Assembly: GCA_037447655.1 (NCBI GenBank)
Contig: JBBHKE010001846.1
Span: 97,001-161,000 of the forward strand
DNA from: Zygnema cylindricum
Taxonomy: Eukaryota > Streptophyta > Zygnematophyceae > Zygnematales > Zygnemataceae
Length of the DNA: 64,000 nucleotides
Reading direction: 5' to 3'
Part shown: positions 1 to 64,000 of the stretch, piece after piece
Numbering within the stretch: position 1 is the first letter of the stretch
Layout of the letters: each line of letters starts with the position of its first letter
Translations under genes and position numbers: made by a program
The notes under the pieces: model-generated
The model's input: the letters and a program-made list of their open reading frames with translations, nothing else
The model's database searches: none
What the model was told of the DNA's origin: nothing

Positions 1-98
1 TAGAAGGACGAGTGAAAAGAAGACACGTGTCCACTCAATGGCCTTGTTGTACACAAGACGTACAGAAAGTACATCAGCCGTAGTACCTTTCTGTACCC
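1..98 (+). repeat. Fragment of a family-D-like LTR
   Basis: This stretch resembles the solo LTR at 25406-26402 around 25990-26090: an ACGTGT/ggcgtcc motif, 'atggccttgt', then a run of GTAC motifs. It is cut at base 98 by the start of another LTR, so it is the older sequence into which element B1 inserted. Its left part lies outside the window. Confidence 0.6.
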
Positions 99-1151
99 TG
101 TAGAAATTAATGGTCTTTTAAAGTATTTTGTAGGTCTGAATAGAAATAAGAAAGAAGCTGAGGTAGTCTACCCCTAACTTCTCTCTCCAACTCACAAACT
201 TGTCGCAGTCACTGAGAAATTGGAGAGGGAGCTAGAGCCATGGCTACCTACGCTATCTAGAGGTTTACGGGAAATATATATTAGTTAGGGGTTTATTTAC
301 TAAAAGGTATGTGTCGGCCACATGATATAATCCTGGTACCTACAAGCCGGCAGACAGCCGGTAGCTGGTAGCCTTAGCGGTTAAGTCTAGAATCAGTATT
401 ACGTACTATGAGGTTTGATAATTAATTAAACACTTATACGTAATATAGTTCATTTAACTGAAATAGTTTTACGGGATACATAGATCCAGTAATGTAAAAG
501 TACGGATTACGGTACCTATTAGAAACGAATACCGCGCATTTATTTATTTACCGAAACGAATACCACACATGTATTTATTACGGCTACGATTAAATGTGAA
601 TTTAATCGGACGACCGGAATTAAAGCCGAGATCGCGGAAGAGAATTTCGACTATTTTTGATCATAGCCACATCGGATGACACGTGGCGGAATGACATTAG
701 ATCGCGGCATCTCCGAGGATTAAGGGAGCCAATCCAGATATACCACGTGTCGACATCTAGGCCATGTCGTACAATGTTCGTACAGAAAGTACACCGGCAG
801 CTGTACTTTTGTGTACGGAACTGCAATCTGATTATCTCCGTACATCAGTAGATGAATCTGTGAGAGAGAAAGGACTTAGAAAAATTAGAAGATAGGACCC
901 TCTCTCCTAGAGAGCTACTATACAAAAGGTCAACTTTGACCCTCTATAACTTATTGCTCAAGGAAGCAAATTCAAAGATTCTTTTTGCTATCGACTCAAG
1001 GGAGTCTTCCCTTCACACGGGTGAAGTTGGTCATGGTTATTTTCTGCTAGGATGGCTGTTATTTTTGCTTAAACACAAAGGGGTCAGGGTTATCCTAGAG
1101 GCTTCTTGGAAGCTGTCCACTCTGAGGACTTATATAGGTCTCAGAGTTTCA
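99..1151 (+). repeat. 5' LTR of copia element B1
   Basis: The LTR runs from TGTAGAAATTAATGG to CAGAGTTTCA (TG...CA) and is followed directly by a primer-binding site. Its start matches the LTR starts at 13346 and 24607 and its end matches those at 20263 and 26665. At 1053 bp it is typical of the family, whose LTRs here are about 1.05-1.09 kb. The family's gag start codon, normally 20 nt before the LTR end, is lost in this copy (ATGGAG reads ATATAG). Confidence 0.9.
675..950 (+). promoter_or_regulatory. Putative LTR promoter block: G-boxes, GTAC palindrome, inverted W-boxes, TATA-like site
   Basis: Seen here: two CACGTG G-boxes (680-685, 744-749), the first within the ABRE-like ACACGTGGC. A GTAC cluster (767-818) follows, whose core is an imperfect inverted repeat, CGTACAGAAAGTACA (779-793) facing TGTACTTTTGTGTACG (802-817). 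Next come TATACAAAA (919-927) and an inverted W-box pair, GGTCAACTTTGACC (928-941). The same order occurs in the other family-B LTRs. Known: G-boxes bind bZIP/bHLH factors, GTAC is the SBP/SPL core, TTGACC binds WRKY. That this is the retrotransposon promoter is inferred from LTR position and conservation. Confidence 0.5.
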
Positions 1152-1166
1152 GGTTATGGGCCCACC
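1152..1166 (+). other. Primer-binding site for an initiator tRNA-Met half
   Basis: GGTTATGGGCCCACC lies directly after the LTR end. It is the exact complement of GGUGGGCCCAUAACC in the anticodon arm of plant initiator tRNA-Met (tRNA sequence recalled, not searched). Drosophila copia and yeast Ty5 prime the same way, from an internal tRNA fragment rather than the tRNA 3' end. The same site follows the LTRs of B2, B4, B5 and B6; B3 has a mutated version. Confidence 0.8.
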
Positions 1167-1566
1167 CTCTAAGGTAGCAATCTTTAATGGAACTGGCTTG
1201 ATATATTGGGAAAATATGATGATAGGAGCTCTAAGCGAAAAAAGGTTTTGGGGGATAGTGAGTGGACGGTTGGAGCGTCCATCAAGTCTTGGAATTCCTC
1301 CAGGGTTTGGAGGAAGCAGATTCACCAAGAAAGAGGATCCACCTTCAACGGAGGAAACAAAAGAAGGAGAGGTGGTGGACAAAGGAAAGGAGAACGAGGC
1401 GACCACACCAATAGCAAGTGGTTCGACATTCATGTCACCTATTCCAAGGAACGAGGAGAATGATACTGAAACCTGGGACTTCAACAATATGGCGGCAAAG
1501 CACTTCATCCTACGCCATCTCACTCAAGGACTTGCATGTCCTCATTTGCAGGTAGAAAGGGCATCC
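1156..1566 (+). pseudogene. B1 gag fragment, cut by assembly gap
   Basis: This is the N-terminal part of a Ty1/copia gag, starting M-G-P-P-S-K-V and including the family's F-W-G-I-V-S-G and N-M-A-A-K-H-F-I-L-R-H segments seen in B2-B6. The frame is open from the ATG inside the primer-binding site to the gap at 1567. The upstream LTR start codon is mutated, so the PBS ATG is the only obvious start left. The rest of the element is missing; what follows the gap is unrelated. Confidence 0.75.
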
Positions 1567-1576
1567 NNNNNNNNNN
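1567..1576. other. Assembly gap (10 N)
   Basis: Ten N bases join B1 gag to unrelated repeat sequence. The true gap size is unknown, and the rest of B1 may be missing or misjoined. Confidence 0.99.
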
Positions 1577-1951
1577 CTTTACTTTAGCATTGAAATCTAA
1601 CACTGCCTTCATCTGCACCCACATTAAACACTGCTCCGTCGCTATTTTGTAAACGTCATCAATTGTCGCGAGTTTTGAACTCGTCTACAATCGTCACAAA
1701 TTACACCCACGTCTACTTCCGTCACAATCTAAAGTTACGATTTCATTTCTTTACATACGAATGCTCTGAAAGTTGTACGGAGAATCTTCGCTAAAAAACA
1801 AAGTAACAAGACTAAGTTTCGGTTACATGCGAAAGTACCATAAGGGAGCGTCTCCATGTACTTGAAACTTAGTGAACTTACTTTGTTTTTTAGCGCAGAT
1901 CCGGCGGACCCGTATTTCAGGTGTCCCTACATGTAACAACGAAATTGTTAC
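1577..1951. repeat. Fragments of small TIR elements (E2 inverted, then E1 left end)
   Basis: About 1620-1820 is an inverted match to 29268-29440, sharing the block reading CGGAGAATCTTCGCT here and AGCGAAGATTCTCCG there. From 1848 a second piece starts GGGAGCGTCTCCATGTACTTG, after TAA, and matches the first ~110 bp of E1 (2055 onward). This piece is cut at 1951 by E2. No gene is visible. Confidence 0.55.
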
Positions 1952-2054
1952 TTAGGGCACTTTCCCGTGTAACCGAAACTTTAATCTTGTAACTTTGTTT
2001 CTAGCGAAGATTCTCCGTACATCTTTATGAACTTTCCGATGTAATCGCAAATAA

Positions 2055-2833
2055 GGGTGCGTCTCCATGTACTTGAAACTTAGAGAATTTACTTTGTTTT
2101 TTAGCGAAGATCCGGCGGACCCGGATTTCGGATGTCCCTATGTGTACCAAACGAAGTTGTCACTTCAGGGCGTGACGATTGTATACGTCGACAATGCCCG
2201 TGACGGCTGTCGACATGTACAATCTGCGATGACGCACTTTATTTTTTGTAATTGCTTGTGACGTCGCATGACTTTCCGTGACATTGTACACGTACCGCCA
2301 TCCAGCTTGTGCCGTATCACGGTTGAAGAAGATGCACTTTGCCTTTGGGTCTCTTGTCCATTCGACGTGAAATGGCATCGGATCTTGAGACCCCTGGCAA
2401 AATAAAATCTGTACCAAGCGCAAACGCACAAAACCAAACAAATTGTGTACTTTGCTTTGTCGTACCTGAACGCAAACGGACAAAACATAGCGGATCGTGC
2501 ACTTTTCGTCGTCGCTTGAATTCTTTTGAAATTTCTTGAAATTTTTTTGCACACGCGATTACGTGTTTCTATTTTTTTTTCTAAAATTCTTTGTTTTAAA
2601 ACACACCTTCCCTGTGTTTAAAAAAAAGTTTGAAGATGATGTTTTTTGGCGTGGTCGTGGGTCAAAGAACACAAAACGACAACATGTAGTACATCTTAAA
2701 TTCAATGATGACGCAAAATGTACTTCTCATTTTCTCTATTTTTTTGTACGGTTGAAACTTACGCGGTACGGCTCTAAGTTTTACAGGAAAACGACAGAAA
2801 AAAACCCCTACTTAGGCACATGGAGACACACCC
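2055..2833. mobile_element. Small TIR element E1 (779 bp) with TAA duplication
   Basis: Left end GGGTGCGTCTCCATGT and right end ACATGGAGACACACCC are inverted repeats with one mismatch, flanked on both sides by TAA (2052-2054, 2834-2836). It sits inside E2. Ends and duplication suggest a PIF/Harbinger-like non-autonomous element. A short frame from the ATG at 2268 recurs in two other copies (see 28539-29096 and 30173-30717) but is only about 45 codons here. No transposase is visible. Confidence 0.5.
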
Positions 2834-3266
2834 TAACTTGTTACTTCAAAAAGTGACAAGAGTAGACGTGTACGAAACATGTGACACATTAACGGTACAC
2901 AAAATGTTGCGAAACTTCCACTCAATTTCGATTTCAGACGTCCACCCGCACGTTGAACAGTTTCTATCACTTCGCAATATCTGCACGCCACATTGTCGAC
3001 GTGGAGGTATTGTAGATGTTTAGGGTTTGTGACATTCTAACGTCACGCGCGTCACGCTCAACTATGACAGCGCCCACGTCACAACTTCTAAAACTTTGTG
3101 CCATGATTTCTCGATTGTTGTTTTTTGTCTTTTCCTACTCTAATTGCCATCAAAATACGCTCAAAGATAGTCAATAGAAATCGTTTTCATAGATCTTTCA
3201 TTTGATACCATTATAGACATTTTTCGTTGCAAAAATTGTGAGATAGACGCGGTAGTGGGAGAGGGA

Positions 3267-4315
3267 TGTAGAAATTGATGGCTCTTTAAGTATTTTCTAG
3301 GCCTAAAATAAAAGTGCAGAAAGAGAAGCCGAGGCAGTCTGGCTCTAACTTCTTTCTCCAACTCTCACACTTGTTGCAGTCACTGAGAAGTTGGAGAGGA
3401 AGCTAGTGTCGTGGCGGCCTATGCTATCCAAAGATTTACGGGGTAGTAAAGTATTTAATTTTCTAAAAGGTAAAAGGTAGTTGTCGCTTAGAGGATTTGA
3501 TCCTGGTACCTACGGATGGGAAATGCGGCCGGTAGCCGGTAACCTCATCCATTTAGTCTAGGATTAGTGGTAAGTGATATAGAGTGTATTACGTATTTAA
3601 ACGTTAACATGTAGACTAATTCATTTAACAACAAACTATATACGGGATACATAGATTCAGTTATAAAAGTAGGGATTACGAGTACGAAGACTAAATAAGT
3701 ACTGCGCATTTATTTCATTAGCGAAACAAATACATCACAACTATTTATGACGGCTATGATTCAAATCGGCATTTAATCGGACGGCCGGAAAGCATGCCGA
3801 GATCACGGAAGAATATTTCGGCGGTTTATGGTCGTCGCCACATCGGATGACACGTGGCACCACGACATTGAATTTCGGCATCTCTAGGGATTACGGAACC
3901 GAATCCAGAAAAGACACGTGTTGTCATGTCGTACAATGTTCGTACATAAAGTACACCGACAGCTGTACTTTTATATACACTACAACAATATGATCGGTGC
4001 CGTACGTCAGTAGATAGAGTTTTAAAGAGAGATAGGACTTAGAAAAAATTGGTAGATAGGACCCTCTCTCCCAAAGAGCTTGAATACAAAAGGTCAAACT
4101 TTGACCCTCCATAACTTACTGCTCAGGGGAGCAAATTCAGAGATTCTTTTTGCTATAGAATCAAGGAATCTTGCGTTCATATAGGTGAAGGTGGTCAGAG
4201 TTTTTGTTTGCCAGGGTGGCGGCTATTCGTGCTGAAAGAAAAAGGGGTCAGGGTTATCATACAGGCTTCGTGTGAGCTGCTTACTCTGAGTTCCTATAGA
4301 GGTCTCAGAGTTGCA
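3267..4315 (+). repeat. 5' LTR of copia element B2
   Basis: TGTAGAAATTGATGG to CAGAGTTGCA, 1049 bp, followed by the PBS GGTTATGGGCCCACC at 4316-4330. The ends match the B5 LTRs (subfamily with GATGG start and TTGCA end). It inserted into E2 after 'gagaggga'. The gag ATG 20 nt from the LTR end reads ATA in this copy. Confidence 0.88.
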
Positions 4316-4318
4316 GGT

Positions 4319-5465
4319 TATGGGCCCACCATCCAGGGTGCCCATATTCAATGGAGCTGGATTCATATACTGGGAAACTATGATGACAGGAGCTCTATGT
4401 GATAAACTGTTTTGGGGAATAGTGAGTGGACAGGTGAGGCGCCCATCCAGTCTTGGGATACCTCCAGGGTTTACGAAGGCAGATTCACTAGAAATGCAGA
4501 TCCATCATCAACGGAGGAGACAAAGGAAGGAGAGGTGGTGGACAAAGGAAAGGAGAAGGATATGACCACACTAATAGCAACTGGTTCGGCATTCATGTCA
4601 CATATTCAGAGGAACGAAGAGAATCATACTGATACCTATGACTTCATCAATATGGCGGCAAAACACTTCATCCTCCGCCATCTTACTCAAGGACTTGCAT
4701 GGCCTCATTTGCAGGTAGAAAGGGCATCCAATCTTTGGATGGCTCTCATAAAGATGTATAGAAGTGGTACGATTCAGCAACAACAGTTGGCTTATCAGAA
4801 AAGTTAAGGAGTATGTATACAAAGGGGGGAAGATGTTGGATTTTTGCAATGAGCTTGCTACACTTTTCATAGAGCTAGAGAGTGCTGGAAAATATTTTAG
4901 TGAAAAGGAAAAGGTTAATTGTCTATTGATGAAACTACCCAATGAGTTCAAGAACATAGTCAACCGTGTGCAGGACTTGCCGGACTCAAGGTGGATATGG
5001 AACTCAGTGGTAGGAATGATTCTCGTTCAGGAGAATACAATTGAGATCCGAAGGGGAGGAAAGAGTGGGCAAGCCTTGGCAGTTGGGACAGACTGGAGGA
5101 ACAAGGATTTTCAGAGACCGATCAGAAATTACGGAGGGGGGGAGCAAAAAAATCAGACCGACAATTTCGGACCAAGGGCTCCCAAGGGTTTATGTCATTT
5201 CTGTTAGAAACCAGGGCACTATATGGCGGAGTGCACTAAGCTAACCGAGCTTTGGTTAAAGGAGGGGCAGACCGGTAGAACCCCAAGAGGAAAGAAAAAG
5301 GCACTTGTGACACAGGTACATGAGGTTGAATCCGAAGACGAGGACGATGAGCTTCTATTGGATGAGGAGTTGGAAGCGACAAACGAGGTAGAAATTCCAC
5401 AAAAGCAGAAATGTGCTTTCGGTGGATTGAAAGGTGAAGCAGGCTGGATTGTAGATTTAGGTGCC
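4319..5465 (+). pseudogene. B2 gag, decayed
   Basis: Copia-type gag beginning M-G-P-P-S-R-V-P-I-F in the PBS. A frameshift near 4475 moves the reading into the frame open to 4807, and another near 4800 moves it into the frame open to 5207. The zinc knuckle near 5188-5235 (C-H-F-C ... K-P-G-H-Y-M-A-E-C) is broken by a TAG where sister copies have a Lys codon. An acidic segment follows, then the link to protease. Not functional as it stands. Confidence 0.8.
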
Positions 5466-7080
5466 TCTATGCACATGTGTTAGGATAAACACTTGTTCAC
5501 TAAGATAAGAAAGATTCCCACTGTAGAGATAGAGTACGGGGATGGGAGGATAGTTACTCCTATCCTTGTAGGATCGGTAGATCTGAAAGTATTGGTAGAA
5601 GGAAAGATATCCATAGTTACTTTCTCCGATGTATTGTTTATTCCGGAGTTGAAAAAAAACCTCATCTCTACGCCGGTATTAGATGATAAGGGTTTTGATA
5701 CTTGCACTAGGAAAGGAGTCTTTACTGCTAGTTTTAAAGAGGAAGTTTATTTCACAGCTGAAAAAGGTAGCCAAGGGATGTTTAGGCTGATTTTAAGCAA
5801 TGAAAAGAAGAAACTTTATTATGCTAGTGTTCATGATATAATGATATGGCATAAGAGGCTTGGGCATGTGAATCTAGATAAGTTAAGAGAGATGAAAAAA
5901 ATGGAAGTGGTGGAAGGAATTCAGTTCAGTGAGAGTGAGAATCTAAGTGATTGAAGAGGATGTGCTCAAGGTAAAGCACACAGATTGTCCTTTCCCAAAA
6001 CAACCACCTATAGGGGAGAAAAAATTCTAGATCTAGTACACACAGATATTTGGGGACCGACCAAAGTTCCCTCACCCGGGGGGAAGAGATTTATGATGAC
6101 TATCACTAATGATTGGTCTCGGTATTCCAGGGTGTATTTTTTGAAAAACAAGTCAGAAGCTCAGGATAATTTAAGACAATATAAAGCATGGAGCGAAAAA
6201 CTCCATGAAACTCCAATCAAGAGAGTAAGGAGTGACAATGGTGGAGAGTATACTTGTAACCAAATTGAGGATTTTCTGAGGGAAGATGGAGTTCAACACC
6301 AAAAGATAGCTCCAGAAAACCCGGAACAGAATGAGATAGCTGAACGATTAAATAGGACACTGAGAGATAGTGCTATAAGTATGTTGTCGGATAAGAAGAT
6401 AGAAAAAAAGGTTTTAGGCAGAAGCAATGAATTGCGCTAATTACCTCAAAAACAGAGTTTTTACCTCAGCTATAAAAGATCAAACACCTTATGAGAAGTG
6501 GACCGGCCGAAAACGAGACATATCTCATTTAAAGGTTTTGGTAGTCAAGTATTCAGTCTAGATACAGATCAGTCTAATTCAAAGCTAGATCCTAAAGGAA
6601 AACGAGGGTACTTATTAGGATATGATGAGGATGTTAAAGAATCTAGAGTTTACGATCTAAAAAGGAAAGATATAATCTTAGTAAAACATCTAGTAGTTAT
6701 GGATGAAGGAAAGTCTATGGATCCCTTCAAATATACAATGTCAGTAAAAATCAGATTTGAGTCAGAAAATTCAGATGACTTTGAGCTTCCTAACTATCCA
6801 AGTTTTTGAGAAGATGACATTCTTGCACGTACAAATCAGACTGAAAAGAACTCGTATGTGGAAACTCCAGTGACAACTCTACCCGAAGCGGAAGAGGTGA
6901 TGGAAATTGTTTCGGAATCAAGTGATAGGGGAGAAGCCGAGATTGTTTGAAAGAACCCACGAGAAACATCTATTTCGGCCACAAATTTTGAGGGGGGAAG
7001 GAGAAGTAGCAAATGATTACAAGAAAAACACCTTAATAACAAGGTAACAAAACTATCTCACCAAAATGAACCTCAAACTT
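5398..7080 (+). pseudogene. B2 protease and integrase, decayed
   Basis: The protease active-site segment reads D-L-G-A-S where better copies have D-S-G-A-S, and a stop follows soon after. The GAG-pre-integrase motif H-K-R-L-G-H is near 5850. The integrase core follows with the first Asp in H-T-D-I-W-G, the second in R-S-D-N-G-G-E-Y and a Glu in the N-E-I-A-E-R-L region. Stops and a frameshift near 6410 break it. The integrase C-terminal linker continues with stops to about 7080. Confidence 0.8.
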
Positions 7081-7597
7081 ATGGAGAGGCGATAACTTGT
7101 CCAGAAAGGAACCGGTGGAAGACAGCCATCAATAAGGAGATGGCCTCAATTATGGCAGCCGATACTTAAGAGTTGGTGGATTGTCCACCTAACCGAAAAC
7201 CAATAGGTTGTAAGTGGGTTTTCAAATTAAAACTGAACCTAGATAACACCATTGAGTGTTACAAAGCCCGATTAGTGGCAAAAGGATTTACACAGAAAGA
7301 AGGAACCGACTATGAGGAAACCTTTGCCCTGGTGGTCAGATTTCCCTTTGTCAGCATACTTCTCACTCTTGCAGCAGCGGAAGACATTGAGGTGCACCAG
7401 ATGGACATCAAGACAGCCTTTTTGCATGGAGAATTGGAAGAGGAGATCTTCATGCGACAACCCAAATGATTTGTGGAGGAAGGAGAGGAGAGTAAGGTAT
7501 GCTGGCTGATTAAATCCCTTTACAGTTTGAAACTGGCGCCTCGACAGTGGAATAAGAAACTTGATGAGTTTCTTACCGGTCATGGATATATCCGGAT
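7081..7597 (+). pseudogene. B2 reverse transcriptase, first part
   Basis: Encodes the RVT_2 N-terminal region typical of copia: [17 protein letters not shown] and [13 protein letters not shown]. The reading is cut at 7597 by element B4. It resumes at 27399 after the CGGAT duplication (7593-7597 and 27394-27398). Confidence 0.85.
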
Positions 7598-8654
7598 TCA
7601 AACTCTGAGACCTCTATCAGTCCTCAGAGTGGACAGCCTCTAGGATAACCCTGACCCCTTTGTGTTTCAGCAAGAACAACTGCCACCTTGGCAGACAAAA
7701 ACTATGACCAAACTTACCCTTGTGAAGGCAAGACTCCCTTGAGTCGATAATAAAAAGAATCTCTAAATTTGCTCCCCTGAGCAGTAAGTTATGGAGGGTC
7801 AAAGTTGACCTTTTGTACAGAAGGTCTTTGGGAGAGAGGGTTCTATCTCCTAATTTTTCTAAGTCCTATCTCTCTCACAGACTCTATCTATTGATGTACG
7901 GAGCCAATCAAATTACTCCTCCGTACACAAAAGTACAGCTGCCGGTGTACATTCTGTGCGAACATTGTACGACATGGCCTAAATGTCGACACGTGGTATA
8001 TCCGAATTCGCACCGTTAATCCTCGGAGATGACGTGATCCGATGTCATTCCGCCACGTGTCATCTGATGTGGCGATGACCGAAAACCGCTGAAATCCTCT
8101 TCCGCGATCTCGAGGTTTAATTTCGGCCGTCCGATTAAATTCACTTTTAATCGTAGCCGTAATAAATACATACACAGTATTCGTTTGGCTAAAGAAATAA
8201 ATGCACCATATTCGTTTCTTATCCGTACTGTAATCTGTACTTTTACATTAATGGATCTATGTCTCCCGTAAATAGTTTCCGTTAAATGACTAATCGTACG
8301 TGTTAATGTTTAACTAAATATCAAACCCTATAATATGTAACACTAGGTCTAGACTTAACGGATAAGGCAACAGGCTACCGAAAGCTTACCGGACGGCAAG
8401 TACCAGGAACAAATCCTGGAGGCAACACATATCCTTTTAGTAAATAAACCTCTAATGGTAAATAAACAAATAATTATATCCGGTAAACCTCTGGATAGCC
8501 TAGGTAGCCATGGCTCTAGCTTCCTCTCCAATTTCTCAGTGACTACGACAAGTTTGAGAGTTGGAGAGAGAAGTTAGAGGTAGACTGCCTCGGCTTCTTT
8601 CTATATTTATATTTAGACCTAGAAAATACTAAGAAAAGACCATTAATTTCTACA
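7598..8654 (-). repeat. 3' LTR of B4
   Basis: 1057 bp, family B. On the plus strand it runs from 'tcaaactctgagacc' (one change from TGAAACTC) to 'ttaatttctaca'. It has the G-boxes, GTAC palindrome and tRNA-like segment of the family. Confidence 0.88.
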
Positions 8655-8750
8655 CTCCCCTTATTTTCTAGTCAATTTTTAATTTCAGACCACACTTCTC
8701 CCTGCAAAAAATTAGCTTAGGGGAAGGCACAGGTTTGGTCATCATATCTG

Positions 8751-10229
8751 CTACCATCTCACTATCTGGGTGTACTCTAAACTGATTATTTTGTTTTCTA
8801 CTTTCTCTCTAACAAAGCTGAGTCTAATGTCCATGTGTTTGGCTTTAAAATGATGTTTAGGATTGGCAGAAATAGCGATTGCTGCCTGATTATCACAAAA
8901 AATCTTCTGCACACCACTCTTAAGGTGACCAAGCTCACCAAGCAAAGACATAACCCAAATCAATTCTTTTACACCAGAGCAAGAGGCCATATACTCAGCC
9001 TCCATGGTGGAGTGAGCAATAACCTTTTGCTGTTTGCTACTCCAACAGCAAGCCCCATCACCCACATATATTACATATCCAGAAGTGCATCTCCTCATCA
9101 GAGCATCACCATAACTGGCATCACTCCAAGTAGTGATGTCAGTATTCTCCCCACCCATATGCAACCATAGATCCCTAGTTCGTATCAAATATCTAAGGAC
9201 TCTCTTAGTTGCCTCCCAATCCCTCTTAGTGGGAGCATTTAGACTTCTACTCAGCACTCCTACAGCTGTAGCTAAATCCGACCGGGTACATTTCATAAAA
9301 TAGATTAGACTTCCCAGTACTTGCTTGTAAGGAATAGTCTGCATGAACTTCTGTTCTTCAGGAGATAATTCCTCGTCTAAGACTATGACTCCTTCTTCCT
9401 CACTCCCCTCTCTTCCCTTTTTCAACTCCATTGGAGTTGTACAACTATTAGCTTTATCCATTTGAATTTTTTCAAGCATGTTCCCTATTACTTCCTTTTG
9501 AGTCAATCTTATAATTTTTATTTTTCGGTCTCTCTCTACTTGAATTCCCAAAATATATTTTGCTTCCCCCATATCCTTCATTTCAAATCTCCCCTTAAGA
9601 TTGGTTTTCAGTTTATTAATTTTTTCCATTGATTTACTTACAACAAGCAAATCATCAACATAAATTGCAATAAATATAAAACCTTCCTCGTCTTCGAAAA
9701 CATAGATTGAGTGATCTGAGCTCATCCGGATATATCCCCGACTGGTAAGAAACTCATCAAGCTTCTAATTCCACTGTCGAGGCGCCTGTTTCAAACCATA
9801 AAGAGATTTAATCAGCCGGTATACCTTACTCTCCTCTCCTTCCTCCACAAACCCTTCGGGTTGTCGCATGAAGATCTCCTCTTCCAATTCTCCATGCAAA
9901 AAGGTTGCCTTGATGTCCATGTGGTGCACTTCCATGTCATCCGCTATTGCCAAACTGAAAAGTATGCGGACGGAGGGAAATCTCACGACCAGGGCAAAGG
10001 TTTCCTCGTAGTCAATTCCCTCTTTTTGTGTAAATACCTTTGCCACTAATCTGGCCTTGTAGCGCTCGATTGCGTTATCTGGGTTTAGTTTTAATTTGAA
10101 AACCCACTTACAACCGATTAGTTTTTGGTTAGGTGGACAATCCACTAGCTCCCAAGTATCGACTGCCATAATTGAGGCCATCTCCTCATTAATGGTTGTC
10201 TTCCACCGATTTCTTTCAGGACAAGTCAT
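8751..10229 (-). pseudogene. B4 reverse transcriptase and RNase H
   Basis: 10229-9765 holds the start of RVT_2 (W-V-F-K-L-K-L-N, L-H-G-E-L, L-Y-G-L-K-Q-A-P-R-Q-W-N), then a stop. 9725-8751 is open for 324 codons with the Y-V-D-D catalytic box, S-L-I-Y-F-M, and RNase H motifs (W-S-D-A-S-Y-G, E-A-E-Y-M-A, F-C-D-N-Q-A-A-I, K-H-M-D-I-R). It is the best-preserved part of this copy. Confidence 0.88.
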
Positions 10230-11500
10230 CGCCTCACTATAAGTTTGAGGTTCATCTTGATGAGATAGTTTAGTTACCTTATTATTAACTGATTTTTCTT
10301 GCGGTCTTTTGCTACTTCTCCTTCCCCCCTCAAAATTTGAGGCCGAAATAGATGGTTCTCGTGGATTCTTTCAACAAACTCGGCATCTCCGTTATCCCTT
10401 GATTCTTAATCAATTTCCACCACGTCTTCCGCTTCGTGTAGAATTGTCACTAGAGTTTCCACAGCCGAGTCCTTTGCGGTCTGATTTGTACCTGCAAGAA
10501 TGTCATCTTCTCGAAAACGTGGATAGTTAGGAAGCTCAAAGACATCGGAATTTTCTGACTCAAATCTGATTTTTACATACTTTGTATATTTGAAGGGATC
10601 CACACACTTTCCTTCATCCATAACTACTAGATGCTCTACTAAGATTATATCTTCCCTTTTTAGATCATAAACTCTATATCCTTTAACTTCCTCATCATAT
10701 CTTAATAAGTATCTGATTTTCCTTTAGGATCTAGCTTCCAATTAGACCGATCTGTATCTATACTGAATACTTGACCGCCGAAAACCTTTAAGTGAGATAA
10801 GTCTGGTTTCCGGCCGGTCCATCTCTCATAAGGTGTTTGATCTTTTATAGCTGAAGTAAGAACTCTATTTTTGAGGTAATTAGCACAGTTCATTGTTTCT
10901 GCCCAAAACCTTTTTCCTATCTTCTTATCTGACAACATACATCTAGAACTATGACTTAGTGTTCATTTAACCTTTCAGCTGTCCCATTCTGCTCCAGGTT
11001 TTCTGGAACTATCTTTTGGTGTTGGATCCCATCTTCCCTCAGAAAATCCTCAAACTTGTTAGAAGTATACTCTCCACCATTGTCACTCCTTATTCTCTTT
11101 ATTGGAGTTTCATGGAGTTTTTTGCTCGATGCTTTATATTGTCTAAAACAATCCTAAGCTTGGGACTTGTTTTTCAAAAAATACACCCGGGAATACCGAG
11201 ACCAATCATCAATGATAGTCATCATAAATCTCTTCCCCCCCGGTGAGGGCACTTTGGCCGGTCCCCAAATATCTGTGTGTACTAGATCTAGAATTTTTCT
11301 CCCCTATAGGTGGCTGTTTAAGGAAAGGGTAATCTGTGTGCTTTACCTTGAGCACATCAACTACAATCACTTATAATATCACTCTCACTGAACTGAACCC
11401 CTTCCACCACTCCCATCTTTTTCATCTCTCTTAACTTATCTAGATTCACATGCCCAAGCCTCTTATGCCATATCATAATACCATGAGCACCAGCATAATA
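10230..11500 (-). pseudogene. B4 integrase and linker, decayed
   Basis: Reading down the minus strand, the integrase zinc region, core and C-terminal part (M-L-S-D-K-K-I-G-K-R-F-W-A-E, Y-E-R-W-T-G-R-K-P-D) are recognisable in separate short frames at 10938-10702 and 10621-10406. Several frameshifts and stops separate them; the core at 10980-11400 is read only piecemeal. Confidence 0.7.
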
Positions 11501-13000
11501 AAGTTTCTTCGTTTCATTACTTCAAATCAGCCTAAACATCCTATGGCTACCTTTCTCAGTAATGAAATAGACATCCTCCTCAAAACTAGCAGTAAAGACT
11601 CCTTCCTTAGTGCTAGTAAAAAACCCTTATCATATAATACAGATGTAGAGATGAGGTTTTTGTTCAGCTCTGGAATAAACAATACATTGGAGAATGTTAC
11701 TATGGATGTCTTTCCTTCTACTAACACTTTCAGATCTACCGATCCTACAAGAGTAGTGGTGATTATCCTCTCATCCTCGTACTTTATCTCTACAGTGGGA
11801 ATCTTTCTTATCTTAGAGAAGAGGTGCCTATCCTTACACTTGTGCATGGAGGCACTTGAATGTATAATCCAGCTAGCTTCACCTTTCAATCCACCGTAAG
11901 CACATTTTCTGCCTTCGTGGAATTTCGACCTCGTTTTTCGCCTCCAACTCCTCATCCAAAAGGAGCTTATAGTCCTCGTCCCCGGATTCCGCCTCATGTA
12001 CCTGTGTTATAAGGGCCTTTTTCTTTCCTCTCGGGGTACCACCGGTCTGCCCATCCTTTAACCAAAGCTTTGTTAGCTTAGTGCACTCTGCCATATAGTG
12101 CCCTGGTTTCTTACAAAAATGACATAAATCTTTGGGAGCCCTTGGTCGTAACTCGTCGGGGTGATTTTTCTGCTCCCTTCCCCCATAGTTTCAGACCGGT
12201 TTCCGAGAATTCTTGTTCCTCCAATCGGTCCAAGTTGCCAAAGATTGGCCACTCTTTCCTCCCCTGCGGATCTCAATCGTATTCTCCCGAACGAGAATCA
12301 TCCCTACCACTGAGTTCCATATCCACCTTAAGTCCAACAAGTCCTGCACACGGTTGACTATGTTCTCGAACTCATCGGGTAACTTCATTAGTAAACAATT
12401 AACCTTTCTTTTATCACTAAAATCTTTTCCGCACTCTCTAGCTCTATGAAAAGTGTAGCAAGCTCATTGCAAAAATCCAACATTTTCCCCCCTTTATATA
12501 GATATTCCTTTACTTTCTAATCAGCCAACTGTTGTTGCTGAATCGTACCACTTCCGTACATCTCTATGAGAGCCATCCAAAGATCGGATGCCCTTTCTAG
12601 CTGCAAATTAGGACATGCAAGTCCTTGAGTAAGATGGCGTAGGATTAAGTGCTTTGCCGCCATATTGTTGAAATCCTAGGTTTGAGTATCATTCTCCTCG
12701 TTCCTCGGAATATGTGACATGAATGCTGAACCTGTTGCTATTGGTGTGGTCGTCTCCTTCTCCGCTCCTTTGTCCACCACCTCTCCTTCCTTTGTCTCCT
12801 CCGTTGAAGATGGACATGCTTTCTTTGTGAATCTGCTTCCTTCAAACCCTGGAGGAATTCCAAGACTTGATGGACGCCCCAATCGTCCACTCACTATCCC
12901 CCAAAACCTTTTTTCGCATAGAGCTCCTATCATCATACTTTCCTAGTATATGAAGCTAGTTCCATTAAAGATTGGTACCCTAGAGGATGGGCCCATAACC
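11501..13000 (-). pseudogene. B4 gag and protease, decayed
   Basis: 12936-12676 is the gag N-terminal half. 12388-12191 is a middle fragment, and the CCHC knuckle (C-H-F-C-K-K-P-G-H-Y-M-A-E-C) is near 12130-12085. 11997-11527 covers the protease, where D-S-G-A-S has become H-S-S-A-S, so the catalytic Asp is gone. Frame changes separate the pieces. Confidence 0.78.
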
Positions 13001-13345
13001 AGAAACTTTGAGACCTCTATAAGTCCTCAGAGTGGACAGCTTCGAAGAAGCCTCTAGGATAACCCTGACCCCTTTGTATTTCAGCAAGAAAAAACTGCCA
13101 CCCTGGCAAACAAAAACTCTCACAAACTTAACCCTTGTGAAGGCAATAATCCCCTGAGTCGATAGCAAAAAGAATCTCTGAATTTTCTCCCCTGAGCATT
13201 AAGTTATGGACAGTCAAAGTTCACCTTCTGTATAGAAGCTCTCTGGGAGAGAGGGTCCTATCTCCTAATTTTTCTAAGTCCTATCTCTCTCACAGACTCT
13301 ATCTACTGATGTACGGAATCAATTAGATTACTCCTCTGTACACAA
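13001..13345 (-). repeat. 5' LTR of B4, gag-proximal part
   Basis: This is the gag-proximal end of the B4 5' LTR, cut at 13345 by B3. The remainder is 26671-27393. The TSD of the B3 insertion, CACAA, is at 13341-13345 and 26666-26670. Confidence 0.88.
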
Positions 13346-13558
13346 TGTAGAAATTAATGGTCTTTTTAAAGTATTTTCTAGGTCTAAATAGAAATATAGA
13401 AAGAAGCCGAGGCAATCTACCTCTAATTTTTCTCTCCAACTCTCAAACTTGTCGTAGTCACTGAGAAATTGGAGAGGGAGCTAGAGCCATGGCTATCTAG
13501 GCTATCCAGAGGTTTACGGGAAATATATATTAGTTAGGGGTTTATTTACTAAAAGGTA

Positions 13559-13655
13559 TGTGCCGGCCACAGGATTTGATCCTGGTACCTACCGGACGGT
13601 AGACAACCGGTAGCCGGTAGCCTTAGCCGTTAAGTCTTTAACTAGTGTTACGTAC
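13559..13655 (-). other. tRNA-like segment, antisense within the LTR
   Basis: On the strand opposite the LTR, the sequence has a D-arm-like GGCTAAGGC, then GC-rich stems, then GGATCAAATCC, close to the pol III box B consensus (GGTTCGANTCC). In B4 (about 8403-8420) the arm can form a 5-bp stem CCAGG/CCTGG with a 7-nt loop, as in a T-arm. The segment recurs in every family-B LTR; the family-C LTR keeps the box-B part and the solo LTR D a closer match. No complete acceptor stem is seen, so it is not called a tRNA gene. Confidence 0.4.
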
Positions 13656-13738
13656 TATATGGTTTGATATTTAATTAAACATTATCAGGTAGGATAATTC
13701 ATTTAACTGTAACTGTTTACAGGATACATAGATCTAGT

Positions 13739-14486
13739 TGTTGTTCTACAACCACCGGTGCAGGTGGAGGAGCAGCAGTAGTAGTAGAAGTAGACATGAT
13801 ACACTCTCAGAAGATATCAAGAATCCTACCAAACAGCTGTTCTTAAGTGCTCACTACTTCTTATAGAAGCATTGAAACCTCACAAAACTCTATCAGAATA
13901 TAGAGTAGAATAAACACTGATAACTCCCAAAGTTATAGCACAATTGACCCGACAACACTCAAGATATAATACTCAGTTTCCCAAAATCTGTCTGCAGTTT
14001 TACTACTTGAAGGTCTGGATACATCATGTGTTCTGAGTCCTAAGTCTTATACTAGTGTTGTACCGGCAATACCACTGTACCTGAGAGGTACGTCAAGCTA
14101 CCAAGCTAATACTAAGCTACCATTGAGCTACCAGTGAGCTACCAGTGAGCTACCACTAAGCTACCATTAAGCTACCACTGAGCTTCCCACTAAGTTACCA
14201 CTGAGTTCCCACTAAGTTGACTAGAATCGTATTTATCGCAGTTGCTCTATCCTGTACAGAATCACATTAAGAATATCAGACGTTGCGTTGTCCGTACGAA
14301 CCATATCAAATATAATCGTGGTTGCCTTGTCCTGTTTCTGTTGCAGCTTCGCTGCTGCGCTGCTCTGCTGCTGCGCTGCTCTGCTGTATAGCAGCTGCGC
14401 TGCTCTGTTTGTATAGCAGCTGCGCTGCTTTTGTCTGTAAAGCAGCTTCGCTGCTCTAAGACTGAAAGCTTTCCAAAAAGACAACA
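13739..14486 (-). repeat. 3' LTR of A1
   Basis: 748 bp. It holds two internal repeat arrays: an 11-bp unit of the type GAGCTACCACT (about 14090-14215), and a GCAGCGCAGCAGC-type array with interspersed CTGTATAGCAG (about 14345-14455). Its last bases contain the duplicated gag start (M-S-T-S-T). Confidence 0.9.
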
Positions 14487-14646
14487 CTCCCCTAAAGCTT
14501 TAGACTCAGTATCCCGGCGCAGCTGCGGTGATAAACTAGCGCAGCATCGCAGCAAAACAATATAGCAATAAGCAAGTCACCCAGTCCCACTACCTCACAA
14601 TGGTGGAATTATCGCAGAGTGGCAGTATAGCAGTGCAGCAATTCAA

Positions 14647-16160
14647 CTATTCACTTAATCCCACTGCGTCTCTACAATACTTCAGCTTAGGAGCAGGAAG
14701 GGCTTTAGTGAGCATATCAACAATCATTTTTGCATCTGGCAAATAACATAATTTAATCACTCTAGAGTACACCTTTTCTCTTATAAAGTGTAATCGTACA
14801 TCCATGTGCTTGCTTTTGAAGTGATGACTCGGGTTAGAAGCAATGGCAATGGCAGCTTGGTTATCACACCAGATCACCTGTGGACCAGCTTCCATGTATC
14901 CTAGTTCTTGTAACATGGATTTTACCCATAAGAGTTCTTTGAGGGCCGAGCTTGTTGCCATATATTTTGACTCCATTGTCGACTATGCTGTAACCTTTTG
15001 AAGTTTGCTGCTCCAACCGCAAGTATCGTTCCCAATTTGTAGAACAAATCCCGTGGTGGATTTCCAGCTTGGCATGTCGCCATAGCTTCCATCACTCCAT
15101 GTTTGCAGCTTGACTTCTCCTCCGCCTAGAGTGAGTTTGAGATCTTTAGTTCCTGCCAAATATCTTAAGACTCTTTTTGCCGCATCAAGATCAGATTTTC
15201 TCGGATTTTCTAGACTCCTACTCAGTACCCCGACTGCTGCTGCAATGTCAGGACGGGTACAGTTCATGAAGTATATTAAGCTTCCCACTATCTGTCTATA
15301 AGGTATTATTGTCATAGGATCATTCTCCCCTGATTTTAAATACTCGCTAACAATGACACCTGGTTCTGTCTCTTCTCCCTCTAACTTCTGCCGAAACTCC
15401 ATTGGAGTTAAACATCCTTTTGCCCCCCGCATTCCATACTCATCTAACATGTTTCCAATAGCCTCTTTTTGAGTCAATTTTATTATTTTCTTATTTTTGT
15501 CCCTCTCTACCTGGCTACCCAAAATACATTTTGCCTCACCGAGGTCTTTCATCTCGAACCGTGAGTTTAGAGCAGTTTTGATTTTGTTAATTTCAGCCAT
15601 TGATTTGCTAATTAATAGCAAATCATCTACATATACTGCTATATACACTATCCCATTTTCACCCTTTAGAACGTAGACAGAGTGATCAGAACTTATCATT
15701 TGAAATCCTAGACTAGTGAAGAATTCATCAAGCTTTATATTCCACTGTCTGGGGGCCTGTTTTAGGCCGTACAAAGATTTTAGCAACTTGCATACTAAGT
15801 GCTCTTTTCCTGGTTCCACATACTTTTCAGGCTGCCGCATGTAAATGGTCTCTTCTAGTTCTCCATGCAAAAAGGCCGTTTTTACACCCATCTGATGAAT
15901 TTCCATATCTTCTATAGCAGCTAGGGATAGCAAAAATCCTAACTGTTGGAAATCTTACAGCCGGAGAAAATGTTTCTTCAAAATCGATTCCTTCCTTTTG
16001 ATTGTACCCCTTCGCCACAAGTCTGGCCTTATAGCGTTCAATGGTGTTATCGGGATTTAACTTCACCTTGAATACCCATTTGCTGCCGATCGTTTTTCGG
16101 TCCAGAGGAAGGTCCACGAGCTCCCATGTTTGAGCCTCCATGATCGACTTCATTTCGTCG
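14647..16160 (-). pseudogene. A1 reverse transcriptase and RNase H
   Basis: Three consecutive minus-strand frames (16153-15827, 15933-14983, 14976-14647) hold the copia RVT_2 domain with Y-V-D-D, then RNase H with W-S-D-G-S-Y-G-D, E-S-K-Y-M-A and W-C-D-N-Q-A-A-I. One frameshift near 15940 and one stop at about 14980 break it. It aligns throughout with A2 at 38530-40047. Confidence 0.88.
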
Positions 16161-16760
16161 TTTGCCGCCTCAATCTAGTGATTCCGCTCTGGTGATGAGA
16201 AGGCCTCTTGGATGGTCAAGGGCTCTCCTGAGACTGCCGAGTAGGCAAAGTGAGAGCTTGCTTGCAGGCGGCTGCTTGATCTTCTTCCCCCCGGAAATTC
16301 TGAGGCTGAGATCGTCGGATGCTGCGCATTGCGCTGATTGCGCTGGTTGCGATCCGTGTCTTGCTGATTGCGCTGGTTTCGATCCGTGTGTTCGTGATTG
16401 CGCTGGTTGCGATCCGTGTGTATTGACTGCTCTTGGTGCGTCTAGACCCGAAGTTGGTGAGGAAGTTGGAGAGAGTCTGACGCCGGAGTCATTAACGGAG
16501 TTTGTGGAATCTGCGGGACAATTTCCTGCATGCAATGTAAGATGACATACTTCTGTACATTTTGTTGCTTTTGCTGCTCTGTCATTTGAAATAAATCTAT
16601 GGAGTCTAGTTCATCTTTAACAATGATGTTTCTAGCTACAACTATTTTCTGCCTTTCAAACACAAAGACTCGATAACCTTTTGAGTGATCGTCATATCCA
16701 AACAGAATACCCGGTAATCCCTTCTGTTCTATTTTCCATCTATCTGTAGACGTATACAAT
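16161..16760 (-). pseudogene. A1 integrase-RT linker
   Basis: Low-complexity linker matching A2 37900-38530, with a shorter tandem array at 16320-16440 that encodes Gln/Asn/Arg-rich repeats in A2. Stops interrupt it here. Confidence 0.7.
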
Positions 16761-17444
16761 ATAAAGCATTGACTACCAAAGACCTTGAAATGGCTAACAT
16801 CTGGTTTGCTACATGTCCAAATCTCGTAAGGAGTAGTGCCTACCGATCTGGATCCTATCCTATTTTTAATATAAACTGCACAATTTAGAGCCTCAGCCTA
16901 GAATTTCGGATCCACATTCTTATCTGCGAGCATCGACCTGGAGCTCTCTGTGAGAGTTCTATTTAGTCTCTCAGACACCCCATTTTGTTCCGATGAATAT
17001 GGAACAGTCAATAGATGACTACTACCTTCCTCGAGTAAAAAGGTTTCAAATTCTTTCGATGTATATTCACCACCATTGTCCGATCTGAGCTGCAAAATAG
17101 ATGAATTATGAAGTTTTTCAGCCCATGCTTTATAGTGTTTGAAGTGACCAAACACTTCACTCTTCTCTTTCATGAAGTAAACTTTTGTAAACCTGGAGAA
17201 ATCATCTATGAAGGTAACCATATATTTCATCCCTCCGGCAGATAGAACCTTCGCCGGACCAAAGACATCCGAATGAATTTGTTGTAAAAGTTTCGTTGAC
17301 CGATGCTCAGACTCCTTAGGAAATGGCAATTTGTGGATTTTGCCTAAAGCGCAACCATCGCAAGTTTTGACTGGCTCATTTGTGATTGATATCTATTTTT
17401 CCAGCAATGACCATTTTCCTCAAACTATCATAATTAACATGGCC
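16761..17444 (-). pseudogene. A1 integrase
   Basis: The frame 17329-16898 holds the integrase core: S-D-V-F-G-P, R-S-D-N-G-G-E-Y and a Glu in S-E-R-L-N-R-T, the copia D,D,E arrangement. The pre-integrase zinc Cys pair near 17350 is out of frame because of a small deletion near 17390. Confidence 0.82.
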
Positions 17445-18860
17445 TTATCTTTTATGCCATAACTCATCTGAGTGCAAAACACCGGAGTACAAAACATCAT
17501 TCTCTTTGGTATTAGCCATATTCATGCGATACATCTTGCTACTATCTCTAGTACCTGTAACCGCAACTTTGCCATTTTTGCTAACAACCTGCCGACCATT
17601 TTTCAAATTAACTTCAAAGCCTTTGCTCTCTACCAACGACGTAGAAAATAGATTTTTCTTAAAGTCAAGTACAAATTAGACATTGTGAAGAGTCCTTTCA
17701 ATTGCTTTTCCTTCTACATCAACTAGTAAGGACACATCACCCACAGCACGAGTTTGGACACTCATTCCACAAGCATAATAAATATTTTTCTCCGGCGTTG
17801 CTTTCATATTTTTGAAGATGGTCTTGTTCCACCTCATGTGGGCTGACGCTCCTGTATCCATTATCCATCCTGGGTCCTTCGCGCCCTCCATTGCAGCCGC
17901 CATAGCGAATAGATCCGTATCGTCCTCCGTAGAAACCGTCAAAGCCTCGTCTTGGAGAGACGAAGAAGCCGAAAATAGTGCATTTCCACGAGGCGGAGTC
18001 CCCGTGAAGCCTTTGTAAAATTGGCTTTGTTGCCATCGTGGCTGGTATAAACCTGTATCGTTAGCTTTTTTAAGCTTATGAAAAAATTTGTATCCATGGC
18101 CTCTCTCACTACAATAAAAGCATGCATTGTTGGATTGTCTATTTCCACTTTGATTAAAATGTCTGAACTGATAAAACTGATTCCTTTGCTGATTAAACTG
18201 TCCTTTTCTCTCAAAGTCTGAATTAAAAGCCTCTTCTTGCTCAACATTGAGAATATTAGATGTAGCTTCCTCCTCTAGTAAAATATTAATGGCTAACTGT
18301 AAAGTCCAGCTAGCTTTATCTTTCTGTTTGAGCATGTCAGATGCTCCTTTCATACTACGAGGGAGACCCCGCATGAGCAATGCCGCCTTTTGAAAAGGAG
18401 GAAACACCCCACCTACACAAGCATGTGCATCTACAAGGATACGAAATTTGTTAGAATATTCAGCCATTGTACCGCCAGTGTACTTATAGTCCCAAATTTT
18501 TCCAGCCAATAGAAGCTCTTCCTGGACATTGGCCTTTTCATAATCACTTTTAAGAGATTTCCAGATATCAATTGCTTTTTTCATTTTTATCCGAGACATA
18601 GCTAAGTCCTCAGATATACAAAATTTCAGAATAGACCGAGCTTGCGTATTTTTCTTAGACCATGACGGATCAGATTCATCCAGCGAACCATCCAATATAT
18701 CTAAAAGATTGACATTTTCAAAATGTGTTTCCACCATATCTGCCCAGTAAACATACTTATCCCCGGAAAAGATAGGAATTCTTGATGACAGGCCCATAAC
18801 CTGTTGTTCTACAACCACCGGTGCAGGTGGAGGAGCAGCAGTAGTAGTAGAAGTAGACAT
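17445..18860 (-). pseudogene. A1 gag and protease
   Basis: The start codon at 18858-18860 lies inside the 5' LTR (18802-19597). The frame is open to 17676, then a stop, then 17636-17445. It has the copia gag region, a zinc knuckle C-F-Y-C-S-E-R-G-H-G-Y-K-F-F with the last Cys changed to Phe, and protease D-T-G-A-S. Close to A2 residue by residue. Confidence 0.85.
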
Positions 18861-19597
18861 GATACACTCTCAGAAGCTATCAAGAATCCTACCAAACAGC
18901 TGTTCTTAAGTGCTCACCACTTCTTATACAAGCATCCAAACCTCACAAAACTCTATCAGAATATAGAGTAGAATAACACTGATAACTCCCAAAGTTATAG
19001 CACAATTGACCCGACAACACTCAAGATATAATACTCAGAAGTTTCCCAAAAACTGTCTGCAGTTTTACTACTTGGAAGTCTGGATACATCATGTGTTATG
19101 AGTCCTAAGTCTTATACTAGTGTTGTACCGGCAATACCACTGTAACTGAGAGGTACGTCAAGCTGCCAAGCTAATACTAAGCTACCACTGAGCTACCACT
19201 GAGCTACCAGTGAGCTACCACTAAGCTACCATTGAGCTACCACTGAGCTACCCACTAAGTTTCCACTGATTTCCCACTAAGTTGACTAGAATCGTATCTA
19301 TCGCAGTTGCTCTATCCTGTACAGAATCACATTAAGAATATCAGACGTTGCGTTGTCCGTACGAACCATATCAAATATAATCGTGGTTGCCTTGTCCTGT
19401 CTCTGTTGCAGCTTCGCTGCTGCGCTGCTCTGCTGTATAGCAGTTGCGCTGCTATATAGCAGCTGCGCTGCTGTATAGCAGCTGCGCTGCTCTGTTGTAT
19501 AGCAGCTGCGCTGCTCTGTCTGTATAGCAGCTGCGCTGCTTTTGTCTGTAAAGCAGCTGCGCTGCTCTGAGACTGTAAGCTTTCCAAAAAGACAACA
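18802..19597 (-). repeat. 5' LTR of A1
   Basis: 796 bp, paired with 13739-14486. The size difference lies mostly in the GCAGC-type array (about 19405-19570). PBS complement GGCCCATAACC is at 18791-18801. Confidence 0.9.
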
Positions 19598-19602
19598 CCA
19601 GT

Positions 19603-20263
19603 AATGTAAAAGGATGGATTACGGTACGAATAAGAAACCAATACCGAGCATTTATTTCTTTAATGAAACGAATACTGCGCATGTATTTATTACGGCTACG
19701 ATTAAATGTGAATTTAATCGGACGGCCAAAATTAACGCCGAGATCGCGGAAGAGGATTTCGGCGGTTTGTGGTCATCGCCACATCGGATGACACGTGGCG
19801 GAATTACATTGGATCGCGGCATCTTCGAGGATTACGGGAGCGAATCCGGACATACCACGTGTCGACATTTAGGTCATGTCGTACAATATCCGTACAGAAA
19901 GTACACCGGCAACTGTATTTTTGTGTACGAAACTGTAATCTGATTGGCTCCGTACATCGGTAGATAGAGTCTGTGAGAGAGATAGGACTTAAAAAAATTA
20001 GGAGATAGGACCCTCTCTCCGAGAGAGCTTCTGTACAAAATGTCAACTTTGACCCTCTATAACTTACTGCTCCGGGCAGCAAATTGAGAGATTCTTTTTG
20101 TTATTGACTACGGGAGTCTTGCCTTCACAAGGGTGAAGTTGGTAAGAGTTAATGTCTCCTAGGGTGGCAGTTGTTTTTGCTGAAACACAAAGGGGTCAGG
20201 GTTATCCTAAAGGCTTCTTGGAAGCTGTCCACTCTGAAGACTTATCGAGGTCTCAGAGTTTCA
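19603..20263 (+). repeat. 5' LTR of B3, gag-proximal part
   Basis: Continuation of 13346-13738 after removal of A1 and its duplicated CCAGT. It holds the G-boxes and GTAC palindrome (about 19877-19935) and ends CAGAGTTTCA. The gag ATG is mutated (ATCGAGG). Confidence 0.88.
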
Positions 20264-21300
20264 GGTTATAGGCACACCCTCTAGGGTACCAATCTTTAAT
20301 GTAACTTGCTTCATATACTAGGAAATTATGATGATAGGAGCTCTATGCGAAAAAAGGTTTTGGGGGATAGTGAGTGGACGGTTGGGGCGTCCATCAAGTC
20401 TTGGAATTCCTCCAGGTTTGGAGGAAGCATATTCACCAGGAAAGAGGATCCACCTTCAACGGAGGAAACAAAGGAAGGAGAGGTGGTGGACAAAGGAAAG
20501 GAGAAGGAGGGGACCACACCAATAGCAACTAGTTCGACATTCATGTCAACTATTCCGAGGAACGAGGAGAATGATACTCAAACCTGGGACTTCAACAATA
20601 TGGCGGCAAAGCACTTCATCCTACGCCATCTCACTGAAAGACTTGCATGTCCTCATTTGCAGGTAGAAAGGGCATCCGATCTTTGGATGGCTCTCATAGA
20701 GATGTACCGAAGTGGTACGATTCAGCAACAACAGTTGCCTGATCAGAAAGCTAAGGAGTATGTATACAAAGGGGGGAAGATATTGGAATTTTGGAATGAG
20801 CTTGCTACACTCTTCATATAGCTTGAAAAAGAAAAGGTTAATTGTTTACTGATGAAGTTACCTGATGAGTTCAAGAACATAGTCAACCGTGTGCAGGACT
20901 TGCCGGACTCAAGGTGGATATGGAACTCAGTGGTAGGGATGATTCTCGTTCGGGAGAATACGATTGAGATTCGAAGGGGAGGAAAGAGTGGCCAAGCCTT
21001 GGCAACTGCGACCGATTGGAGGAACAAGGATTCCCGGAAACCGGTCGGAAACTATGGGGGGAGGGAGCAAAAAAATCAGACCGACGAGTTTGGACCAAGG
21101 GCTCCCAAAGGTTTATGTCATTTTTGTAAGAAACCTGGGCACTATATGGCAAAGTGCACTAAGCTAACTGAGCTTCGGTTAAAGGAGGGGCAGACCGGTG
21201 GTACCCCAAGAGGAAAGTAAAATGCCCTTGTGACACAGGTACATGAGGCGGAATCCTAGGACGAGGAGATGAGCTTCTTTTAGATGCGGAGTTGCAGGCG
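20264..21300 (+). pseudogene. B3 gag, decayed
   Basis: Gag sequence from the PBS onward. The real frame is open about 20430-20821, stops at TAG, resumes at 20852-21220 and includes an intact CCHC knuckle (C-H-F-C-K-K-P-G-H-Y-M-A-K-C) near 21118-21160. A short deletion precedes 20830. Confidence 0.8.
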
Positions 21301-23010
21301 AAAAACGAGGTCGAAATTCCACGAAGGCAAAAATGTGCTTACGGTGGATTAAAAGGTGAAGCAGGCTGGATTGTAAATTCAGGTGCCTCCATACACATGT
21401 GTAAGGATAGGCACCTGTTCACTAAGATAAGAAATATTCCAACCGTAGAGATAGAGTACGGGGATGGGAGGATAGTCACCACTGCTCTTGTAGGATCGGT
21501 TGATTTGAAAGTGTTAGTCAAAGGAAAGACATCCATAGTAACATTCTCCGATGTATTGTTTATTCCGGAGCTGAACAAAAACCTCATCTCTACATCTGTA
21601 TTAGATGATAAGGGTTTTTTTACTAGCACTAAGGAAGGAGTCTTTACTGCTAGTTTTGAGGAGGATGTCTATTTCATTGCTGAGAAAGGTAGCCATGGGA
21701 TGTTTAGGCTGGTTTTAAGTAATGAAAAAAAGAAACTTTATTATGCAGGTGTTCATGATATTATGAAGTGGCATAAGAGGCTTGGGCATGTGAATCTAGA
21801 CAAGTTAAGAGAGATGAAAAAGATGGGAGTGGTGGAAGGGATTAAGTTCAGATAGAGTGATAATATAAGTGATTGTAGTTGATGTGCCCAAGGTAAAAGA
21901 CAAAGATTACCCTTTCCTAAAACAACCACCTATAAGGGAGAAAAATTCTAGATCTAGTACACGCAGATATTTGGGGACCAGCTAAAGTGCCCTCACCGGA
22001 GGGGAAGAGATTTACGATGACTATCACTGATGATTGGTCTCGGTATTCCCGAGTGTATTTTTTGAAAAACAAGTCCGAAGCTTAGGATTGTTTTAGACAA
22101 TATAAAGCATGGAGCGAAAAAACTCCATGAAACTCCAATCAAGAGAATAAGGAGTGACAATGGTGGAGAGTATACTTCTAACCAGTTTGAGGATTTTCTG
22201 AGAGAAGATGGGGTCCAACACCAAAAGATAGTTCCATAAAACCCGGAACAGAATGGGGTAGCTGAAAGGTTAAATAGAACACTAAATGATAGTGCTAGAA
22301 GTATGTTGTCAGATAAGAAGATAGGAAAAAGGTTTTGGGCAGAAGCAATGAACTGTGCTAATTACCTCAAAAATAGAGTTCTTACTTCAGCTTTAAATGA
22401 TCAAACACCTTATGAGAGATGGACAGGCCGGAAACCAGACATATCTCGCTTAAAGGATTTCGGCAGTCAAGTATTCACTCTAGATACATATCGGTCTAAT
22501 TGGAAGCTGAATCCTAAAGGAAAATCGGGATACTTATTAGGAAATGATGAGGATATTAAAGGATATAGAGTTTATGATCTAAAAAGGGAAGATATAATCT
22601 TAGTAAAGCATCTAGTAGTTATGGATGAAGGAAAGTCTGTGGATCCCTTCAAATATACAAAGTATGTAAAAATCAGATTTGAGTCAGAAAATTCCGATGA
22701 CTTTGAGCTTCCTAACTATCCAGGTTTTCGAGAAGATGACATTCTTGTAGGTACAAATCAGACCGAAAAGGACTCGGCTGTGGAAACTCCAGTGACAACT
22801 CTACACGAAGCGGAAGACGTGGTGGAAATTGATTCGGAATCAAAGGATAGGGGAGAAGACGAGTTTGTTCAAAAGAATCCACGATAACTATCTATTCCGA
22901 CCTCAAATTTTGAGGGGGGAAGAACAAGTAGCAAAAAACTGCAAGAAAAATAGGTTAATAACACGGTAACTAAACTATCTCATCAAGATAAACCTCAAAA
23001 TTTTGGAGAG
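21301..23010 (+). pseudogene. B3 protease, integrase and linker
   Basis: 21292-21855 is open through the protease, where D-S-G-A-S reads N-S-G-A-S (catalytic Asp lost), and the H-K-R-L-G-H motif. The integrase core 21856-22300 carries several stops and a frameshift. 22303-22887 is open for the C-terminal part and linker. Confidence 0.8.
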
Positions 23011-24593
23011 ACGATGACTTGTCCACAAAAAAAATCGCTGGAGGACAGCCATCAATGAGAAGATGGCCTCAATTATGGCAACCGATACTTGGGAGCTGGT
23101 TGATTGTCCACCTAACCGAAAACCAATCGGTTGTAAGTGGGTTTTCAAATTAAAACTGTACCCAGATAACACAATCGAGCGCTAGAATGCCAGATTAGTG
23201 GCAAAGGGATTTCACTAAAGGAGGGAATTGACTACAAGGAAACCTTTGCCCCGGTCGTGAGATTTCCCTCTGTCCGCATACTTTTCGGTCTGGCAACAGC
23301 GGAAGACATGGAAGTGCACCAAATGGACATCAAGACAGCCTTTTTGCATGGAGAATTGGAAGAGGAGATCTTCATGCGACAACCCGAAGGGTTTATGGAG
23401 GAAGGAGAGGAGAGTAAGGTATGCCAGCTAATTAAATCTCTTTAAGGTTTGAAACAGGCACCTCGACAGTGGAATAAGAAGCTTGATAAGTTTCTTACCG
23501 GTCTGGGATATATCCGGATCAGCTCAATATCCGGATCAGCTCAGATCACTCAATCTATGTTTTCGAAGATGAGGAAGGTTTTATATTTATTGCAATTTAT
23601 GTTGATGATTTGCTTGTTGTAAGTAAATCAATGGAAAAAATTAATAAACTGAAAACCGATCTTAAGGGAAGATTTGAAATGAAAGATATGGGGGAAGCAA
23701 AATATATTTTGGGAATTCAAGTAGAGAGAGACCCAAAAAGAAAAATTATAAGATTGACTCAAAAGGAAGCAATAGGGAACATGCTTGAAAAATTTCAAAT
23801 GTATAAAGCTAATAGTTGTACAACTCCAATGGAGTTGAAAAAGGGAAGTGAGGGGAGTGAGGAAGAAGGAGTCATAGTCTTAGACGAGGAATTATCTCCT
23901 GAAGAATAGAAGTTCATGCAGACTATTCGTTACAGGCAAGTAGTGGGAAGTCTAATCTATTTTATGAATTGTACCCGGCCGGATTTAGCTGCAGCTGTAG
24001 GAGTGCTGAGTAGAAGTCTAAATGCTCCCACTAAGAAGGATTGGGAGGCAGCTAAGAGAGTCCTTAAATATTTGATAGGAACTAGGGATCTATGGTTGCA
24101 ATTGGGTGGTGAGAATACTGACATCACTACTTGGAGTGATGCTAGTTATGGTGATGCTCCGATGACGAGATGTAGTTCTCGATATGTATTATATGTGGGT
24201 GATGGGGCTTGCTCTTGGAGTAGCAAACAACAAAAGGTTATTGCTCAGTCCACCATGGAGGCTGAGTATATGGCCTCTTGTTCTGCTGTAAAAGAATTGA
24301 TGTGGGTCAAGTCTTTGCTTGGTGAGCTTGGTCACCTTAAGAGTGGTGTGCAGAATTTTTTTTGTGATAATCAGGCAGCAATCGCTATTTCTGCCAATCC
24401 TAAACATCATTTTAAAGCCAAACACATGGACATCACACTCAGCTTTGTTAGAGAGAAAGTAGAAAACAAAATAATCAGTTTAGAGTACCGACCAGAGAGT
24501 GAGATGGTAGCAGATATGATGACCAAACCGGTGTCTTCCCCTAAGCTAATTTTCTGCAAGGAGAAGTGTGGTCTGAAATTAAAGATTGACTAG
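23011..24593 (+). pseudogene. B3 reverse transcriptase and RNase H
   Basis: Broken RVT_2 start (23011-23250), then frames 23257-23445, 23610-23909 and 23916-24593. A short duplication of 'atatccggatcagctca' at about 23510-23540 shifts the frame before Y-V-D-D. RNase H motifs W-S-D-A-S-Y-G-D, E-A-E-Y-M-A and F-C-D-N-Q-A-A-I are intact in the last frame. Confidence 0.85.
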
Positions 24594-24606
24594 AAAATAA
24601 GGGGAG

Positions 24607-25405
24607 TGTAGAAATTAATGGTCCTTTTAAAGTATTTTCTAGGTCTAAATAGAAATATAGAAAGAAGCCGAGGCAATCTACCTCTAACTTTTCTCTCCAA
24701 CTCTCAAACTTGTCGCAGTCATTGAGAAATTGGAGAGGGAGCTAGAGCCATGGCTACCTAGGTACCTAGGAGAGGTTTACGGGAAATATATATTAGTTAG
24801 GGGTTTATTTACTAAAAGGTATGTGCCGGCCACAGGATTTGATCCTGGTACCTACCAGACGGCAGACAACCGGTAGCCGGTAGCCTTAGCCGTTAAGTCT
24901 TTAACTAGTGTTACATACTATATGGTTTGATATTTAATTAAACATTATCAGGTAGGATAATTCATTTAACTGTAACTGTTTACGGGATACATAGATCCAG
25001 TAATGTAAAAGTACGGATTACAGTACGAATAAGATACGAATACCACGCATATATTTCTTTAATGAAACGAATACCGCGCATGTATTTATTACGGCTACGA
25101 TTTAATGTGAATTTAATCGGACGGCCGGAATTAACGCCGAGATCGCGAAAGAGGATTGCGGCGGTTTGTGGTCATCGCCCCATCGGATGACACGTGGCAG
25201 AATTACATTGGATCGCGGCATCTCCGAGGATTACGGGAGCGAATCCGGACATACCACGTGTCGACATTTAGGCCATGTCGTACAGTGTCCGTACAGAAAG
25301 TACACCGGTAGCTGTACTTTTGTGTACGGAACTGTAATCTGATTGGCTCTCTACATCAGTAGATAGAGTCTGTGAGAGAGATAAGACTTAGAAAAATTAG
25401 GAGAT
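24607..25405 (+). repeat. 3' LTR of B3, first part
   Basis: Starts TGTAGAAATTAATGG after the polypurine tract. Cut at 25405 by solo LTR D; it continues at 26408-26665, ending TTTCA before the CACAA duplication. Confidence 0.9.
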
Positions 25406-26402
25406 TGTTGAAATCACTAGATTTAGGGGAGGTATTTTCTAGGTCTTAATTAAAATAAGAAAAAAAAAAAAGCAGAGGCAGCTTGCCTCCACCTTCTCTC
25501 TCTGACCCCCATAATTGTTGTAGTCACTGAAGGAAAGAGAGGGCGGTGGAGCCATGGCTGCCTTAGCTCCATAGGCAGGGCTTAAGAGTGACCTAAGTCA
25601 CTTTCAACCAAAATGGTTGAGTCCGGCAGGACCCGAACCTCAGACCGGTAGGGCGAGGCGTAGCCGTCAACCCTTACCAGTCTGTCGTAGTAGTCCGTTA
25701 GGATACACAGGGTTCGATAGCTATTTAAACAATAGATAGATGACTAATCCGATTAACGGAATTACAAATAGGATACATAGAAACTAGTTGGGAAATTAAG
25801 TGCGCACGAAACAAATGTACCGGACATTTGTTTTGAACGGCTGGGAACTAAAGCCGACTTAAGATCCGACGGCTCACATCATCGCCGAGATCATGGAATG
25901 ACCGCTTTGGTGGTTTGCGGATGTAACATAACCTGGCAACACGTGGCAATATGTCATTGGGAAGCCGGAATCCTAGGGAGCGTGAGGACAAGTCCAGAGG
26001 AGACAGGCGTCCATTCCATGGCCTTGTCGTACACATGCCGTACAGAAAGTGCATCGGCCATGGTACTTTTCTGTACTATACAGTCTTCTGATTGGTCCCG
26101 TATTTCAGTAGATAGGAGTTGTGATTGGGTTTGGGACTTAGTGATTTGAGGAGGTAGCCGCCTCTCTCCCAACAAGCTTGTATAAATATTGGCATCTTTA
26201 CCGCTTGATAATTAATCTCCCGGTAAGGCGTTTTCAGTGATTCTTTTTGCTGTGGACTCAAGGTAGTCCAGACTGCAGAGGGGTGCAGTCAAGTTATCTA
26301 TTTATCTTTTAGGATAGCAGTTGCTTTCGTTGAAAGTGGGTAAGTCAAAAACTACCTAGAGGCTTCCTCATTCTCGATCCAAATGGAGGACACAAAATTG
26401 CA
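25406..26402 (+). mobile_element. Solo LTR of copia family D
   Basis: 997 bp, TGTTGAAATCACTAG to ACAAAATTGCA, flanked by perfect GAGAT duplications (25401-25405, 26403-26407). No internal region is present, so it is a solo LTR left by LTR-LTR recombination. It carries ATG (26383-26385) exactly 20 nt from its end, as in family B, reading M-E-D-T-K-L. It also holds a GTAC cluster (about 26030-26085) and the best box-B match of the LTRs, GGTTCGGGTCC, on the minus strand at about 25630. Confidence 0.9.
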
Positions 26403-26670
26403 GAGATAGGACCCTCTCTCTCAGAGAGCTTCTGTACAAAAGGTCAACTTTAACCCTCCATAACTTTCTGCTCAGAGGAGCAAATTCAGAGATTCTTTTT
26501 GCTATCGACTCAGGGGAGTCTTGCCTTCACAAGGGTGAAGTTGGTAAGAGTTATTGTCTGCCAAGGTGGCGGTTATTTTTGCTTAAACACAAAGGGGTCA
26601 AGGTTATCCTAGAGGCTTCTTGGAAGCTCTCCACTCTGAGGACTTATGGAGGTCTCAGAGTTTCACACAA

Positions 26671-27393
26671 AAGTACAGCTGCCGATGTACTTTGTGTTCG
26701 AACATTGTACGACATGGCCTAAATGTCGACACGTGGTATATCCGGATTCGCTCCCTTAATCCTCGGAGATGCCGTGATCAAATGTCATTTCGCCACGTGT
26801 CATCCGATGTGGCGATGACCGAAAACCGCCGAAATTCTCTTCCGCGATCCCGGCGTTTAATTCCGGCCGTCCGATTAAATTCACATTTAATCGTAGCCGT
26901 AATAAATACATACGCGGTATTCGTTTCGCTAAAGAAATAAATGCGCGGTAATCGTTTCTTATCCGCACTGTAATCTGTACTTTTACATTAATGGATCTAT
27001 GTCTCCCGTAAACAGTTTCAGTTAAATGAATAATCGTACGTGTTAATGTTTAACTAAATGTCAAACCCTATATTATATAACACTAGGTCTAGACTTAACG
27101 GATAAGGCTACTGGCTACCGGCAACTTACCGGCCGACAGGTACCAGGATCAAATCCTAGAGGCAACACATATCCTTTTAGTAAATAAACCCCTAATGGTA
27201 TTAAACTAATAATTACATCCGGTAAACCTCTGGATAGCCTAGGTAGCCATGGCTCTAGCTTCCTCTCCAATTTCTCAATGACTGCGACAAGTTTGAGAGT
27301 TGGAGAGAGAAGTTAGAGGTAGACTGCCTCGGCTTCTTTCTATATTTATATTAAGACCTACAAAATACTAAAAAATGACCATTAATTTCTACA
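26671..27393 (-). repeat. 5' LTR of B4, distal part
   Basis: Continuation of 13001-13345 after the B3 insertion. It ends 'ttaatttctaca' at 27393 and is followed by the CGGAT duplication. Confidence 0.88.
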
Positions 27394-27398
27394 CGGAT

Positions 27399-27522
27399 CA
27401 GCTCAGATCACTCAATCTATGTTTTTGAAGATGAGGAAGGTATTATATTTATTGCAATTTATGTTGATGATTTGCTTGTTTTAAGTAAATCAATGGAAAA
27501 AATTAATAAACTGAAAACCAAT
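27399..27522 (+). pseudogene. B2 reverse transcriptase, second part, truncated
   Basis: Resumes the B2 RT reading across the B4 insertion and includes the Y-V-D-D catalytic box. It then ends abruptly: at about 27522 it joins E2 sequence with a short shared AATC. The rest of B2 pol and its 3' LTR are missing, consistent with an illegitimate deletion. Confidence 0.82.
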
Positions 27523-27819
27523 CATATGCATATTCGCTCACATCGTGGAACTTTACTTAAAATCACCTTACGAGGTGATTTTATATAAAGTTTGAAGATG
27601 ATGTGGAAGGACGCGAAAGTGGGTCGATACTCGCTAAACGATAAACTGCATCGCGATAGACAACAAAATGCGGTACATCTAAAGTTTTAATGGAACAGAA
27701 GTTGTACGGTGGTAATTTGAATTTTTTGATACGGCTGCAGATTTTTTCTTTTTTTTCCAAGTTATAAAGGAAAACGACAGAAAATAACTGTAACTTTAGC
27801 ACATGGGAAAGTGCCCTTC

Positions 27820-28538
27820 GGGTGAAGTTCCATTAGACGAAAAGTGGAGTTCGTTACTAGACGTCGTACGTTTTCGTAGAGCGCCGTACATAGCCGTACC
27901 AGATTTTTTTTTTGTTAGACGAAACATTGTCACTGGAAAGCTGTCAGGTAGCTCCAATGATGTAGGCGTAATTCTTGACCGTTGGATGTTTCACTTTTTG
28001 AGATCCGCGAAGCAATCGAGCACATCATTCACTAAGCCCCAACTCTCCTCGCGAGGAGAGTTGGGGCCCACTAGATGCTTGCCATTCATTACCATTGGTT
28101 CACGTGAAAAGGAAAAAAAAATCTACGTTGCACAAGCGATCACAGGCGTGCGCGTCCTACATGCCATGTGCCTCCTGCCACGTTGCATGCAAGTTTGGTG
28201 AAAATATCCTCGCACGCTGCGTCTTACATCCACCGACATTCAAAGTTTGTTGCGACCTTCAAAGTTTGTCGCGTCTTTTTGCCATTCTGTTTCGAAATTT
28301 TGATTTCCATTTCCAAAATCAAAATCTAGCCGAAAACTTTAGGTACGAATCATTAGTTACCTCCAGTGGTACAGAAATTTCGTACAAATATTGCGATTGT
28401 GGATTTTTTTCAAGATTTTTAGAATCTGGACTCTAACCTACGTGGCGCCAATCATAATTAATGAAGGTTTGTTACTGGCTTGACACAATGGAACGGATTT
28501 CCAATAAACGCTGACAGTAGACTTGGGCGTACATTTAA
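27820..28538. repeat. Non-coding repeat-like region with perfect palindrome
   Basis: Lies between the right end of E2 copy 1 and an E1-type copy. A frame of 132 codons at 27803-28201 shows no recognisable domain and is not called a gene. It may be an internal part of a longer E1 relative whose left end is 1848-1951; that is only inferred from nesting. Confidence 0.35.
28036..28067. repeat. Perfect 32-bp palindrome
   Basis: Two 16-base halves are exact inverted complements around TCG|CGA, with no spacer. The flanks do not pair. A related but imperfect hairpin, also centred on TCGCGA, is in E2 copy 2 near 29917-29940, and a decayed one near 27560. Confidence 0.85.
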
Positions 28539-29096
28539 TGGGACCGGTGTGACGATTGTATATGTTGACAATGCCCGTGACGGGTGTCAACATCTACAAT
28601 CTGTGATGACGCACGTTATTTTTTGTAACAACTTGTGACGTCGCATGACTTTTCGTGACATTGTAGATGTATCGCCTTCGAGCATGTTCCGTTTCACGGT
28701 TGAAGACGATGCGCTTTGCCTTTGCGTCGCCTGTCCGGTCGACGTGAAATGGCATTGGAATCTTGAGACCCCAGGCGAAATAAAATCCGTACCAAACGAA
28801 AACGGACAAAACCAAACAAATTATGTACTTTGCCTTGTCGTACCTGAACGCAAACGTGCAAAACATAGCGAATCGTGTACTTTTCGTCGTCTCTTAAAAT
28901 CGTTTGAAATTTTTGAAAAATTCATACACCTACGAATGTGTTCCTATTTTTTTACCCATAATACTTTGTTTTAAAACACATCGCCCATGTGTTTTAAAGA
29001 AAAGTTTGAAGATGACGTTTTTTGTCGTGGCCGTGGGTCGTAAAACGCAAAACGACAACATGTAGTATATTCTAAGGTTGACGATGACGTAAAATG
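28539..29096 (+). repeat. E1-type repeat copy, plus orientation
   Basis: Matches E1 from about 2163 onward (GTGACGATTGTATA ... GACGTGAAATGG). The frame from ATG 28645 is open for 109 codons; its first ~37 residues are close to those of the other two copies (M-T-F-R-D-I-V, then D-V-K-W-H). No domain is recognised. Cut at 29096 by a family-A LTR fragment. Confidence 0.5.
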
Positions 29097-29242
29097 TGTT
29101 GTCTTTTGGAAAGCCCTCAGTCTCAGAGCAGCGCAGCAGCGCAGCAACTATACAGACAGCAGCGCAGCTGCTATACGGAAGAGCAGCGCAGCTGCTATAC
29201 AGCAGAGCTGCGCAGCAGCGCAGCAGCAGAGCAGCGCAGCAG
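29097..29242 (+). repeat. Truncated family-A LTR fragment
   Basis: Starts TGTTGTCTTTTGGAAAGC, like the A2 LTR, and keeps only the first ~145 bp, mostly the GCAGCGCAGCAGC array. It then joins E2 sequence missing its first few TIR bases. No matching duplication is seen. Confidence 0.8.
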
Positions 29243-30169
29243 CTTTCCTATGTAACCAAAACTTTAGTCTTATAACTTTGTTTTTAGCGAAGATTCTCCG
29301 TACTTTTTTCAGAGCATTCGTATGGAAAAAAATCAAATCGTCACTTTAGATCGTGACAGATGGAGACGTGGGTGTAATTTGTGATGGTTTGTAGACGACT
29401 ACAAAACTCGCGACAATTGATGACGTTTACAAAATAGCGACGTTTGTAGACGTCTAGCTACTTATGACATTGTAGATGTTTAGGGTTTGTGACATTTTGA
29501 CGTCACGCTCACATATGTTAGCGTCGACGTCACTGAATCTAAAACATTCCGCCATGGTTTCCTGATTTTGTTTTATCGTCTGTCCTCACTCTACTTGCCA
29601 TCAAAATAAGTCAAAAGAAATATTTTTTAGAGATCTTTCATTTGATACCTTTCTTGTCTTTTTTCATTGAATTGTGAGATATATGCGTTAGTGGGAGAGG
29701 GAAAGAGAGAGAGGCTTTCACGGACTTCGCTTCTGCGAAATGGCGTCCGTTGGTCGAGACCCCCTCCACGGTTACTGTACGGAAAAAAGTCTTGCACAGT
29801 CTGGAAATGTGCGTAAGTTTTTTTTTTGGTACTCTGGGCACAAAAATTGTCAAAAATCTCTGTCGCGTGCGAAATCATATGCATATTTGCCCACGTCGTG
29901 GAACTTTGTTTAAAACCACCTCGCGAGGTGATTTTATATAAAGTTTGAAGATGAGCAGGAAGGACGCGAAAGTGAGTCGAAACGCGCTAATCGACAAACT
30001 GCATCGCGCTAGACGTCAAAATACAGTACAGTTAAAGTTTCATGGTAACGCAACTTGTACAATGGTAATTTCAATTTTTTGGTACGGCTGCGTATTTTCT
30101 TGTTTTTTTTCAAGTTATAGAGGAAAAAGACAAAAAAATATTGTAACTTTAGCACATGGGAAAGTGCCC
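29243..30169. mobile_element. Small TIR element E2, copy 2 (left end clipped)
   Basis: Matches E2 copy 1 along 1960-2051, 2837-3266 and 27523-27816, and fills the ~180 bp missing there. Right end ACATGGGAAAGTGCCC is followed by TAA. No protein domain is recognised. Confidence 0.5.
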
Positions 30170-30172
30170 TAA

Positions 30173-30717
30173 GTAAGGGTTTATTTCTATCGTTTTCGTT
30201 TAAAACTTAGCGCTGTACTGCCTAAGTTGCAACTGTACGAAGGAATCGCAAATTTGTAGAGAACAATTTGGGTCATCCTCGAACTTAAGATGAACAAAAA
30301 TTTGTCGTCTTGTGTTTTTCCATCCACTTCCACGAGAAAAAACGTCATCTTCAACCTTAAGTTTAAAACACATGCGTGATGTGTTTTAAAACTAGGTATT
30401 TTGGATGAACAAATAGGAACATATATTCGCACGTGCTGTAATTTTCGAAAATTTTCATATGATTTCCAAGGACAAATAAAAGTATAGAATTCGCTATGTT
30501 TTGTCCGTTAGCGTTCTAATACGACGAATAAACGTACACAATTTGTTTGGTTTTGTCTGTTTTCGTTGAGTACGGATTTTTTTTTGCACGGGTCTTCAAA
30601 TTCTGATGCCATTTCACGTCGACCGGATAGGAGACGCAAAGGCAAAGCGCATCATCTTTAACCGTGAAACGGCACAAGCTGGAAGGCGGTACGTCTACGA
30701 TGTCACGGTAAGACATG
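30173..30717 (-). repeat. E1-type repeat copy, inverted
   Basis: The minus strand matches E1 and the 28539-29096 copy over ~400 bp, giving a large inverted pair with ~1.2 kb between. The short frame starting M-S-Y-R-D-I-V-D-V is kept but closes after about 65 codons. Cut at 30717 by an LTR. Confidence 0.5.
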
Positions 30718-31810
30718 TGAAACTCTGAGACCTCCATTGGCCCTCAGAGTAGGCAGATCCAAAGAAGCTAATCTAGATAGTGCCGACTCCAAACTTGATA
30801 TAAACCCAAATGACTGACCCCTTGACAATCACAAACCCATTATAGCTTCACCCGTGTGAAATAAGACTTTCTGTGTGCTTAGTTCCACCACAGAATGCAA
30901 AGTTAGGATATGAGTTTTGGACACATTCACCCAGTTTAACTTTCCCTTAGAAATGCAGTCACCCTGGCAGGCAAAAACTCTGACCGACTACACACCTATG
31001 TAGCCTGGACTCGATTGAGTCCGCAGCAAAAAGAATCACTTAAAATGGTCAAGTAAATTAATCGTTATGGTGGCCAAAGTTTGCCATTTATACAAGGTGC
31101 TCTCTGGGAGAGGCATCTACCTACCCAAAATTTTCTAAGTCCTATTCCCCCTCTAAAACTCTATCTACTGAAGTACGGCACCAATTAAAATACTGTGTCG
31201 TACAGAAAAGTACAAGTGGCGGTGTACTTTCTGTACGGCCATCGTACGACATGGCCAAAATGTCGACACCTGTCATATCGGGATTCGTTTCCGTAATCCC
31301 CGGAGTTGCTGCAATCAAATGTGGTTTTGCCACGTGTCATTCGATGTGGCGGTGATCGCAAACCGCCAAAATCCTATTCCGCGATCTCGGCATCCTTCGC
31401 AGCCGTCCGATCAAATCCGGATTTCAATTGTAGCCGTCATAATTACTTGCCTGATATTCTTTTTGATGTCAAACAAAATGCGCGGTATTTGTTTCGTAAC
31501 CGTGTCGTACTTCGTACTTTATATAACTGTATGTATGCACTACGTATATATTTCCAGTTAAATGATAAAGTCTACGTGTAACTAATTAAATAATTATCAA
31601 ACCTTATATGTCTTAATACTAGCGCTAGACTAAACGGTTAAAGCTACCTGCTATGATTGATTGTCAGACGACACGTACCAGGATCAATTTGGGATCCGTC
31701 AACTTTCTTTTGGTAAGTCTACCTAATTTACCCCCTCTCTTCTCTAGAGAGCTTAGGCAGCCATGGCTCTAGCTCCCTATCCAGCCTTCAGTGACTACAA
31801 CAAGTGTAGG
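30718..31810 (-). repeat. Family-C-like LTR, incomplete at gap
   Basis: Begins TGAAACTCTGAGACC on the plus strand (the LTR 3' end) and then follows the family-C LTR of 56393-57783, including the 'gactcgattgagtccgcagcaaaaagaatcac'-type segment, GTAC cluster (31200-31245) and G-box-like CACGTG near 31331. It runs into the gap at 31811, so whether it is solo or part of an element is unknown. Confidence 0.75.
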
Positions 31811-31820
31811 NNNNNNNNNN
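31811..31820. other. Assembly gap (10 N)
   Basis: Separates the family-C-like LTR from the gypsy-type sequence. True size unknown. Confidence 0.99.
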
Positions 31821-32042
31821 CCGTCAAAGTGGATCGGATGCGAGCTTCAAGTAGTTGAGAAACTAGACTAGGTCTAAAACGTAGGCCATGAGGAGACCCT
31901 CCTACAGTTTGTACTGCCTCTCTCCCAGTGCATTTTCTTACCAAGGGGGTCGAGATCGACCCTGGCGGCGAGCCCGTCGGTGGCGTATGACTGCTCCTTG
32001 GAGTCTCTATCGACCTATGTTGAGCAGGGGTAATCGTAGATT
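31821..32042 (+). other. Leader region of the gypsy-like element, no gene seen
   Basis: About 220 bases between the gap and the likely gag start. No open frame of note, no LTR end and no primer-binding site recognised. Confidence 0.4.
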
Positions 32043-32759
32043 ATGGCGTCCAGAGCGTTGAACTATACCCTATAGGTGAACCAGCTCCTGAAGACCATTG
32101 GGGCGTTTGCTTCGGTGCATGAGACAGTAGCGTCCTTGTAGGAGCATGAACGCTCACATCTCTCACTCCCACGAGGATGTTCCTGCGATGACAGAGTACG
32201 TGGCTTCGTTTGCGGGGTTACCAGAAGTCCTCGGCCAAGTGGATATCCCATATCAGGTTGCGAGACCGGCGGTATTAGATGCTAATGGGGACGAGTTGTA
32301 TCCAGCTATCTCCGAGGTTCCTCGTCAGTATGCAGTGGCTGCCCGAGCGGCGGTCCCAGCTAGAGCGGGGGGAACCATTCTTTTACGTGACCCTCTCTCC
32401 GTCATGTTTGACATCCTCCCAGAGGAGTACCGGATGCAAAATCTGGATCAGATCAAAGAGTTGATGAACTTCGAGCGTAGGCTAGGTGAAACTGCCCTTG
32501 CATTGCGAGCTCGGATGGAAACTCTGCGGGAGGCATTAACGGACCTCATATCCGATGCAGAGGCTGTCCAGAAATTTTTGGGAGAGTTTCCACGTCCATG
32601 AAAGAAGTTTATCCAAAACCACCTTAGCCAAATGTATGGACTGAAATTCACCTTTGAGTAAGCGGCTCAATACGAGGTAGAGTATGAGATGCAGACATCG
32701 TGGTGGGACACCTATGAGCGTTCCAAACCTCCTCATAGAGAACCGGTTAATCCATCTCC
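32043..32759 (+). pseudogene. Gypsy-like gag (capsid region), decayed
   Basis: Likely start ATG 32043 (M-A-S-R-A-L-N-Y). TAG at 32073 and 32139, then a frameshift near 32145-32165 into the frame open 32146-32601, then TGA 32599 and TAA 32659. The 151-codon open part is helical and charged (L-R-A-R-M-E-T-L-R-E-A-L near its end), as expected of gag. It has no close family match I can name; the role is inferred from the CCHC and protease segments that follow in the same element. Confidence 0.6.
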
Positions 32760-33824
32760 TGCAGAAATCGATGGTTATTTTATTATTTTTTACGTCTAAA
32801 TTGGAATATAGAAAGTAGCCGAGGCAGTCTGCCTCTAACTTCTCTCTCCAAACTCCCACGATTGTTGCAGTCACTGAGAAGTTGGAGAGGAAGCTAGAGC
32901 CATGGCTACCTAAGCTATCCAGAGGTTTACGGGGAATAGATTAGTTAATTTACAGATAGGTAGGTTTATTTACTAAAAAGAGTATGTCGGAACCTGGATT
33001 TGATCCTGGTACCTGCCGATCGTTAGAACGCTGGTAGCCGCTAGCCTTAACCGTTAAATATAGAAGTTAGGATATATACTATTGGGTTTGATATTAATTT
33101 AAATGTGTATACGTAGGAAAAATCATTTAATGGCGGATGTTTACGGTTACATTGATCCAGTTATGTAAACGTACGGATTTTGGTATGGATAAGAAACAAA
33201 TACTGCGCATTTTGTTTCTTTTACGGAACAAATACAGCATAAGCATTTATGACGGCTACGATTGAAATCTGCATTCAATCGGACTGCAGAAAAGAAAGCC
33301 GAGATCGCGAAGAAATTCTTGGCGGTTTGTGGTCATCGCCGCATCGGATGACACGTGGCATGATTACCTTGGATCGCGGCATCTTCGCGAATTACGCGAC
33401 TGAATTTGAATATGACATATGTCGACATTTAGGCCATGTCATACAATATCCGTATATAAAGTACACCAGCAATTGTACTTTTGTGAACAACAGTGTAATA
33501 TGATTGGTGCCGTACACTAGTAGATAGAGTTTTAGAGAGAGATAAGACTTCGAAAAATTGGTAGATAGGACCCTCTCTCCCAGAGAGCTTTTGTACAAAA
33601 GGTAAACTTTGACCCATTATAACTTACTACTTGAGGGAGAAAATTGAGAGATTATTTTTGCTATCGACTCAAGGGAGTCTTGCCTTCACAGGGGTGAAGG
33701 TGGTTAGAGTTTTTGTCTGCCGGGGTGGCAATTATTCATGCTAAAAGATAAAGGGGTCAGGGTTATCCTAGAGAATTCGTGTGAGCTGCTTACTCTGAGG
33801 TCCTATGGAGGTCTCAGAGTTGCA
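32760..33824 (+). repeat. 5' LTR of B5
   Basis: 1065 bp. Begins TGCAGAAATCGATGG (two changes from family) and ends GAGTTGCA. It keeps the gag ATG at 33805, exactly 20 nt from the LTR end. G-box-like ACACGTGGC near 33350 and GTAC cluster near 33438-33490. Confidence 0.9.
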
Positions 33825-34915
33825 TGTTATGGGCCCACCATCTAGGGTGCCCATATTCAATGGAGCTAGCTTCATATACTGGGAAAGTATGATGACATGA
33901 GCTCTATGCGAGAAAAGGTTTTGGGGGATAGTGAGTGGACGGGTGAGGCGTCCATCCAGTCTTGGAGTCCCTCCAGGGTTTACAAGAGGCAGATTCACTA
34001 GAGATGCTGATCCATTTTCAACGGAGGAGATAAAAGAAGGAGATGTGGTGGACAAAGGAAAAGAGAAGGAGACGACCACACGAATAGCAACTGTTTTAGC
34101 ATTCATGTCACCTATTCCGAGGAACGAGGAGAATGATATTGATACCTAGGACTTCAATAATATGGAGGCAAAGCGCTTCATCCTCCGCCATCTTACTCAA
34201 GGACTTGCATGTCCTCGTTTGCAGGTAGAAAGGGCATCCGATCTTTAGATGGCTCTAATAGAGATGTACCGAAGTGGAACAATTCAGCAACAACAGTTGG
34301 CTCATTAGAAAGTTAAGGAGTATGTAAACAAAGGGGGGAACATGTTGGATTTTTGCTATGAGCTTCCTACACTTTTCATGGAGCTAAAGAGTGCTAGTAA
34401 TGATTTTAGTGAAAAAGAAAGGTTAACTGTCTACTGATGAAGTGACCCGATGAGTTCGAGAATATAGTCAACCGTGTGCAGGACTTGCTGGACTCAAGGT
34501 GGATATGGAACTCAGTGGTAAGAATGATTCTCGTTCGGGATAATACAATTGAGATCCGAAGGGGAGGAAAGAATGGGCAAGCCTTGGCAGCTGGGACCAA
34601 CTGAGGAACAAGGATTCTCGGAGACCGGTCGGAAGTTATGGAGGGGGGGAGCAAAATAATCAGACCGAAGAGTTCGGACCAAGGGCTCCCAAGGGTTTAT
34701 GTCATTTCTTTAAGAAACCAGGGCACTATATGGCGGAGTGCACTAAACTAACCGAGCTTCGGTTAAACGAGGGGCAGACTGGTGGAACCCCGAGAGGAAA
34801 GAAAAAGGCCCTTGTGACACACGTACATGAGGCGGAATCCGAGGACAAGGACGATGAGCTCCTTTTAGATGAGGAGTAGGAGGAGAAAAACAAGGTCGAA
34901 ATACCACGAAGGCAG
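33805..34915 (+). pseudogene. B5 gag, decayed
   Basis: Starts in the LTR (M-E-V-S-E-L-H-V-M-G-P-P-S-R-V) and reads through the PBS. A TGA follows after about 33 codons, then further stops and frame changes. The CCHC knuckle near 34697-34740 has its second Cys changed to Phe (C-H-F-F-K-K-P-G-H-Y). Confidence 0.8.
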
Positions 34916-35067
34916 AAATGTGCTTACGGTGGATTGAAAGGTGAAGCAGGCTGGATTGTAGATTCAGGTGCCTCCATGCACATGTGTAAGGATAGACACC
35001 TGTTCACTAAGATAAGAAAGATTCCCACCGTAGAGATAGAGTACGGGGATGGGAGGATAGTCAGTAC
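34916..35067 (+). pseudogene. B5 protease, first part
   Basis: Keeps D-S-G-A-S-M-H-M-C near 34960-34986. Cut by A2 at 35067; the reading continues at 40994. Confidence 0.85.
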
Positions 35068-35850
35068 TGTTGTCTTTTGGAAAGCTCTCAGTCTCAGAGC
35101 AGCGCAGCAGCGCAGCAACTATACAGACAGCAGCGCAGCAGCAGAGCAGCGCAGCAGCGAAGCTGCGATACTGACAGGACAAACGCAGCTGCGGTCACTT
35201 TGGATAAGATCCGTACAGACAACGCAGCTGCTACTATCTTGGATATGATTTGGTGCAGGACACCACAGCCGCGGGTGATATAAATGTGATCCGGTACGGG
35301 ACAACGCAGCTGCGATTAATATGAATCTAGTCAACGGACGAGATTCATAAGAGTATCACAAGTGACTTAGCCGACAAGTATTTGTACAGTAACTTAATAT
35401 AGATTCTGAGTAATATTGACTGTACAATGATAGATTGGGTTGGCACGATCAAGAACACGTAGATCTCAGTAGGTGGGTTGATTCTGGACGTACCTCTCAG
35501 GTACACTGTTATCGGCGGTAGAACACCGAAAGTATAAGACTTAGGACTTAGAACATTTTTATGTATCCAGACTTCCAAGTAGTGAAACTGCAGACAGTTT
35601 TTGGGAAACTTCTGAGTATTATATCTTGAGTGTTGTTGGGTCAATTGTGCTGAAACTTTGGGAGTTGTCAGTGTTTATGTTACTCTATATTCTGATAGAG
35701 TTTTGTGAGATTTGGATGCTTGTATAAGAATTGGTGATCACTTAAGAACAGCTGTTTGGTAGGATTCTTGATAGCTTTCTGAGAGTGTATCATGTCTACT
35801 TCTACTACTACTGCTGCTCCTCCACCTGCACCGGTGGTTGTAGAACAACA
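35068..35850 (+). repeat. 5' LTR of A2
   Basis: 783 bp, TGTTGT...ACAACA. The first ~100 bp carry the GCAGC array, shorter than in the 3' LTR. Contains the gag start codon at 35792-35794. Confidence 0.95.
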
Positions 35851-37258
35851 GGTTATGGGCCTGTCATCAAGAATTCCTATCTTTTCCGGGGATAAGTATG
35901 TTTACAGGGCGGATATGGTGGAGACACATTTTGAAAATGTCAATCTTTTGGATATATTGGATGGTTCTTTGGATGAATCTGATCCGTCATGGTCTAAGAA
36001 AAATACGCAGGCTCGCTCTATTTTGAAATTTTGTATATCTGAGGACTTAGCTATGCCTTGGATAAAAATGAAAAAAGCTATTGATATCTGGAAATCCATT
36101 AAAAGTGATTATGAAAAGGCTAATGTTCAGGAAGAACTTCTATTGGCTGGAAAAATTTGGGACTATAAGTACAATGGCGGTACAATGGCTGAATATTCTA
36201 ACAAATTTCGTATTCTTGTAGATGCACATGCTTGTGCCGGTGGGGTGTTCCCTCAGTTTCAACAGGCAGCATTGCTCATGCGGGGTCTCCCTCGTAGTAT
36301 GAAAGGAGCATCTGACATGCTCAAACAGAAAGATAAGGCTAGCTGGACTTTGCAGTTAGCAATCAATATTTTACTAGAGGAGGAAGCTACATCTAATATT
36401 CTCAATGTTGAGCAAGTAGAGGCTTTTAATTCAGACTTTGGAAAGAAAAGTCAATTTAATCAGCAAAGTAATCAGTTTACCCAATTGAGACAGTTTAATC
36501 TGGGGGGAAATAGAAAATCCAACAATGCATGTTTTTATTGTAGTGAGAGAGGTCATGGATACAAATTCTGTCCTAAACTTAAACAAGCTAACGATACAGG
36601 TTTATACAGGCCGGGATGGCAACAAAGTCAGTTTTACAAAAGCTTCACGAGGCCTACACCTCGTGGAAATGCACTGTTTTCAGCTTCTTCATCACTCCAA
36701 GACGAAACTCTGACATTTTCTGAGGAGGACGACACAGATCTATTCGCTATGGCGGCAGCAATGGAAGGCGCTAAGGACCCTGGATGGATTATGGATACAG
36801 GAGCGTCAGCGCATATGTGTTGGAAAAAGGCCATCTTCAAAAATCTGAAAGCAACGCCGGAGAAAAATATTTATTATGTTTGTGGAATGAGTGTCCAAAC
36901 TCGTGCAATGGGTGATGTGTCCTTGCTAGTTGATGTGGATGGAAAACCAATTGAAAGGACTCTTCACAATGTCTTATTTGTGCCTGACTTTAAGAAAAAT
37001 CTGTTTTCTACGTCGTTGGTTGAGAGTAAAGGCTTTGAGGTCAGTTTGAAAAATGGTCGGCAGGTTGTTAGCAAAAACGGCAAGGTTGCGGTTACAGGTA
37101 CTAGAGATAGTAGCAAGATGTATCGCATGGATATGGCTAATACAAAAGAAAATGATGTTTTGTACTCCGGTGTTTTGCACTTAGATGAGTTGTGGCATAA
37201 AAGATTAGGCCATGTCAACTATGATAGTTTGAAAAAATGGTTGTTGCTGGAAAAATAG
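35792..37258 (+). CDS. A2 gag-protease (first part of gag-pol)
   Basis: 488 codons from an ATG inside the LTR. Copia gag region at residues ~20-230. CCHC zinc knuckle C-F-Y-C-S-E-R-G-H-G-Y-K-F-C at 247-260 for RNA binding. Aspartic protease active site D-T-G-A-S at 335-339, and the start of the pre-integrase zinc motif (H-K-R-L-G-H) near 471-476. The PBS is read as residues ~21-24 (V-M-G-L). The stop at 37256 comes from a frameshift: the A1 copy has one more base in the purine run just before (near 37230), so in an intact element this frame would continue into 37237-40047. Polyprotein that packages and matures virus-like particles. Confidence 0.92.
   Translation: MSTSTTTAAPPPAPVVVEQQVMGLSSRIPIFSGDKYVYRADMVETHFENVNLLDILDGSLDESDPSWSKKNTQARSILKFCISEDLAMPWIKMKKAIDIWKSIKSDYEKANVQEELLLAGKIWDYKYNGGTMAEYSNKFRILVDAHACAGGVFPQFQQAALLMRGLPRSMKGASDMLKQKDKASWTLQLAINILLEEEATSNILNVEQVEAFNSDFGKKSQFNQQSNQFTQLRQFNLGGNRKSNNACFYCSERGHGYKFCPKLKQANDTGLYRPGWQQSQFYKSFTRPTPRGNALFSASSSLQDETLTFSEEDDTDLFAMAAAMEGAKDPGWIMDTGASAHMCWKKAIFKNLKATPEKNIYYVCGMSVQTRAMGDVSLLVDVDGKPIERTLHNVLFVPDFKKNLFSTSLVESKGFEVSLKNGRQVVSKNGKVAVTGTRDSSKMYRMDMANTKENDVLYSGVLHLDELWHKRLGHVNYDSLKKWLLLEK
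35851..35861 (+). other. Primer-binding site of A2
   Basis: GGTTATGGGCC directly after the LTR, matching 11 nt of the initiator tRNA-Met anticodon arm complement; the next base differs from family B. It lies within the gag reading frame. Confidence 0.75.
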
Positions 37259-40047
37259 AGGGTGTATCAATCACAGATGGGCCGGTCAAAACTTGCGATG
37301 GTTGCGCTTTAGGCAAAATCCACAGATTGCAATTTCCTAACGAGTCTGAGCATCGGTCGACCAAACTTTTACAACAAATTCATTCGGATGTCTTTGGTCC
37401 GGCAAAGGTTCCTTCTGCCGGAGGAATGAAATATATGGTCACCTTCACAGATGATTTCTCACGGTTTACAAAAGTTTACTTCATGAAAGAGAAGAGTGAA
37501 GTTTTTGGTCACTTCAAACACTATAAAGCATGGGCTGAAAAACTTCATAATTCATCTATTTTGCTGCTCAGATCGGACAATGGTGGTGAATATACATCAA
37601 AAGAGTTTGAAACCTTTTTACTCGAGGAAGGCATTAGTCATCTACTGACTGTTCCATATTCACCGGAACAAAATGGGGTGTCGGAATGGCTGAATAGAAC
37701 TCTCACTGAAAGCTCTAGATCTATGCTCGCCGATAAAGGTGTGGATCTGAAATTCTGGGCTGAGGCTCTAAATTGTGCAGTTTATATTAAAAATAGGATA
37801 GGATCAAGATCGGTAGAAACAACTCCTTACGAAATCTGGACGGGTAGCAAACCAGATGTTAGCCATTTCAAGGTCTTTGGTAGTCAATGCTTTATATTGG
37901 ATACGTCTACAGATAGATGGAAAATGGAACCGAAGGGATTACTGGGTATTCTGTTAGGATATGACGATCACTCGAAAGGTTATAGAGTCTTTGTGTTTGA
38001 AAAGCAGAAAATAGTTGTAGCTAGAAACATCATTGTTAAGGATGAACTAGACTCCATAGATTTATTTCAAATGACAGAGCAGCAAAGGCAACAGAAAGTA
38101 CAGGAGTATGTCATCTTAGATTGCATGCAGGAACTTGTCCCGCAGATTCCACAAACTCCGGTAATGACTCAGGAATCAGACTCCCTCCAACTTCCTCACC
38201 AACTTCGGGTCCAGACGGACCAAAAGCAGTCCATACAGACGGAACGCAACCAGCGCAATCACGAACACACGGATCGCAACCAGCGGAATCAGCAAGACAC
38301 GGATCGCAACCAGCGCAATCAGCAAGACACGGATCGCAACCAGCGCAACCAGCGCAATCAGCGCAATGCGCGGGATCCGACGATCTCAGTCTCAGAATTT
38401 CCGGGGGGAAGAAGATCAAGCAGCCGCCTGCAAGCAAGCTCTCACTTTGCCTACTCGGCAGTCTCACGGGAGCCCTTGACCATCTTAGAAGCTTTCTCAT
38501 CACCAGAGCGGAATCACTGGATTGAGGCGGCAAACGACGAAATGAAGTCGATCATGGAGGCTCAAACATGGGAGCTCGTGAACCTTCCTCCAGACCGAAA
38601 AGCGATCGGCAGCAAATGGGTATTCAAGGTGAAGTTAAATCCCGATAACACCATTGAACGCTATAAGGCCAGACTTGTGGCGAAGGGGTACAATCAAAAG
38701 GAAGGAATCGATTTTGAAGAAACATTTTCTCCGGTTGTAAGATTTCCAACAGTTAGGATTTTGTTGTCCCTAGCTGCTATAGAAGATATGGAAATTCATC
38801 AGATGGATGTAAAAACGGCCTTTTTGCATGGAGAACTAGAAGAGACCATTTACATGCTGCAGCTTGAAAAGTATGTAGAACCAAGAAAAGAGCACTTAGT
38901 ATGCAAGTTGCTAAAATCTTTGTACGGCCTGAAACAGGCCCCAAGACAGTGGAATATAAAGCTTGATGAATTCTTGACTAGTCTAGGATTTCAAAGGATA
39001 AGTTCTGATCACTCTGTCTACGTTCTAAAGGGTGAAAATGGGATAGTATATATAGCGGTATATGTAGATGATTTGCTATTAATTAGCAAATCAATGGCTG
39101 AAATTAACAAAATCAAAACTGCTCTAAACTCACGGTTCGAGATGAAAGACCTCGGTGAGGCAAAATATATTTTGGGTATCCAGGTAGAGAGGGACAGAAA
39201 TAAGAAAATAATAAAATTGACTCAAAAAGAGGCTATTGGAAACATGTTAGATGAGTACGGAATGCGGGGGGCAAAAGGGTGTTTAACTCCAATGGAATTT
39301 CGGCAGAAGTTAGAGGGAGAAGAGACAGAACCAGGTGTTATTGTTAGCGAGTATTTAGAATCAGGGGAGAATTATCCTATGGCAATAATACCTTATAGAC
39401 AGATAGTGGGAAGCTTAATATACTTCATGAACTGTACCCGTCCTGACATTGCTGCAGCAGTCGGGGTACTGAGTAGGAGTCTACAAAATCCGAGAAAATC
39501 TGATCTGGATGCAGCAAAGAGAGTCTTAAGATATTTGGCAGGAACTAAAGATCTCAAACTCACTCTAGGCGGAGGAGAAGTCAAGCTGCAAACATCGAGT
39601 GATGCAAGCTATGGCGACATGCCAAGCCGGAAATCTACCACGGGATTCGTTCTACAAATCGGGAACGGTACTTGCTGCTGGAGCAGCAAACTTCAAAAGG
39701 TGACAGCACAATCGACAATGGAATCGGAATATATGGCAGGAAGCTTGGCCCTCAAAGAACTCTTATGGGTAAAATCCATGTTACAAGAACTAGGATACAT
39801 GCAAATTGGTCCACAGGTGATCTGGTGTGATAACCAGGCTGCCATTGCCATTGCTTCTAACCCGAGTCATCACTTCAAAAGCAAACACATGGATGTACGA
39901 TTACACTTTGTAAGAGAAAAAGTGTTCTCTAGAGTGATTAAATTATGTTACTTACCAGATGCAAAAATGATTGCTGATATGCTCACTAAAGCTCTTCCTG
40001 CTCCTAAGCTGAAGTATTGTAGGGAAGCAGTGGGATTAAGTGAATAG
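37237..40047 (+). CDS. A2 integrase, reverse transcriptase and RNase H
   Basis: 936 codons open without a stop. Integrase zinc pair C-D-G-C at 20-23; catalytic core D51 (S-D-V-F-G), D114 (R-S-D-N-G-G) and E150, with 35 residues between the last two as in the family. Linker with tandem Gln/Asn/Arg repeats at ~335-380. RVT_2 from ~430, with the Y-V-D-D box at 609-612. RNase H motifs S-D-A-S-Y-G-D, E-S-E-Y-M-A and W-C-D-N-Q-A-A-I near the end. Copies the element RNA into DNA and inserts it. The first ATG is not a natural start: the part is the -1 continuation of gag-protease. In copia elements both form one polyprotein. Confidence 0.93.
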   Translation: MVVAGKIEGVSITDGPVKTCDGCALGKIHRLQFPNESEHRSTKLLQQIHSDVFGPAKVPSAGGMKYMVTFTDDFSRFTKVYFMKEKSEVFGHFKHYKAWAEKLHNSSILLLRSDNGGEYTSKEFETFLLEEGISHLLTVPYSPEQNGVSEWLNRTLTESSRSMLADKGVDLKFWAEALNCAVYIKNRIGSRSVETTPYEIWTGSKPDVSHFKVFGSQCFILDTSTDRWKMEPKGLLGILLGYDDHSKGYRVFVFEKQKIVVARNIIVKDELDSIDLFQMTEQQRQQKVQEYVILDCMQELVPQIPQTPVMTQESDSLQLPHQLRVQTDQKQSIQTERNQRNHEHTDRNQRNQQDTDRNQRNQQDTDRNQRNQRNQRNARDPTISVSEFPGGRRSSSRLQASSHFAYSAVSREPLTILEAFSSPERNHWIEAANDEMKSIMEAQTWELVNLPPDRKAIGSKWVFKVKLNPDNTIERYKARLVAKGYNQKEGIDFEETFSPVVRFPTVRILLSLAAIEDMEIHQMDVKTAFLHGELEETIYMLQLEKYVEPRKEHLVCKLLKSLYGLKQAPRQWNIKLDEFLTSLGFQRISSDHSVYVLKGENGIVYIAVYVDDLLLISKSMAEINKIKTALNSRFEMKDLGEAKYILGIQVERDRNKKIIKLTQKEAIGNMLDEYGMRGAKGCLTPMEFRQKLEGEETEPGVIVSEYLESGENYPMAIIPYRQIVGSLIYFMNCTRPDIAAAVGVLSRSLQNPRKSDLDAAKRVLRYLAGTKDLKLTLGGGEVKLQTSSDASYGDMPSRKSTTGFVLQIGNGTCCWSSKLQKVTAQSTMESEYMAGSLALKELLWVKSMLQELGYMQIGPQVIWCDNQAAIAIASNPSHHFKSKHMDVRLHFVREKVFSRVIKLCYLPDAKMIADMLTKALPAPKLKYCREAVGLSE
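38240..38375 (+). repeat. Minisatellite in the A2 integrase-RT linker
   Basis: About four imperfect copies of a 27-30-bp unit (ACGGATCGCAACCAGCG...). They encode repeats of D-R-N-Q-R-N-Q-Q-D-T. A1 has the same array at 16320-16440 with a different copy number. The length stays in frame. Confidence 0.85.
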
Positions 40048-40142
40048 TTGAATTACTGCACTGCTATATTGCTATGCTGCGGTACTGCGCTAGTCTTTCA
40101 CCGCAGCTGCGCTGGTATACTGAGTCTAAAGCTTTAGGGGAG

Positions 40143-40988
40143 TGTTGTCTTTTGGAAAGCTCTCAGTCTCAGAGCAGCGCAGCAGCGCAGCAGCGCAGCA
40201 ACTATACAGACAGCAGCGCAGCTGCTATACGGAAGAGCAGCGCTGCTGCTATACAGTAGAGCTGCGCAGCAGCGCAGCAGCAGAGCAGCGCAGCAGCGAA
40301 GCTGCGATACTGACAGGACAAACGCAGCTGCGGTCACTTTGGATAAGATCCGTACAGACAACGCAGCTGCTACTATCTTGGATATGATTTGGTGCAGGAC
40401 ACCACAGCCGCGGGTGATATAAATGTGATCCGGTACGGGACAACGCAGCTGCGATTAATATGAATCTAGTCAACGGACGAGATTCATAAGAGTATCACAA
40501 GTGACTTAGCCGACAAGTATTTGTACAGTAACTTAATATAGATTCTGAGTAATATTGACTGTACAATGATAGATTGGGTTGGCACGATCAAGAACACGTA
40601 GATCTCAGTAGGTGGGTTGATTCTGGACGTACCTCTCTGGTACATTGTTATCGGCGGTAGAACACCGAAAGTATAAGACTTAGGACTTAGAACATTTTTA
40701 TGTATCCAGACTTCCAAGTAGTGAAACTGCAGACAGTTTTTGGGAAACTTCTGAGTATTATATCTTGAGTGTTGTTGGGTCAATTGTGCTGAAACTTTGG
40801 GAGTTGTCAGTGTTTATGTTACTCTATATTCTGATAGAGTTTTGTGAGATTTGGATGCTTGTATAAGAATTGGTGATCACTTAAGAACAGCTGTTTGGTA
40901 GGATTCTTGATAGCTTCTGAGAGTGTATCATGTCTACTTCTACTACTACTGCTGCTCCTCCACCTGCACCGGTGGTTGTAGAACAACC
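40143..40988 (+). repeat. 3' LTR of A2
   Basis: 846 bp, 63 bp longer than the 5' LTR because of extra GCAGC-array units at 40165-40310. Its last base is C rather than A. It repeats the first 19 gag codons, then joins B5 sequence. Confidence 0.95.
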
Positions 40989-40993
40989 AGTAC

Positions 40994-42530
40994 TACTCTT
41001 GTAGGATCGGTAGATCTGAAAGTGTTGGTAGAAGGAAAAACATACATAGTAACATTCTGAGTTGTATTGTTTATTCCGGAGTTGAACAAAAACCTCATCT
41101 CTACGTCTATATTAGATGATAAAGGTTTTGATACTAGCACTAGGAAAGGCGTCTTTACTGTTAGTTTTGAGAAGGAAGTTTATTTCACCGCTGAAAAAGG
41201 TAGCCAAGGGATGTTTAGGCTGATTTTAAGCAATGAAAAGAAGAAACTTTAGTATGATAGTGTTCATGGTATAATGACTTGGCATAAGAGGCTTGGGTAT
41301 GTGAATTTAGATAAGCTTAGAGAGATGAAAAAGATGGGAGTGGTGGAAGGAATTCTGTTCAGTGAGAGTGAGAATCTAAGTGATTTTAGTGGATGTGCTC
41401 AAGGTAAAGCACACAGATTGCCCTTTCCCAAAACAGTCACCTATAGGGGAGAAAAAATTCTAGATTTATTTCACACAAATATTTGGGGACCGGCCAAAGT
41501 GCCCTCGGCGAAGGGGAAGAGATTTATGATGTATATCACTGATGATTGGTCTCGATATTTTAGGTTGTATTTTTTGAAAAACAAGTTAGAAGCTCAGGAT
41601 TGTTTTAGACAATATAAAGCATGGAGCAAAAAACTCTATGAAACTCCAATCAAGAGAGTAAGGAGTGAGAATGGTGGAGAGTATACTTCTAACCATTTTG
41701 AGGATTTTCTGAGGGAAGATGGAGTTCAACACCAAAAGACATTTCCAGAAAATGAGGAACAGAATAGGGTAGCTGAACGATCAAATATGACACTTAGTGA
41801 TAGTGCTAGAAGTATGTTGTCGGATAAGAAGATAGGAAAAAGGTTTTGGGCAGAAGCAATGAACTGCGCTAATTACCTCAAAAATAGAGTTCTTACCTCA
41901 GCTATAAAAGATGAAACACCTTATGAGAGATGGACCAACCGAAAACCAGACATATCTCACTTAAAGGTTTTTGGTAGTCAAGTATTCAGTCTAGATACAG
42001 ATCGGTCTAATTGGAAGCTAGATCCTAAAAGAAAACCAGGATACTTATTAGGATATGATGAGGATCTTAAAGGATATAGAGTTTATGATCTAAAAAGGGA
42101 GTATATAATCTTGTAAAACATCTAGTAGTTATGGATGAAGGAAGTCTGTGGATCCCTTCAAGTATACAAAGTCAGTAAAAATCACATTTGAGTCAAAAAA
42201 TTCCGATGACTTTGAGCTTCCTAACTATCTAGGTTTTAGAGAAGATGACATTCTTGCAGGTACAAATCAGACCGAAAAGGACTCTGCTGCGGAAACTCCA
42301 GTGACAACTCTACCCAAAGCGGAAGACGTGATGGAAATTGCTTCGGAATCAAGGGATAGAGGAGAAGCCGAGATTGTTCGAAAGAACCCACGAGAACCAT
42401 CTATTCTGGCCACAGATTTTGAGGGGGGAAGGAGAAGTAGCAAAAGATTACAAGAAGAACAGGTTAATAACAAGGTAACAAAACTATCTCATCTAGATGA
42501 ACCTCAAACTTATGGAGAGGCGATGACTTG
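40994..42530 (+). pseudogene. B5 protease end, integrase and linker
   Basis: Resumes after A2. 41067-41252 and 41274-42116 are open; the latter covers H-K-R-L-G, the Cys zinc pair and the integrase core. The first catalytic Asp is changed (H-T-N-I-W-G) and the second is Glu (R-S-E-N-G-G-E-Y), so the core is dead. A base deletion near 42115 and another near 42140 shift the linker frame. Confidence 0.83.
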
Positions 42531-44078
42531 TCCAGAAAGGAACCGGTGGAAAACAGCCATCACTGAGGAAATGGCCTCAATTATGGCAGCCGAACTTGGG
42601 AGCAGGTGGACTGTCCACCTAACCGAAAACCAATCGGTTGTAAGTGGGTTTTCAAATTAAAACTGAACCCGGATAACACAATTGAGCGTTACAAAGCTCG
42701 ATTAGGGGAAAAAGGATTTACACAGAAAGAAGGAATCGACTATGAGGAAACCTTTGCTCCGGTCGTCAGATTTCCCTCCGTCCGCATACTTCTCAGTCTC
42801 AGAGCAGCGGAAGACATGGAAGTGCACCAGATGGACATTAAGACAACCTTTTTGCATGGAGAATCGGAAGAGGAGATCTTCATGCGACAACCCGAAGGAT
42901 TTGTGGAGGAAGGAGAGGAGAGTAAGGTATGCTGACTGATTAAATCCCTTTACGGTTTGAAACAGGCACCTCGACAATGGAATAAGAAACTTGATGAGTT
43001 TCTTACCGGTGTGGGATATATCTAGATCAGCTCAGATCACTCAATCTATGTTTTTGAAAATGAGGGAGGTATTATATTTATTGCAATTTATGTTGATGAT
43101 TTACTTGTTTTAAGCAAATCAATTGAAAAAAATAATAAACTGAAAACCGATCTTAAGAGGAGATTTGAAATAAAGGATATGGGAGAAGCAAAATATATTT
43201 TGGGAATTCAAGTAGAATGAGACCAAGAAAGAAAGATTATAAGATTGACTCAAAAGGAAGCAATAGGGAACATGCTAGAAAAATTTCAGATGGATAAAGC
43301 TAATAGTTGTACAACTCCAATGGAGTTAAGGAAGGGAAGTGAGGGGAGTGAGGAACAAGGAGTCATAGCCTTAGATGAGGAAATAAGTCCTAAAGAAAAG
43401 AAGTTCATGCAGACTATTCCTTACAGGCAAGTAGTGGGAAGTCTAATATATTTTATGAAATATACCTGGCCGGATTTAGCTACAGCTGTAGGAGTGCTGA
43501 GTAGAAGTCTAAATGCTCCCACTAAGAAGGATTGGGAGGCAGGTAAGAGAGTCTTTAGATATTTGATAGGAACTAGGGATCTATGGTTGCATTTGGGTGG
43601 GGAGAATACTGACATCACTACTTGGAATGATGCCAGTTATGGTGATGCTCCGATGAGGAGATGTACTTCTGGATATGTATTATATGTGGGTGGTCGGGCT
43701 TACTGTTGGAGTAGCAAACATCAAAAGGTTTTGGCTTAGTCCACCATGGAGGCTGAGTATATGGCCTCTTGCTCTGCTGTAAAAGAATTGATGTGGGTGA
43801 AGTCTTTGCTTGGTTAGCTTCGTCACCTTAAGAGTGCTGTGCAAATTTCTTTTTGTGATAATCAGGTTGCAATTGCTATTTCAGCCAATCCTAAACATCA
43901 TTTTAAAGCTAAACAGATTGACATTAAACTCAGCTTTGTTAGAGAGAAAGTAGAAAACAAAATAATCAGTTTAGAGTACCGACCAGATAGTGAGATGGTA
44001 GCAGATATGATGACCAAACCTGTGCCTTCCCCTAAACTAATTTTTTGCAGGGAGAAGCGTGGTCTGAAATTAAAGATT
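42531..44078 (+). pseudogene. B5 reverse transcriptase and RNase H
   Basis: Frames 42606-42935, about 43020-43240 with stops, 43245-43739 and 43839-44102. The Y-V-D-D box is at about 43090-43101. RNase H has W-N-D-A-S-Y-G-D and F-C-D-N-Q-V-A-I with a stop between. Confidence 0.84.
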
Positions 44079-44097
44079 CACATGAAAATAAAGGGAG

Positions 44098-45182
44098 TGT
44101 AGAAATTGATGGTTATTTTATTATTTTCTAAATCTAAATTGGAATATAGAAAGTAGCCGAGGCAGTCTGGCTCTAACTTCTCTCTCCAAACTCCCACACT
44201 AGTTACAGTCACCAAGAAGTTGGAGAGGAAGCTAGAGCCATGGCTACCTAGGCTATCCAGAGGTTTACGGGAAATAGATTAGTTAATTTACAGATAGGTA
44301 GGTTTATTTACTAAAAAAGGTAGGTTTATTTACTAAAAAAAGTATGTCGGAACCTGGTTTTGATTTTGGTACTTGCCGATCGTTAGAACGCTGGTAGCCG
44401 GTAGCCTTAACCGTTAATCTAGAAGTTAGGATACATACTATTGGGTTTGATATTAATTTAAATGTTAACACATAGGAAAATTCATTTAATGGCGGATGTT
44501 TACGGTTACATTGATCCAGTTATGTAAACATACGGATTTTCGTATGGATAAGAAACAAGTACCGCGCATATTGTTTCTTTTACGAAACAAATACCGCACA
44601 AGCATTTATGATGGCTGCGATTGAAATCTGCATTCAATCGGACTGCGAAAAAGAAAGTCGAGATCGCGGAAGAGATTCTCGGCGGTTTGTGGTTATCGCC
44701 ACATCGGATGATACGTGGCACGATTACGTTGGATCGCGGAATCTTAGGGAATTACGGGACCGAATCTGAATATGACATATGTCGACATTTAGGCCATGTC
44801 GTACAATATCCGTATATAAAGTACACCCGCAGTTGTACTTTTGTGTACAAGAGTGTCATATGATTGGTACCGTACACTAGTAGATAGAGTTTTAGAGAGA
44901 GATAAGACTTAGAAAAATTGGTAGATCGGACCCTCTCTCCCAGAGAGCTTCTGTACAAAAGGTAAACTTTGACCCATTATAACTTACTACTCGAGGGAGC
45001 AAATTCAGAGATTATTTTTTCTACGACTCAAGGGAGTCTTGCCTTCATAGGGGTGAAGGTGGTCAGAGTTTTTGTTGTTAGGGTGGTGGTTATTCGTGCT
45101 AAAAGATAAACGGGTCAGGGTTATCCTAGAGAATTTGTGTGAGCTGCTTACCTTGAGGTCCTATGGAGGTCTTAGAGTTGCA
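44098..45182 (+). repeat. 3' LTR of B5
   Basis: 1085 bp. It is longer than the 5' LTR mainly because of a direct duplication of 'ggtaggtttatttactaaaa' (44298-44340). It keeps the ATG 20 nt from its end (45163), here reading out into gypsy sequence by chance. Confidence 0.9.
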
Positions 45183-45187
45183 TCTCC

Positions 45188-45785
45188 TCCTCCACCTAAA
45201 AACCCATGGCCTCCCAATTGGCCCTAAAAGACGACAACCATGGGAACTCCACCTGTTAGTCGCGGAACTCGAATCTGTTTCGGATGTGGAAAAACCAGGC
45301 ATGATACTTGCATGTGTCTTGGCAAGGCGGCCACTTGCACTCACTGCCACCAAAAGGGATATTATGTCCATCGGTGCCATATCAAGGACCCTAATTTCAC
45401 TTATCAAAATTTGATAAAAAACGGAGGAATTCCGACCCGTTCCGCGAAACGAGTCCTTTCGCCTAAGGAGACTGAGAAAGAGGAAGCTCCTCCTAAGATC
45501 TCTCGTAGAGAGAGAGAGAAGGTCGAGCTTCAAGCCACAATGGGGTCCATGATGAAATAGCAATTTGCAGCTTTCATGGCGGAAATGAAACCCCAATTTA
45601 CTGGGATGGCTAGGACCGTTGTCCACAAGCCGTCGTTGGCTAGGCGCACTCTTCGAGATTCCACTGTCCAACAACGGGTGGCCACATTTGAAAAGGGCTC
45701 GGAGGACCATAACCGAGTGGGCAAATTACAAAATTCTCGTGTTCCACTCTCATTTGCAAAAGAGCCTCTCCTACCATCGCGGTAG
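45188..45785 (+). pseudogene. Gypsy-like gag end with two CCHC-type zinc knuckles
   Basis: Continues the gag frame of 32146-32759 across the removed B5 insertion: Pro-rich segment, TAA 45225, then open 45240-45560. Knuckle 1 is C-F-G-C ... H-D-T-C, knuckle 2 C-T-H-C ... H-R-C, at residues ~13-48 from the ATG at 45240. A Lys/Glu-rich region, TAG 45558 and more open frame to about 45785, where a frameshift leads to the protease frame. Nucleocapsid function is known for such knuckles. Confidence 0.78.
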
Positions 45786-46430
45786 AGGCACTGACCATAT
45801 TGGATGGCACTATTCATGAGGCTCATCGGGTGAAGGAGCGATTAAGTATTCTTTCAACGATGTTGGAGGATGTACTGAAAGCCTTTCCCCTCGTTGATGA
45901 GGTAAAAGAAGCAGCGGCTTTGAGGGCTCTGTAGTTAAACCGCAGTCTTTCAGCGGTTCAATCGGCAACTACGGAAGAGCATCGTAATCTCGATCCCCAT
46001 ATCAGTTTCTTTGATAACTCTCGTGGATCATTCTCAGTGAACGGTGTTCACCCCACTCTTTCTCTCATGGACACCGGGGCCAAACCCGTGATCCTCGGAT
46101 CCGGATTTGCGCTCAAACTTGGTCTGGCAGCAGACAAGCTTCAAGCGACCGCTACCCGCTTTCTTACTTCGGCTGGGACCACGGAGCCGGTCCTTGGAAT
46201 CACAAAGGACTCGCTCATCTTTTGGTTTCAGACATGAACCGAAAATGAGTTTGTTGAAATTGCCTTTAGAGCATTGGTCACTAAATGTGACGACTATGAG
46301 TGTTTGGTGGGTCAAGATGTTATATTTCGAATTGGTGGTGGCATGGACATGCACGACCAAACATTCTCTTACCGACCGACACACTTTCCGGAGCGCAAAA
46401 TCTACCTCCCTCTCATTTCAGCCCGCTGAC
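45786..46430 (+). pseudogene. Gypsy-like aspartic protease
   Basis: Reads V-E-A-L-T-I-L-D then, after TAG 45932, the retropepsin core L-M-D-T-G-A-K-P-V-I-L-G (catalytic D-T-G at about 46070). After TGA 46235 comes the C-terminal flap region Y-E-C-L-V-G-Q-D-V-I-F, ending in F-S-Y-R-P. This tail is typical of retroviral-type proteases of plant gypsy relatives. TGA 46427 separates it from the methyltransferase in the same frame. Confidence 0.78.
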
Positions 46431-46432
46431 CT

Positions 46433-47899
46433 TTGCCCACTATGGCTCACTCGGCTACGGCTCTTCCGGCATTTTTGGGGAACTCTGTTGGGGAGGAAAT
46501 TTTTCACTCTCTTTCAGCCAAAGAAATCATACCGGATAATTCCCCTTTACACGAGCTCTTTGCAGAACCGGGTTTTCTTATCAATTCTCACACATTTGAA
46601 AATATTTATAAGTCCACATTATCTATTCCATTAACAACTATCCCTCCTATACCTACAGTTGCAATCAATCCTTCGGGTTTCCTTCCTATCAGTTGGAAGC
46701 CCGTACAGCTGAGTCCTCATACGGACGAGGTCATTATTTTAGATCTATTCGCTGGGATTAGAACTTCACTATTGTCATGTTTACGGAATGGTCTCCTCAC
46801 CTATAACTACTATGCAGTAGAAGTTTATGCATTAGCTAGAAAAGCACAATTGCACCACTGTAATCTCCTACATTCACAGTATCCACAGTTGTTTCCAAAG
46901 TTAGCCTTTCTACACATGCACACTGCTCTTCCACAAGACATCCGCATCCTTAGTAATCATCATCTACGAGATATCGAACCGATAGACCTTATTTTCGGGG
47001 GGTGGGAGTGTCAAGGCATGTCTCTGGCCGGCAAAGGTCTTGGTTTGGCGGATCCCCGTACCAAATTGTTTTTTTTGATTTTGAGGGTCCTTCATTTTCT
47101 TCAAACCATGGCCAAGCCTGTCAGATATAGTTTAAAAAACGTCGCCGCTTATAATGATCCTCGGCCTATAGTTCTTCCTGACTATAAGCGCATAAAACAC
47201 CTTATCGAACCCTCGCTAATTATTGATGCGGCTCGGCATGGGTCCCTTGCACATCGGGTTCGGTCCAAATGGACAAACCTAATCGATGTTGGTCGTCTTC
47301 ATGAGGCTAATTTGTTTGTAAGACATCCCACTACAGACATTACGGCCGCTTTGCTTCCCTTTCACCAAGTCGATTCATGTGTCTAAACTGACTACCCTCC
47401 AAATTACAGCATTTATGTACCTGGCTAGCCACTCAAGGTCCTTCCTACTTTAGTGTCTTACTCTTATTCCCATGCATACTCTCATAACGGTGCAGGCATG
47501 CTTCGGAATAATATCACAGGAGAGTTAGAGGAGCCTACGGCCACAGAACCGGAGCGTCTTATGCATTATATTCCAGGCACTACTGCGGCCCTCGGCCTTA
47601 CGGATAGACAACGTTGTAATTTGTTGGGTAGGGTCATGGATCCTAAGTCTTTATCATTTGTGTTAGGTATCGGCCTTGCAGGTGGTCGCTACGCACAGAA
47701 ACAACGCGTGGACCCAGCTGGGGGGGGGGGAATACGGCGGCTCTTTCACGTCATGTTCCTTCTCGCACCTCCCCTAATTTCAAAGGAAATCCATTTCAGT
47801 TTTTTCTCTTCCCTTCTCTCACACCTGCGGTTAAAGACATCTCTATCTATGATTTCCTCAACCCCAATCACATGTCTTGGGAAATCTCTGACTATATAA
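46433..47899 (+). pseudogene. C5-cytosine DNA methyltransferase domain within the gypsy-like element
   Basis: Open 46433-47386 (317 codons), then TAA 47384 and TAG 47426, then open 47453-47899 in the same frame. Motif I D-L-F-A-G-I (104-109), motif II-like V-E-V (129-131), motif IV G-W-E-C-Q-G-M-S (catalytic Cys 193; usual P-C-Q reads E-C-Q), motif VI L-K-N-V (usual E-N-V), motif VIII-like H-R-V-R (274-277). Motifs IX-X are in the second part: P-E-R-L-M ... L-T-D-R-Q-R ... L-L-G-R-V-M-D. Motif order is the standard Dnmt order, not the rearranged DRM order. It would transfer methyl from SAM to cytosine; this copy is probably inactive. A frameshift at the G-run 47720-47729 ends the similarity. 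Confidence 0.85.
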
Positions 47900-48066
47900 C
47901 CGTTCAATCCACAATTTCATTATTTCCTAGTCCGGCACCGCACTTGACAGCTGCATTTTCGACGCATAGCTGGCACCACTAGGTGAACTACTTGCAGCAA
48001 ACTCCAGTAAAATACGAGTTAGGCCACTGACTCATCGCCAATGAGCAAATTGCATTTGCTCATGCC
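47900..48066 (+). other. Spacer between methyltransferase and RT, no gene seen
   Basis: Short stretch with stops in all frames and no recognised motif; probably decayed linker of the polyprotein. Confidence 0.4.
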
Positions 48067-48331
48067 ATGGAAGCTTTCAGTATCAAGAGTCTCGAGACGC
48101 CCAAGTGGAAGTTCGGCTCCAGTCTCAAAAAGGCGGAACATGCACTATTAAGTGACACAGTCACCCGTCATATAGATGCGTTTACTTTCTCTATGAATGA
48201 CTTTAGACATCATTCTATTTAAAAAATGGAAATCGACCTTGAAGACGATCGACCTATCTTTAAGCCGAAACACTATCTCTCCGAAATGGAATGGGAGATG
48301 GTGGACAAAAGATGCGCAGAATTGGAAGAAG
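48067..48331 (+). pseudogene. Gypsy-type reverse transcriptase, N-terminal edge
   Basis: Reads H-I-D-A-F-T-F-S-M-N-D-F-R, a stop, then D-D-R-P-I-F-K-P-K-H-Y-L-S-E-M-E-W and a helix ending A-E-L-E-E. This is the characteristic lead-in to Ty3/gypsy RT (D-x-P-I-x-x-x-x-Y-x-x-S, then a charged helix ending near E-L-L). It is cut at 48331 by B6 before the first RT catalytic block. It places the methyltransferase between protease and RT. Confidence 0.72.
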
Positions 48332-49388
48332 TGAAACTCTGAGACCTCCATAAGTCCTCAGAGTGGACAGCTTCTAAGAAGCCTCTAGGATAACCCTGAC
48401 CCCTTTGTGTTTCAGCAAAAATAAATGCCACCCTGCAGACAAAAACTCTGACCAACTTCACCCCTATGAAAAGAAGACTCCCCTGAGTCGATAGCAAAAA
48501 GAATCTCTGAATTTGCTCTCCTGAGCAGTAAGTTATGGAGGGTCAAAGTTGACCTTTTGTATAGAAGCTCTTTGGGAGAGAGGGTCCTATCTTCTAATTT
48601 TTCTAAGTCCTATCTCTCTCACAGACTCTATCTACAGATGTACAGAGCTAATCAGATTTCAGTTTCGTACACAAAAGTACAGCCGCCGGTGTACTTTATG
48701 TACGGCCATTGTACGACATGGCCTAAATGTCGACACGTGGTATGTTCGGATTCGCTCCCTTAATCCTCGGAGATGCCGCGATCCAATGTCATTCCGCCAC
48801 GTGTCATCCGATGTGGCGATGACCACAAACCGCCGAAATCCTCTTCCGCGATCTCGGCGTTAATTCCGGCCGTCCGATTAAATTCACATTTAATCGTAGC
48901 CGTAATAAATACATGCGCGGTATTCGTTTCACTAAAGAATTAAATGCGCGGTATTGGTTTCTTATCCGTACCGGAATCCGTACTTTTACATTTACTGGAT
49001 ATATGTCTCCCGTAAACAGTTACAGTTAAATGAACTATCCTACGTATAAATGTTTAAGTAATTATCAAACCATATAGTTCGTAACACTACTCCTAGACTT
49101 AACGGCTAAGGCTACCGGCTACCGGTTGTCTGCCGGCCGGCAGGTACCAGGATCAAATCCTGTCGCCGGCACATATCTTTTAGTAAATTAAACCCCTAAC
49201 TAAAATATATTTTCCCGTAAACCTCTGGATAGCCTAGGTAGCCATGGCTCTAGTTCCTTCTCCAATTTCTCAGTGACTGCGACAAGTTTGAGAAGTTGGA
49301 GAGAGAAGTTAGAGATAGACTGCCTCGGCTTCTTTCTTATTTCTATTCAAACCTAGAAAAAACTTTAAAAAGACCATTAATTTTTACA
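48332..49388 (-). repeat. 3' LTR of B6
   Basis: 1057 bp, TGTAAAAATTAATGG to CAGAGTTTCA on the minus strand. It carries the GTAC palindrome (48670-48715) and G-boxes. Confidence 0.92.
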
Positions 49389-49429
49389 CTCCCCTTATTT
49401 TCTAGTCAATCTTTAATTTCAGACCACAC

Positions 49430-50960
49430 TTTTCTCTGCAGAAAATTAGCTTAGGGGAAGGCATAGGTTTGGTCATCATATCTGCTACCATCGAACTATC
49501 TGGTCGGTACTCTAAGCTGATTATTTTGTTTTCTACTTTCTATCTAACAAAGCCGAGTCTAATGTCCATGTGTTAAGCTTTAAAATGATGTTTAGGATTG
49601 GCAAAAATAGCGATTGCTGCCTGATTATCACAAAAAAAATTCTGCACACCACTCTTAAAGTGACCAAGCTCACCAAGCAAAGACTTGAACCACATCAATT
49701 ATTTTACAGCAGAGCAAGAGGCCATATACTCAGCCTCCATGGTGGACTGAGCAATGTTTTTTTGCTGTTTGCTACTCCAACAGCAAGCCCCATCACCCAC
49801 ATATAATACATATCCAGAAGTGCATCTCCTCATCGGAGCATCACCATAACTAGCATCACTCCAAGTAGTGATGTCAATATTCTCCCCACCCAAATGTAAC
49901 CATAGATCCCTAGTTCCTATCAAGTATCTAAGGACTCTCTTAGCTGCCTCCTAATCCCTCTTAGTGGGAGCATTTAGACTTCTACTCAGCATTCCTACAG
50001 TTGCAGCTAAATCTGGCCGGGTACAATTCATAAAATAGATTAGACTTCCCACTACTTGCCTGTAAGGAATTGTCTGCATGAACTTCTGTTCTTCAGGATA
50101 TAATTCCTCGTTTAAGACTATGACTTTTTCTTCCTCACTCCCCTCACTTCCCTTCTTCAACTCCATTGGAGTTGTACAACTATTAGCTTTATCCATTTGA
50201 AATTTTTCAAGCATGTTCCCTATTGCTTCCTTTTGAGTCAATCTTATAATTTTTCTCTTTCGGTCTCTCTCTACTTGAATTCCCAAAATATATTTCGCTT
50301 CCCCCATATCCTTCATTTCAGATCTCCCGTTAAGATCGGTTTTCAGTTTATTAATTTTTTTCATTGATTTACTTAAGACAAACAAATCATCAACATAAAT
50401 TGCAATAAATATAAAACCTTCCTCATCTTCGAAAACATAGATTGAGTGATCTGAGCTGATCCGGATATATCCCAGACCGGTAAGAAACTTATCAAGCTTC
50501 TTATTCCACTGTCGAGGCGCCTGTTTGAAACCATAAAGAGATTTAATCAGCCGACATACCTTACTCTCCTCTCCTTCCTCCACAAACACTTCGAGTTGTC
50601 GCATGAAGATCTCCTCTTCTAATTCTCCATGCAAAAAGGCTGTCTTGATGTCCATCTGTTGCACTTCTATGTCTTCCGCTGCTGCCAAGCTGAGAAGTAT
50701 GAGGACGGAGGGAAATCTGACCACCGGGGCAAAGGTTTCCTCGTAGTCAATTCCCTCTTTTTGTGTAAATCCCTTTTCCACTAATCAAGCCTTGTAGCGC
50801 TCGATTGTGTTATTTGGGTTCAGTTTTAATTTGAAAACCCACTTAGAACCGATTGGTTTTCGGTTAGGTGGACAATCCACCAGCTCCCAAGTATCGGCTG
50901 CCATAATTGAGGCCATCTCCTCATTGATGGCTGTCTTCCACCGGTTTCTTTCTGGACAAG
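49430..50960 (-). pseudogene. B6 reverse transcriptase and RNase H
   Basis: RT begins at the end of the frame 51924-50785, then a TGA replaces an Arg codon (Y-K-A-stop-L-V). 50781-49951 is open with L-H-G-E-L, L-Y-G-F-K-Q-A-P-R-Q-W-N and Y-V-D-D. A TAG replaces Trp at about 49948, then 49923-49699 has W-S-D-A-S-Y-G-D and E-A-E-Y-M-A. Later stops affect the last RNase H part. Confidence 0.88.
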
Positions 50961-52400
50961 TCATCGCCTCTCCATAAGTTTGAGGTTTATCTTGATGAGA
51001 TAGTTTAGTTACCTTGTTATTAACCTGTTTTTCTTGTAGTCTTTTGCTACTTCTCCTTTCCCCCTCAAAATCTGAGGCCGGAATAGATGGTTCTCGTGGA
51101 TTCTTTCGAACAAACTCGGCTTCTCCCCTATCCCTTGATTCTGAATCAATTTCCACCACCTCTTCCGCTTCGGGTAGAGTTGTCACTGGAGTTTCCACAG
51201 CCGAGTCCTTTTTGGTCTGATTTGTATCTGCAAGAATGTCATCTTCTCTAAAACTCGGATAGTTAGGGAGCTCAAAGTCATCGGAATTTTCTGACTCAAA
51301 ACTGATTTTTACTAACTTTGTATATTTGAAGGGATCCACAGACTTTCCTTCATCCATAACTACGAGATGTTTTACTAAGATTATATCTTCTCTTTTTAGA
51401 TCATAAACTCTATATCCTTTAACATCCTCATCGTATCCTAATAAGTATCCCGGTTTTCCTTTAGGATCTAGCTTCCAATTAGACCGATCTGTATCTAGAC
51501 TGAATACTTGACTGCCGAAAACCTTTAAGTGAGATAAGTCTGGTTTCCGACCTGTCCATCTCTCATAAGGTGTTTGATCTTTTATTGCTGAAGTAAGAAC
51601 TCTATTTTTGAGGTAATTAGCATAGTTCATTGCTTCTGCCCAAAACCTTTTTCCTATCTTCTTATCCGACAACATACTTCTAGCACTATCACTTAGTGTT
51701 CTATTTAACCTTTCAGCTTCCCCATTCTGTTCTGGGTTTTCTAGAACTGTCTTTTGGTGTTGAACCCCATCTTCCCTCAGAAAATCCTCAAACTGGTTAG
51801 AAGTATACTCTCCACCATTGTCACTCCTTATTCTCTTGATTTGAGTTTCATGAAGTTTTGTGCTCCATGCTTTATATTGTCTAAAACAATCCTGAGCTTT
51901 AGACTTGTTTTTCAAAAAATACACTCACGAATACCGAGACCAATCATCAGTGATAGTCATCATAAATCTCTTCCCCCCCAGTGAGGGCACTTTAGCTGGT
52001 CCCCAAATATCTATGTGTACTAAATCTAGAAGTTTTTCTCCCTTATAGGTGGTTTTTTTTGGAAAGGGTAAACTGTGTGTTTTACCTTGAGCACATCCAC
52101 TACAATCACTTATATTATCATTCTCACTAAACTTAATCCCTTCCACCACTCCCACCTTTTTCATTTCTCTTAACTTGTCTAGATTCACATGCCCAAGCCT
52201 CTTATGCCACATCATAATATCATGAACACCAGCATAATAAAGTTTCTTCTTTTCATTACTTAAAACCAGCCTAAACATCCCATGGCTACCTTTCTCAGCA
52301 ATAAAATAGACATCCTCCTCAAAACTAGCAGTAAAGACTCCTTCCCTAGTGCTAGTAAAAAAACCCTTATCATCTAATACGGATGTAGAGATGAGGTTTT
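50961..52400 (-). pseudogene. B6 integrase and linker
   Basis: H-K-R-L-G-H motif, Cys zinc pair (C-S-G-C), then H-I-D-I-W-G, R-S-D-N-G-G-E-Y and a Glu in G-E-A-E-R-L-N. Broken once by a TGA at about 51925 (Arg codon in sister copies). The D,D,E residues are all present. Confidence 0.88.
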
Positions 52401-53760
52401 TGTTCAGCTGCGGAATAAACAATACATCGGAGAATGTTACTATGGATGTCTTTCCTTCTACTAACACTTTCAAATCTACCGATCCTACAAGAGTAGTGGT
52501 GACTATCCTTCCATCCCCGTACTCTATCTCTACGGTGGGAATATTTCTTATCTTAGTGAACAGGTGCCTTTCCTTACACATGTGCATGGAGGCACCTGAA
52601 TCTACAATCGTGCCTGCTTCACCTTTCAATCCACCGTAAGCACATTTCTGCCTTCGTGGTATTTCGACCTTGTTTTTCTGCTCCTACTCCTCATCTAAAA
52701 GGAGCTCATCGTCCTTGTCCTCGCATTCCGCCTCATGTACGTGTGTCACAAGGGCCTTTTTCTTTCCTCTCGGGGTACCACCGGTCTGCCCCTCTTTTAA
52801 CCGAAGCTCAGTTAGCTTAGTGCACTTTGCCATATAGTGCCCAGGTTTCTTACAAAAATGACATAAACCTTTGGGAGCCCTTGGTCCGAACTCGTCGGTC
52901 TGATTTTTTTGCTCCCTCCCCCCATAGTTTCCGACCGGTTTCCGGGAATCCTTGTTCCTCCAATCGGTCGCAGTTGCCAAGGCTTGGCCACTCTTTCCTC
53001 CTCTTCGGATCTCAATCGTATTCTCCCGAACGAGAATCATCCCTACCACTGAGTTCCATATCCACCTTGAGTCCGGCAAGTCCTGCACACGGTTGACTAT
53101 GTTCTCGAACTCATCCGATAACTTCATCAGTAAACACTTAACCTTTCCTTTTTCACTAAAACCTTTTCCCGCACTCTCTAGCTCCATGAAGAGTGTAGCA
53201 AGCTCATTGCAAAAATCCAACATCTTCCCCCCTTTGTATACATACTCCTTAACTTTCTGATCAGCCAACTGTTGTTGCTGAATCGTACCACTTCGGTACA
53301 TCTTTATGAGAGCCATCCAAAGATCGGATGCCCTTTCCACCTGCAAATGAGGACATGGAAGTCCTTGAGTGAGATGGCGTAGGATGAAGTGCTTTGCCGC
53401 CATATTGTTGAAGTCCCAAGTTTCAGTATCATTCTCCTCGTTCCTCGGAATAGGTGACATAAATGCCGAACCAGTTGTTAATGGTGTGGTCGCCTCCTTC
53501 TCCTTTCCTTTGTCCACCACCTCTCGTTCTTTTGTTTCCTTCGTTGAAGGTGGATCCTCTTTTCAGGTGAATCTGCTTCCTCCAAACCCTGGAGGAATTC
53601 CAAGACTTGATGGACGCCCGAACCATCCACTCACTATCCCCCAAAACCTTTTTTCGCATAGAGCTCCTATTATCATACTTTTCCAGTATATGAAGCAAGT
53701 TCCATTAAAGATTGGTACCCTAGAGGGTGGGCCCATAACGTGAAACTGTGAGACCTCCAT
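52401..53760 (-). pseudogene. B6 gag and protease
   Basis: Starts at ATG 53758-53760, 20 nt inside the 5' LTR, reading M-E-V-S-Q-F-H-V-M-G-P-P-S-R-V and passing through the PBS. First part open to 53563, then open 53520-52684 (278 codons) with the intact CCHC knuckle C-H-F-C-K-K-P-G-H-Y-M-A-K-C. After a TAG, 52629-51925 carries protease D-S-G-A-S. The clearest example of the family's gag start. Confidence 0.9.
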
Positions 53761-54616
53761 AAGTCCTCAGAGTGGAGAGCTTCCAAAAAGCCTCTAGGAT
53801 AACCCTGACCCCTTTGTGTTTCAGCAAAAATAACTGCCACCCTGGCAGACAAAAACTCTGACCAACTTCACCCCTGTGAAAAGAAGACTCCCATGAGTCG
53901 ATAGCAAAAAGAATCTCTGAATTTGCTCTCCTGAGCAGTAAGTTATGGAGGGTCAAAGTTGACCTTTTGTATAGAAGCTCTTTGGGAGAGAGGGTCCTAT
54001 CTTCTAATTTTTCTAAGTCCTATCTCTCTCACAGACTCTATCTACAGATGTACAGAGCTAATCAGATTTCAGTTTCGTACACAAAAGTACAGCCGCCGGT
54101 GTACTTTATGTACGGCCATTGTACGACATGGCCTAAATGTCGACACGTGGTATGTTCGGATTCACTCCCTTAATCCTCGGAGATGTCGCGATCCAATGTC
54201 ATTCCTCCACGTGTCATCCGATGTGGCGATGACCACAAACCGCCAAAATCCTCTTCCGCGATCTCGGCGTTAATTCCGGCCGTCCGATTAAATTCACATT
54301 GAATCGTAGCCGTAATAAATACATGCGCGGTATTCGTTTCACTAAAGAATTAAATGCGCGGTATTGGTTTCTTATCCGTATCGGAATCCGTACTTTTACA
54401 TTTACAGGTTATATGTCTCCCGTAATCAGTTACAGTTAAATGAACTATCCTACTTATAAATGTTTAAGTAATTATCAAACCATATAGTACATAACACTAC
54501 TCCTAGACTTAACGGCTAAGGCTATCGGCTATTGGCTGTCTGCCGGCCGACAGGTACCAGGATCAAATCCTGTCGCCGGCACATATCTTTTAGTAAATTA
54601 AACCCCTAACTAAAAT
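53741..54616 (-). repeat. 5' LTR of B6, truncated
   Basis: About 876 of ~1055 bp remain. The missing part is the LTR start. Bases 54590-54616 are read as the last codons of the family-C frame that ends here. Confidence 0.88.
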
Positions 54617-55468
54617 CTTTTTCCTTTTATATAACTTATGAAATATGCTCTCGCATTTAAAACAATGCATTAGATGAAATGAAATAATAATTGCATCACA
54701 CATTTCATTTAGCATCCCACTTATTATAAATCCGAGCAAAGATTTTATCCACCTCATCTCTTTTCCATCCACACTAAATCCGATTTCCCTCTTGCAATTC
54801 AAACAGCCAGCCCCATCTCCAATCTGCAACACACATCCTGAGGCTAACCCTTTTACAGGCACACCTTCATAAATATCATCACTCCCTTTAGTGATTTCAA
54901 ACCCATTACCCCTAAAACATGAACTTTCCTCACTCTCTTCCATGGAGATCTTTCCACTCTCACTTTCTAAATTTATTCCCAATAAATATTTCTCCTCCCC
55001 TAAACCTTTCATTAAATATTCCTCTTCTCCCTTATCCTTTAAAACCCCTTCTAGTTTCACTTCTCCCCTTTCCTCGGAATCCGTTGAAGTCTCCTTTTCC
55101 GACCAGTTTTCTTTTTCCAAAATACCTATAGAATTATCCTCATTATTTTTATTTTTCCCTTTTTCAATAATTGGTCCTAGATCCGACTTACTCATTTCTA
55201 AGTCATACACTTTACACTCCTCGACATACTCAAGTACCTCCTCTCTCTTTACTTCCCTTATACCTCCAAAAGCACACTGTTGCCTTCGTGGAATTTCTGT
55301 GTACTTTTCTCTCTTCTCCATTCTACCGATGTGAAGAAGCTCCAAGATTTCTTCATCCTCTTTCTCCTCTTCCCCTTCTACATACAAACCTCTAAGTTCT
55401 TCCAAACAAGGACACTCCTCCATATAGTGACCCGGTTTCCTATAAGCGAAGCAAACCGTTTTTTTCAA
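54590..55468 (-). CDS. Family-C chimeric frame: gag tail fused to scraps of pol
   Basis: 292 codons, uninterrupted, in a region otherwise full of stops. Starts with a CCHC-like knuckle (C-F-A-Y-R-K-P-G-H-Y-M-E-E-C; second Cys is Tyr) and acidic region, then P-R-R-Q-Q-C-A-F-G-G-I as before the protease. The protease active site, integrase core and RT catalytic box are absent. Short pieces match the linker (V-Y-D-L), RT (L-G-E-E-K-Y-L-L-G-I) and RNase H (S-G-C-V-L-Q-I-G-D-G-A, W-I-K-S-L-L-G). The last ~8 codons come from the B6 LTR. It looks like a deletion derivative whose deletions kept the frame. Whether it is expressed is unknown. Confidence 0.6.
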   Translation of the reverse strand: MKKTVCFAYRKPGHYMEECPCLEELRGLYVEGEEEKEDEEILELLHIGRMEKREKYTEIPRRQQCAFGGIREVKREEVLEYVEECKVYDLEMSKSDLGPIIEKGKNKNNEDNSIGILEKENWSEKETSTDSEERGEVKLEGVLKDKGEEEYLMKGLGEEKYLLGINLESESGKISMEESEESSCFRGNGFEITKGSDDIYEGVPVKGLASGCVLQIGDGAGCLNCKREIGFSVDGKEMRWIKSLLGFIISGMLNEMCDAIIISFHLMHCFKCESIFHKLYKRKKILVRGLIY

Positions 55469-56439
55469 AACTCCCCTTTCTTTTCATCTCCCTCTCTTTC
55501 CACCAAAGTTCCGATAAGGTTTACCTTTTTCTTTTTTCCTCTCATCACGCTTCCGCTCGTCACCGTTGTTCCTCACATCATGCTTCCGCCAGTCACCACC
55601 AACTGTAAATGCAGTTTACCTTTCACTTCCCCTACAAAGCTCCAAAAAGCTTTCCCTCAGAAGTAGTATTCCATGGTAATACTCCTACTCCACGAGGAGC
55701 CATCCATTCCCTGCATACGATAAATGATGTCTTTGTACTCATCAAGATTTTTCATGATAATTGTATTAATCTTTCTCTCCACAGATTCTACATATCCCGC
55801 ACTAGCAAGCTCAACATATAACGCAACAATATCATTGCAAAACTGTATCATGCTACCGCCTTTATAAACATAGGCCCTTATTTCTTGTTTTACTAACTGC
55901 TGCCTCTGTATAGTCTCACTTTTATAAATTTGAATTAGTGCTTCCCATATCTCTGAAGACTTCTTTAAGTTTATAAGAGTGATAGCTATGTACTTAGACA
56001 CGATTCTAAGTATAAGATGCTTTGCTATAGTGTTTTTGTATTCCCATTATTTTCTGTCATTTTCTTCACTTTTAATCCCTACAAGTGGTACCATAGCTGA
56101 GAGCCTAGCTCCCCTCACCATATGTGTCCCTTTTTCCTTCTCCCCTATTTCCCTATCCACGGCATGGTTTTTCCCTTCACCTTCCGTTATATCTGAACTC
56201 CCGTTGATATTCTGGGCAGCCTCAGATGATTCTCCATACTAAGCTCCTCCAAAGCCAGGTGGCGGACATCTCACTTGTCCCGAAACAATTCCCCATAAGT
56301 GCTTCTCAAAAAGCAATCCCTCCATTGTAAACTCCCAATAAGTGAGGTATGTTCCATCGAACATAGGCACCCTAGATGGTGGGCCTATAACTTGAAATTC
56401 TATGGGCTCTATATCCTGAACAGCTTCCAGTGTCCGCAA
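55469..56439 (-). pseudogene. Family-C gag, N-terminal and middle parts
   Basis: The start ATG 56437-56439 lies in the LTR (47 nt from its end), reading through the PBS as F-Q-V-I-G-P-P-S-R-V. Open to 56239, then broken; 56001-55657 is open and matches the gag middle of family B (W-E-A-L-I-Q-I-Y-K-S-E-T-I-Q-R-Q-Q-L). Stops lie at 56240 and 55650. Confidence 0.75.
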
Positions 56440-57783
56440 TTTCTAGTACTCACCGGAGTCTCTCCCAAAATGTGGATAAAATCTTGACGCCTCATCTGGC
56501 CAGCTTGGGAAGAGTAGATCTGCTAGTGGCAGGGTGACCATGTCAAGGATACTCCCTAGCCAGACAAGGAAAAGTGCATCAATACCTGAGGAGTGGAACA
56601 TTTTTTACAATGGTGAAGTTTATCTCATGGGAACAACAACATCGGAACACACCAGTGGGGTACGTTTTGGAAAATGTTCACCCAAGAGATGATCGAAGAA
56701 ACCCAGGCAGGCAAAGACTCTGACCGACTACACCCCTGTGTAGCGTGGACTCCCCTGAGTCCGCAGCAACAAGAATCACTGAATTTGGTCCACTGAATTG
56801 ATAGTTATGGTTGGCCAAAGTTTGCCATTTATATAAGGTGCTCTCTGGGAGAGTCAGCTACCTACTCGAAATATTCTAAGTCCTAAACCCCTCTCTAAAC
56901 CCTCTAGTACTGAGGTACGGACCAATCACATTACTGTATAGTACATAAAGGTACAAATGCCGGTGTACCTTTTGTACGGACATCGTACGACATGGCTAAT
57001 AAGTCAACAAATGTCCTATCCGGATTCGCTCTTGTATTCTCCGGAATTCCTGCCTCCAAATCTTATCTCTCCACGTGGCGCCAGGTCATGCCGCGTCAGA
57101 AAACGGTACCGTACAAGAAAGTACAAGTGTCGGAGTACTTTCTGTACGTACATTGTACGATGTCGCCATAGTGCGACATTTGTCACTCCCGGATTTGTTT
57201 TCTGCCGTTCCGGAAATTCCGTAATCCCGTACGATGTTGCCACGTGTCATCCGGAGTGGCGGCGTCTGCAAACTGCCAAATTTTCCTTTCCGCGATGTCG
57301 GCGCTTACCACGGCCGTCCGATTTGCATCGTAACTAAAACGGACCGTCGAAATAAATGTCCGTACTATTTATTTCGTCTGGTGCTAAAAGTACAACTGTT
57401 TCTATGCCCTGAATACCGTAATCCAGTTAAATGAAATTCCCTATTTGTAACTATGTAAATATCTATCAACCCATGTATGTCACAGCACTAGTCCTAGGCT
57501 AAATGGACAAAGCTAACGACTACGGGACGGTTGACGGACGGTAGGTACCAGGATCAAATCCTAGGTCCGTCAAATTCCTTTTTGGTAAATATACATAAAT
57601 TAGCTATTCTTGTCTCTCTGGAGAGCTTAGGCACCCATGGCTCTAGCTCCCTTTCCAGCCTTCAGTGACTGCGACAAGTGTGGGGGCTTGGAGAAGGGAG
57701 TCAGGGGCAGACTGCCTCTACTCTTTTCTATCTAATAAAGACCTAGAAAATACCCAAATATCAACAAAACACCTGAGCTTACA
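56393..57783 (-). repeat. 5' LTR of the family-C element
   Basis: 1391 bp, TGTAAGCTCAGG to AGAATTTCA on the minus strand. Shares blocks with family-B LTRs: Gln-tRNA-like 'ctggactcaggggag' segment, GTAC palindromes (56937-56990 and 57105-57160), CACGTG near 57240, and the box-B-like GGATCAAATCC near 57550. Confidence 0.8.
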
Positions 57784-59690
57784 CGTTGTACGGCAAAAAG
57801 ATGATTGGAAAAAATGCGGCGTCGTTACCCCAGCAATCGGTTGTTGTAACTTCATCTATGAAACGCAACCAACTTTGGGAATGCGTGGATGATAAACATG
57901 CCATGGTTTTCGGCAACAACCAATGATAATCTTACGAAGGCGCATGATCAACTTTCGTCGCTGGATTACCACCAATTAGAATTAACATGTATCCTAATAT
58001 GTGTTTTTTGTTCGTTTTACGTTCAATTACAATTAACGATGATACTAATAAGAGGTTTGTTTGACGTTTGATCAGTAAACGCATCCTTATTAGTCTTAAG
58101 TCCCAATATTACAATGCATTAATTCTAATAAAGCAACCCAGCGGGCACCTTATTAAGATTAAGGGTCCTTATTTAACGTCACACAACGTTAGTTCTCTCC
58201 ACGAACGACAAGGAAATATAAATCAATCACTGAGTTCGATGTACGTTATGTGGAACGAAACGTACACATAGAATACCTTCCGTTATAGTTTCGTTCATTA
58301 TACAATACAAATCTAACTGAATGAACATATTGAAATTGTACGGTTACATAGCGTTATAACGTAACTGCGTTTTACAACCCGATGCGTGGAGTCGACTATA
58401 CGACGCGACAATGGACGTTTCGCCTACGTTGTCCTCGCACCTTTTTTACTGTTATCAATTCACCGCACGCAAAACAAACGCTTATTAGAATCATGAATGA
58501 ACTTAAGTGAAAGTACAAAAAACCGTACATTTCGACTGTTTTTACTCGTACCTATTTTAGTGTACAATTATGAAAGCCGCAATGATTGTATATCCGCTAA
58601 CCCAAAATAGAATTATGGACTTTTACTTTGGAAGGACGCGACGTCGTACGGATTGTCAGAATTTGTACCTCTACCTATTTTAACGTATACGTTATGACGG
58701 CGGATCATGTATACCCAAAACAGCGTTATGAAAAAATTACAATTAAACATTTTTTTGAAAATGGGATTGATACACAAATTAGAATCCATGACACTAATTC
58801 TTTATTCACACTAATAATTTCTATACGCTAATAAGTAATAACGATTCACGGTGAACCAGTCAACACCAACTGTAGTACTAACTACAGTCGACGTCGCATT
58901 TGAAATTCGTATTCCAGAAACCCGAAAAGTCGAGAACAACAAGGGAACTATAACGACAGCAATCCGACAAGATCACATCATGGCAGCTCCATCAGCCGGG
59001 GAACGTCGTTGACAAAGCCTTTGTCCTATACGACAGCCTATAATGACAAAAGGCGCCGCGATCTCCACCGACTCCACGTATCGATTATTAACAGATCCCT
59101 CCTGCTGACAAGGATAGCTCTTGCACGCGCGTCCTTTAGCGCACTCATTTTATGCCACGTGGATTTCAAAGTTCACAGTCATACGATCTAGTTAAGGTCT
59201 AAAGGACAATCTAGTCCAGTAATTCGTACTGTACAAAAAGTCAACGTCATATTGTCATTCCATCCTCCGGATTGCCGAAGTGGAGAAGCACAAGGATTGG
59301 ACGATCGATGTTTCTATTCTGCCCGTGAAATGTTTTTGGACACCGAAGTTTCGTCAGTTATCATAATGCTCGAGTTCAAAAGTGCGAAAACTTGTGCAAA
59401 TGTTACGGTCTTCCGCGTATTCCGTGAATAGTACCGGTACGACAAATGACGTTTCCAGACTTCATCAGACACTCTTGTCGCAAACTCAAACGTGATTGGT
59501 CAGCCAGCAACTCTGCAGTTCCTATCCTAATTAGCACTGATTGTTCATGTTAATGAGAAATTAAAATATACAACACTTATATACTGAAACGGTACGTGGC
59601 AGCGTCATATCCACCTAAATAAATAATGTGGCTAATATAGTTTTATGATTTTCGTTCAGAATAACTATCGACCGAAGTAGACTAAGTAAC
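57784..59690. other. No gene or repeat recognised
   Basis: About 1.9 kb with only short random frames (under ~75 codons) and no LTR, TIR or domain similarity that I can see. Probably intergenic sequence or very old decayed repeats. Confidence 0.5.
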
Positions 59691-59692
59691 AT

Positions 59693-59762
59693 GTGAAGTG
59701 TACGGTCACAGGGAAGTGTACGGTTTTGGCTAGTGTACGGTCATGGCAAGTGTACGGCTTTT
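59693..59762 (+). repeat. Four tandem ~17-bp units with GTGTACGG
   Basis: AGTGTACGGT occurs three times and AGTGTACGGC once at a spacing of 16-18 bp. Each unit contains a GTAC core. It lies ~1.7 kb upstream of the DUF21/CNNM-like gene, on the same strand. Confidence 0.75.
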
Positions 59763-59769
59763 TGCACAT

Positions 59770-61467
59770 CAGGAAGGTTTCGAACTTTTCAGTTCAAACT
59801 TTAAAATTTGAACCCTGCCCCTACAAACAAAGAGAAAAAAAAAAAAAAAAGGTACGGTTTCTGGTGTGGTCCAATCACGACAACAATCTGAAAGAACAAA
59901 AAGTTACTGCGTTACGCGTCACGTGCTCTACTCTCCATTTGTAAAAATCTCTCCACGTGGCAAGGTACAGCTGTCATACTTGACGTGTCGTGTACTGGAG
60001 TGACGTGACGCTACTCCTAAAGTTCCAACAGTCTTTGGAGGCTGGGAAGTGTCGTTTTCATCTTATTCTTTTTCTTTATCTTTTTTTTTATTATTTTTCC
60101 TTTTTTTTATATTTTTGTTTCTTTTGAGCTGTTTTTGTCCTCTACACGCCTCTCTCTCTACTTTTAAATTTTGATAACCTTTTTCTTTTTCCACTCCTTT
60201 GTTTTTAAATTCTCTTCCAGTCATTTGATATTGTGTTACCAATCCAAACTCAAACCCTAATTAATTAAAATTCAAACTGTAATTTAAACTCATATTCAAA
60301 TATAAATTAAAATTTGAACACAAATTTAAATTCAAATTTGAACACAAATTTAACTCCATATTGAAGTAGAGCTGAAACCATCCAATCATTTTTAGGTCTA
60401 ACTTACATACATATTTTCCAGAAAGAAAAGAATACTTTACAAATAAACTGATTTTTTTTTATTGCAATTGTAAAAAAACCAGAAACAAAGTCTTTAGGAA
60501 TATTCAGTTTGTAAAATTTATGCAGTTTAAGTTCCATACTGTATGTATTAATTTTTTTTTTTTTTTTTGTATTTTAGTCTTTACCTGCACGGTTTAACTT
60601 AGGATTTGACTAATTTCAAATTTTTTTCCCACCCTGTTTTTGGCTCACATAAAAAGGTATTACTAGTTTTTAACCTAGTTTTTGACTTACTCGTCTCCTA
60701 GCTTTTTAACTAAGTTAAGATCCTTTTTCGTTTCTTTTTGTTTTTTTTTACAGTTTTTTCAACGTAAATTCTATTTTTAGTGCTTGAATTGTTTTTGTAA
60801 CTTAATTTTTAGAAATAAATCAAACCGAATTGCACTTTTTTCTTTATATTTGACGCATAAATGCTTTCTGGATTACTTAAGTAGGTCTTTAATTGAGTGA
60901 AGATATTCCTCTATTGTATTTTTTTCCGTGCATTTTTCTGTATACTCTTCCGTATATTTTTCCGTACGTTCTCCGTATGTTTCTCCTTATTTGAACCACA
61001 AAACTTCATCTTTTTTTTCAGACAGAAATAATTTCTTGTATTTTTTAGTCCTTTTAACTTAATTTTGTTTTTAACTCAGTCAAGATAACCTTTTCCTTGT
61101 ACTTTTAATATTATTTAAACCAATAGCAGCTTTTTCTGTTACTTACAAGTCCCTTTTTATTGACTTTTTTGGAGCGAGAAAAACAATCTCCTTGTATTTA
61201 AATCACAAAAAACTGAGTGTTTTCTCCATCGAAGACAAGTTTTTCCTGGTTTTTCAACCCTAGAAATGCTAATTTTTTCAAGAACAATTAGTATTTTTGA
61301 CAAAAACCTAGTCATTAGAAACAGCCTTTTTTTGTAAAAATAACATTTTCCCTCTATCTAAATCACAAAAACTTGAGTTTTTTTGTCATCCAAGATAGCT
61401 TTTCCATGTATTTGTGACATAAAAAGCTAGTTTTTCTTGAAAAAGTCGATTTTTTTAAGGTTTTGGA
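59770..61467. other. AT-rich upstream region of the DUF21/CNNM-like gene
   Basis: Strongly T-rich on the plus strand, with poly-T runs (60546-60569) and two copies of 'aatttgaacacaaattta' (60315-60352). No coding segment is convincing. It may hold promoter, 5' UTR or upstream introns, but I cannot place a transcription start. Confidence 0.4.
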
Positions 61468-62908
61468 ATGACTACTGCCTGTTGTGACGTCACATTTTGG
61501 CTCTACATTATCATCTGCTTCGCACTCGTCATATTCGCAGGATGCATGTCTGGTTAGTCCCTCCCTCTCCCTCTCCCTCTCCCTCCCTCTTCCTCTCCCC
61601 TTCCCTTTCCCCTTCCCTTTCCCTCTCCCTCTACCTCTCTCTCTCCCTTGCCCTCTTCCTCACCCTCTCCCTCGCCCTCGCCCTCGCCCTCTCCCGCGCC
61701 CTCGCCCTCTCCCTCTCCCGCGCCCTCGCCTTTGCCCTTGCCCTCACCCTCCCCCTCTCCCTCTCCCTCTCCCTCTCCCCTCTTCCCACTCCCCTCTCCC
61801 TCTCCCTCTCCCTCTCCCTCTCCCTCTCCCTCTCCCTCTCCCTCTCCCTCTCCCTCTCCCTCTCCCTCTCCCTCTCCCTCTCCCTCTCCCTCTCCCTCTC
61901 CCTCTCCCTCTCCCTTTCCTTCGCACTCTCTTTCCTTCCTTTTGTTCCTCACTCTATCCTCTTTTTTTTTATCTTTTTTTTTTTTTCCTTCTTATTGTAA
62001 AGTATATGTATCTGTGAGGTAAACACCTATATCTTTTTTTTATTTCCTTTGTCCCTCACCCTCTCCTTTTTCTGTTTTTATTTTCCCCTTTTCCCCTCAG
62101 GTTTGACTCTGGGCCTCATGTCGCTCGGTTTGGTGGATTTGGAAGTTTTGCAAAAAAGTGGAACCGAACAAGACAAAAAATATGCTGGTGAGTTTTTATT
62201 TTATTTTATTTTGTTTTTTATTATTGCTATTTTTTTTTTTGCATATTTTTGTTTTAGAGCCGTTTTCCGATTTTTCGTTTTTCACGATGTTTTATGTTTG
62301 CTTCACCTTTTTTTTTTTTTTGTTTTCGGTTCGGGCAGCTAAAATTTATCCTGTTGTAAAAAATCAACATCTCCTCCTTTGTACTCTTCTTATTGGGAAT
62401 GCTTTGGCAATGGAGGTAAGTCACTCTTTCTCTCTTCCCCTCTCTCTCTCTCTCCCCCTCCCTCTCTTCCTCTCTTCCTCTGCGCCTCTCTCCCTCCCTC
62501 AGTTCCTCTTTCCTCTCTCTCCCTCCCTCACTTCCTCTATCCTCTCCCTCCCCCTCCCCCCCTCCTCCCTCTCCCTCTCCATCTGCCTCTCCCTATCTCT
62601 CTCCCTCTCCCTCTCGCTCTCCCTCTCCCTCTCGCTCTCCCTTTCCCTTTCCGTCTCCCTCTCCCTCTTCCTCTTCCTCTCCCTTTCCCTCTCCCTCTTC
62701 CTCTCCCTTTCCCTCTCCCTCAGCCTCTCCCTCTCCGTCTCCCTCGCCCTCTCGCTCTCCCTCTCGCTCTTTTTTTTTCTTCTTTTTTGTTATTCATTTA
62801 TCATTTTATTTATTTATATTTTTATTTATAAAATTAGTTAGTAATACAAGGACTTTGAATTTGCTGTTTATCTCCTCTTTCTATTTATGTTAAAACTTTA
62901 GTTTCCAT

Positions 62909-62997
<89 letters not shown>

Positions 62998-63445
62998 CTT
63001 CTAATTTCTCATCGGATAATGATAGCCTTTATCTTTACGTCCTTCAAGATATTGTCATTTTTCCTTCGTTTTTTTTAAGAAGAAAAAATATTTGTTACTT
63101 ATTCTTCTCAGGCTCTTCCCATTCATCTATTCTCAATTCTCATGGGCGGACTTTAGTCTTTGTTTTTGTGTCTTCAAGATGTTTTCCTTCTTCTCTGTTT
63201 TTCAAAAATCGAATATATGTTTTCCTTATTCTTTCTCAGGCTCTTCCTATTCATCTATTCTCAATTCACATTGGAGAACGCTAGCCTTTATTTCGAGATG
63301 TTCACATTTTTTCTTTGTTTTTTTGAAAAAGAAAAAATATTTGTTTCTTATTCTTTCCCAGGCTCTTCCCATTTTTTTGGACGAAATTGTTCCCTCGTGG
63401 CTCGCGATTCTTCTCGCTGTCAGCCTTATCCTCATTTTTGCCGAG
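61468..63445 (+). CDS. DUF21/CNNM-type membrane protein, exons 1-4 (3' part outside window)
   Basis: Exons 61468-61552, 62101-62187, 62339-62415 and 63362-63445, each with GT donor and AG acceptor, in consistent phase. Exon 1: start ATG (a stop lies 10 nt upstream in frame), then a hydrophobic segment ([14 protein letters not shown]) and C-M-S-G. Exon 2: [16 protein letters not shown]. Exon 3: [21 protein letters not shown]. Exon 4: A-L-P-I-F-L-D-E, then a membrane segment. These are the hallmarks of the DUF21 domain, which in CNNM/CorC-type proteins is the transmembrane part linked to magnesium transport, usually followed by CBS domains. The only host gene seen; ion specificity is not shown. 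Confidence 0.88.
61558..61920 (+). repeat. CTCCCT microsatellite in intron 1
   Basis: Pyrimidine-only tract of hexamer CTCCCT and variants (CTCGCC, TTCCCC), nearly perfect from about 61795 to 61915. It fills most of intron 1. The long Ser/Pro/Leu and Gly/Glu frames it creates are artefacts of the repeat. Confidence 0.95.
62420..62775 (+). repeat. CTCTCCC microsatellite in intron 3
   Basis: Second long pyrimidine tract of the same type, imperfect (CTCTCCCTCTCGCTCTCCC), just after the exon 3 donor. Confidence 0.93.
62911..62998 (+). repeat. Poly-T tract in intron 3
   Basis: About 88 nt nearly all T, broken by AA near 62959-62960. Its length in the assembly is unlikely to be exact. Confidence 0.9.
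63030..63361 (+). repeat. Tandem ~125-bp units with duplicated splice acceptor, intron 3
   Basis: Three successive units carry 'CTTATTCTTTCTCAG|GCTCTTCCCATT'-type acceptors: AG at 63110-63111, 63238-63239 and 63360-63361. Units 1 and 2 continue identically for ~20 nt, then diverge and hit a stop; only the third leads into the conserved D-E-I-V-P-S-W coding. The first two look like decayed duplicates of the exon 4 start. Confidence 0.8.
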
Positions 63446-63479
63446 GTAAGGACTTAATCTTAAACTCAAAATTGTAAAC

Positions 63480-64000
63480 TTGAAACCGAAAACTGAAATT
63501 TAAACTAAAACTAAAACTAAAACTGAAATTGAAACTGAAACCAAAACTGAAACTAGATCAGAAACTGGAACAGAACTGAACGGAATCTGGAACTGAAACC
63601 GAAACTGAGATCAAAACCGGATATTAATCGGAAAACTGGGACTGGAACTGAAGCTGAACTGAACCAAAGTTGAGGCTAAACTGAAAACTGAGAGCAAAAC
63701 TGAACCTGGATCTGGAACCAAAACTGAACCAGAAACTGAAACTGAAATCAAAACTGAAACTAAAGCGGAAAACAAAAACTGAATTGAAACTGGAAACAAA
63801 ACCGAAACCAAAACTGAGACTGAAACTGAAACTGAAATTGGAACACAAATTGCAACTGAAATGCAAGGCAAGGATAGGACTTCAACTCGGACCTCAAACT
63901 CAAAACGAAAACTGAAACTGATACTGAAACTGGAACTAGAACAGAAACTGAAGCAGAACTTGAACAAAATCTGAAACCGAAACTGAAAGCGAAACTGGAA
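63480..64000 (+). repeat. AAACTG-type degenerate hexamer array, intron 4
   Basis: About 520 bp of imperfect GAAACT/AAACTGA repeats running to the window end, directly after the exon 4 donor at 63446. No coding is expected. Confidence 0.9.

Follow-up and report, generated by a model that had tools for sequence, protein, structure and literature searches.

Several retroelements are known to harbor a C5-cytosine DNA methyltransferase (MTase). According to PMC5890265 (de Mendoza et al. 2018), KnitGypsy-Dnmt3 of Klebsormidium nitens carries a Dnmt3 domain within the Gypsy Pol frame; its repeats are arranged as in DIRS elements, and the domain is under purifying selection. Among the enzymes described in the same paper, those of SymbioDIRS-Dnmt3 methylate CG de novo in yeast. 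SymbioLINE and KnitGypsy enzymes gave no methylation in yeast, a negative result called inconclusive by its authors because human DNMT3B failed too (PMC5890265). Some DNMT3 are reported to be embedded in streptophyte and dinoflagellate retrotransposons, with LTR Copia and DIRS elements being named (PMC12344493), and antiviral roles have been the subject of speculation (PMC6338049). A retroelement-borne Dnmt3 domain in a Gypsy Pol frame is, therefore, already a known kind of arrangement. The first-pass annotation of the locus described below mentioned MTase captures in charophyte algae and dinoflagellates but did not know of one in this position; a Dnmt3 within Pol had already been published for a Gypsy element of a charophyte (PMC5890265).

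The locus lies in a window of 64,000 nucleotides (C1386:97001-161000) from an assembly of 352.8 Mb in 2689 contigs. With a probability of about 0.72, it derives from a multi-copy retroelement of the Ty3/gypsy type, whose polyprotein would harbor a Dnmt3-type MTase between the protease and the reverse transcriptase (RT) and a PHD finger after the integrase, the MTase presumably methylating DNA. What is new here is another host, probably a zygnematophyte, the PHD finger, a glutamate at motif IV in one family of copies (family A), and some (partial) target duplications.

The copy present in the window is dead: it is a truncated, interrupted, and mutated relic (Table 1). Its gag fragment matches copy C449 with 89.6% DNA identity (32153-32763) and is recovered at 32179-32760 with the L009 polyprotein as query. 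It stands 12.4 kb upstream of the main body because a nested copia-type element, assigned by reading its translation by eye rather than by HMM scan, has inserted between the two. A 5-bp duplication, TCTCC, bounds this insertion (32755-32759 and 45183-45187), and the gag and the main body of the relic were therefore once contiguous. The proposal that CCHC knuckles and gag lie upstream of the MTase is borne out. The L009 query also covers the CCHC part and the following stretch (45240-45776), a region for which the Pfam scan of the window returns no CCHC match. The second knuckle displays a Tyr at the expected His position.

Table 1. Features of the relic and of its surroundings, in window positions.
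Feature	Position	Strand	Basis
gag fragment, approximately residues 228-421 of reference copy L009	32153..32759	+	61% protein identity to L009
Copia-type element with a second copia-type element inside, inserted in the relic	32760..45182	+	Repeats, open frames, translation
Relic main body: CCHC, protease, MTase, RT lead-in	45183..48331	+	89.7% DNA identity to C449
CCHC zinc-knuckle region	45276..45377	+	Translation
Aspartic protease, retroviral-type (LMDTGAK)	45935..46234	+	PF13650 Asp_protease_2, E 1.9e-5, above cut-off
Predicted Dnmt3-type C5 methyltransferase domain, broken	46718..47728	+	Pfam, protein alignment
Linker and RT lead-in, ending before the RT core	47716..48331	+	L009 residues 1268-1471, match to 48339
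Second copia-type element, opposite orientation, right limit of the relic	48332..54603 (right edge approximate)	-	Repeats, translation
Second methyltransferase fragment	56391..56702	+	63% to family B, 38% to family A

The protease and the MTase do share one frame, as first proposed, but four stops interrupt it between 45935 and 47728 (46235, 46427, 47384, and 47426), the last two inside the MTase domain. Furthermore, the L009 protein match shifts frame near 45775 and at a G run near 47720, and two substitutions affect the relic MTase: Gly is replaced by Arg after motif I, and Glu by Lys in motif VI. The initial annotation set the end of the domain at 47899; it lies near 47728. Of the gypsy RT announced downstream, the lead-in is present, but the core is missing, the copia-type element of opposite orientation taking over from 48332; with the RT core of the L009 query and a threshold of E 1e-3, nothing is found in the window or in the 10 kb upstream and 6 kb downstream of it. 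The second MTase fragment, 8 kb downstream, resembles family B more than family A, and the window therefore holds relics of two MTase-bearing families. Elsewhere in the window, a CT-rich tandem array of period 12 (61533-61988) generates long Ser-Leu-Pro open frames. Short 76-78% matches to repeat and leader parts of C449 are also observed 4.7-6.9 kb upstream of the window (L039), and are perhaps scraps of another element copy.

The translation of 46433-47386 matches the Pfam family DNA_methylase (PF00145) above cut-off, with an E-value of 8.6e-8, so that the HMM check called for in the first-pass annotation turns out positive. The MTase of an uninterrupted copy aligns to the window domain over 337 residues with 68% identity (5e-157). 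The motifs follow one another in the usual order, as had been claimed: the segments DLFAGI (46742-46759), GWECQGMS (47000-47023), SLKNV (47129-47143), AHRVRSKW (47249-47272), and RQRCNLLG (47606-47629) are those that we take to be motifs I, IV, VI, VIII, and the IX-X region, respectively. Families A and B keep the same order, motif IV reading EC instead of PC in the former and PC in the latter. Motif I precedes motifs IV, VI, and VIII, which rules out the DRM type, with its circularly permuted motifs. Against solved structures, DNMT3A is the best match of both the family A (1.5e-10) and the family B (2.3e-14) MTases. A profile of seven MTase sequences reaches DNMT3A/3B at 4.7e-18, and HhaI (4e-7), DNMT2 (4e-6), DRM2 (1e-4), and HaeIII much more weakly. 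Judged by these database scores, the element MTase is a predicted Dnmt3-type enzyme nearest to DNMT3A/3B. An NCBIfam scan adds the superfamily dcm alone, below cut-off. Prokaryotic relatives were ruled out in a prokaryote collection, where none of the 24 stretches with short-pattern matches encodes a relative; IMG/VR yields one weak match to the window protein (29%) and one to the alignment (31%).

Considered alone, with its broken frame and its missing RT core, the window could be viewed as an accidental neighborhood in which a host MTase pseudogene happens to lie beside a retroelement fragment. The other copies tell otherwise. Copy L009 (2035-9219) is a single frame of 2395 codons that harbors, in order, CCHC (zf-CCHC, 0.0086, below cut-off), protease (Asp_protease_2, PF13650, 0.012, below cut-off), MTase (DNA_methylase, 2e-11), RT (RVT_1, PF00078, 1.4e-29), RNase H (PF17917/PF17919, 2.6e-34), integrase (Integrase_H2C2, PF17921, 4e-15; rve, PF00665, 1.7e-11), and a C-terminal PHD finger (1.5e-9). 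The succession gag, protease, MTase, RT put forward from the window alone is, thus, also that of other copies, with the part from CCHC to PHD in one frame in L009. The family B copy L011 repeats this succession from protease through MTase, RT, and RNase H to integrase, here spread over two adjacent frames. Pfam finds nothing in the frame on the gag side; for the PHD finger, the score is weak (0.0044, below cut-off). No recombinase family is detected by Pfam in the L009 and L011 frames, where the rve integrase is present.

Across the genome, PF00145 gives at least 123 scored matches, all above cut-off (782 first-look candidates). The 954-base window query gives at least 40, being itself and 39 others of 85-92% DNA identity (236 candidates). 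Merged, the two lists amount to at least 156 loci; the window is among them, as is at least one gene of the host. We fetched twenty 10-kb stretches around MTase matches, picked mostly for long open frames. Nineteen of them contain an element-type MTase, and one (L028) contains a host exon whose nearest solved relatives are the plant enzymes 9mvy, 7ubu, and 4fsx (1.3e-28 to 1.4e-28), animal DNMT1 being far (1e-12). The third of these is presumably maize ZMET2, and the exon is, by sequence comparison, chromomethylase-like. Downstream of the 19 element MTases, tblastn at 1e-6 detects a same-strand RT in 17 cases, an integrase in 16, and a PHD finger in 14, so that the expected pairing of the domain with the element is found in other copies.

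Taken from the RT side, the genome displays at least 109 scored RT rows (4357 first-look candidates), of which at least 33 have a same-strand MTase, among the matches listed, within 4 kb upstream; for the best 30 RT rows, the number is at least 21. The spacing of the 33 pairs falls at 943-956 bp (n=10) or 1164-1186 bp (n=18), two classes that seem to arise from the two query types, with the remaining values being 1035, 1110, 1225, 1226, and 2522 bp. For the other 76 of the 109 rows, no MTase is found among the matches listed, absence of the domain being one possible reason. Distant RT matches (32-42% to the element RT) occur beside element copies at L016:9210-9999 and L026:1-993, and are possible relatives without MTase. 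Together, the single frame of L009, the repeated RT-MTase spacing, and the RT linkage in 17 of the 19 element loci rule out a chance neighborhood, to which a practically negligible probability is given. Carried by related copies, one of which has an uninterrupted frame, the MTase is a built-in and selected part of the element.

Copies fall into at least two diverged families. L020 shares 82% identity with family B in its RT and 51-52% in its MTase, versus 57% and 37%, respectively, with family A. The two domains give the same grouping, which suggests, on identities rather than on a tree, a single MTase capture predating the split of the families.

Within family A, the median dN/dS of the MTase is 0.145 (range 0.054-1.214; 105 pairs from 15 copies including the window) and that of the RT 0.091 (range 0.027-0.369; 45 pairs from 10 copies). 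Both medians are restricted to unsaturated pairs of more than 100 codons with a dS above 0.02. Many pairs are saturated. In family B, the MTase value is 0.261 (range 0.116-0.403; 15 pairs from 6 copies, two pairs being identical or almost identical). The window copy displays higher ratios against L013, L021, and L025 (0.45, 0.48, and 0.60, respectively), and 0.06 against L019 at a dS of 2.9, near saturation. The family A MTase domain is thus under purifying selection, and that of the window copy is decaying.

What is selected might not be DNA methylation. The domain may have been kept to bind nucleic acids, to play a structural role in the polyprotein, or to methylate RNA: in all 15 aligned family A copies, Glu takes the place of Pro just before the catalytic Cys, and the KnitGypsy-Dnmt3 enzyme was inactive in yeast, with the reservation expressed by its authors (PMC5890265). 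CpG ratios lean the same way. Two family A copies have observed/expected values of 0.88 and 0.99, the relic 0.81, and the window 0.75, compared with 0.66 for one family B copy and 0.70 for a copia-type copy. CpG loss as a trace of self-methylation is, hence, not seen in the two family A copies, although young copies would show little of it, and strong self-methylation in family A gains no support from these ratios. On the other hand, family A keeps the motif IV Cys in 15 of 15 copies, the motif VI Glu in 14 (the window being the exception), and AHRVR in 14 (the exception being L027). Pro precedes the catalytic Cys in all six family B copies, giving the normal PC, and SymbioDIRS enzymes do methylate DNA (PMC5890265). 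A loss of DNA methyltransferase function is thus considered rather unlikely, and an element that methylates DNA remains the preferred reading.

The ends of the element depart from simple LTRs. In C1344, a 931-bp repeat A1 is followed by the body, by B1 (~243 bp), by A2, identical to A1 over 931 bp, and by B2, 99.6% identical to B1. C449 follows the same A1-body-B1-A2-B2 plan, with A1 and A2 at ~80% and B1 and B2 at 96%. Of the anticipated full-length frame between LTRs, the frame is, thus, found in L009, but the repeats of C1344 and C449 are split direct repeats and not simple LTRs. The B1|A2 junction, CGACAGCTGTCA, contains the palindrome GACAGCTGTC. Nine of the 19 element loci, C1374 included, possess it, and a tenth, L027, has it with one base different; the right end of several others lies outside the fetched stretch. 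A G-rich tract precedes B1. By eye, the TGG of a tRNA primer site is absent directly after A1 in C1344, C1374, and C449. These features may be read as a Gypsy-type polyprotein set on a DIRS-like repeat plan.

Ends of the form TGTC...GACA delimit C1344, C449, and C2602. A clean 4-bp target duplication is found in two of the six copies read at both ends, C1344 (TTGG) and C2602 (CCCC), and three of four bases agree in the flanks of C449 (TCAT and GCAT). C783 and C544 stop at B and lack A2-B2. No target duplication flanks either of them, nor the composite C1374. In the latter, the family B segment 31305-37083 (L011, L034) includes three copies of the tail segment, with 3.7 kb between two of them.

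The A repeats identical over 931 bases indicate that the element moved recently. This weighs against an alternative in which the MTase restrains its own element, silencing copies by methylation, slowing retrotransposition, and keeping the element tolerable for the host. Self-limitation is one option named in PMC5890265, and at least one stop occurs in 82 of the 109 listed RT rows; such a restraining role is nonetheless regarded as unlikely.

Under the preferred reading of a methylating element, the protease would cut the polyprotein, and the MTase would travel with the RT and the integrase. It would then methylate cytosines, either of the freshly made cDNA or at the site of insertion, while the PHD finger would guide the integrase to chromatin that bears a specific form of the histone H3 tail. 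During reverse transcription, both ends may be restored with the help of the internal B1|A2 junction. The DDE integrase could join the TGTC...GACA ends to the target, acting on an intermediate, circular or end-joined, at its B|A junction; the target duplications support this last step only in part. Methylation of the cDNA or of the insertion site, with the PHD finger guiding integration, is most likely the role here, and cDNA methylation is among several options discussed for such elements in PMC5890265. A bolder version, held to be quite improbable, joins a writer and a reader: with the Dnmt3 domain, the PHD finger, and the integrase on one polyprotein, the element would choose its sites by the state of H3 and methylate its own DNA on arrival. 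It would combine a DIRS-like cycle with a DDE integrase, the palindromic B|A junction serving as attachment site. To our knowledge, no mechanism has been worked out for a DIRS-like split-repeat cycle with a DDE integrase.

Some PHD proteins read unmodified H3K4 (H3K4me0). The family A PHD finger matches PHD proteins of the PDB from 2.4e-16, among them PHF12, BAZ2B, lid/KDM5, WSTF, PHF21A, UHRF1, ATXR5, and others, and these closest solved relatives presumably include readers of unmodified H3K4. A streptophyte host is well supported. Besides the chromomethylase-like exon of L028, the genome gives 27 GRAS matches on 12 contigs, and GRAS is traced to the common ancestor of Zygnematophyceae and land plants (PMC9915684); a single dynein heavy-chain locus is found, which would suit an organism devoid of flagella. 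In Zygnema cf. cylindricum SAG 698-1a, the PHD family is reported to be at least 9-fold larger than in other Zygnema strains (PMC9915684); retroelement-borne PHD fingers might account for this enlargement, if the host is that alga.

Since host DNA methylation silences mobile elements, an element with a conserved de novo-type methylase runs counter to the usual picture. Another streptophyte lineage, with at least two diverged families and a finger of the histone-reading type at the integrase end, makes chromatin steering by the element testable, and the combination of split repeats with a DDE integrase turns the replication of such elements into a concrete question.

Among known systems, the chromoviruses of the Ty3/gypsy group possess a protease-RT-RNase H-integrase polyprotein in which the integrase is followed by a chromatin-binding module. 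The present element shares this order and a module of the chromatin-binding type at the same place; in contrast, it has a PHD finger instead of a chromodomain, an MTase between protease and RT, and split repeats. DNMT3A and DNMT3B include a zinc finger that reads histones (ADD), and the present element likewise has a finger of the histone-reading type. They have the same motif order as the element enzyme and are its best-scoring solved relatives; they are, however, distant, neither an ADD nor a PWWP match is found here, and the PHD finger lies remote from the MTase, at the end of the polyprotein.

Ginger1 elements are devoid of reverse transcriptase. They possess a Gypsy-type integrase and, in Ginger1-9_HM, a PHD finger towards the C-terminus, as does the present element, but they are DNA transposons with terminal inverted repeats (PMC2836005). 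A PHD finger is not mentioned in the main text of PMC5890265, and a literature search over titles and abstract beginnings found none on an MTase-bearing Gypsy element.

SymbioDIRS-Dnmt3 and SymbioLINE-Dnmt of Symbiodinium are likewise retroelements carrying a C5 methyltransferase, and the former has the same A-body-B-A-B repeats (PMC5890265). SymbioDIRS, however, relies on a tyrosine recombinase, and SymbioLINE belongs to the LINEs, whereas the scanned copy here has an rve integrase and no recombinase. KnitGypsy-Dnmt3 resides in an assembly of 104 Mb (PMC9915684), versus 352.8 Mb here; compared by description (PMC5890265), both are Gypsy elements of a streptophyte alga whose Pol frame includes a Dnmt3-type domain under purifying selection, and both have DIRS-like repeats.
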